From positions 165,945 through 207,624 of the forward strand of contig MU129014.1 of assembly GCA_014904985.1 (NCBI GenBank): 41,680 bases of DNA, read 5' to 3'. Below, in pieces: positions 1-41,680 of the stretch. How positions within the stretch are numbered: position 1 is the stretch's first letter; every line of letters starts with the position of its first letter. Both the position numbers and the translations under genes were made by a program. Below the pieces are notes generated by a model that worked only from the letters and a program-made list of their open reading frames with translations, was not told where the DNA came from and did not search any database. Source of the stretch: Hydnum rufescens UP504 (lineage: Eukaryota; Basidiomycota; Agaricomycetes; Cantharellales; Hydnaceae).

Positions 1-239
1 TGTCCATGCGCCCCCGCCCTGACCTGTCAATTGGTAAGGGGGTTTGTTCCCCTGCTCGCAAGTATGAATGTTAGGTTTCTAGTGAGGTTTAAGGATCTGC
101 TGTTCAAGTGTGCAAGTTCCCCAAGTTGGGCCCAAGGTAGCCACAAATGGGCCCAAGTTGGGCACAGTTGGGCCCAAAGACTGTAAGCCACTGGGTATCA
201 AAGACCCTGAGTTGGACCCAATTATGTTCCATATTGCTT
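1..239. other. Subterminal, GGCC-rich end of an upstream element; no gene
   Basis: No convincing reading frame. Between about 115 and 180 the motif TGGGCCCAA recurs several times. Comparable GGCC-rich subterminal repeats lie just inside the other ends of this TIR family (22,510-22,600 and 41,655-41,680), so I read this as the interior margin of an element that begins outside the window and ends at 312. Confidence 0.5.
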
Positions 240-312
240 GGGACCTAGTTAGGTATTAAAAATGCCTCATTTTTCGACCTAAGGTAGGTGTCATAACCGG
301 CTGACTGAGGTG
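240..312 (+). repeat. Terminal inverted repeat, right end of an upstream TIR element
   Basis: This 73-bp block reads GGGACCTAGTTAGGTA at its inner side and ends CTGACTGAGGTG. Read in reverse it begins CACCTCAGTCAGCC, matching the CACCTTGGTCAGTC outer ends at 22,694 and 25,077. The inner paired AGGTACC boxes are eroded. The orientation shows that the element lies to the left, so element 1 begins outside this boundary. Confidence 0.6.
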
Positions 313-515
313 GTTTCATGGTTTTGTTCATGGGGTTTAGCTTCGCAGGGCTTTGTTTGCTGGGTTTGGCTTTGTGGGGCTTTGTTTGCCGGGTTTGGGG
401 TCACGGGGCTTCATTTGCCGGGTTTGGGGTCACGGGGCTTCATTTGCCAGGTTTGCGGTCGCGGGTTTCGCTTGGTGGGTTTCGGGTGGCAGGTTTGGTG
501 TTGGGGGTCCAAGAT

Positions 516-622
516 CTAGAAAAGTAAACACGTTAGTTAAACATTAAAGCATTGCAAGAAGAGCAGCATACGCTGCTCTTCTTGCGCCACAAAAATGAAA
601 ATAAAAAATAAAAAAATCTCAT
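516..622 (-). other. Hairpin-intron module, element 1 left arm 3 (AT-AG variant)
   Basis: The intron-like interval is 107 bp. The 5' site is ATGAGA instead of GTGAGT, so the first base is G-to-A. The internal hairpin at 554-585 has stem GCAAGAAGAGCAGC, in which an A-to-G change is matched by T-to-C on the other strand. The branch-like motif is AACTAAC and the 3' end is TTCTAG. The exon hairpin is at 631-660. Confidence 0.6.
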
Positions 623-876
623 CTTAGAGTACCACACACCCGCTGCAGTGGGTGTGTGGTTCCTGGGGCCACTCGTTGGCCCTGGGTCATTTCGTGTCTT
701 TGTCTGGTGGGTGGTCCTTCTTTGCCTGCATGGTATTCGTTTGGCGGGTGGCCTTGGGTGTGTGTTCATGTGGTGCTGTCATTTTGGGGGCTCAGGTTCG
801 TTTGGCGGTTCTTCATTTGGCTGTCTGTTCCATTCGTTCTTTCCTTCATTTCATTGGCCACAGGCCAGGCAATAAC

Positions 877-977
877 CTAGAAAAATACATACATTAGTTA
901 GAAATTAAAACCAGCACAAAAAGAGCAGCTTTCGCTGCTCTTTTTGTGCGGCTGTATCTACTTGGGTGGGGACTCAC
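877..977 (-). other. Hairpin-intron module, element 1 left arm 2
   Basis: A 101-bp intron-like interval with 5' GTGAGT (972-977), a perfect 36-nt hairpin at 914-949 (stem GCACAAAAAGAGCAGC, loop TTTC), CTAAC-like branch motif and 3' TTCTAG (877-878). The exon hairpin at 990-1,015 sits just upstream of the 5' site with ATATAAG between them. Confidence 0.7.
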
Positions 978-1258
978 CTTATATAGTGCCACACACCCAC
1001 TGCAGCAGGTGTGTGCTTCCTTGGGCCACTCATTGGGCACATTGTTGTCCATTGCGCTGTCGTCTGTTGCGTTGTTGTCCATTGCACCATCGTCTGTTGC
1101 ATTGTCGTCCATCGTGCTGTTGTCTGTTGTGTTGTCATTTGGCACATTGCCATCTGTCGCATTGGGCGCATCATCATCTGTCACATTGCTGGTTGGGCCC
1201 CTGCTGTTCAGGGCCTCATCATTTGGCGAGTGGTTGCCATGCGGGACCAGGCCATGAT

Positions 1259-1367
1259 CTGAAATAATAAAAGATGTGTTAGTAAAAAAAATCCAAAGCA
1301 GCACAAAAAGAGCAGCTTGGCTGCTCTTTTTGCACCGTTGTATCTACTACGATTAAAAAACACTCAC
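1259..1367 (-). other. Hairpin-intron module, element 1 left arm 1
   Basis: A 109-bp intron-like interval with 5' GTGAGT (1,362-1,367), hairpin at 1,301-1,334, ACTAAC branch motif and 3' TTTCAG. The exon hairpin at 1,375-1,406 is a 14-bp stem (GACCACACACCCGC) with a CGAT loop. This is the mirror partner of the module at 2,246-2,352. Confidence 0.7.
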
Positions 1368-1591
1368 CTTATATGACCACACACCCGCCGATGCGGGTGT
1401 GTGGTCGCCTGGTTGCCTTTCTAGGTGGTTGTCACCTGTGGGGTCAGTGGTTGCTTCAGTGGGTGGTGGTTGCGTAGTTGTGAAGGAAGACACAACTCAA
1501 CGCTGGCAATTGCTGGAACCCAAAAGTGCCCAAGTGCTGGTGCTACAAGCACCATATACATTAATAGCAATTATCTAGATGTGTAACAAGG

Positions 1592-1602
1592 ACTATATAA
1601 TA
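1592..1602 (-). promoter_or_regulatory. TATA-like motif, left arm of element 1
   Basis: Mirror copy of the motif at 2,031-2,041 (CTATATAATAA on the plus strand). It would suit a transcript running outward through the left-arm introns. Inference only; no start site can be seen. Confidence 0.25.
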
Positions 1603-2030
1603 AATATTTGTTCAAAATTATAAAAAAGGCCATGATAATAAGTCAGAGATCAATACGGCACCATATGCCTGCATTGCACAGCGGATTAGGCCACTTCTAT
1701 TGGTTAGAATTGGCCCAAATTTAAATATATTGGTGGTGTATATGTATCCTACATGGGTGACTAGTTATATCGGACGATCACTCCATTTTTGGATTTTTGC
1801 ACCTTCAATTCCCTATTTAGGGAATTGAAGGTGCAAAAAATCCAAAAATGGAGTGATTGTCTGATATAACTAGTCGCCCATGTAGGATACATATACACCA
1901 CCAATATATTTAAATTTGGGCCAATTCTAACCAATAGAAGTGGCCTAATCCACTGTGCAATGCAGGCATATGGTGCCATATTGATCTCTGACTTATTATC
2001 ATGGTCTTTTTTATAATTTTGAACAAATAT

Positions 2031-2041
2031 TTATTATATAG
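2031..2041 (+). promoter_or_regulatory. TATA-like motif, right arm of element 1
   Basis: TTATTATATAG inside a conserved AAATATTTATTATATAGT block also present at 20,012-20,028 in element 2. It lies about 200 bp upstream of the first outward-facing 5' splice-like site. Conservation between two otherwise diverged cores suggests function; promoter activity is inferred. Confidence 0.3.
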
Positions 2042-2245
2042 TCCTTGTTACACATCTAGATAATTGCTATTAATGTATATGGTGCTTGTAGCGCCAGCAC
2101 TTGGGCGCTTTTGGGTTCCGGCAATTGCCGGCGTTGAGTCTTTGTGACCCACTGAAGCAGCAACCACCGAACTGGCACCTGACAACTGCCTAGGAAGGCA
2201 ACCAGGCAACCACACACCCGCCGATGTGGGTGTGTAGTCAACAAG

Positions 2246-2352
2246 GTGAGTTTTTTTTATCATAGTAAATACATCAGCGCAAAAAGAGCAGCAGAAGCTG
2301 CTCTTTTTGCGCTGCTTTGAATTTCTTTACTAATGTATTGTTATTATTTTAG
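2246..2352 (+). other. Hairpin-intron module, element 1 right arm 1
   Basis: A 107-bp intron-like interval: 5' GTGAGT (2,246-2,251), perfect hairpin at 2,277-2,312 (GCGCAAAAAGAGCAGC, loop AGAA), ACTAAT branch-like motif, 3' TTTTAG. The exon hairpin is at 2,209-2,238, immediately upstream. Confidence 0.7.
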
Positions 2353-2499
2353 ATCATGGCCTGGTGCAAAATACCAGGCCCAAATAGCAATATGCCAGAC
2401 AAAAACACAACGAACGAGACCACGGCAGCCAGGGACCCGCCCAACGAGTGACCCCACGAACCACACACCCACTGCGGCGGGTGTGTGGTTCTATGTAAG

Positions 2500-2599
2500 G
2501 TATGTTGCTCAGTGTACCCAACAGCGCAAAAAGAGCAGCATATGCTGCTCTTTTTGCACTGGTTTTGATTTCTAACTAACGAGTTATTTATTTTTCTAG
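2500..2599 (+). other. Hairpin-intron module, element 1 right arm 2
   Basis: A 100-bp intron-like interval: 5' GTATGT (2,500-2,505), hairpin 2,524-2,559 (loop ATAT), CTAACTAAC branch motif, 3' TTTCTAG. The exon hairpin at 2,459-2,490 has a 12-bp AACCACACACCC arm. Confidence 0.75.
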
Positions 2600-2775
2600 G
2601 TTATCGCCTAACCCACAACACACAAAATGAAGAACTGCCCAACAAGAATGAACAAAATGGATGCCCGCCAAGGACACCCACCAAATGAACCCCGGGCCCC
2701 TTGAAACGATACGGAGCCAACAAGTGGCCCCAGGAACCACACACCCGCTATGGCGGGTGTGTGGTACTATATAAG

Positions 2776-2877
2776 GTAAGTCTTCCCCAGTAGATACCGC
2801 CGCGCAAAAGGAGCAGCTTAGGCTGCTCTTTTTGCGCTGCTTCAAATGTCTAACTAACGTATATTTTAATATTCTAG
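2776..2877 (+). other. Hairpin-intron module, element 1 right arm 3
   Basis: A 102-bp intron-like interval: perfect GTAAGT (2,776-2,781), hairpin 2,802-2,837, CTAACTAAC branch motif and 3' TTCTAG. The exon hairpin at 2,736-2,765 (ACCACACACCCGC, loop TATG) is followed by ACTATATAAG directly before GTAAGT. This is the clearest single example of the module and the last one on this arm. Confidence 0.75.
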
Positions 2878-3084
2878 GTCATGAATCTGAACCAACACCA
2901 CCTCAGGCAGATAGATTTGGACCCTGTGGGTCAGCTTTTACTGCACAGGAGAGGACCCAAAGGGTCCCCCAACCTATCACAGACCCATGGGTTGGACAAA
3001 TATTGACCCATGAGGGGACAGCACTAAACCATGGTTTTGGCATGGTCAGGGCAGGGTATTGACAATAAAACTCATGGGCTGGGC

Positions 3085-3665
3085 CACTCCACCCATGGGT
3101 GGGACCTGCTGACCCATGAGTTAGAGCATTAGACCCATGGGTTTGACCCCTAGAGCCATGAGTTTGACCTCCAGACCCATGAGTTTGACCCCAGACCCAT
3201 GGGTTTGAGCCCTGGACTCATGAGTTAGACCCCAGACCCATGGGTTTGAGCCCTGGACTCATGAGTTAGACCCTCAGACTCATGAGCCAGACCCTCATAC
3301 CCATGAGTTAGATCCTCAGACCCATGAGGTGGACCATCAAACTCATGAGTTTGGCCCCAGACCCATGGGTCTCACCCCTAGACCCATGGGTTTGACCCCC
3401 AAACCCATGGGTTTGACCTCTAGACCCATGGGTCTGACCTCTAGACCATGGGTCTGACCTCTAGACCCATGGGTCTGACCTCTAGACCCATGGGTCTGAC
3501 CTCTAGACCCATGGGTCTGACCCCTAGACCCATGGGTCTGACCCTAGACCCATGGGTCTGACCCCTAGACCCATGGGTTTGACCCCTAGACCCATGGGTT
3601 TGACCCCTAAACCCATGGGTTTGACCTCTAGACCCATGGGTCTGACCACCAGACCCATGAGTTGG
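3085..3665. repeat. ~21-bp minisatellite with a palindromic ACCCATGGGT core
   Basis: About 25 head-to-tail copies of a unit close to GACCCATGGGTCTGACCTCT, with TTTGACCCC variants. Early copies are more diverged (ACTCATGAGTTAGACC); the stretch 3,420-3,640 is nearly homogeneous, suggesting recent expansion. Most units hold the perfect 10-bp palindrome ACCCATGGGT. No long reading frame crosses it. Confidence 0.9.
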
Positions 3666-3699
3666 GCCATGAACAACCCTGAATATTACTACTATATTG

Positions 3700-3935
3700 G
3701 GAAGACCATATATGGCAGGATGACATAAGATTATTATGTAATTGATTACATAATATTTCCATATATGGTAATATGATTTACTAGGATACTTCCATATATG
3801 GTAATATTATGTAATTAATTATGTAATTGTATTACATAATGCTTATGTAATGGTTCCATATATGGTAATAGTTTAGATGATAACATTACCATATATGGAA
3901 ATATTATATTACATAATATTGCCATATATGGTATA
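3700..3935. repeat. AT-rich cluster of CCATATATGG palindromes
   Basis: Six identical CCATATATGG decamers at 3,706, 3,759, 3,792, 3,856, 3,889 and 3,922, separated by ATTATGTAAT/ATTACATAAT palindromes. CC(A/T)6GG is the CArg-box consensus bound by MADS-box SRF-type proteins. Spacings of 53, 33, 64, 33 and 33 bp suggest a 33-bp spacing unit with one or two doublings. Function unknown. Confidence 0.8.
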
Positions 3936-3939
3936 CAGC

Positions 3940-5770
3940 AGTGGTTTGAGACGAAAATATTCATAGCACATGAAGGAGTGGTTGGATTTTGTTGAAATAA
4001 CATTCATTGGAAAGGGGGGATCAAAATGGATTGAATGGTGGTACAAACATCATGATCTAGAAAGGATTGATGGCAGGGGGTGGGCAGGGACATTGAAAAC
4101 AGGAAATCTGAGCAGCTCCACACTGGAGCCACCAAAATAATCATCCTCAGAGATGAGGATAGAGCACCATGGGATGCACCCATTGGTCCAAGAAAGAAGG
4201 AAATTGATGGAGAAATGGGGGAGATATGGATGCCAGCTCATCAGGGAGAAAAATGCCCATAAAACATGAACCACTGGTCCAATTTTATTACAACCAGGAC
4301 CATTGGAAAGAGGGAATCAAGGGCTTTCATTTAACTGGAGATTGAAAAAAAAAAGTCAAGGGTTCCCCCTGCAATGTGAGATAGAAGCCCACAGCCACAC
4401 AGCAACAAGAGCTGGATTGATTGCTTGCTGGGTCACCAAGCAATCGCATTCTATCCTGCCCCTGCATGCTGGAGGTGGCTGGGGTGGATCCTCAGGTATG
4501 ACAGAGGTGCCTCATGGGCAGCTCTGTCTCCTCGGAGGTGGTGTTGAGCACGGCATTGAGTACATTGCAACTCAACACTGGCAATTTCCAGGTTTTTTGC
4601 TCAATAAGGCAACTCCCAGTCAGTCACCTGATGCTGTAGCTGGGGACTTGAAAATTTGCACAGAGTATGATGCCATTATGCACTAATCATGTGCCAAAAA
4701 TTAGCCCAATCCATGCACTCAAAGAGGGGGAACTGGGCAAGGGGACTGGAACCACCAGAAGTTGCCGGAAAATAAGTGCTGGGCGGACGAGTCTGAAATT
4801 TGGCACATAGTAGGAGACTATTAGGATGCAAATCATATCAAAATTTCAGCCCAATCCATGCATTACTTATGGAGATATGAGCCAAACAAGTATGGACATT
4901 GAAAATTGATTTACTCCCCCTACAGTCAAGATATAAACTTGAAATTCTACACAGAGTATAGTCATATAATGAAATAAATATATACCAAGAATCAGCTCAA
5001 TCAGTCAAGTTTGAGACATTCAACTCCCTTGGCAGGCAGAAAAGAGAAAAAACTCCACCATAAATGTGAATCACCCCACATTAGGCCCAAAATAGGTGGA
5101 ATTGACCTGGAATATTATGATACACACTATATCCAAAAATGGAATGAATTGGATGTGTGGAAGTGGCTGAAGTTGAGGGGGAGGGGGAGGAAAATCAAAA
5201 GTGAATTACACAAGATGTAGAGCAGGCATGGATCTGATATTAAGCCACTAGTGCAATATGTATATGGGAAGCTCATATGCCAAATATCAGCCTAACCAGA
5301 CTCCATTTAAGCATTGCTCCACATCATCCCCCCCTAACTCACAATTTCCTCCCCAGGGCCTTCCATCCATGCCATTACCCTGAAAATTCACAGTTGGCTC
5401 ATCCAAACACATTTATAACATCCCTCAAAATTTCAGATTTCTTACTGCAATGTGAGACCTTGCAGAATATTTTCAAGTGCCACTGTAATACACCCTCCAG
5501 TGAGGGCACTTGCAGAGCTCCAATGACTCTGATTTTTTGTAAGCCACACCTGGTCACCATTTGAGGCTCAGGTGCAAAATTTCAGGCCATTCTAAGCACT
5601 TCTGGCATTGGTCACATGACCCAGATCTTCCCCTCCCCCTGCTTCACTTAGTGATCCAATTTGCATGGACTCTGTGGCCATTTGTAGTAGTAGTGGGTGA
5701 CACCCCATGATTCCAATTTGAAGACATTCCATGCAATATTCATTGAGTTATTCAAGAAACATTCCAGATC
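3940..5770. other. No gene recognised
   Basis: Only short open frames without convincing codon character. Phrases such as AATTTGGCACATAG and AGCCCAATCCATGCA recur two or three times between 4,680 and 4,870, as in old non-coding transposon interiors. Nothing more can be supported. Confidence 0.5.
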
Positions 5771-5773
5771 AAT

Positions 5774-6741
5774 TCAATTTGAGGTCAGAAGTACGGTATT
5801 TCCAGACTCAAGAGGCCTGTCCCACTCTTTCGCCTTGCGCTTGAGCTCATGGTTCATGGATTCAACAATGCCTCTGATCTCAGTGACTTGTTCATCCGTA
5901 AATGGTCCACCCTGTGATTTGATTTGCGCAGTGTCACCCTCCTCAGCAACCGAGTCATCATCCTCAACATCTGGATTCCCATCATTTGGATTTGGTGGAT
6001 CCAAAATGACCAAATTTTCACGCTGATGATATAGACCAGAAGGCTCAACCTCATGATCAAAATCCCTAACAAATGGAGAATTGCCAAACATGTGAGATGA
6101 GGTATGACTTGGGGGCTGGGGAGACCAAGTGGCGGCCTGAGCGGGGGACTGAGCAGGAGACCAAGTGCGAGGATGACCACGAGAGCGATTGCGAGATTGA
6201 GCACAATGAATACGGGGTGATTGAGCATGAGGAATATGGGGTGATTGAGCATGAGGAATACAGGGTGATTGAGCACGAGGAATATGGGGTGATTGAGCAC
6301 GAGAAAGACCAGGAAATGGAGTGGGAGAACCAGCAGGAGATGGGGAGTGACCAGCAGGATTCGAAGAATAAGGAATGGACTGTAGTGGAAGTCAATTTAA
6401 AGCAATCTAGGAAATAAAATGGATAGGAAACGCACTGTAGGTACACTGGGATGGTTTCTAGATCGAGGTGGAGCGAGCTGAACTGTTTGTTGGTGTGATC
6501 GCAATGACGGAATGTCAATAAACCACTCATTACGCTGAGGGACAGGGCGCGTAATGGGGGTGCTGGAAGCTTCGCCAGTTGTGTCAGAAGACTCTCTCGT
6601 CTGGGGCCCACTAGCAGATTCACTGCTCATTGATGGGACTGTGGTGTCATTGGTTATTGTAGAGGACCGGGCCATTTGACCTGCCGGGGTGGCAGCAGGC
6701 TTTGTGGTCCTTTTTCGGGCTTGATATGTCTTAGGTGGCAT
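5774..6741 (-). CDS. Hypothetical two-exon protein with octapeptide repeats, possibly gag-like
   Basis: I model two exons: 6,741-6,436 (102 codons) and 6,379-5,774 (201 codons plus stop). They are joined by a 56-bp intron with GTGCGT at 6,435-6,430 and TACAG at its end; the join keeps frame (phase 0). The 303-residue product starts MPPKTYQARKRTTKPA (basic, possible nuclear signal) and then has a Ser/Thr-rich stretch. Four near-identical octapeptides (AQSPHIPR type) follow, coded by 24-bp repeats at 6,190-6,310. The C-terminus is acidic, with NPDVEDDDSVAEEGD then a charged helix (EQVTEIRGIVESMNHELKRK). I recognise no domain. The MPPK start and low complexity resemble gag/ORF1 proteins of fungal retroelements, and the broken gene starting at 32,760 begins the same way. 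Alternative: an accessory gene of a DNA transposon. Confidence 0.55.
6190..6310 (-). repeat. 24-bp tandem repeats coding the octapeptide array
   Basis: Units close to GATTGAGCATGAGGAATATG on the plus strand, repeated about five times. At 24 bp they keep the minus-strand frame and encode AQSPHIPR, AQSPCIPH, AQSPHIPH and AQSPRIHC. Copies differ by point substitutions only. Confidence 0.85.
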
Positions 6742-7509
6742 ATCGGGCTAGGAGTCAGCTCGTGAAAAAAAGTAGTAGAAGTGGGGGGTACAGAAAGTGC
6801 ACCCTCGCAACTTCAGGCTACAACGTTGAGGGAATGGATGGCGAGATATCACATGGTGCAAAGTAGGAATAGGGAGAGCGCAAAAAACTGTGCTGTCCTA
6901 AACCAGGCTTTGAGGGATTAAAAGTGTAGGGTAGTTGGAAGACAGCGAGTGTGGCAGGAGTGAACGAGATGCCAAAAAAAGCAGATGGAAAGCAGGCGAT
7001 AGGGGTGCAGTGTGCACCATATTTGACCAGACTCTCCAAGAACCCCCAAAGGCTGGCAAGAGGTAGGAGTGGAAGGTGTAGCCCTGGGACTTCACAGGTT
7101 TGTTGGAAGATGACCAAAAGCCAGTAGAAGGAGTGTAGTGGATGGAAAGTCTTCAGTGGAGCAGGAAATAGGGAGTGTATGGTCACACTGTCCAAAACCA
7201 GACTCCACCAGAGACTGTTAATGTTGTGCAAGTGAACAATATTCCCGGACATTGCCAGTAAACAATTCTTCAGTACAGACAGATGTATATATTATTGTAT
7301 GAATGAGTACATGCGCGATATATGTAAGATGATAATATTAATGTCAAGGAATGGAGGATAGAGAGGAAAGTGCGGGAGGTCGAAGGCAACGACAGGATGC
7401 AGGAAATGGCAGAGGGAAGGCAGCAATGAGCTGGCAGTGTGGGGAAATGGGCTGGTGGTGAAGGGGATGGTCAAAGAGCATATGAATGAGAGTAAGGCTA
7501 GAGATATAC
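6742..7509. other. Spacer between two minus-strand genes; no gene recognised
   Basis: The minus strand is pyrimidine-rich just upstream of the 6,741 start, as in many fungal promoters. A 144-codon open frame at 6,818-7,252 (minus) lacks a recognisable domain and reads as low-complexity hydrophobic sequence, so I do not call it. A GTAAGTATATC splice-donor-like motif on the minus strand at about 7,505 could extend the upstream gene into this stretch. Confidence 0.4.
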
Positions 7510-9044
7510 TTACTCATCAATCCACTTGTGGAATCGAGGCTGGTCCCTATTTAACTCCAAGACAATATGCCACGCCAGCCGGATCCTTGTTCGTCCAAAA
7601 TTCTCCATGCTCGAACGAACCTCACTCCCTCCAAGATCAGCATATGCCCATCTGGAGATCTGGCATATGTCAGATATCATCGTGCCCCCAGGCACTGGCC
7701 AAATGTTCTCACAGAAAGCCAAAGCAGTACCCTTTGCCGGAGCCCTGTGCACGATCATCTGCATCTCCATGCGTCGCATACCGACTGTCACGGAGCCTGG
7801 GTCTTCCTTTCATGCACAATGGAGTCGTCTGCTGAGCCATTCAGTGTCAAACTCGACACTAATCATGGCATGAGTTCACTCATGCTTGGGAGGAGCAGGA
7901 CAAGGGTCGAGTAATGCAGGATACTGAATATAGTTGAGCATCTCAGGGATAGCATCACCAGGTGTCATGTAAGGGCATGGTCCAACAGCCAGGAGCTCCT
8001 GGATCTCAGCAGTTGAGATTGCATTGATGTACACCTCCTGCATGTACCTTACTTCAGTGACTCCAAAACAATTCACCAGTGTATCCATGTACAGGAAAGG
8101 GAGAAGTGTCTTGCCACCGCACAAAGATACCAAGATGCTCCGACACGAATCCCATTTGGCCACGTCCTTGAAGAGGAGGTACATGTGGTACATCGCACCC
8201 TTCTTCCGAATGGGTTTCACCCTCCATGCTGCCAGCACACCCAGATGAGAGTTCTGGTGCACCCAGGTCAAGGGGTCCTCTTGGCCATCGACACCCACAA
8301 TATCCAATGCATACCATTGGGCTAGCCTCAGGCATTCTGGTGGAGGCCATGGTGTGCTCACGTCTGAAACACTTGGTGCAACGCTGGCAGTAGGTGCCAC
8401 AGAGCCTTGAGGAAACAGCGTTGGCGCAGGCCCTAAGTGACTCAGGGGAGGTGTAGCCTCAGGTTGGGGTGGCAATGGAGGATCCTGATGACTGGGCGGT
8501 GGTCCAGAGGACAGCGGCGGTGTCCGACTGTGGCGACACAGTTGAGATGGGCCTGGATGTGCATACTCTCGGGATGGAGAGAGGGACGGCCTCCATGCTG
8601 GCTGTGGCAGGGGCTGATGGGTTGGTGCCTTTGAAGACGAGGCACTCTGCCAAGGTCCATCCCACATCTGCCCATCATGATCATCCCTGAAGCGGCCATG
8701 GCTCCAGCGCTCAAGCTCTTGGGACGCTCGGGAGCTTGATGGCTCCCATTGCCTTCCCAACTCCCCAGGTCATCCCCTTGGTGGTTCTCGTTGCACCACT
8801 CGTGGCCCCCTTGGTGGCTCCAGGGGTGATCTTGGCCTTCCTTTGGGGTGGCCAGAGTGGAAGGACAGACCTTGACAAGTGGGAGACCAGGCTTGATGAG
8901 GAGGAGAGGGGGACCGATGAAAAGAAGATGGAGCAGGGTGGGGAGAAGGTGCCCGGCAATGGTGGGACCAGGCATGGCCGGGGGGAGACAGGGACCGGCA
9001 GCGAAACGGCACATGGTGGGAGGGAATGACACACGAGGGGGAGA

Positions 9045-9215
9045 TGGCACACGATGAAGAGATGGCACACGACCAGGGGATCGTGCATGACCAGGGGATC
9101 GCGAACGACGAGGGGATTGTGAATGACGAGGGATCGCGAACGATGAGGGGATCGCGAATGACAAGGGGATCATGAATGACAAGGGGATCATGAACAATGA
9201 GGGGATTGTGCTTGA
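9045..9215. repeat. ~18-bp repeats coding Ser/Arg/Pro-rich sequence
   Basis: About nine units near GATCGCGAACGACGAGGG with drift. On the minus strand one frame gives a Ser-Arg-Pro run (SQSPRRSRSPGHARSPGR), like the SP-rich stretch of the 5,774-6,741 protein. Length changes inside the array probably explain frame loss in the surrounding gene. Confidence 0.7.
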
Positions 9216-9404
9216 CAAGGAAGCGGGGACAAACGACAGGGAGATGGTGCACAAGGTGGAAACGGGTCACTCACTGGAGTGACAGGAGAATACGTGGGAG
9301 CACAAGGAGAACCAGGCTCAAGAGAAGTAGGGGTCAGGGTCAGAGTGTGTGGCTGAGCAGGATTCGGCACAGAAGCAGGGGCAGAAGGAACAGGAAGGGC
9401 AGGA

Positions 9405-9525
9405 ACCAGAGGGGCAGGAAGGGCAGGAACTGGAGGGCAGGAACTGGAGGGGCAGGAACTGGAGGGGCAGGAACTGGAGGGGCAGGAACTGGAGGGGCAG
9501 GAACTGGAGGGGCAGGAACAGAAGA
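9405..9525. repeat. 15-bp minisatellite coding PVPAP repeats
   Basis: About seven copies of GGCAGGAACTGGAGG. On the minus strand these read as PVPAP pentapeptides following the coiled coil. One unit is 14 bp (a G lost from the GGGG run near 9,435), which shifts frame. The homopolymer makes a base-call error as likely as a real mutation. Confidence 0.85.
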
Positions 9526-11546
9526 GGGAGCAGGTGCAACAGAGGCATGTCCACCCTGTTGAAGGTGCACATGCTCTTCTGCTTCCCGTTTCAGTCTTTC
9601 TGCTTCAAGCCTTTGAGCCTCCTCCAGCGCTCTGATCCGGGGGGCTGCCACTGTGTCTGCCTCGGCACGCCGTCTCTCCTGGGCAAGTTTTTTCGCCTTT
9701 GAGGGGCCATCGGAGGATCTCCACAATTGCATAACTGCAGTCTCGAAGTCAGTTTGGGGAGGCTTCCCGTTGTGCCATTTCCCCCTCTTCTTCCCCTGGG
9801 CACCTTGAAGAACTTTAGTAATTTGAGACTTTGCAGTACCATCTCCACTTTTGGCAGCGAGTACTAGGGCCTTTGCTTCAGCCTCCTGTTTTGCATCCAA
9901 GTGAGGAGTAGGATTGAGATTGTAGCCCCCCCCATCCCCCCAATTATCACTGCCCCCGCCGTAGGGGTCCCCCCATGATGCCACCGTAGATATTGAAACC
10001 ATGACCCCCCATGTTACCGCCCACCGCCTCCGATGAAGAAGCCATTGGACTGCCACCCTCATTGACATAGATTTTTATCGCCTCCCCGAATTCGTATTTG
10101 TAATAGAACTTTGGCACCTTGTATGCCTGGGCAGCAGGCCACGGGCCATGACCAAGGAAGTCCCATAAAGCAACCACATCAGTCTCGCAAATTTTGCCAG
10201 CAGGCAAAACGCGTGATGCAGCTTCACAGAGAGGATGATCATTGCGATCAAGTTCACCAGGATATCCCAAATGCGGCCTGATGAACCAATTGACCGGGTG
10301 CTGCACATAAACCAGTGGAACCTCGACGTGTATGATATACTCGGCAACATCGACATTCTGCTCGTCCCACTTCTTCATTGCAGCAAAATATTCGGCCGCT
10401 GCAGCTGCAGCTGCCTCGGGAGAGTCGGACAATGATCAGGCACAGTATCACGACGGTCGTGATGCGGATACTCCACGACACCAAAGACTGTGTACCCATT
10501 TGCACAAGATCATCTACTGCTTGATGATCTGCAGGGGTAAGAGGTAAGCGATATACAGCCCCTACTCGTCGATCATCTATCCCAAAGACAGGAAGGTCCA
10601 GGTTGTAGGTGCGGGCAACATGGTCGATGGCAAGATGCATCATGTATTCAGCATACCCTTGGCAGTCATAAGCAAACCTTGTGAGTACATTCAAGTGAAC
10701 ATCCCCACTTGCCCAAATGGAGTCAGGTACGAATTCGAGCAAGGTGGAGCAACCAAGACTAGTTGGTTTCGTAGGGGGAAGGGGGACATCTGGCACTTTA
10801 AGGTACCTCATGACAGAAGACCAGTGTTCAAGAGCACAACGACACAATGAGAAAAATATGGTGAATAACGATTGATAGTAAGGCAAAATCGTCTTGACTC
10901 CGTTGTTCTGCACATTCATCGCAGGGGTATAGGAAGGTGGGTCCAACTGAGTACAGGTTATGAATGCATGATAGGGGCATTTGCATCCAATAATGTTGGC
11001 CTGAGAGTATAATCACCTGAATCCAGGACCCCTGCTTGACGAACAGGGGGGTGGAGTGTTGAGGAGATGCCGAAATATTGGAAGTGCCTTTGGCTACTTG
11101 TGAACACCAATGACCACTCCTTCTGCAAGTAACAGCATGCCGATGCTGCATCCACCAAATGATTCATATTCAGCTAACAAATTTAAAAAAAACTTGGGAA
11201 CCAACAGTATGACTTACGTTTCAACAGCAACTGTCGGCTTCTTGAATACGTTTCGAGCTTCTCCCGATTGTCAAACAGATCACTCCAAGCGGCGTCGACT
11301 GGCGCTGCCTCAGCATCTCCGTCCTTGGACCAGGTCATAGGGCTCGATCCAGAATATTCTTGATTAGAGGTGCAACTTTGCCCCACTCTGGAGAGCGAGG
11401 TTGGAAGCAGGCTCAGAATCTGGAGCCCCATCCTGAGAGTGCTGACATGGAACTGTGTCAGGCCCAGACAGCCAACTGAGCTCACTGCGATTTGCTGCGA
11501 GGGTGGAAGGCTGTGTGTGGGTACCTGAGGTCGATGTAGGTTCCAT

Positions 11547-11951
11547 AGTAGCAGTAAGTTATTTTGCTTCTGACCAAATTCTGCTTCTGGTCAAACATTG
11601 CATCATGTCGATTTGGATTGAAGTGTCAACCCTTTCGAGCCATTTTGTACCACACACCCTAATTGTCAACCTACACTCACCCCATCAGGGTCTTCTTCTG
11701 AGTATACCTGGCCTCTGTCAGCTGCAATTCAACCAAACATTTACTCAGAGCATCACCTCGAACCATACCGCATCCCATTCGGTGACAGTTATCTTCATGT
11801 CTCCTGATACCCCCCTGGCAACGGATTGTAATGAGTCAGGGTCTCAGCCAAGCATCGATGTTACGATGCTTAGTGCAGGGGACACATTTTGGCCTCTAAG
11901 CACGAGTTCTACCTGCATTAGATCATGGGGACATCTGTCTCTTGATCTTCT
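11547..11951. promoter_or_regulatory. Divergent intergenic region
   Basis: About 400 bp separate the minus-strand start at 11,546 from the plus-strand start at 11,952. It would have to hold both promoters. No canonical TATA or CAAT motif stands out. Open frames cross it on the plus strand but lack coding character. Confidence 0.35.
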
Positions 11952-13652
11952 ATGGTCGAGACGATTGCAGAAGAAGTCCCTGGACTCTACTCATCACCAT
12001 ATTCCTCGGGCAGTAGCCTCTCTGGTATCGTGTCCACTGTCCCTTCTACACACTTCGAGTTCTCGCAAGCTCATGAACCACAAGTGTACATCGCTGACTG
12101 GGAGGAGGATGCTGGCGGGGAGGTCATGCGCAGGTATTATGCTCTTTGGAAAGAGGCATTGGATATCGTTCAACAAAGCAAGCAGGGGTGGATACCAACT
12201 TCTTGTAGGTGCTCATGAACATATTTGGGCATACATGATTCTTAAATCCGCCCTGTAGCATTCAAGCCTCCACAGGACCCTGTAGCCATCCAGGCTTTCT
12301 ACGACTACTCAGTACGAACATATACCCAACTCCCTCTTGAACTTTTCATTCGACGTCCAGGACGACCTCTCACCCATCCCCCTATGGGAATCGGATGCTG
12401 AAGAAACACCCCGACCCGGATGCCCCGCCATTCGGAGACCATGGAACAAGTGATCACCTGTATTTCCCCTCCCACACTTGCAGTTATCCCCGGCTTCGCC
12501 TTTGTCATCGATCGATCATTCTCCAGTTTCGTGGCTTCATCCACTGTTCCATGCTGGGGTCCGAGCATAGGTCCGAGGGAACAGCAAACCCCAAGACATT
12601 AACAGTCACGAGCAAGTCAGTGGCAAATGGTGGATGTGCCTGTTGTTTTTCGCGCTCCACTATCCACTGAGGATTTGGAAGTCCGCAGTCAAGTATATAC
12701 TGTAGCAACCGATTCTAATTTTGTTGTTATCTTTTTTTTAAATAAAAGAGGAAATTGAATATTCAGTAATGTGTGTTTACCTTGAGGAGACCCGTAATTT
12801 GAGGATTTCTGCTTCGATCTTTACAATCAGCAGAGATGGTGGTTCTGGTTCCTATGCGGGTGGACTGGATTCTGGTATGGCTTCCACGGCTTTTTCTTCA
12901 GTAGAATTTGAGCGGAATGGGTGTATTGGATTCCAAAATTGTTTGCGAGCTGTATGGTATGTACATTATTTCATCAACCTAGCTCAGTCTGGTTTTCCGT
13001 TTTGGATCGGTTCAGATTCAAAATTCTTTCTTGACTTCGGGCCGTCTACACTCTACCGTACAGTACTCTCCTCGAAGTCTGAGAATCTACCACAAGCCCA
13101 GGCTCAGTGTGAAATTCACTGCTTCACATTAGCCCCTTGTTTTCGCGATGGTCGAGTTATCCAATCTCTTCATTTGCACAGGGTGTCCCCCTTATGGACA
13201 GTGGATTTCGACCCAACCATTGGATCGACCACAAAGAGAAGCTGTTTTCGAAAGGGATTAGGTATGCTGGTAGGATGGTGCATAATAGCTGAGGTCCAAC
13301 TGGTATCAGTTTGGGGCCAATATTCAGTACATTCTGCACTGCACTCTCTTTTGGTTTCAATTCTCATTCTCGAAAACACATCCAGTTATCAGCCCTTGTT
13401 CTTGAGGTGTCTTCCGATTCCGTCGAACATGTGAAAACATCATTCGTTGGTGTACATCCATATTCAACCGTTCTCAAAGGCAAACCCGACATACCAATCG
13501 TGGTGTCGGAATGTATGCCTAATTCAGAAAAACAACTTCAATTGTGGGGGTTTGAACGCCTCAAGGACAATCAAATCAAGCGGTTTTTTGATGATGACGA
13601 GGAGGGGCAACTCTACCAAGTCATTGGCGGCCATCGCAGGAGACCCTGAGGA
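11952..13652 (+). pseudogene. Broken multi-exon gene, function unknown
   Basis: Coding-like plus-strand segments. The first runs from MVETIAEEVPGLYSS through DWEEDAGGEVMRRYYALWKE to about 12,204. An intron with GTAGGT and CTGTAG (12,205-12,258) then joins in phase to FKPPQDPVAIQAFYDYSVRT. The same frame continues with a TGA near 12,400 and a TAA near 12,600, then QMVDVPVVFRAPLSTEDLE. Later segments include WIDHKEKLFSKGIRYAGRMV (13,215-13,285, one TGA after) and GKPDIPIVVSECMPNSEKQL to the stop near 13,650, with an acidic FFDDDEEG. Two of the three internal stops are TGA, compatible with CGA-to-TGA change. No family recognised; exon limits between 12,720 and 13,180 are uncertain. Confidence 0.45.
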
Positions 13653-14469
13653 CTGAGCGGTGCCTTCGTCAGAGACATGGCGGCATTGCACTCCGGGGTG
13701 TAGTCAAAGGCCGTTCATCTTGGCAAGCTAATCCGGGTGGCCTTCCCCAAGTGGACCTTGGTGGACGACAGGAAAGGAAGCCGCCCGGTGTTGCCCCAAT
13801 CGGAGGATGGTCGGAACTCGAAGCGGGGAAGGCAAATTTCCGAGGTCCAGGGAAAAGGGAGTTCTACTGCTGAAGCGTGGTATGTGAGCGAGGGGAAATC
13901 ACCTGCACCAATAGTGGCTGTTTGAGTGTGATCGTGTCGAGCTGATTTAGCTTCTTTGGGGCACGCATAGAGGGTTTCCGAAGGTTTCAGAAAGAGAAAC
14001 ACCGGGACATCGCGCGGCGCCCCCGATGGTGTCTTGTTTGGGCCAGTGGATGGGTGGCGTGATGCAAGCGTGAGGGGGTGACGATTGGGATGCGTTGCTG
14101 CACATCATCGTCTTACCCCAACAGTATGTGATATCCTTGGCTGAGCCCGTTTCAAATCCCCGTGGCCTTTTTCCACCCTTTCTACCCGGTATTCGCCCTC
14201 TCCCGAATCTATTTAAAGTGGCCTTTCTTTTCCCGACTTCGCCACTCCCACCTGGCGGTGATGTCCTCGGTGCTGATCACTCGATGTCCCACGGCAAAAT
14301 GTAGCATCACGGATTTGTCACGATGTGGCACTCATTCAGTTAATGAGTCAGAATGGTCGATGTGACTCGGCTGCTCTCTCTCGGAGGCCACTGGGGGTAG
14401 ACTGATCACCACTGCTAGTTTCAACGAGTCGTGGCCTTCTCTGCGCAGATCCCTTTTTTTTTCCAGCTT
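13653..14469. other. No gene; possible promoter stretch
   Basis: No supported reading frame. At 14,206-14,217 the sequence CTATTTAAAGTG follows a pyrimidine-rich run, resembling a fungal TATA-containing promoter facing right. The nearest rightward gene is the KDZ relic 1.6 kb away, beyond a repeat array. Confidence 0.3.
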
Positions 14470-15690
14470 TTATCTCAAGTCAAGGCACCGGGTAGTCGTT
14501 CCACAGCTGCAGTTTTACTCCACGTCTGCCGACTATCCGGGTCTGGCACAGGGTCGTCTGTTGTTCTTGAATGTGTATCGTCACTCACCGTCACCTCCTT
14601 GTGCGCCCTTCTCAAGGGCACGGGTAGTGTTCCACACCGCAGTTTTGCAGTCACCACGTATCCCGTGCCATCTTCCTGTGTGGATCCTCTGTTTTTAAGC
14701 ATTATCTCACTTGAATCACTCAGTCACCCTCCTCAAGGCACCGGGTAGTGTCACACCATCAGTTTCAGACGCAGTCACCAGCTATCCGCATGCCGTATTT
14801 ACTTACACAAACCAGCTCTTTTTTCGAGCCCATTATCTCGCTCACCCGGTCACCATCATCGCCCGTCCTCTCAAGCACGGGGTTAGTGTCAACCGCGGTT
14901 CTTTGTCGCTTCGGCCACTCTCGTTGCCATCTCTTGATGAACCAGCTCGGGGGGTTTTTTTTCAACTGTTTCTCGGCCCCTATACGAGCGAGCGGAGGCG
15001 GCTCCCTCACAAGCATCGGGTAGGTGTGGCGAGACCGTGGTTAGTCCGCAGTCCGCATAGTCCGTGCCACTCTGCACGACGGCTCTTTTTATCGTGCACC
15101 CATACATCATCCGCGAGCGCGCAGAAGAGTGGGTGTAGTTCGACACCGTGGGCGCGTCGGCGAGGCCACTATCTGTCGCCATCTCTGAGCAAACAGCTCT
15201 TCTTTTCGAGGGGTATCTTCGCCATTACACCATCTGTGTGACCCGCGGGCTCAGAGGGCAGGGGTGGTAGGTCCACACCGCAGTTCCGTCTGCAGGCGAG
15301 CGGTATCCAGTGCCCCTCTTCGCGCCGAACCAGCTCTTTTGGGAGCGGAGAGAATCATTCGTCACCCCTCTGCTCAAAAGCATCTGGTAGTGTCACACCG
15401 CAGTTGCGAGTCGCCCCAGGGATCCGGTGCATGCTCTTGCGCGGAAGTAGCCTTTGTTTCAAGCACTGGTACCTGGGCTGACATAATCCTCACCCTCCCC
15501 GCGAGAGAGGGCGAGTCGGGTTAGTGTCAGCACTGCAGCTTGCAGGGCATTACCGGCTGCAGCTTCTGCTATGAGAGCAGGTCTTTTCGATTGTTTCTCC
15601 ACGACTGACCCGTCACCAATCTCAAAAGCGATCGGTAGTGTCACACTGCAGGTGTACCTGCAGTCACCATTATTCTTGCCAGTCGTGCAG
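14470..15690. repeat. Diverged ~125-bp tandem repeats upstream of the KDZ gene
   Basis: A phrase close to AAGGCACCGGGTAGTGTCAC followed by ACCGCAGTT recurs about ten times, near 14,490, 14,615, 14,735, 14,870, 15,010, 15,115, 15,260, 15,380, 15,515 and 15,625. Each unit also carries versions of GCAGTCACC, AACCAGCTCTTTT and a TC-rich segment. Copies are strongly diverged, so this is an old array. Arrays beside a transposase gene can be subterminal binding sites, which is inference here. Confidence 0.7.
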
Positions 15691-15826
15691 TGCAGTCTCT
15701 TGCATGAATTGGCCATCCATCCATTGTCAAGTTTTTTCTCACCCACACGCCACCTTGCCTATCATTCGTTCCTATTGTATGGCCTCATCAATACCATTTC
15801 TGAGTTTCTTGCTCTGCTTTCACATA

Positions 15827-17925
15827 ATGTTGGCTGCAGTCGTGGCTGCCAAGAAGAGGAGGGAGAAACAAACGCACCAAAAACAAAAACTACCTCCAAA
15901 TCAAGGTAGTGAGCATGAGCCCCCTCCATCCAAAAGGCCTAGGCGCATGATGGCCCCTTCTATACCTGCATCTGCCCAAGACATTGCCGATTCGCCTTTG
16001 CCCTCCCTCGAAACATTGGTCTCGCCTCGATTCCCTCCTGATCCTCCCCTTACACGTTCTGAGTACTTCAGCTGGGATCATGTGGATGTGCAATATGCAG
16101 CTGAAACAAGCCAGAGTAAAATACAAGTAATGAAGGACAAACAATCTCGGCATGCACTTCGTAAACTTGCTCAAGCAGATAGATGGAACAGAGAGGCGTT
16201 ACCCAGCCTTATCCGTCCCTACATGAAGGTCGCTTGGGGGCACTTCTCAGACCTCTGGCAGAAGAGCCCCATAGTCCTGCAGTATGTAGATGTGGGGCAC
16301 CTCGACCCCTTTGGGTTCTCTGCGTTTCCATGGAGCGACTGGAAGAGGTTGTGCTGATGGTCTGTCCATGCCATCTGGCTGCCATCCAGCTTGTCGAGCA
16401 GCGGTTTCTTCCCATGTGCACCTCTTTTCCCCACATTGGCAGTCAGTCTCGACATGCTCGAATTTGTGGCCTCCCTATTTCTTCATACGGCACCCAATGA
16501 AAGAGCATGGGCCAGCGACTCTGGTCGAGTACCTCAAAGCTCGTGGGTATGAGTTTGCAACAGGAGATTCATTTCGGCGATGCTTTGCGAATGCACTTGC
16601 ACACTATCAGGTGCTTGTTCGGTTGGTCAGGGCAGAGATTACTCGAATTGTGCAGGATGATAAGAGAGGGTTGATCTCAGAGTTGGACGAGAGAACAGCC
16701 GGTACATGAGCGGGGATATGTCAATGTTCAGAGCGATCCGAAGCTGTTTGCAAACTCAACTCCTGCAAATGCTTCAGTTAATGCTCCTGCCACCATTCTC
16801 ACTCGTGTGTCTGCCGATCTGCCTCCTGACGTCTGCTCAAATTTCATTCCTGCGACCATACCCGCCCCAGTGAATACTTGAGGTCGCGATGCCCACTTTG
16901 TTTTGGAGGAAATCATACAGACACACATAATATGCCATGAGTAGGCTATTATCTGTGACAAGCCGGGATAATAGTCATTCTGACTGCAATGAAACTTGTA
17001 GAGTCCAGCTCATAGTTTGCATTGATGCAAATTTCCAACTTAAGCGGATCCGCAATGAAGACCTGATGACATGGTCATGAGGGAGAGACAGGGGCATGCG
17101 ATCCCCCAGTCACTTCACCCAAGACAATCGTGTTGTCGAGGGACTATTTGGAGTCCTGGGAAAGGAAAATCCTGGAGACTCGTCCTGCAAGGCCAGCACG
17201 CATGGGACGAAACGCACAGCCAACGAGGGCACCGATTATTATGCAGATCACCCGGAGGATGATACGGTGGAACCAGGCCTCCATGCACTGAACTCGACCT
17301 ATGATGCATGTCGGCAGTCATTTATTGCTGCAGATGAAGATCGCGTCAAGGCGTCAACCCAGTATTTTGAAGATACTGGGGTAATAGCTCTACTGTGCCG
17401 TCATGACATACCACTTGCTGTTGCAAGCATGTGGACTGCAGGAGAGAAGCAGTTCTATGTCTTTGCGACTGTTGGAGACCATCCTGAAGCACGTACCGAG
17501 TCACTGGAGAATTGGGGCCCTGTATGACATTGGCTGTCAGATGGACCAGACTCTGAAAAAGTGGAGATTCATGCTGATGGCTGGCCTCGCTTGGATTGGG
17601 GGTTTCGATTTTCCATGCGCATACGGTCATGCAATGGGCATGCCAGCTCTTGTATCATTCCTTAGCAAATCAGAGAGCTCTGGGACTCTCAGATTGGTGA
17701 AGGGTGTGAGCGGTTTGAGTGAGCTTCGCAGCGCTATCCCTTGGGTTGTGGTGACAGGTCTATCACGCGTCTCTTGATTCTCGACCTCACAGGTGGAGCA
17801 GCATTGATCGAACAGGAAAAGATGCATGGGAATGGGAAAGTGTCCAAGGTCGAATTGATCGTTGCCAGCACCGCTAGAAGAGGGCATGAGATGAAAAGCT
17901 TGGTGACTGCTCTCCCAGTTACTTA
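15827..17925 (+). pseudogene. KDZ-family (Kyakuja-Dileera-Zisupton) transposase relic
   Basis: DNA transposase of the KDZ superfamily, common in basidiomycetes. The start at 15,827 gives MLAAVVAAKKRREKQ, followed by a second basic patch PSKRPRR (likely nuclear signals). Conserved blocks lie in order but in different frames: CPCHLAAIQLVEQRFLP (about 16,365); YLRSRCPLCFGG (16,875-16,910); IDANFQLKR with the first catalytic Asp (17,020-17,048); CRHDIPL (about 17,400); YDIGCQ with the second Asp (17,523-17,540); FPCAYGHAMG (about 17,615); and GEGCERF, the hallmark Glu motif (17,696-17,716). At least four frame changes and several stops show it is dead or heavily mis-sequenced. The C-terminal part fades before the gap at 18,126. 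The diverged repeat array upstream may belong to the same element. Confidence 0.85.
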
Positions 17926-18125
17926 ATGGAGCAGTTCAAAAGCCCAAACGAGAAATATCCAGCCAACCTGTTCACGCGCAGTCCTCAGACCAAAGTGCCC
18001 GAGCTCGGAGCTGGGACACAGATCATATCCTGACGGCAGGCAACCTTGAGGTCATGAGGGGGAATCTCCCCAAGGAATCTTGGAATTGCGCGAGCGGGAA
18101 GATGGTCCAAGGATGACCCAGTCTC

Positions 18126-18719
18126 NNNNNNNNNNNNNNNNNNNNNNNNNNNNNNNNNNNNNNNNNNNNNNNNNNNNNNNNNNNNNNNNNNNNNNNNNNN
18201 NNNNNNNNNNNNNNNNNNNNNNNNNNNNNNNNNNNNNNNNNNNNNNNNNNNNNNNNNNNNNNNNNNNNNNNNNNNNNNNNNNNNNNNNNNNNNNNNNNNN
18301 NNNNNNNNNNNNNNNNNNNNNNNNNNNNNNNNNNNNNNNNNNNNNNNNNNNNNNNNNNNNNNNNNNNNNNNNNNNNNNNNNNNNNNNNNNNNNNNNNNNN
18401 NNNNNNNNNNNNNNNNNNNNNNNNNNNNNNNNNNNNNNNNNNNNNNNNNNNNNNNNNNNNNNNNNNNNNNNNNNNNNNNNNNNNNNNNNNNNNNNNNNNN
18501 NNNNNNNNNNNNNNNNNNNNNNNNNNNNNNNNNNNNNNNNNNNNNNNNNNNNNNNNNNNNNNNNNNNNNNNNNNNNNNNNNNNNNNNNNNNNNNNNNNNN
18601 NNNNNNNNNNNNNNNNNNNNNNNNNNNNNNNNNNNNNNNNNNNNNNNNNNNNNNNNNNNNNNNNNNNNNNNNNNNNNNNNNNNNNNNNNNNNNNNNNNNN
18701 NNNNNNNNNNNNNNNNNNN
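18126..18719. other. Assembly gap (594 N)
   Basis: Run of N. It hides the junction between the KDZ relic and element 2, including the expected left terminal repeat of element 2. Confidence 0.99.
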
Positions 18720-18845
18720 CGTGTAATCCAGTCATCCATATGACCGGTTCCGTATGGGTCTTCTCTGTGCCCCGTTGTTCGGGTGTCGATAAGGGGGTTG
18801 CAGGGGGTTTTGCGTCGGTATTCGTTTGCAGAAGAGACTCGAGAC

Positions 18846-18948
18846 CTAGACAATTATTACTTTAAATTAGTTAAAAAAATTAAAGAACACGCAAAAAAGC
18901 ATCTTTTTGTCGCCTTTTTGCATGCTGCTACGTAGTGGGAGAACTCAC
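18846..18948 (-). other. Hairpin-intron module, element 2 left arm 2
   Basis: A 103-bp interval: GTGAGT-type donor (18,943-18,948), decayed internal hairpin at 18,891-18,921, AACTAAT branch-like motif, 3' TCTAG. Exon hairpin at 18,959-18,988. The intron hairpin is the most eroded of the set. Confidence 0.6.
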
Positions 18949-19260
18949 CTGATATGGAACCACACACCCGCTTTGGCGGGTGTGTGATTCCTGGCACGTC
19001 ATTTGATGTGGTCGCGTCCTCGTTTTGCACGGGTGTCCGTAGTATCGGTCATTGGGTTGCTGTGTCGCGTTTGCCATGCGGTCAGCTGCCGTTGTCGCGT
19101 TGCCACTGCGTTCGCAACTGCAGTCCGGTTGCCGTATGCTGTGCTGCCGTGTCACGTTGCCGTTACGTGCACTGCCGTGTCGCCGTACCCATGCGTTGCG
19201 CGCCACTGTCACGTTCCCGTGCATTGGGGTTTCCCGTTTGGGCTCTTGTGAGGCCTCAAT

Positions 19261-19373
19261 CTATAAATAAATAAAGGCGCGTTAGTTAATAAAAATTCTA
19301 AAGCCAGCGCAAAAAGAGCAGCTTTCGCTGTGCTCTTTTTGCGCCGTTGTATCTACTAAAAAAAAATACTCAC
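19261..19373 (-). other. Hairpin-intron module, element 2 left arm 1
   Basis: A 113-bp interval: GTGAGT donor (19,368-19,373), hairpin 19,307-19,344, AACTAAC branch motif, 3' TTATAG. The exon hairpin at 19,380-19,411 has stem GACCACACACCCGC with one G-T pair and loop AGCG. Confidence 0.7.
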
Positions 19374-20016
19374 CTTGGTGACCACACACCCGCAGCGGCG
19401 GGTGCGTGGTCGTGTGCGTTGCCTTTTCGAGCGGTTGCTTGTTGTGGTTGCGGAGATGGAAGCAAGATGCAGATTCAATCACTGGCAATTGCCGATACTC
19501 AAGAAGCGCCCAAGCGCTGGCACTGCAAGCACAGTACACAATAGTACCAAGCATGTATAATTATAAATAAATACCTATATAATAAAAATTGTCCAGTAAA
19601 ACCCTGAAGAAGAGGATGGATAATGAGTCAGAGGTCAATAAGGCATGAGATGGCTAATTACAGAGTGGATTGGGCACTTCTACGCATCAGAATTGGCCCA
19701 AATTGAAATATAGTAGTGTCTATATATACGCTCTACATGGGTGATTGATTATCTCGGACGATAATCGCATTTTTCAATTTTCAATGCCTTCAATTCCCTA
19801 ATTTAGGGAATTGAAGGCAGTGAAAAATTGAAAAATGCGATTATCGTCCAAGATAATCAATCGCCCATGTAGGTGTATATATACCATTACTATATTTAAA
19901 GTTTGGCCAATTCTGATGTGTAGAAGTGGCCCAATCCACTCTGCAATTAGCCATCTCATGCCTTATTGACCTCTGACTCATTATCATTGGCTTCTTCGGT
20001 TTTCCTGGGCAAATAT

Positions 20017-20027
20017 TTATTATATAG
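20017..20027 (+). promoter_or_regulatory. TATA-like motif, right arm of element 2
   Basis: TTATTATATAG, identical to 2,031-2,041 in element 1 and mirrored near 19,577-19,587. Its position relative to the first outward intron is similar in both elements. Promoter role is inferred. Confidence 0.3.
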
Positions 20028-20179
20028 TATTTATTTTAATATACATGCTTGTCCTATTGTGTACTGTGCTTGCAGTGCCAGCGCTTGGGCACTTCTCAAG
20101 TGTCAGCAATTGCCGGCATTGAATTTTCGCAACTATGCAGCCACACCCAGCAACAGAAATGCGACCGCATGGCCATGGC

Positions 20180-20208
20180 ACAACAGCAGCAGCAACAGCA
20201 GCAGCAAT

Positions 20209-20249
<41 letters not shown>

Positions 20250-20282
20250 GCAGCAGCAGCAGCAGCACAGCAGCAGCAGCAA
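20180..20282. repeat. CAG trinucleotide repeat
   Basis: Nearly pure (CAG)n with a few CAA, AAG and CAC interruptions, present only in the right arm of the palindrome. It reads as poly-Ser, poly-Ala or poly-Gln in the three plus frames, and none of these is a supported protein. CAG repeats form hairpins, so expansion inside a palindrome is plausible. Confidence 0.95.
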
Positions 20283-20348
20283 TGCAACAGTGCATGACCA
20301 CAGACCATGCACCACACACCCGCATCAGTGCGGGTGTGTGGTCATAAG

Positions 20349-20451
20349 GTAAGTTTTATCTCAATAGATACAATAGTGCAAAAAGAGTAGCATAAGCTAC
20401 TCTTTTTGCGCTGCTTTCAATTCTTCTACTAACATACTTTTATTATTCCAG
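20349..20451 (+). other. Hairpin-intron module, element 2 right arm 1
   Basis: A 103-bp interval: GTAAGT (20,349-20,354), hairpin 20,376-20,411 with stem AGAGTAGC/GCTACTCT, i.e. a C-to-T change matched by G-to-A in the partner strand. ACTAAC branch motif, 3' TTCCAG. Exon hairpin 20,311-20,342. Confidence 0.75.
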
Positions 20452-20701
20452 GTCATAGCCTGGTCCCAGGTACTGAATGAAACCCCGCCAAATGAACCAA
20501 ACTAACAACACCATGCCAAATGAACCCCACCGAACGAAATCCCGCCGAGCAAAACCACGCCAAACGACAATGCAATACGACGAGGACACCAGCGATGGGG
20601 ACGGGCCGATCAAGCAACTCAACAACACCACGCCCAACGACACCACCGACATCACGCCCCACAGAACCACACCTGCTGAGGTGGGTGTGGTTCTACATAA
20701 G

Positions 20702-20794
20702 GTAAGTAAGGTCTAATGGCACAAAAAGAGCAGCGAATGCTGCTCTTTTTGCACTGGTTTTAATTTAAAACTAACATGTTATTTATTATTCTAG
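20702..20794 (+). other. Hairpin-intron module, element 2 right arm 2
   Basis: A 93-bp interval, the shortest: GTAAGT (20,702-20,707), hairpin 20,719-20,754 (loop GAAT), AACTAAC, 3' TTCTAG. Exon hairpin 20,663-20,694 has the shortened stem ACCACACC. Confidence 0.7.
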
Positions 20795-21010
20795 GTTATC
20801 GCCTGAAGTACATACAGCAAGATGAAGACCCGCCGAATGAACCCCCCCCCCTGCAAATGACAATGCCCCCATGAAATGAAAGCCACAAACACGCCCTGCC
20901 AAAAGAACAAGCACCAAACAAAACCCAGGAACAAGGATGCACAACACAGGACCACAGAACCCCCCAGACAAACCACACACCCGCTTCGGTGGGTGTGTGG
21001 TAATCTTAAG

Positions 21011-21113
21011 ATAAGTTTTTATTGCGCCAAAGGAGCAGCATACGCTGCTCCTTTGCATAGGTTTTTCTTTCTTTTTTACTAACATATTATTCATTTTTTA
21101 TTATAGTTTCTAG
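21011..21113 (+). other. Hairpin-intron module, element 2 right arm 3 (AT-AG variant)
   Basis: A 103-bp interval with ATAAGT instead of GTAAGT at 21,011. The hairpin at 21,027-21,056 has stem CCAAAGGAGCAGC/GCTGCTCCTTTG, with paired changes on both sides. ACTAAC branch motif, 3' TTCTAG. Exon hairpin 20,972-21,001. Confidence 0.65.
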
Positions 21114-21242
21114 GTTAACGAGTCCGCATGCCCGACAACCCCCAAACCCACCTGAGCCCCATACGAAAACCCGATAGAGGAAGGCATCGCGACCGCGTAC
21201 GAACGAGTACCACACCCGCCGAAGCGGGTGTGGTACTACAAG

Positions 21243-21343
21243 GTAAGTAAAGCTGTACACTCCCAACTGGCGCAAAAAGAGCAGCAAATGCTGCTCTTTT
21301 TGTGCCAGTTTTAATTTTCTAACTAATACATCTATCATTCTAG
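21243..21343 (+). other. Hairpin-intron module, element 2 right arm 4
   Basis: A 101-bp interval: GTAAGT (21,243-21,248), extended hairpin 21,266-21,309 whose stem gains ACTGG/CCAGT, AACTAAT branch-like motif, 3' TTCTAG. Exon hairpin 21,206-21,237 (AGTACCACACCCGC, loop CGAA). Confidence 0.75.
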
Positions 21344-21502
21344 GCTCTCGCTTTAAATGAAGACCCATGAAAGGAACTGCCCCCCCCCCCGAAACGATAA
21401 CCTGCTGAAACCCATGACGACGACACGCCAAATGAAGACACGAAACACACGGAACCACATGAACCACACATCTGCTACAGTGGGTGTGTGGTTCTATACA
21501 AG

Positions 21503-21604
21503 GTAAGTAACCTTGTGTACCCACAACGGCATAAAAAGAGCAGCAGATGCTGCTCTTTTTACACTGGTTTTAATTTTTTACTAACACATTATTTATTATT
21601 CTAG
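21503..21604 (+). other. Hairpin-intron module, element 2 right arm 5
   Basis: A 102-bp interval: GTAAGT (21,503-21,508), hairpin 21,532-21,563, ACTAAC, 3' TTCTAG. Exon hairpin 21,461-21,494. The next exon hairpin (about 21,759-21,788) is no longer followed by a splice-like site. Confidence 0.7.
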
Positions 21605-21911
21605 GTACCGCCTTACCACAAACACCAAAATGAAGACCCGCCAAAGGAAACCCCCCCCAGGGAATGACAATGCCCCTGCCACATGGAAACCAACAATGTG
21701 ACCCACCAAAATGAGTGCCGAACGAAACCCGCTGAACCGAGGAGTGAAACCAGGCCAGACCACACACCTGCTACTGCGGGTGTGGCCACCCCAACAGACA
21801 CTAGGGACCAGTCCAAACGACCGGCCCAATGGTGAACCGCCAAGCCACAGCCCCCCTTCCCTTGAAATGGACCAGCGACAAGCCCGCCGAGTCCCAATGA
21901 AGAAGCGGAAG

Positions 21912-22294
21912 GCACCACACACCTGCTAGGCCAGGTGTGTGGTGCTACTAGGTTGTTTTTTTTTTTTTAAATTTCTACAGACAGTGCCACACCTGCTTGA
22001 GTGGGTGTGGTGCTACCTTAGTTTTTTTTTAAGTTTCTATGGATGGTACCACACACCTGCCCAAGCAGGTGTGTGCTACTAAGTAGTTTTTTTATTTTTT
22101 ATTTTTATTTTATTTTTAAGGACGGTACCACACACCCACCCATGTGGGTGTGTGGTGCTACTAAGTTAGTTTTGTTATTTTTTTATTTTTAAGGACAGTA
22201 CCACACACCCGCCCATGTGGGTGTGGTGCTACTAAGTAGTTTTTTTATTTTATTTCTATGGACGGTACCACACCTGCCCAAGCGGGTGTGGTAT
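21912..22294 (+). repeat. Compact array of exon-type hairpins
   Basis: Six copies of the CCACACACC-N-GGTGTGTGG hairpin (near 21,912, 21,987, 22,047, 22,127, 22,200 and 22,267), spaced 60-80 bp by T-rich linkers containing GCTACTAAGT and TTTTTAAGGAC. The intron hairpin and splice-like sites are gone. It looks like a shortened form of the module that has multiplied separately. Confidence 0.8.
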
Positions 22295-22314
22295 TTTTTT
22301 ACTAATTGAATTTT

Positions 22315-22619
22315 AAATAAATAAATAAATAAATAAGTCCTAATTGGGCGAGTGCTCAACATGCAAATGGGTAACCAGAAAGCCCGCCTAGGCAGGCCTC
22401 AAATATATGTATAATAAGTGATAATAAATAAATAATTATAAATGGAACACTATTATCACCGATAAGTCCATATGGCCTGCTGTCCTGCAAGTCTGAGATT
22501 CTCTAAGTCCCAGTTTTGGCCAATTTTTGGCCAATTTTTGGCCAATTTTTGGCCATTTCGGCCAATTCTGGGCCAGAAGGTGCAGGCCATAAAATGGCCA
22601 TTTTGGCCAGAATAGTGAT
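22315..22619. other. AT-rich and GGCC-rich subterminal region of element 2
   Basis: No gene. It holds (AAAT)n at 22,315-22,335. At 22,510-22,600 there are tandem TTTTTGGCCAA units resembling the TGGGCCCAA repeats at 115-180, so they are likely family-specific subterminal repeats. Confidence 0.6.
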
Positions 22620-22694
22620 GGGACCTACTTAGGTACCATTATCTGCCCCAAAAGTGGTACCTAACTAGGTAGGCTTAGATGACTGACCAAGGTG
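22620..22694 (+). repeat. Right terminal inverted repeat of element 2
   Basis: A 75-bp block with GGGACCTACTTAGGTACC inside, then GTGGTACCTAACTAGGTAGG, ending ATGACTGACCAAGGTG. Its reverse complement matches the left end of element 3 (25,077) almost base for base, placing elements 2 and 3 in one family. The bases after it (GACCAGGC) are the candidate target duplication, but the partner is in the gap. Confidence 0.8.
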
Positions 22695-23470
22695 GACCAG
22701 GCGGGTGTGGTGACGCACGGCTCCATTGAGGGATGGAAGGATGGAACAAAAGGGTCGGTGGAAAGACGAGTCGAGTGGTTTCTGGCATGGAGCTCAAAGG
22801 TAGACTGGGGAACACCTGGAACTGTGGCATATTCCTCATCAGTTAACTGGAGGTGAATTCGGCCAATAGCTTGGCAGAAACAGAAAAGGTCAATGTTGGG
22901 AGGTGTAATGGATGGGATTGCATCCATATTTTTGTGTTCGTGCAGGACCTTGAGGAGTTCAGCCAGAGAGGGTGCGATAAGGCGATAGAGAGAGAAAGCA
23001 CTAATGAAGGATGTCTGGATGGCTTGTTCTTCCACAAGGTAGCTGATTTGGTTAAGGATTGTACCCAAGGTGATAGAGGGTGTAGGGAAACTAGGCTCCA
23101 TGGCTTCCGTAATACGATGTATGTGGCCTGTGAACGAAATGAGGCCTTGGAGTTGTTTCGTTATATTGGTGTTAGCATCAAGGACTTGGGCATGAGCCGC
23201 ATTTGTGTCTTGACGAAGCTGGTCTTGATCACATTGTAACTGATGGCTGTTGTCCTGAATGATCTGGTGAGCAGTATCAAGTTTGTTATGAAGATGAGTG
23301 ATATGATCCACCTCGTGCATGTGCATCTGGTTCCAATGCTGTTGGTGACGTTCAAACTCATTTTTGTCGAAGATGAGTCGATTGTGGCTTGAAAACAACT
23401 GGCGCTCGCGCTGGTAGAGGTCACGGTTCCAATCACGATGATTTAAAGGCTCTTGGGGCCGTGCTGGTCC
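22695..23470 (-). pseudogene. C-terminal part of a gag-like gene, truncated by element 2
   Basis: Minus-strand open segment beginning around RPQEPLNHRDWNRDLYQRE and running through a long helical region (NEFERHQQHWNQMHMHEVDH; ITHLHNKLDTAHQIIQDNSH) that looks like a coiled coil. It then continues with SLAELLKVLHEHKNMDAIPS. The frame is cut where element 2 begins (22,694), so the true C-terminus is lost. Orientation and position make it a likely downstream part of the gene starting at 32,760. No enzyme motif is seen. Gag-like assignment is inference from the coiled coil and the transposon setting. Confidence 0.5.
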
Positions 23471-23485
23471 TCAAGGTGGGCTTCC

Positions 23486-23806
23486 TCAACAAGGTCCAAT
23501 GTGCTGTACACGAAATGGGCCAGGGGAGATGATTGTACGGGGCGAAAAGGTAATATGGTTGGTAGAGGGTTGGATGGTTGTGGCTGCAACGGTTGTAGCA
23601 TGCATTGCAGGCGAGGGGGTCATGGTTTCAGGATGAAACAGGGCATCCAGAAACAGCAGCAATTGGGCAACTGGATGGATGATGTGATTCGAGACAGGAG
23701 TAAGCGGCATACGTTCACATGACATGGGATGATTGGTAATAGGAGTCGCAGCTATATAAGGTAGGCTGGGAGTGGATCTGCAAGATGGGGGAGTGTAATA
23801 TTGCAC
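23486..23806 (-). pseudogene. Middle segment of the same minus-strand gene
   Basis: Open segment rich in Pro, Ser, Thr and His (STPSLPYIAATPITNHPMS, HPETMTPSPAMHATTVAATT), typical of a linker. The frame differs from the segment below 23,470, so an intron or frameshift separates them. 23,807-24,332 holds no supported coding segment. Confidence 0.35.
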
Positions 23807-24332
23807 TATCTGACTTCGAATATACGTGAGAGTCGTTGTTGGACGAGACGGAGTCGACTTGCCTGTGAACTGAAAGGGAAAGGGAATCCCACCATTCTAA
23901 GCACTCGCTTCGAACGGGGAGACCGTGTGCGAGGCTAGGCACTAGCTTCGCCTTGAGCATGGGAGAAGCGAGGGAAAGGGATAAGGGAATGGGAGGATGA
24001 AGTGGCAGCCATTGGCCAAGGGGCGCAACAGCTGTCTAGAAGGTAGAGAGGGGGTGTTAGCGAATAGAGGCTAGGGGGATGGACTTACTGTGTGAGTCGC
24101 GCTCATACGCAACTCGTACCCCAAATCCTTCATATACAGCAGGCTCGTGGAGCGGCCATAGTTGTACCTGTTCGTATGTTAGTATCATAGCTGCGTCGCT
24201 GAGACACAGGACTAGACTGGTAGAGGGAAGGTCATGGTTTCATGCGTCGCATAGAAGTCCGGGCAAAAGATAATCTTATTTACAGCTAGGCCCGCAGCTA
24301 CAATCCTCATGACTACGCTATTACATCAGCAA

Positions 24333-25068
24333 CTAGATTAGGAAGGAGGTTAAGGGCACTTTGCGGGAGCATGTGCAATAGCATTTAATCACTATATTAC
24401 AGGGAGCCTCGACATGATCCTCTTCCCCAACACTCAAGTGAGGTGCGGTAAGGATAGATGGGGCAGGTGTGATGGAAGGTGTAGTCCAACCGGTGTGACT
24501 ATGAAAGGCGGGCATACGACAAATTGGGGTCTGGGCCCAATGTTGGTCAATCAGTACTTGGGGCAAAGATGCCTGTTTGGTCAGAATCAAGCCAATGGGT
24601 GAGGGTTGGATGGTGGGGACCTTGACTTTAACGGAATTGACATTGGCCACCGTGGCAGCTGCTGGAGCAGAGTTGTCGGCAATTGAATGAGTGGACGAGG
24701 TAATGGAGGTGTTGTCTGGGGTAAGAGGTGTGGGCTCAGATGTCTGGTGACCGGGATGCTTGAATTTCGGGGTCTCAAGAGGGAAATTGAGAGCACGAAA
24801 GACATGCTTAGCATGATGACGATTCTGTTGGATGAATAAGTGAGGGGCTAACACTCATGGAATGAATTCCGGGAGTCGCGCACTTACGGGATGCTGAATA
24901 GATGACTTCTCAGAGTCCCGATCGGAATTGCAGCCGGGGGAGCTGTCGGATTCATGATCGAGGACTTGGTTGTATTTTGTGCGAAATCTGGTAGGGGTGC
25001 TGGTAGAGGATGTAGTGGGGTTTGTGCTGGGCTTTTTGGTACTTTTGTTGGTGATGAACTGCTTAATG
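24333..25068 (-). pseudogene. Gag-like gene segment with a 63-bp intron, downstream of the element 3 insertion
   Basis: The upstream exon (to 24,888) reads SIKQFITNKSTKKPSTNPTT, then DHESDSSPGCNSDRDSEKSS. An intron at 24,887-24,825 (GTAAGT to AACAG) joins in phase 0 to NRHHAKHVFRALNFPLETPK and a Pro/Thr/Ser-rich tail ending at 24,333. The 7-8 bp duplicated target sits at 25,069-25,076. Removing element 3 joins this frame directly to STDSTHHSPLQ at 32,53x. An inverted copy of this stretch is at 30,537-30,993, where the acceptor is damaged. Function unknown. Confidence 0.5.
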
Positions 25069-25076
25069 GACTGCAG
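25069..25076. repeat. Target-site duplication of element 3, left copy
   Basis: GACTGCAG directly before the terminal repeat CACCTTGGTCAG. The same octamer follows the right end at 32,518-32,525. Because of a shared G it could be counted as 7 bp (ACTGCAG). Confidence 0.75.
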
Positions 25077-26862
25077 CACCTTGGTCAGTCATCTAAGCCT
25101 ACCCAATTAGGTACCACTTCTGGGGCAGATAATGGACCTAACATGGTCCCATCACTATTTCGGCCGAATTCGGTCATTTAGGTCTTTCCCTTTGAAATCT
25201 CTCACTCAAGCTTCTGGCTGAAAATTGGCCGAACATTGCCCAAAATGATGACTTAGAGCTCAAGCCCTTGGAACACTTTAATTAAAGGCCATTATAGATG
25301 GCTTCAAGTCCGCCTTTAAGGAATCAAACTTAAACTTAGGAATTTTTAGATATAATCAAACAGTTTTTAGAATATAACAGTACTATATACACAACATATC
25401 ATAACCATATGGTACTGTTCAACTGCATCTTCAGAAAGAGTTGAGGAGAAGGGAGGAGGAGCAAAACACTTGAGCGACACCTGAAGTCCTCAAACCCATC
25501 CAATCCCCCTGAAGATAATATTGAAAGAGATCCAAAACTGAGGGATTTCTATCAAGCCCAGTAGCCCCCCATAGTACACTGCTTCCATCAAACAGTGTGT
25601 GAATGACAAGGCAGATGAATGCCTTAAAGCCCCAACACTAGAAATGCTCCTGCACCTTGAGTTGTTATCAGATCATCCTGAATGTACTGGAATTGGAATG
25701 CCACAATAAAGGCCTTTCTTCCAAGCCCATATATGAGGAGAGGCATGTAGATTACATGACGAAGTGAGGGTAGGAATGAAATATCAGCTCCAAAGTGCAT
25801 TGGGAGCTCCTGAAGGTGCAATTCGCACAGATCGGCTCAACAATGGTACCGTTGGAAAGCCCTAAATCACAGCTTTCGATCAAGCACAATATTGTATGTT
25901 TTGGTGGGGATTTGGTGATGAAGAAGCAGGAGGAGTACAGAGGTGATGAGGAATCACCACTCATCTCACTCCTGAGCATGTAGTTCACCTCCAATAATCT
26001 CACAAATAAGACCAATGGAAAGCTGTGATTCACAGCTCCATGTCAAGCCTATTATGAGACGATTGGAAATGAACTCATGGAGATATGGGGGAAAAGGGGG
26101 AACAGGGCCATAGGAAAACGAAAGCCACTGTCCCCCAATACCCACAAAATGCACGAATAGGGCTTGTTTGAAAGCGTTGATCAGGGCTTTCCACTGGCAT
26201 ACACACCAAATAATACAACAATTTGCTACTCCCTGAAAAACCACACAGAGGTGATAATAGGGACATGGCAACAATGAAGACCCCTGGTATGCACCCTCCA
26301 GAAACCTCACAGTGGTTCTGGGTGTTGCAGTGGTCATCCCCCCTCTTGTGTACTCCCTGAAGCCACACAAAGGGGAAACAAACAGGGGAATGGCGACAGC
26401 TAAGACTCTAGTATCCACCCTCCAGAAACCTCACAGAGGTGGTTCTGGTTTGCAGTGGTCCATCCCCCCCCTCCTCTCCCCTAAAAAATAAAGTTCTAAT
26501 GCACCTATCACACCAAAAACCACGACGGAAGTGGCTTATGCAGTATAGGAATGACACCCAAGGTTCCCCAGACCTCCTGTTGATCAGGATGGAATGTGCT
26601 CAAGTCACTGTCCACTCAGAGGTGACAGTACCTTTTGCAACGTTTCCTAAGGCCAGCAGCTATGGGGGATTGAGGCCAGTCAGTAAAAATCAAAGATAGT
26701 GCAAAAGAGCTGCACTAGGCAGCTCTTTTGGCCCACAATGTATATACTAGCGTAGCAATATACTCCACCTTACTCCACAGCCAGGTTCGTAGGTGTGGTG
26801 TTGAGTTGGGGAATAAGGGTGGTGAGTTGCAAGAAAGGCCACAGTGGCTGTGCCCTTTCCTC
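25077..26862 (+). mobile_element. Palindromic element 3, left half (arm A)
   Basis: Begins with the family terminal repeat (25,077-25,150) and runs to the hairpin at the palindrome centre, where it stops abruptly at about 26,862. Compared with arms B-D it carries many one-base insertions and deletions (for example at 26,150-26,270), so it is either decayed or low-quality sequence. It includes a damaged intron module near 26,700-26,780. No protein supported. Confidence 0.75.
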
Positions 26863-26973
26863 CGCGCCGCATAAACAATGTGCGACCTGTTTCTGCATCC
26901 CAACTCCTATTCCCGGAAGTCTTAAACATCGCTCGCCCTCCACCGACAGCACCCATCATTCACCCCTGCAGTC
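26863..26973 (+). repeat. Inverted copy of the right flank of element 3
   Basis: This ~110-bp stretch (GCGCCGCATAAACAATGTGC onward to CTGCAGTC) is the reverse complement of 32,518-32,630, the sequence outside the right end of element 3. It abuts the broken centre of arm A, which no simple transposition explains. Confidence 0.85.
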
Positions 26974-28730
26974 AGGCTGGTCAGTCATATAGGGGACCTA
27001 AGATAGGTACCACTTTTGGGGCAGAGAATGGTACCTAATAGGTCTCCTAGGGCCTTCGGCTGAATTCGGTCAAAAATCATTCATTTCAATTCACTAGCTC
27101 ACAGCCATTCTGGGCTATTTCAGGCATTTTTCGGGCATTTTTCAGGCAGTTTCAGGCATTTCAGTATGCTCTATTGAAGTCTCTTCCTCAACTCTTCAGG
27201 CGAGACCTGACTGAAATTTGCCCAAATGAGGACTTGGACAAATCAACTAGCTAATATCTACAAGGCTTCCCTAGGTGAGGGGGAGGGCAGAAACCACAAG
27301 TTGAGGAGAAGCAAGGGCAAGGACACTTGAGGCCTGAAGTCGTGAAACCCATCCAATCCCCCTGAAGATAATATTGGAAGAGATCCCAAACTGAGGGATT
27401 TCTATCAAGCCCAGTAGCCCCCCATAGTACACTGCTTCCATCAAACAGTGTGTGAATGACAAGGCAGATGAATGCCTTAAAGCCCCAACACTAGAAATGC
27501 TCCTGCGCCTTGAGTTGTTATCAGATCGTCCTGAATGTACTGGCATTGGAATGCCACGATAAAGGCCTTTCTTCCAAGCCCATATATGAGGAGAGGCATG
27601 TAGATTACATGACGAAGTGAGGGTAGGAATGAAATATCAGCTCCAAAGTGCGTTGGGAGCTCCTGAAGGTGCAATTCGCCACGGATCAGCTCGCCAATGG
27701 TACCGTTGGAAAGCCCTAAATCACAGCTTTCGATCGAGCACAATATCGTATGTTTTGGTGGGGATTTGGCGACGAAGAGGCAGGAGGAGTACAGAGGTGA
27801 TGAGGAGATCACCACTCATCTCACTCCTGAGCATGTAGTTCACCTCCAATCGTCTCACAAATGGACCAATGGAAAGCTGTGATTCACAGCTCCATGTCAA
27901 GCCTATTATGAAGACGATTGGAAATGAACTCATGGAGATATGGGGGAAAAGGTGGGAAACAGGGCCATAGGAAAGACGAAGCCACTGTGCCCCCAATACC
28001 CCACCAAAATGCGCGATATAGGGCTTGTTTGAAAGCGTTGATTCAGGGCTTTCCATCTGGGCATACGAACGCAATGAATACGACAATTGTGCTACTCCCT
28101 GAAACCACACAGAGGTGATAATAGGGACATGGCGACAATTAAGGACCCTGGTATGCCACCCTCCAGAAACCTCACAGAGGTGGTTTCTGGGTGTTGCAGT
28201 GGTCCATCCCCCCCTCTTGTGCTACTCCCTGAAGCCACACAGAGGTGGAAACAACAGGGGAATGGCGACAGCTAAGGACTCTAGTATGCCACCCTCCAGA
28301 AACCTCACAGAGGTGGTTTCTGGGTGTTGCAGTGGTCCATCCCCCCCCCCTCTCCCCTAAAAATAAAGTTCTAATGCACCTATCACACCAAAACCATGCA
28401 GAGGTGGCTTATGGCAGTGATAGGAATTGACACCCAGAGGGGTGTCCCCAGACCTCCTGTTGATCAGGATGGAATGTGCTCAAGTCACTGTCCACTCAGA
28501 GGTGGACAGTGACCTTGTGCAACGTTTCCTAAGGCAGCAGCTATGGGGATTGATGCCAGATCAGTAAAAATCAAAAGATAGTGCAAAAGAGCTGCACTAG
28601 GCAGCTCTTTTGGCACCAATGTATATACTAGGTAGCATATACTCACCTTACTTCCACAGCCCAGGTGTTCTAGGGTGTGGTGTTGAGTTGGGGAATAAGG
28701 GTGGTGGTGAGTTGCGAGGAAAGGCACAGT
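26974..28730 (+). mobile_element. Palindromic element 3, arm B
   Basis: Starts with terminal repeat AGGCTGGTCAGTCAT (26,974-27,045) and runs to the centre at 28,730/28,731. From about 27,330 inward it is nearly identical to the reverse complement of arm C. Contains an inverted intron module (28,540-28,645, minus) and two ~125-bp repeats holding the hairpin CCAGAAACC/GGTTTCTGG (28,160-28,345). Open frames of about 110 codons occur but are mirrored on both arms and show no domain. Confidence 0.8.
28540..28645 (-). other. Hairpin-intron module, element 3 arm B
   Basis: Exact mirror of 28,816-28,921. The donor GTGAGT reads outward from the centre on the minus strand, followed by the GTGCCAAAAGAGCTGC hairpin and a CATAG end. 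Confidence 0.55.
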
Positions 28731-30536
28731 GCTGTGCCCTTTCCTTGCAACTCACCACCACCCTTATTCCCCAACTCAACACCACACCCTAGAACACCTG
28801 GGCTGTGGAAGTAAGGTGAGTATATGCTACCTAGTATATACATTGGTGCCAAAAGAGCTGCCTAGTGCAGCTCTTTTGCACTATCTTTTGATTTTTACTG
28901 ATCTGGCATCAATCCCCATAGCTGCTGCCTTAGGAAACGTTGCACAAGGTCACTGTCCACCTCTGAGTGGACAGTGACTTGAGCACATTCCATCCTGATC
29001 AACAGGAGGTCTGGGGACACCCCTCTGGGTGTCAATTCCTATCACTGCCATAAGCCACCTCTGCATGGTTTTGGTGTGATAGGTGCATTAGAACTTTATT
29101 TTTAGGGGAGAGGGGGGGGGGGATGGACCACTGCAACACCCAGAAACCACCTCTGTGAGGTTTCTGGAGGGTGGCATACTAGAGTCCTTAGCTGTCGCCA
29201 TTCCCCTGTTGTTTCCACCTCTGTGTGGCTTCAGGGAGTAGCACAAGAGGGGGGGATGGACCACTGCAACACCCAGAAACCACCTCTGTGAGGTTTCTGG
29301 AGGGTGGCATACCAGGGTCCTTAATCGTCGCCATGTCCCTATTATCACCTCTGTGTGGTTTCAGGGAGTAGCACAATTGTCGTATTCGTTGCGTTCGTAT
29401 GCCCGATGGAAAGCCCTGAATCAACGCTTTCAAACAAGCCCTATATCGCGCATTTTGGTGGGGTATTGGGGGCACAGTGGCTTCGTCTTTCCTATGGCCC
29501 TGTTTCCCACCTTTTCCCCCATATCTCCATGAGTTCGTTTCCAATCGTCTTCATAATAGGCTTGACATGGAGCTGTGAATCACAGCTTTCCATTGGTCCC
29601 ATTTGTGAGACGATTGGAGGTGAACTACATGCTCAGGAGTGAGATGAGTGGTGATCTCCTCATCACCTCTGTACTCCTCCTGCCTCTTCGTCGCCAAATC
29701 CCCACCAAAACATACGATATTGTGCTCGATCGAAAGCTGTGATTTAGGGCTTTCCAACGGTACCATTGGCGAGCTGATCCGTGGCGAATTGCACCTTCAG
29801 GAGCTCCCAACGCACTTTGGAGCTGATATTTCATTCCTACCCTCACTTCGTCATGTAATCTACATGCCTCTCCTCATATATGGGCTTGGAAGAAAGGCCT
29901 TTATCGTGGCATTCCAATGCCAGTACATTCAGGACGATCTGATAACAACTCAAGGCGCAGGAGCATTTCTAGTGTTGGGGCTTTAAGGCATTCATCTGCC
30001 TTGTCATTCACACACTGTTTGATGGAAGCAGTGTACTATGGGGGGCTACTGGGCTTGATAGAAATCCCTCAGTTTGGGATCTCTTCCAATATTATCTTCA
30101 GGGGGATTGGATGGGTTTGAGGACTTCAGGTGTCGCTCAAGTGTTTTGCTCCTCCTCCCTTCTTCTCCTCAACTCTTTCTGAAGATGCAGTTGAACAGTA
30201 CCATATGGTTATGATATCTTGTGTATATAGTACTGTTATATTCTAAAAACTGTTTGATTATATCTAAAAATTCCTAAGTTTAAGTTTGATTCCTTAAAGG
30301 CGGACTTGAAGCCATCTATAATGGCCTTTAATTAAAGTGTTCTAAGGGCTTGAGCTCTAAGTCATCATTTTGGCCAATGTTCGGCCAATTTTCAGCCAGA
30401 AGCTTGAGTGAGAGATTTCAAAGGGAAAGACCTAAATGACCGAATTCGGCCGAAATAGTGATGGGACCATGTTAGGTCCATTATCTGCCCAGGAAGTGGT
30501 ACCTAATTGGGTAGGCTTAGATGACTGACCAAGGTG
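28731..30536 (-). mobile_element. Palindromic element 3, arm C
   Basis: Mirror of arm B out to about 30,131. It then switches to the outer sequence of arm A and ends in its terminal repeat (30,463-30,536). Arms B and C together therefore form a complete element in opposite orientation to arms A plus D. Confidence 0.8.
28816..28921 (+). other. Hairpin-intron module, element 3 arm C
   Basis: A 106-bp interval: AAG then GTGAGT (28,816-28,821), hairpin 28,846-28,882 (AAAAGAGCTGC/GCAGCTCTTTT), branch-like ACTGAT, 3' CATAG. A weak exon hairpin (CCACACCC/GGGCTGTGG) lies just upstream. Same plan and size as the modules of elements 1 and 2 despite different stem sequences. Confidence 0.6.
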
Positions 30537-30993
30537 CTGCACAGCAGTTCATCACCAACAAAGTACCAAAAAGCCCAGCACAAACCCACTACATCCTTCT
30601 ACCAGCACCTACCAGTTTTCGCACAAAATCAAACAAGTCCTCGATCATGAATCCGACAGCTCCCCCGGCTGCAATCCGATCGGGACTCTGAGAAGTCATC
30701 TATTCAGCATCCCGTAAGTGCGCGACTCCGGAATTCATTCATGAGTGTTAGCCCCTCACTTATTCATCCAACAAATCGTCATCATGCTAAGCCTGTCTTT
30801 CGTGCTCCTAATTTCCTCTTGAGACCGAATTCAAAGCCACCCGGTCCCAGACATCTGGCCCACACTCTTACCCCACACAACACCCCATTACCTCGTCCAG
30901 TGTCATTACATTGCAGACAAACCTGGATCCAGCAGCTGCACGGTGGCAATGTCAATTCGTTAAAGTCCAAGGTCCCCACTCATCCCAACCCCT
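30537..30993 (+). repeat. Inverted copy of the left flank of element 3
   Basis: Reverse-complement match to 24,620-25,076 with scattered indels, including loss of bases in the target-site region and in the intron acceptor. It carries part of the gag-like gene on the plus strand and is cut by the N run. Confidence 0.85.
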
Positions 30994-31018
30994 NNNNNNN
31001 NNNNNNNNNNNNNNNNNN
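30994..31018. other. Assembly gap (25 N)
   Basis: Run of 25 N separating the inverted flank copy from arm D. A fixed short run like this usually marks a join of unknown length. Confidence 0.99.
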
Positions 31019-32517
31019 TCTTGATCAACAGGAGGTCTGGGGACACCCCTCTGGGTGTCAATTCCTATCACTGCCATAAGCCACCTCTGCATGTGTTTGG
31101 TGTGATAGGTGCATTAGAACTTTATTTTTTAGGGGAGAGAGGGGGGGGGATGGACCACTGCAACACCCAGAAACCACCTCTGTGAGGTTTCTGGAGGGTG
31201 GCATACTAGAGTCCTTAGCTGTCGCCATTCCCCTGTTGTTTCCACCTCTGTGTGGCTTCAGGGAGTAGCACAAGAGGGGGGATGGACCACTGCAACACCC
31301 AGAAACCACCTCTGTGAGGTTTCTGGAGGGTGGCATACCAGGGTCCTTCATTGTTGCCATGTCCCTATTATCACCTCTGTGTGGTTTCAGGGAGTAGCAC
31401 AATTGTCGTATTCATTGCGTTCGTATGCCCAGATGGAAAGCCCTGAATCAACGCTTTCAAACAAGCCCTATATCGCGCATTTTGGTGGGGTATTGGGGGC
31501 ACAGTGGCTTCGTCTTTCCTATGGCCCTGTTTCCCACCTTTTCCCCCATATCTCCATGAGTTCATTTCCAATCGTCTTCATAATAGGCTTGACATGGAGC
31601 TGTGAATCACAGCTTTCCATTGGTCCATTTGTGAGACTATTGGAGGTGAACTACATGCTCAGGAGTGAGATGAGTGGTGATCTCCTCATCACCTCTGTAC
31701 TCCTCCTGCCTCTTCGTCGCCAAATCCCCACCAAAACATACAATATTGTGCTTGATCGAAAGCTGTGATTTAGGGCTTTCCAACAGTACCATTGGCGAGC
31801 CGATCTGTGCGAATTGCACCTTCAGGAGCTCCCAATCGCACTTTGGAGCTGATATTTCATTCCTACCCTCACTTCATCATGTAATCTACATGCCTCTCCT
31901 CATATATGGGCTTGGAAGAAAGGCCTTTATTGTGGCATTCCAATTCCAGTACATTCAGGACTGATCTGATAACAACTCAAGGTGCAGGAGCATTTCTAGT
32001 GTTGGGGCTTTAAGGCATTCATCTGCCTTGTCATTCACACACTGTTTGATGGAAGCAGTGTACTATGGGGGGCTACTGGGCTTGATAGAAATCCCTCAGT
32101 TTTGGATCTCTTCCAATATTATCTTCAGCGGGATTGGATGGGTTTCATGACTTCAGGCCTCAAGTGTCCTTGCCCTTGACTTCTCCTCAACTTGTGGTTC
32201 TGCCCTCCCCCTCACCTAGGGAAGCCTTGTAGATATTAGCTAGTTGATTTTTCCAAGTCCTCATTTGGGCAAATTTCAGTCAGGTCTCGCCTGACAGAGT
32301 TGAGGAAGAGACTTCAATAGAGCATACTGAAATGCCTGAAACTGCCTGAAAAATGCCCGAAAAATGCCCAAAATAGCCCAGAATGGCTGTGAGCTAGTGA
32401 ATTGAAATGAATGATTTCTGACCAAATTCAGCCGAAGGCCCTAGGAGACCTATTAGGTACCATTCTCTGCCCCAAAAGTGGTACCTATCTTAGGTCCCCT
32501 ATATGACTGACCAGCCT
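31019..32517 (-). mobile_element. Palindromic element 3, right half (arm D)
   Basis: Matches arm C from about 28,994 and the reverse complement of arm B, then ends with the same outer sequence and terminal repeat as arm B (32,446-32,517). The centre-proximal ~270 bp, including the intron module, is missing at the N run. With arm A it makes the original copy flanked by the target duplication. Confidence 0.75.
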
Positions 32518-32525
32518 GACTGCAG
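32518..32525. repeat. Target-site duplication of element 3, right copy
   Basis: GACTGCAG immediately after terminal repeat end CTGACCAGCCT; partner at 25,069-25,076. Confidence 0.75.
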
Positions 32526-32760
32526 GGTGAATGATGGGTGCTGTCGGTGGAGGGCGAGCGATGTTTAAGACTTCCGGGAATAGGAGTTGGGATGCAGAAA
32601 CAGGTCGCACATTGTTTATGCGGCGCGTCTGCGCCACTTTCTTTGTCACGACCCTTGAGAAAAGATATGTCAGAAAGTGTATCGGTGGACGAGGTAGGAG
32701 AACCCTCGGAGCCCTTGGAGCGCAGGTTTCCATATAGGACGGGTTTGCCTTGGGAGGCAT
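32526..32760 (-). pseudogene. N-terminal part of the gag-like gene interrupted by element 3
   Basis: Begins MPPKANPSY at 32,760, then, in another frame, a Ser/Gly/Lys-rich stretch (GNLRSKGSEGSPTSSTDTLS; FLKGRDKESGADAPHKQCAT) leading to STDSTHHSPLQ at the insertion point. Past the insertion the same frame resumes at 25,068 with SIKQFITNK. The start resembles that of the 5,774-6,741 protein (MPPK). A frameshift or small intron separates MPPKANPSY from the rest. Gag/ORF1-like role is inferred from composition only. Confidence 0.45.
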
Positions 32761-33434
32761 GAGCTGGTTATGGTCAGGCGTCTTGGAGTGCTGGCCGCAA
32801 CAGGTGACGTAGGGTTCACGAAGTGGTGGCAAGTTGGTGATGGATTTATAGCAAAGTGGTGGGGTGATCTGGAACCATATGCAAATGTGTAATGTGATGC
32901 CGGTCATGGCTTGGACGTTGTTGGGCGCGCCTGTTTCAATTACCGATGCCATTGTCGTAAGACACAGATTGCGTCTGAGTTGTGATGGGAGCAATTTCCC
33001 CTTTTTCTCCGACTTGCTATAAGGCTGCACAGAGGAGGCATGGGTACGAGACTTTTAAGGCCCGAGTTTTGTCGTTGTGATGTGGGTGACCATGCCTGGG
33101 AGGCGTGGTCCACCCTGAAAGTGTCCCTGAGGTTTAGAGCATTCCCACAGCAAGGTAGTATGAGGGTCGATGTTGTACTTGGTAGACTCCAGCATGATTC
33201 ATCATTATCAGGGTATGCCATGGCCACTAATTTGGGCTAATGGACGACGGCATGACTATTCCTAGGCTGTAAATAGGAGGTGATCTGGACCCAACTTGTA
33301 TTTCTGGTTATGTACCTGTGTGCTGCGGCTGGCTGACTGGTATGTGTGGTACAGACTTTGGGATTCACTCTGACAATTTCTGTTGGCATAATTAATACAG
33401 TGGAGCATTTTGTGGAAGAAAAGGTAGAGTCACA
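32761..33434. other. No gene; region between the Ty3 stop and the gag-like start
   Basis: By position it should hold the 3' untranslated region and perhaps the 3' LTR of the Ty3 relic, plus the promoter of the gag-like gene. I see no second copy in the window to define an LTR. A 95-codon minus-strand frame at 32,940-33,227 lacks coding evidence. Confidence 0.35.
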
Positions 33435-34511
33435 TTAGGCGGCCTCTTGTTGCCTCTTCTGGTGCTTTTTCCAACGGTTCCAGACTTCTTCCCAATCGGG
33501 CGTGGGTATTCTATATGACATGAGCAACTCGGGATCCCCGACACAGATTACAGTGGTGCTTGGTTGGTATTCCTCATCACTTCCAATTAGAGCGTTTAGT
33601 TGTTGGTCATCCGAATCCGAGTCTTGTTCTATTAGTTGCTTGATTAGGACCTTGTCGGGCTTTCATTCTCGTGAGTAAAATTGTTTGATGCGATCTGCGG
33701 TGATTGATCCTTTCATAGGCGTTGCATCTAGTTCCACCAGGTGATAGGACCCAGACTTCAGCTGCTTGAGCACATGGAAGGTCCTGCCCATCGGTTATGG
33801 TACTTGGCTCCCTGAAATTTGGCGTTGACGTCGAATTGTGCCTGGTACACCAAGACCAACGTTCCTTGTGGATATGTACCTGTGAATAATCGTCACATAT
33901 GACGCTTGGCGTAGTCTTGGGCAGCTCTGACGTGACTTTCTTCATTCGATCCTGCTGCTAGTTGTCGGTTGTGCAAAAGAGTGGCTAACTGTTTTGTTTG
34001 GAGAGTAAGGAGGTCCTCAGTGGTTGTACTTTATGCCAGTCTAGCATATACCATGATTTATCCATTATATTGAATGGGAATAGGTGCGGGCAACTGTATA
34101 ACAGAAAATATGGCGAGAAACCTGTTCCACGCCTTGTGGTAACACGATCTACTCCAATGGTACTTCTTCTTCCCGCATATCCTCAGGATCATCATTATCT
34201 TCAGTATTCTCCGTGTCGCCTTCCGCTTGAGGTCTCCGCGATAAACCATCTGGTGCAATGTGTTTCTCAGCTGGGATGTGGATGAACTCGAAATCAAGTT
34301 TTGGATGTAAGTAATCCATCTTGTCATTGCCAGACTTGGTAGGCCTGGTTTATTGATCATTTCCTTGATGTATTTGGCATCAAGTTCCACTCGAAAGTGG
34401 ATGCCCCATAGGTCGTACTTGAGTGCCTTCAGTGCATGATAAAGGCCACACAACTTGATCTTTGACTGTGAATAGCGGCTTTCTACATTGTTCCATGTAA
34501 TGGAGCTGTAT
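33435..34511 (-). pseudogene. Ty3/gypsy polyprotein, C-terminal part (RNase H end, integrase C-terminus)
   Basis: Continuation of the polyprotein at 39,822-41,571 after the LTR element. In order on the minus strand: RNase H part (NNVESRYSQSKIKLCGLYHA; LWGIHFRVELDAKYIKEMIN; MTRWITYIQN), then an acidic linker ending EEEVPLE. The next block is already the C-terminal third of integrase (TGFSPYFLLYSCPHLFPFNI), so the zinc finger and DDE core are deleted near 34,150. The GPY/F-like end follows (LVLVYQAQFDVNAK; SGSYHLVELDATPMKGSITA) and the stop is at 33,435. TGA codons interrupt at 33,893-33,895 and 33,663-33,665. Non-functional. Confidence 0.85.
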
Positions 34512-34516
34512 ACTAT
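34512..34516. repeat. Target-site duplication of the LTR element, left copy
   Basis: ACTAT just before TGTAACA; identical ACTAT follows TATTACA at 39,817-39,821. A 5-bp duplication is usual for LTR retrotransposons. Confidence 0.85.
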
Positions 34517-35059
34517 TGTAACAAAGTGCCTCCCAGTTCAGGAGGGCACCTGTTGTCATACTTGGACAAAGTGGAGTTGACAGGGGAGGGAGTAGGAATA
34601 AGGAGAAGAGGAGAAGGGGTAATCACACCACCCTTAGCACTGGCTTCAGGTGGGGGAGCTGCAAACAGGGCTAAGCACTGGCTTTGCCCTGGACACAGGA
34701 GAAAAGGATGTGAAGGAAGGGAAGTCATGATGAAAGGCATAAAGTAGTGACTGGCCAAGTGGCACAGTCACTAACTAAAGAGAGAGTGGGGGGGTCAGTG
34801 AGAGGAAAGGGCTATCCTACTCACTGCTTTCCCAGCTAGGGTCCAAAGGTGCAGTCCCAAAGCCAGGGAAAGGGCTAGTATTGATGGCTACTAGACAGGC
34901 CAACCAGCTAGGCAGATAGAAGCAGAGTAGAGACAGGTATTCACAGTTTCTCACTAGGGTGACGAAGATCCGGGCAAAGGTTAACTTGATTAATCCTGGC
35001 AACTGCCGTATATACATGACTTTTGAGTCCTAACTTAATTACATAATACACTATATTAC
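34517..35059 (-). repeat. Long terminal repeat, 3' LTR in element orientation
   Basis: About 97% identical by eye to 39,277-39,816. Differences include one-base changes and small indels (for example AGGGTGACGAAG versus AGTGACAAAG near 34,955). The outermost T-to-A change alters its TG terminus on the minus strand. Confidence 0.85.
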
Positions 35060-35529
35060 TGTGCCCCCCAGTTTGGACTCCAAAAGTCTCAACTGAGCAC
35101 CTGGACATAAGGAAGGTGGATAAAGCAGAAAGAATGTGGGGATGTTAGACAAAAGCAAAGAAAAGACAGGACTCAATGAGAGCTTATAATCCAGCACTGG
35201 GCTTTGAATTTTAAAACAATGAATCTCAGCCTTTGAATGGGGGAAGAAGAAAAGAGAAGAAAGTGGTGAGGAAGAGGGAAGAAAAGGGGAGGAGGAAGGC
35301 TGAGTGTTGTGGCCTTATCCAAATGTCTTCAAGCCTCTAAGATCCTTCTGAACCATGGCTGCTGCCCCCCAGGCTTGATGGCATTGGATAGCATTGGGTA
35401 GGACACCAAAGACTGGGAGGGTGGGTGGGCAAAGTCTTTGGTGGGACTAAGGATTGCCATTAGCCCACTAGCTGTAAAGTCCCATAGCCTATATGTAGAG
35501 GAGGGCTGAGCAAGCAGAGGCCAGGCCCT

Positions 35530-35790
35530 GGAAGAGCATCAGGGCAAGGCTAGGCCATAGGGAGGACTAAGCTGCAGGGAAGAGTAAAGCCACAGGGAGG
35601 GGCAAGGCCATGGGGAAGGACAAGGCCACAGGGAAGGGTGAAGCCACAGGGAGGAAGGCCATGGCAAGGGACAGGGCCATGGCAATGGAAAGACTGTAGC
35701 AGGAGGCAAGGCCATAGTGAGAGGCCAGGCCATGGCAAGAGGCCAGACCATGGCAAAGGCAGGGCCACAAGGAGCAAGGCTATGCTAGGG
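35530..35790. repeat. GGCCA-rich short tandem repeats
   Basis: Irregular 12-18 bp units around GGGCAAGGCCATGGG and AAGGCCACAGGGAGG. The skewed composition leaves all minus frames open as Pro/Leu/Ala-rich strings, so those open frames are not evidence for a protein. Confidence 0.75.
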
Positions 35791-37261
35791 GCCACATAGG
35801 TAGGCACCACATCCTGGCCAGGTGATAGGGATGGGTTGGGCCACAGGGCAAGGCCAGGGAGGAGGGCCAAGATGCCATACAGGCTGGACTGCATGAGGGG
35901 GGTTAGGCTGCAGTCCATAGCCTGGGCTAGCTGTAGCATCAATGGGGCTGGCCTGCCACTGTATCTGGTGGAGGTGGCTGTGGCCCTAGAAGCAGCTGTG
36001 CCTGACATAGTGATGGGCTGCAAGGGCCACAGTGATACATAGGTGGCAGCCACAGCTGAGGTGAGGCACTGGTGAGGCTAGTGCTGTGGCCATGGCCATG
36101 GCCACAGGAGAGGTCCCTGAGGCTGGGGCCACATTCCCTGAAGAGGCCCACACCTGGGAGATAGCTTCCATTCCTGGGAAGCTTGCCTATTGCAGGATGT
36201 CCCATCCTGCCTAAGTCTGCCTTACAGCCAGGGGCCTGTAGTTGTATTCCCATCCTGGAGGCCCATAGGATGATTCCTTCCTCTCCCTTGGCCCCTCATA
36301 CTACTAGGTACCCCTACTGCCCCCCATTTTTTTTGGTGTTGATTTCCTTCCACACCAAAAGAAATCTTTCCCAGAGTATTTATCCATAAAGCTGGGATAG
36401 GGACATGTTTCTGGGTTTGGTGGGTGAAATATGATTGGAAGGAGCACAATGGAGAGTAGGAGTTTTGGGGCATCCATTGGGGCCATTTGGGAGTGATTTT
36501 GAATAGGGGTAGACCTGGGAAAAGAGATCTGGAGGAGGGATTTTGAAATTCATGGACTGAAGCACTAGCTTGACAGTCCAAGAATTGGGGATGGCCAGGT
36601 GGAAAAAAATAAGACAGGAAAAGACAGTCTTTCGCCATGGGAATTAAAACCATGTAAATTGGGCCAGAATTGAGGAAGACATGGTGGAACTGGTGGGGGA
36701 GTCCAATTGGGGCCTAAAGTGAGGGAGGAATGTCCCACTATTCCACAATGGAAGCTCCAAATTCTAATATTAAGACGAATTATGGAGGCTTTTGATCTGA
36801 CACTTCCATGGGAATTTAAATCATCCAAATCCATTAGAAATTGAGGCAGATACAGGAAAATTGGCAGGGGCTTCCAATGTGCTTTGGTGAGGAGAAGAGT
36901 GCCTCTTTACTCCACAGTGGCTGGACCAAAATCTCCAAAATAAATTGATGATGGAAGACCCAAATTTCATGTATCCACAATATCTGAGATTACCCAAATT
37001 GGCCATGAATTGAAGGAGATATGGGAGGACTAGTGCCCAAAGGAGACCCATTTGGAGACACCACTGCCAAGTTCTCAATATTTATCCCCTTGAGCTGGAA
37101 TTAGGCCAAATTCAGAGGTGGAAAGCATAGCTTTCTGTGGGATATATTCACATGGGAATGGGTAGGAAACTCAGGGAGAATTGAGTGAAGGAGTGGGAGT
37201 GGCTGTAAAGGTTTGCCAGGATAGGGCTCCTGAGTAGTGGTGTGCAAACTTGATTCCAGAA

Positions 37262-37757
37262 TTATGTCATCCAGACTCTGTGAGCATGTTCATGGAACAT
37301 GCAGAAATTGCTGCATTTGCTTCCGGAATCATGTGATCCAGACCTTGTACGAGCATGTTCATGGAACATGTGGAAATTGCTGCATTTGCTTCTGGAATCA
37401 TGTGATCCAGACCTTGTACAAGCATGTTCATGGAACATGCGGAAATTGCCACATTTGTTTCTGGAATCATGTGATCCAGACCTTGTACGAGCATGTTCAT
37501 GGAACATGTGGAAATTGCCGCATTTGCTTCCGGAATCACATGATCCAGACCTTGTACGAGCATGTTCATGGAACATGTGGAAATTGCCGCATTTGTTTCT
37601 GGAATCATGTGATCCAGACCTTGTACAAGCATGTTCATGGAACATGTGGAAATTGCCGCATTTGCTTCCAGAATCAGGTGATCCAGAACTCGTATGAGCA
37701 TGTTCATGGAACATGCAGAAATTGCCACATTTGCTTCCAGAATCATGTGATCCAGGC
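37262..37757. repeat. 69-bp tandem repeat array, about seven copies
   Basis: The unit contains GAATCATGTGATCCAGACC, then TTGTACGAGCATG and the inverted repeat CATGTTCATGGAACATG, then GGAAATTGC and GCATTTGCTTC. At 69 bp (23 codons) the array stays open in several frames on both strands, giving 23-residue repeats either way. Substitutions do not favour one frame visibly, so I treat it as a minisatellite. Confidence 0.9.
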
Positions 37758-38054
37758 CTGGATACAAGCTCCTCAAAGGTTTGGCCAAGGTACTTGGGCT
37801 TGTGGGGAAGGGATAGACTGAATATTTCCATTGAATGTACATGAATGTGAAGGGAGGAGTTTGTGCCAATGTACAAGGGGAAGAGGAGGGGATGCAGGGA
37901 AGTCCAGTGAAATGACAAGTCCTCCAACAATATCCAGCCAATTATCTTGAAAGTCAGGCTATTGGAAGGCCACAATTGGGGCTTTCAATCAAGCATAGAG
38001 GCAAGGGAATACGCAGGGAATCAGTGCATAAACTGGAGAAGGGGGGAATGGATT

Positions 38055-39530
38055 TCAGGGCCCCCCAGGGTCATGCACCTGCCAGGCTGGTAATTCTTGC
38101 CAGATTGTCCAGCAAAGGCCCTCCTGGTGATCATGAGGTGCAGGGGAACATTCTGGATGCACTCCTGGGGCAATTAGAGGCCATTTCCAGGAAGGGGAAT
38201 GGGAAAGGCCATATTGGAAAGGGATGAGGAGAGCATGACCACTAGGCCTGCAATACTCATCCAATCCACTTGTGTTTGGGGTCATGGGGGAGCCTCTGTT
38301 AAGGGTATTCTGAGGAGAATGATGACAAGGCAGAATATAGAGGAACCCAAATGACTGGGGGTGAGGAGGAGAAGGGGATGGCTGTCCTCCAAGATCCTGC
38401 ATCTGTGTGGATTCCTGGATGATATTGATGATGGGAGGGGGAATCCTTGTACATAGGGGCTGCAGATGAGGGAGGGGGAGACCTGCTGGAGGAATTGGTG
38501 GTCCAGGGAGCCTTCTTGCTGGTCCAGGTGGCTTAGGAATTCCTCCACTAGGAGTAGTCCCTAGCTGGGGCTTTCCAGGCCACCTGTAGGCTTCCACAGG
38601 GCTCCAAGGGGAGGAAGAAAGAGCTCTTGGGGACTAGGGAGAAGCCCAACTGAGACCCTTATGCAGCCTCTCCAGCTTCTCAAGACGGGCAAAGGCCAGC
38701 TGGACCCGAAGCTTGAGCAGCTTGTCAGCTGTCCTTAGTTCCCTTAGATCCTTAGCCCTCCATAGCTTCTCAGATAGTTCCAAACCAGAATCTAATTGGA
38801 ATTCTGGGCCATCTGTTCCTACAAGGGCCATAGTATCCCTAATGACAGCCTGGAGCTTCTCTAAAGCCAGCTGAACAGCAACCATCCACCTTCTATCCAT
38901 ATACCATCCACCCAAGTCCTCATCAGATAGGAAGTAAGAGGAGGGGCACTCCCTGAGTATGGGGCTGGCCCAGGTGACAAGGAACTGATATGTTGTGAGG
39001 GGAGGCCCTGAGGATAAGGGGGAGTACTCATCCCTGGGCTGATCCAGATGCCTGAGGATCTCCTGGAACTGGTGTGGAGAGCAGAGGTGGGAAGGGATGA
39101 AGGTACACTCATGGGTTGTGGGATGGTAGGTGACAGTGTCCTGGGATGGTGCAGAGAAGGAGAGGGGAGAGCTCCTGGGCTGGCTAGGCCTCCACTTCCT
39201 GATAGAGTAGACAGCAGAGGAAGTGGATGGAGGGGAGAGTGTTGGTTCAACCACTTTGTCAGCTAGAGGGAACCAGTGTAACACAGTGCCTCCCAGTTCA
39301 GGAGGGCACCTGTTGTCATACTTGGACAAAGTGGAGTTGACAGGGGAGGGAGTAGGAATAGGGAGAAGAGGAGAAGGGGTAATCACACCACCCTTAGCAC
39401 TGGCTTCAGGTGGGGGAGCTGCAAACAGGGCTAAGCACTGGCTTTGCCCTGGACACAGGAGAAAAGGATGCGAAGGAAGGGAAGTCATGATGAAAGGCAT
39501 AAAGTAGTGACTGCCAAGTGGCACAGTCAC
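38055..39530 (-). pseudogene. Gag-like protein of the LTR element, broken by one TAG
   Basis: One minus-strand frame of about 490 codons runs from within the right LTR (MTVPLGSHYFMPF at 39,530) to 38,055, interrupted only by a TAG at 38,634-38,636. After a Pro/Ser-rich N-terminal part come PHQFQEILRHLDQPRDEYSP and a helical segment (DRRWMVAVQLALEKLQAVIR; DKLLKLRVQLAFARLEKLER) that resembles a capsid-like or coiled-coil region. Beyond the stop is a Pro-rich tail (GIPKPPGPARRLPGPPIPPA). No zinc knuckle or protease seen. The true start may lie inside the element, after 39,277. Gag-like is inference from position and composition. Confidence 0.55.
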
Positions 39531-39816
39531 TAACTAAAGAGAGAGTGGGGGGGTCAGTGAGAGGAAAGGGCTATCCTACTCACTGCTTTCCCAGCTAGGG
39601 TCCAAAGGTGCAGTCCCAAAGCCAGGGAAAGGGCTAGTATTGATGGCTACTAGACAGGCCAACCAGCTAGGCAGATAGAAGCAGAGTAGAGACAGGTATT
39701 CACAGTTTCTCACTAGTGACAAAGATCTGGCAAAGGTTAACTTGATTAATCCTGGCAACTGCTGTATATACATGACTTTTGAGTCCTAACTTAATTATGT
39801 AATACACTATATTACA
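39277..39816 (-). repeat. Long terminal repeat, 5' LTR in element orientation
   Basis: Partner of 34,517-35,059. On the minus strand it begins TGTAATATAGTG and ends TGTGTTACA. Confidence 0.85.
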
Positions 39817-39821
39817 ACTAT
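39817..39821. repeat. Target-site duplication of the LTR element, right copy
   Basis: ACTAT, partner of 34,512-34,516. Confidence 0.85.
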
Positions 39822-41571
39822 TGGGTGTTGACTGTCCTCCAAAGTTTGGTAGAGAACATACCCTATGGCGATTTGGGAGCTGTCGACTGCCAGCGTTACG
39901 AGTCCCAGGTTGTTTTCCCTTAAATGTGGTCGTTGCACCTTTGCTAACTCGATATCTAGGGTTTTAAGTGCTGGCAGCGAAGTCATTGCCTGTTTCAAAG
40001 TTGCCATAGCCTGGTCGGCTTCCTTTGACCACTCAAACTCACCTTGCAGTTTTTTGGTCAGTTCAGTGAGCGGTTTCACGATCTTGGCGAACTGCCAAAC
40101 CCAACGTCACGCTACTCCAGCTGTTCCAAGAAATGCATGAACATCAGTGGTGCACTTAGGCATTGGCCAATTTAACACCTTGGTGATTATTCCATGGTGT
40201 GGGCACCTGCCCTCTAAAGAACACACATTTCCGACAATATTTACTAATGGCGTAGCGAGGACCAGCTTCTTACCAGCTGCGGTACATCCTGCTTCAATGA
40301 AAGTGGCTAACATTTCGTCCAGTGTCTGGGCATACTCCCAAATAAACCTTCATATCCCCGGATTCTGTGGGATCAGCTCATCATTATAACAAGTCTTAGG
40401 TCCTTTCAGTCCTATGTCATCTACAAAAACTCCGGTGCAGTGTGGTGACATATGGTCCATTGTATGCATTGTCATTCATTGGTATTCCTGCATTGAGTTG
40501 GTGTACCCCATTGGGAGTGAGGTCAGCTGCATATTTCCTGTTTCAGTTTGGCAGGTGGTGAGTGGTCTTGATTCCACATATAGGGCTTGTTGGTGATAGC
40601 CAGAATAAAGATCGATAACTCCGTAAACTGAGTGTCCTACAAAAGATTCTGTGAACTCTACCATGTTAGGCAGAAGCATTGAATCCTGGACTGAAACAAC
40701 ATTTAGCGGTTGTAGGTCATGAACTATTCGCAGGCTGCCTGAGGGTTTTTCTACTACAAACACTCGGGATCAGTAGGATGAACGAGATGGTTCCAGTGTT
40801 CCTGCCGCTACCTGTGACTTAAGCATTGTTACCATTTCTTGTTTTACAGCCTTCAGGATTGGTATTGGGGTAGACACCATGGTACGTGCTCTATTGTTTC
40901 CATGACGTAGTCGGGAAAATACTCTGCCTTGAATTGGCCATGTTCCGTGTCTGTGAACGAGATTGCCAACTCGTTTTTGCCTAGTATATAAACAGAAAGG
41001 TCCAGTTCCTGTGGTTTCAGGAATCCTTTTGGTATGTTCTTCAAGATTATCTCCACTCAGTCAGGCATCAACCTAGATGTAAATTTAAATTGGTCGATGG
41101 GTGGTGGATGGAACAGTAGTGGCTCAAGCTGTGGAGGTGGGACTGGGTGGTATGTGCTCTTTCGAGGGTCCTATTTGGTATGCTAACAGGTATGGGCAGC
41201 TTTTTCTTGGCTACAGGCTTATATTTCCCTTTTCTGACGTTCTGTATCAAAGTCGCAGCCTCGGAGGCCAATGTCTGCTCCAATCGTGTTGGATGCTGAC
41301 TTCCTCTTGTGATGGCGAGGACGTACGCAAGGTGTTTATCTAGATCTTGGCTCCCCACAGCGCTCGAGTGGTCTAAGATGTTTTTCAGGAAGCGTGCCGG
41401 GTTTCCTCCTTTCTGGATTAAGGTTGCTAACAGGTAGGGGTTGCCATCTAAATCAGGGTCCCTCGTGTACGTCTCTGGGAGTCAGAGTGCCTCTGACAGC
41501 TTTCGTCCGATTGACAGAATTGATGGTTCGTCTTCCGATTCTGCGTTATAAGATGGTTCGACCCCTATACC
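39822..41571 (-). pseudogene. Ty3/gypsy polyprotein, N-terminal part (gag/protease end, reverse transcriptase, start of RNase H)
   Basis: In order on the minus strand: gag-like end (NPYLLATLIQKGGNPARFLK; HLAYVLAITRGSQHPTRLEQ), then a KYKPVAKKKLPIPVS linker. Next is the conserved lead-in to RT (ISFTDTEHGQFKAEYFPDYV; ETIEHVPW). RT follows: VEKPSGSLRIVHDLQPLN (about 40,740), DLYSGYHQ, TSLPMGYTNS (about 40,510) and the catalytic FVDD (40,417-40,428). Then come connection FLGTAGVA, PLTELTKKLQGEFEWS and RNase H start LAVDSSQIAIGYVLYQ. In-frame TGA codons lie at 41,482-41,484, 41,057-41,059, 40,770-40,772, 40,350-40,352 and 40,107-40,109; frameshifts occur near 40,880 and 41,100. No intact protease motif is seen. 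The polyprotein is cut at 41,572 by a TIR element. It acted as a retrotransposon replication enzyme and is now dead. Confidence 0.88.
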
Positions 41572-41680
41572 AGGCTGGTCAACCACATTGACTACCTATG
41601 TTAGGTACCAAATCTGTGCCATGAATTGGTACCTAAGTAGGTCCTACAATACTGGGGCCCCACTAGGCCCAAATCCAAAG
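41572..41680 (+). mobile_element. Left end of another TIR element, running out of the window
   Basis: AGGCTGGTCAACCACATTG, then ATGTTAGGTACC and TTGGTACCTAAGTAGGTCC, matching the terminal repeat of elements 2 and 3 in order and spacing (41,572-41,644), followed by GGGGCCCC and GGCCC motifs like the subterminal repeats elsewhere. It interrupts the Ty3 gag region. Confidence 0.75.

Follow-up and report, generated by a model that had tools for sequence, protein, structure and literature searches.

Related Transposons and Repeated Introns

KDZ transposons (Kyakuja, Dileera, and Zisupton) occur in basidiomycetes and, as described in PMC12730594, have 5'-CA..TG-3' termini and target-site duplications of 7 bp in Kyakuja and of 8 bp in Zisupton and Dileera. 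For KDZ1 of Cryptococcus, terminal repeats of 241 bp and duplications of 8 bp are given (PMC12810828). The duplications of hAT transposons are 8 bp long, or 7 bp in the case of hAT7, and EnSpm/CACTA transposons are defined by 5'-CAC..GTG-3' ends and a 3-bp duplication (PMC12730594). The definition of Helitrons comprises the lack of a duplication and 5'-TC..CTRR-3' ends (PMC4289320). Fungal introner-like elements and stwintrons are repeated, structured U2-type introns (PMC8469720; PMC9860276), and the introner-like elements are characterized as singly inserted into genes without target-site duplications or terminal repeats (PMC9860276). Moreover, splicing-coupled RNAi (SCANR) of Cryptococcus neoformans ties the efficiency of intron splicing to transposon silencing (PMC5851062).

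The DNA analyzed in this study, hereafter the window, is a stretch of 41,680 nucleotides of Hydnum rufescens UP504 (contig MU129014.1, positions 165,945 to 207,624). Similar to introner-like elements and stwintrons, the palindromic element found in it contains repeated, structured, predicted introns of U2 type. Different from the introner-like elements, however, the mobile unit here is the entire multi-intron element. Foldback transposons are marked by long inverted repeats and by repeated modules in their interior, and the element resembles them in both respects. In contrast to foldback transposons, its inverted repeats meet at the center, its modules carry splice sites and a short terminal repeat, distinct from these inverted repeats, forms the outer ends. 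Among the titles and abstract beginnings listed from an open-access library, no such element was found to be described.

Anatomy of the Palindromic Element

The element at 313–2,899 is a truncated sister of the copies at loci L033, L034, and L036 and lacks the distal parts of both arms. On its right side, alignments break off at 2,899 in L031, L033, L034, L035, L037, L038, and L048 and at 2,899–2,910 in L032. On its left side, homology begins at ~314. Positions 313 and 2,900 are junctions with other repeats, and the sister copies extend beyond both sides. The palindrome that the initial annotation had placed at 313–2,900 was recovered, but its boundaries are not the true ends of an element.

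The inner arms at 1,495–1,798 and 1,836–2,139 are 97% complementary. As initially annotated, each arm comprises three modules, all facing outward, and their orientation switches at the center of the palindrome (~1,817). The order of H1 hairpin, donor, H2 hairpin, CTAAC-like branch site and YAG was also found in all six modules, apart from one donor. In the right arm (plus strand), H1 hairpins lie at the exon ends at 2,210–2,237, 2,459–2,488, and 2,735–2,764, and the predicted introns 1, 2, and 3 are located at 2,246–2,352 (GTGAGT...TAG, H2 at 2,279–2,310), 2,500–2,599 (GTATGT...TAG, H2 at 2,526–2,557), and 2,776–2,877 (GTAAGT...TAG, H2 at 2,804–2,835), respectively. Their junctions, 2,245/2,353, 2,499/2,600, and 2,775/2,878, coincide exactly with those proposed before. 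In the left arm (minus strand), predicted intron 1 is at 1,259–1,367 (GTGAGT...CAG, H2 at 1,303–1,333, H1 at 1,375–1,404) and predicted intron 2 at 877–977 (GTGAGT...TAG, H2 at 916–947, H1 at 989–1,016). The third left module (516–622, minus strand, last intron base at 516, H2 at 554–585, H1 at 630–659) has the non-canonical donor AAG/ATGAGA instead of AAG/GTGAGT, a change that recurs in L033 and L034. The donor-like motif that had been claimed for every module is therefore canonical in five of the six and absent from the outermost left one.

The hub, which lies between the two innermost donors (1,368–2,245), is proposed to be a divergent promoter, and its halves are identical at 395 of 419 aligned bases. 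A TATA-like motif, to which a promoter function is tentatively assigned, is found in the left half at 1,592–1,611 (minus strand), ~225 nt ahead of the first left donor, and in the right half at 2,023–2,042 (plus strand), ~200 nt ahead of the first right donor. Both halves of 14 out of 17 hubs contained this motif; one of 18 hubs was shorter than 500 bases and was excluded from this count as well as from that of module orientation. The hub region could be aligned in 16 of 20 fetched regions. Genome-wide, the central hub motif had 222 + 217 matches, and the genome contains ~220 palindromic centers of this family. Hub halves were not in general more alike than hubs from different copies, as half-to-half identity varied from 79% in L034 to 98–99% in L031, L042, and L044. 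The hub of L034 was 95% identical to that of the window copy, a higher identity than that between its own two halves.

None of the Rfam families scored above the gathering score anywhere in the window, and none of the loose-threshold hits (20 and 17) reached the gathering score of its own family. Below the gathering score, the center of the palindrome matches microRNA-precursor models, which presumably reflects its long-hairpin structure.

Modules in the Genome

The H1 half-site had 3,574 + 3,513 matches genome-wide vs. 29 + 32 for the reversed pattern, and H2 hairpins whose 12-bp stem was exact were found 2,348 times vs. none in the control. The module array is far beyond chance. Of the modules located up to 2 kb from 17 hubs, 127 faced outward and one inward, where the 34 innermost of the outward modules are outward by the definition of a hub. 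The same anatomy was found around hubs in 14 of 20 analyzed loci, which were regions picked by their similarity to the module and are not a random sample. In L102, neighboring modules have near-identical exons, and tandem duplication inside one arm appears to be how modules multiply. Copies of the element also sit nested inside one another. In two cases, an element was inserted exactly at the edge of an H2 hairpin. Neither the H2 nor the H1 pattern had a match in viral contigs. Single hairpins of H2 type in six prokaryote contig stretches were taken as chance terminator-like hairpins.

Splice-Site Constraint and Hairpin Covariation

H1 was accompanied by a good donor in 182 of 221 modules. The 185 with H1 were passed through a redundancy filter, which left 116 non-redundant modules whose orientation was chosen partly by the splice motifs. 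Across these 116 modules, the donor, branch site, and acceptor were among the best-kept columns. Among paralogs, the donor GT was altered at one of 736 sites, compared with 245 of 2,892 for other GTs, in a count that did not require splice motifs in the compared partner and whose pairs are not mutually independent. Splice motifs kept no better than their surroundings in genome copies had been named in the initial annotation as one result that would speak against splicing; the opposite was observed. The consensus donor, branch site, and acceptor that are expected of U2-type spliceosomal introns were thus found under constraint, and because these sites are under constraint, we infer that the introns are spliced.

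Covariation of H2 was assessed in 80 distinct stems of the 116, with a 4-base loop and at most nine mismatches to the consensus. The loop filter was applied because a wider set had mis-registered stems, in which the loop length was 6 in 56 of 220. In the filtered set, 92.3% of cells were paired, with 131 double changes vs. 46 in shuffles, and none of 500 shuffles was as high. On the outward strand, the intron hairpin had 109 G-U vs. 38 A-C; in a smaller set of 75 unique 14-bp stems, the ratio was 42:25. Such an excess of G-U over A-C on one strand is typical of RNA. The covariation of H1 was weaker (31 vs. 16.8 shuffled; the largest of 1,000 shuffles was 28), and among paralogs H1 was no better kept than exon (543 of 11,424 vs. 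2,021 of 41,215). In predicted folds, the donor was fairly paired, at a mean of 0.65 vs. 0.48 for other intron bases, which counts against the hairpins exposing the donor. The sequence evidence supports the arms being arrays of putative outward-facing, hairpin-bearing introns.

The predicted exons were open in sense in 49 of 123 cases vs. 47.1 in shuffles, which is no excess, and their lengths were spread evenly modulo 3. The longest reading frame in 37 spliced chains was 88 aa vs. 83 in shuffles, and two-base indels separate close copies. In addition, exons were CpG-depleted (CpG o/e 0.69, TpG 2.46), and some contained 15-bp tandem repeats that can be read as an N/D/T-rich peptide.

Ends and Transposon Class

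Complete relatives of the window copy, which itself lacks both ends, are DNA transposons of mostly 4.4–6 kb. They have two different 5'-CA..TG-3' ends, A and B (CAGGCTGG and CACCTTGG), which share a terminal inverted repeat. The pairing of ends was assessed among the matches listed for contigs up to C82, which comprised 100 A ends (261 in total) and 85 B ends (342 in total), and 43 adjacent, inward-facing pairs of ends less than 10 kb apart were found. A was paired with B in 40 of them, and at least 13 of the 43 enclosed a listed hub. Target-site duplications were sought at 20 copies, hand-chosen and thus non-random, among the A-B pairs under 6 kb. Exact duplications of 7–8 bp flanked 11 of the 20 (five of 8 bp and six of 7 bp) vs. 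one of 380 in a mispaired control. When one mismatch was allowed, the numbers were 14 of 20 and two of 380, respectively. At least six of the 20 sampled pairs enclosed a listed hub, and four of these six had an exact duplication (C11, C20, C35:204,279, and C39). No duplication was present at six of the 20 sampled A/B copies, including two of the six hub-enclosing pairs, and none was found at L049, C26, or L053. The ends of the sister copy L034 differ in sequence from A and B, and no duplication was found there either.

Similar to KDZ transposons, the family combines CA..TG termini with duplications of 7 or 8 bp. Different from KDZ transposons, its interior consists of two non-coding intron arrays around a palindrome. 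Moreover, the A and B ends have a terminal inverted repeat in common, a feature that both described Kyakuja families lack. The genome is rich in KDZ genes, with at least 154 matches (150 of 584 candidates scored). On contigs up to C82, none of the 46 KDZ hits among the matches listed was inside the 43 end pairs, and no KDZ match was found for ten open reading frames of the window. The element could still be a non-autonomous relative of KDZ. As for hAT, whose duplications are of 8 bp (7 bp in hAT7), the exact duplications here were of 8 bp in five cases and of 7 bp in six, so that both lengths occur within one family, and no transposase was found inside. Of 90 hAT matches in the genome, 39 were listed on contigs up to C82, and none was inside the 43 end pairs. 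For TET/JBP, no match exceeded the cut-off. With neither a KDZ nor a hAT hit inside the listed end pairs, the autonomous partner of the element was not found, and membership in KDZ or hAT is unproven. EnSpm/CACTA was rejected, as exact agreement of 3-bp flanks was found in one of 20 copies vs. 7–8 bp in 11 of 20. Helitrons were ruled out by the 7–8-bp duplications and the CA..TG ends.

Proposed Explanation and Alternatives

The window copy is probably a truncated member of a DNA transposon family without detected coding capacity, in which two predicted non-coding RNAs run outward from the center and introns of ~100 nt with hairpins are likely removed by ordinary splicing. The palindromic center would act as a divergent promoter for these RNAs, the hairpin-bearing introns would be spliced out of both, and a transposase made elsewhere would recognize the ends and move the element. 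Given that the outward splice sites are conserved, the transposon likely depends on the splicing machinery of the cell.

Constrained splice sites in non-coding sequence would also be expected if the loci served the host as regulatory or small-RNA sources that are carried within transposon ends and whose splicing the host maintains, and the high copy number fits this as well. This is unlikely, as complete copies have transposon ends, many with target-site duplications, copies are nested in each other, and the CpG depletion of the exons is what silenced repeats should show. A role of the hairpins in DNA, as transposase binding sites or as cruciforms perfected by template-switch repair, with incidental splice-like motifs, is rather improbable. 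A DNA mechanism should be strand-symmetric, and the outward strand had 109 G-U vs. 38 A-C; the donor GT was far more constrained than other GTs, and modules faced outward at 127:1. Stem pairing that survives double changes, however, can also result from template-switch correction, and the two insertions right at the border of an H2 hairpin fit such binding sites.

It is quite improbable that each intron is mobile by itself and was inserted singly into a non-coding repeat, in the way of introner-like elements. The likeness between introns does exceed that between exons, internal symmetry is described for fungal introner-like elements (PMC8469720), and a few lone hairpins were found among the first 100 matches listed (C1 at ~399 and 444 kb; C2 at ~8 and 624 kb). 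Against this, modules have their exon ends (H1 and its flanks) in common as well as the introns, exons and introns recur as a set in L102, the places of the hairpins among the first 100 matches listed are mostly clustered, and the duplications found flank the whole element. Decay of protein-coding genes for repeat-rich proteins, to which the peptide-like reading of the 15-bp exon repeats might point, is highly improbable in view of the lack of an open-frame excess, the even lengths modulo 3 and the two-base indels between close copies.

Returning to a spliced non-coding transposon, the apparent constraint on its internal splice sites (~180 modules sampled from a family of thousands) suggests that spliced non-coding RNA matters for the spread of the element. 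Non-coding transposons are usually thought to need their ends alone. As a tentative extension, this may be a transposon that lacks protein genes and has the spliceosome built into its life cycle. Its fitness would then rest on two hairpin-studded RNAs that run divergently from a palindromic promoter and are spliced several times, and copies unable to splice would not spread. Somewhat more doubtfully, copies that splice cleanly might escape splicing-coupled RNAi and stay open to transposase, with the H1 and H2 hairpins guiding the spliceosome to the right sites. Such evasion as the reason for the kept splice sites is a weakly supported guess, and SCANR concerns transposon-related transcripts of another species. 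The family allows a link between splicing and the fitness of a transposon to be tested, and it does so in fungi, where the quality of splicing is tied to RNAi defense in one species. In addition, a single structured intron is present in it in thousands of natural variants, which are a data set on RNA hairpins beside splice sites.

A Second Copy in the Window

A second, longer copy is located at 18,846–22,694, with its hub at 19,374–20,348. Its left end was not found and is perhaps masked by a run of N. The predicted left introns are at 18,846–18,948 and 19,261–19,373, and the predicted right introns at 20,349–20,451, 20,702–20,794, 21,243–21,343, and 21,503–21,604. A module at 20,969–21,106 has the non-GT donor AAG/ATAAGT. 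Farther to the right, the copy contains repeats with H1 only (~21,915–22,290) and an A-rich tail (~22,312–22,340), and it terminates with a B end at 22,694.

Architecture and Abundance of the Palindromic Family

Reading of positions 1-6,000 and a repeat search bore out the palindrome described in the initial annotation, which spans 313-2,899 and has its centre near 1,817. The inner arms (1,495-1,798 and 1,836-2,139; 304 nt) were 97% complementary and, as also claimed, three outward-facing modules lay outside them on each side. In each module of this copy, the H1 hairpin (CCACACACCCGC-loop-GCGGGTGTGTGG) was followed about 10 nt further on by a donor, after which came the H2 hairpin (GCAAAAAGAGCAGC-loop-GCTGCTCTTTTTGC), a CTAAC-like branch site and YAG. 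The right-arm junctions were identical to those listed previously. The donor-like motif attributed to every module held for five of the six, the third left module having AAG/ATGAGA in place of AAG/GTGAGT, a change shared by sister copies L033 and L034. Together with these and L036, the window copy formed a subfamily whose ends were related to but different from the A and B ends of complete members, and both of its own ends were lost to other repeats. The flanking repeats (1-312 and 2,900-3,000) had mutually similar ends, CTGACTGAGGTG directly before and CACCTCAGGCAG directly after a junction, in a style related to the A and B ends.

In the 63.2-Mb genome (539 contigs), the H1 half-site matched 3,574 + 3,513 times (29 + 32 with a reversed control pattern); H2, when an exact 12-bp stem was demanded, matched 2,348 times (control, 0). 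The motif of the hub, the palindromic centre between the innermost donors, occurs once per hub half; with up to two mismatches it matched 222 + 217 times (control, 0 + 0), giving about 220 hubs. Twenty regions of 6-10 kb were fetched non-randomly around module matches and hairpin clusters, and 19 of them (L040 was left out) plus the window gave 20 loci, 14 of which contained the 18 hubs recognized between facing modules. One hub of <500 bases was dropped from later analyses. Within 2 kb of the other 17, 127 modules faced outward, 34 of them innermost and outward by the hub definition, and one faced inward. The two halves of a hub were 79% to 99% similar. Moreover, locus L031 was self-complementary at 96.7% across 2.6 kb; thus, the arms of some copies were homogenized or recently formed, and those of others were not. 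At C39:14,600-15,260, successive modules carried near-identical exons, apparently through recent within-arm tandem duplication of exon and intron together. Finally, among the first 100 matches listed, lone H1 or H2 hairpins outside clusters occurred on C1 at about 399 and 444 kb and on C2 at about 8 and 624 kb; these could be fragments or single introns.

Conservation of Predicted Splice Sites and Hairpins

Among 116 non-redundant modules, which were chosen for the presence of H1 and H2 and whose orientation was set partly by splice motifs, the donor (AAGGTaAGT), ACTAAC and TAG were among the best conserved columns beyond the stems. Non-CpG changes were also counted in 368 aligned, non-independent paralogue pairs, in which the partner was free of any motif requirement. 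The donor GT changed in 1 of 736 cases vs 245 of 2,892 for control GT, and the acceptor AG in 14 of 736 vs 325 of 7,478 for control AG. Changes numbered 36/1,840 in the branch site, 1,040/18,125 in other intron positions, 425/13,239 in H2 and 2,021/41,215 in exons; deletions affected 8/736 donors and 8/736 acceptors. Judged from these comparisons, the donor, branch site and H2 are under constraint on the paralogue scale and the acceptor moderately so; no such constraint was found for H1 (543/11,424 vs the exon figure). Conditioning the query module on having the motif lowers the expected change rate by up to half, which cannot explain the donor GT figure.

No coding signal accompanied this conservation. 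A sense frame was open in 49 of 123 predicted exons (47.1 in shuffles) and an antisense frame in 92, and exon lengths modulo 3 were evenly spread (40, 40, 43). The mean length of the longest frame in 37 spliced chains was 88 aa in sense (83 in dinucleotide shuffles) and 121 aa in antisense (127 in shuffles). Low CpG (0.69) and high TpG (2.46) in exons fit the expectation for methylated repeats.

In 80 distinct H2 stems of 18 pairs each, 92.3% of cells were paired, and cells changed on both sides numbered 131 vs 46 in shuffles, with 0 of 500 shuffles reaching 131; the score collapsed once the partner was slid. On the outward strand, G-U wobbles outnumbered A-C mismatches 109:38. The ratio was 41:17 when counted over the inner 14 pairs and 42:25 in another set, of 75 stems; naive p values take no account of shared ancestry. 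H1 showed the same tendency weakly (38:26; double changes 31 vs 16.8). The pairing itself might stem from a cause acting on DNA only or from template switching. Since G-U and A-C trade places when read on the opposite strand, however, the G-U excess points to outward-strand RNA rather than to either of these. The donor was not specially open in predicted folds of 164 modules (mean paired 0.65).

Ends, Duplications and Proposed Mobility

Arms read to their end terminated in a tail rich in A+T plus a terminal region, either the A end (5'-CAGGCTGGTCAGTCA) or the B end (5'-CACCTTGGTCAGTCA), at which differently flanked copies ended at the identical base. The genome contained 261 A ends and, with up to two mismatches, 342 B ends. 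When the first 100 listed A ends were combined with the 85 B ends listed for contigs up to C82, inward-facing adjacent pairs within 10 kb numbered 43 (40 A with B, 2 B-B and 1 A-A), at least 13 of them enclosing a listed hub. From 20 A/B pairs of 3.6-6 kb, 60 bases were taken at each end. A 7- or 8-bp duplication flanked 11 pairs exactly and 14 if up to one mismatch was allowed, compared with 1/380 and 2/380, respectively, for mispaired flanks. A listed hub was enclosed by six of the 20, with an exact duplication in four (C11, C20, C35:204,279 and C39) and without one in two (C32:330,611 and C35:188,890). The single copy at C39:12,038-16,724, which was read without its distal B arm, combined an A end, hub, outward modules, B end and the duplication GACAGCT. 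No duplication was found at L049 (C6) or two B-B copies, on C26 and at L053. The latter (C27:53,190-54,350) was a palindrome of about 1 kb consisting solely of two B-end tails meeting at an H1 hairpin, suggesting that palindromes may arise by fold-back at hairpins. In addition, two elements (L046:7,799 and L055 on C26) each lay exactly at the H2 hairpin edge of a different copy, and the hairpin position was identical in both cases, so that hairpin-directed insertion is possible.

As read from sequence, the ends and duplications show that the family moved by DNA transposition in the past. Its mode of working resembles that of KDZ (Kyakuja, Dileera, Zisupton) cut-and-paste transposons. Kyakuja families are described with 5'-CA..TG-3' ends and 7 bp duplications without terminal inverted repeats, and Zisupton and Dileera with 8 bp duplications (PMC12730594). 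Duplications of 8 bp also accompany Cryptococcus KDZ1, in which the terminal repeats are 241 bp long (PMC12810828). Among hits and ends on contigs up to C82, 0 of 46 KDZ hits and 0 of 39 hAT hits lay in end pairs. No recognized transposase was found inside the copies; thus, KDZ or hAT membership could not be claimed, and the element would be mobilized in trans. Similar to introner-like elements, the family has a repeated structured intron; different from them, however, is its unit of mobility (PMC9860276; PMC8469720). Among the titles and abstract openings listed by searches of an open-access library, none described such an architecture.

Of 17 hubs, 14 had TATA-like motifs in each half, most of them about 180-225 nt upstream of the first donor, which makes it plausible that the hub would act as a divergent promoter. 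It is surprising that splice sites are constrained in an element without coding signal, and for this reason something about the predicted spliced RNA seems to matter for its spread. Poor splicing of transposon transcripts channels them into RNAi in Cryptococcus (PMC5851062). By analogy, clean splicing would protect copies against silencing, a guess that we consider rather unlikely to be correct.

Other Features of the Window

A second, longer family copy occupied 18.8-22.7 kb, with two modules to the left of its hub and five to the right. The right side continued through H1-only repeats and an A-rich tail to a B end at 22,694, whereas no left end was found; this may be hidden in a run of N. 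A CAG repeat run (20,184-20,290) lay inside the presumed first exon of this copy. Tandem units of about 73 bp, containing H1 together with a stretch resembling CTACTAAGTAG and a run of T, directly preceded the A-rich tail here (21,915-22,290) and at L049:5,845-6,210, and are possibly a structured RNA 3' end. Nested inverted duplications occupied 24,603-32,627, of which 27,299-30,174 was self-complementary at 98%. They carried A and B ends at about 25,077, 26,973, 30,536 and 32,518, and the flanking DNA was duplicated as well, in the order P Q P' Q'. The window also contained a 21-bp minisatellite (GACCCATGGGTTTGACCCCTA; 26.6 copies, 3,111-3,663), a retrotransposon RNase H domain fragment (34,058-34,537; PF17917, E 2e-08) and a 69-bp repeat (7.4 copies, 37,250-37,759) that was open over its whole length in one plus-strand and two minus-strand frames.
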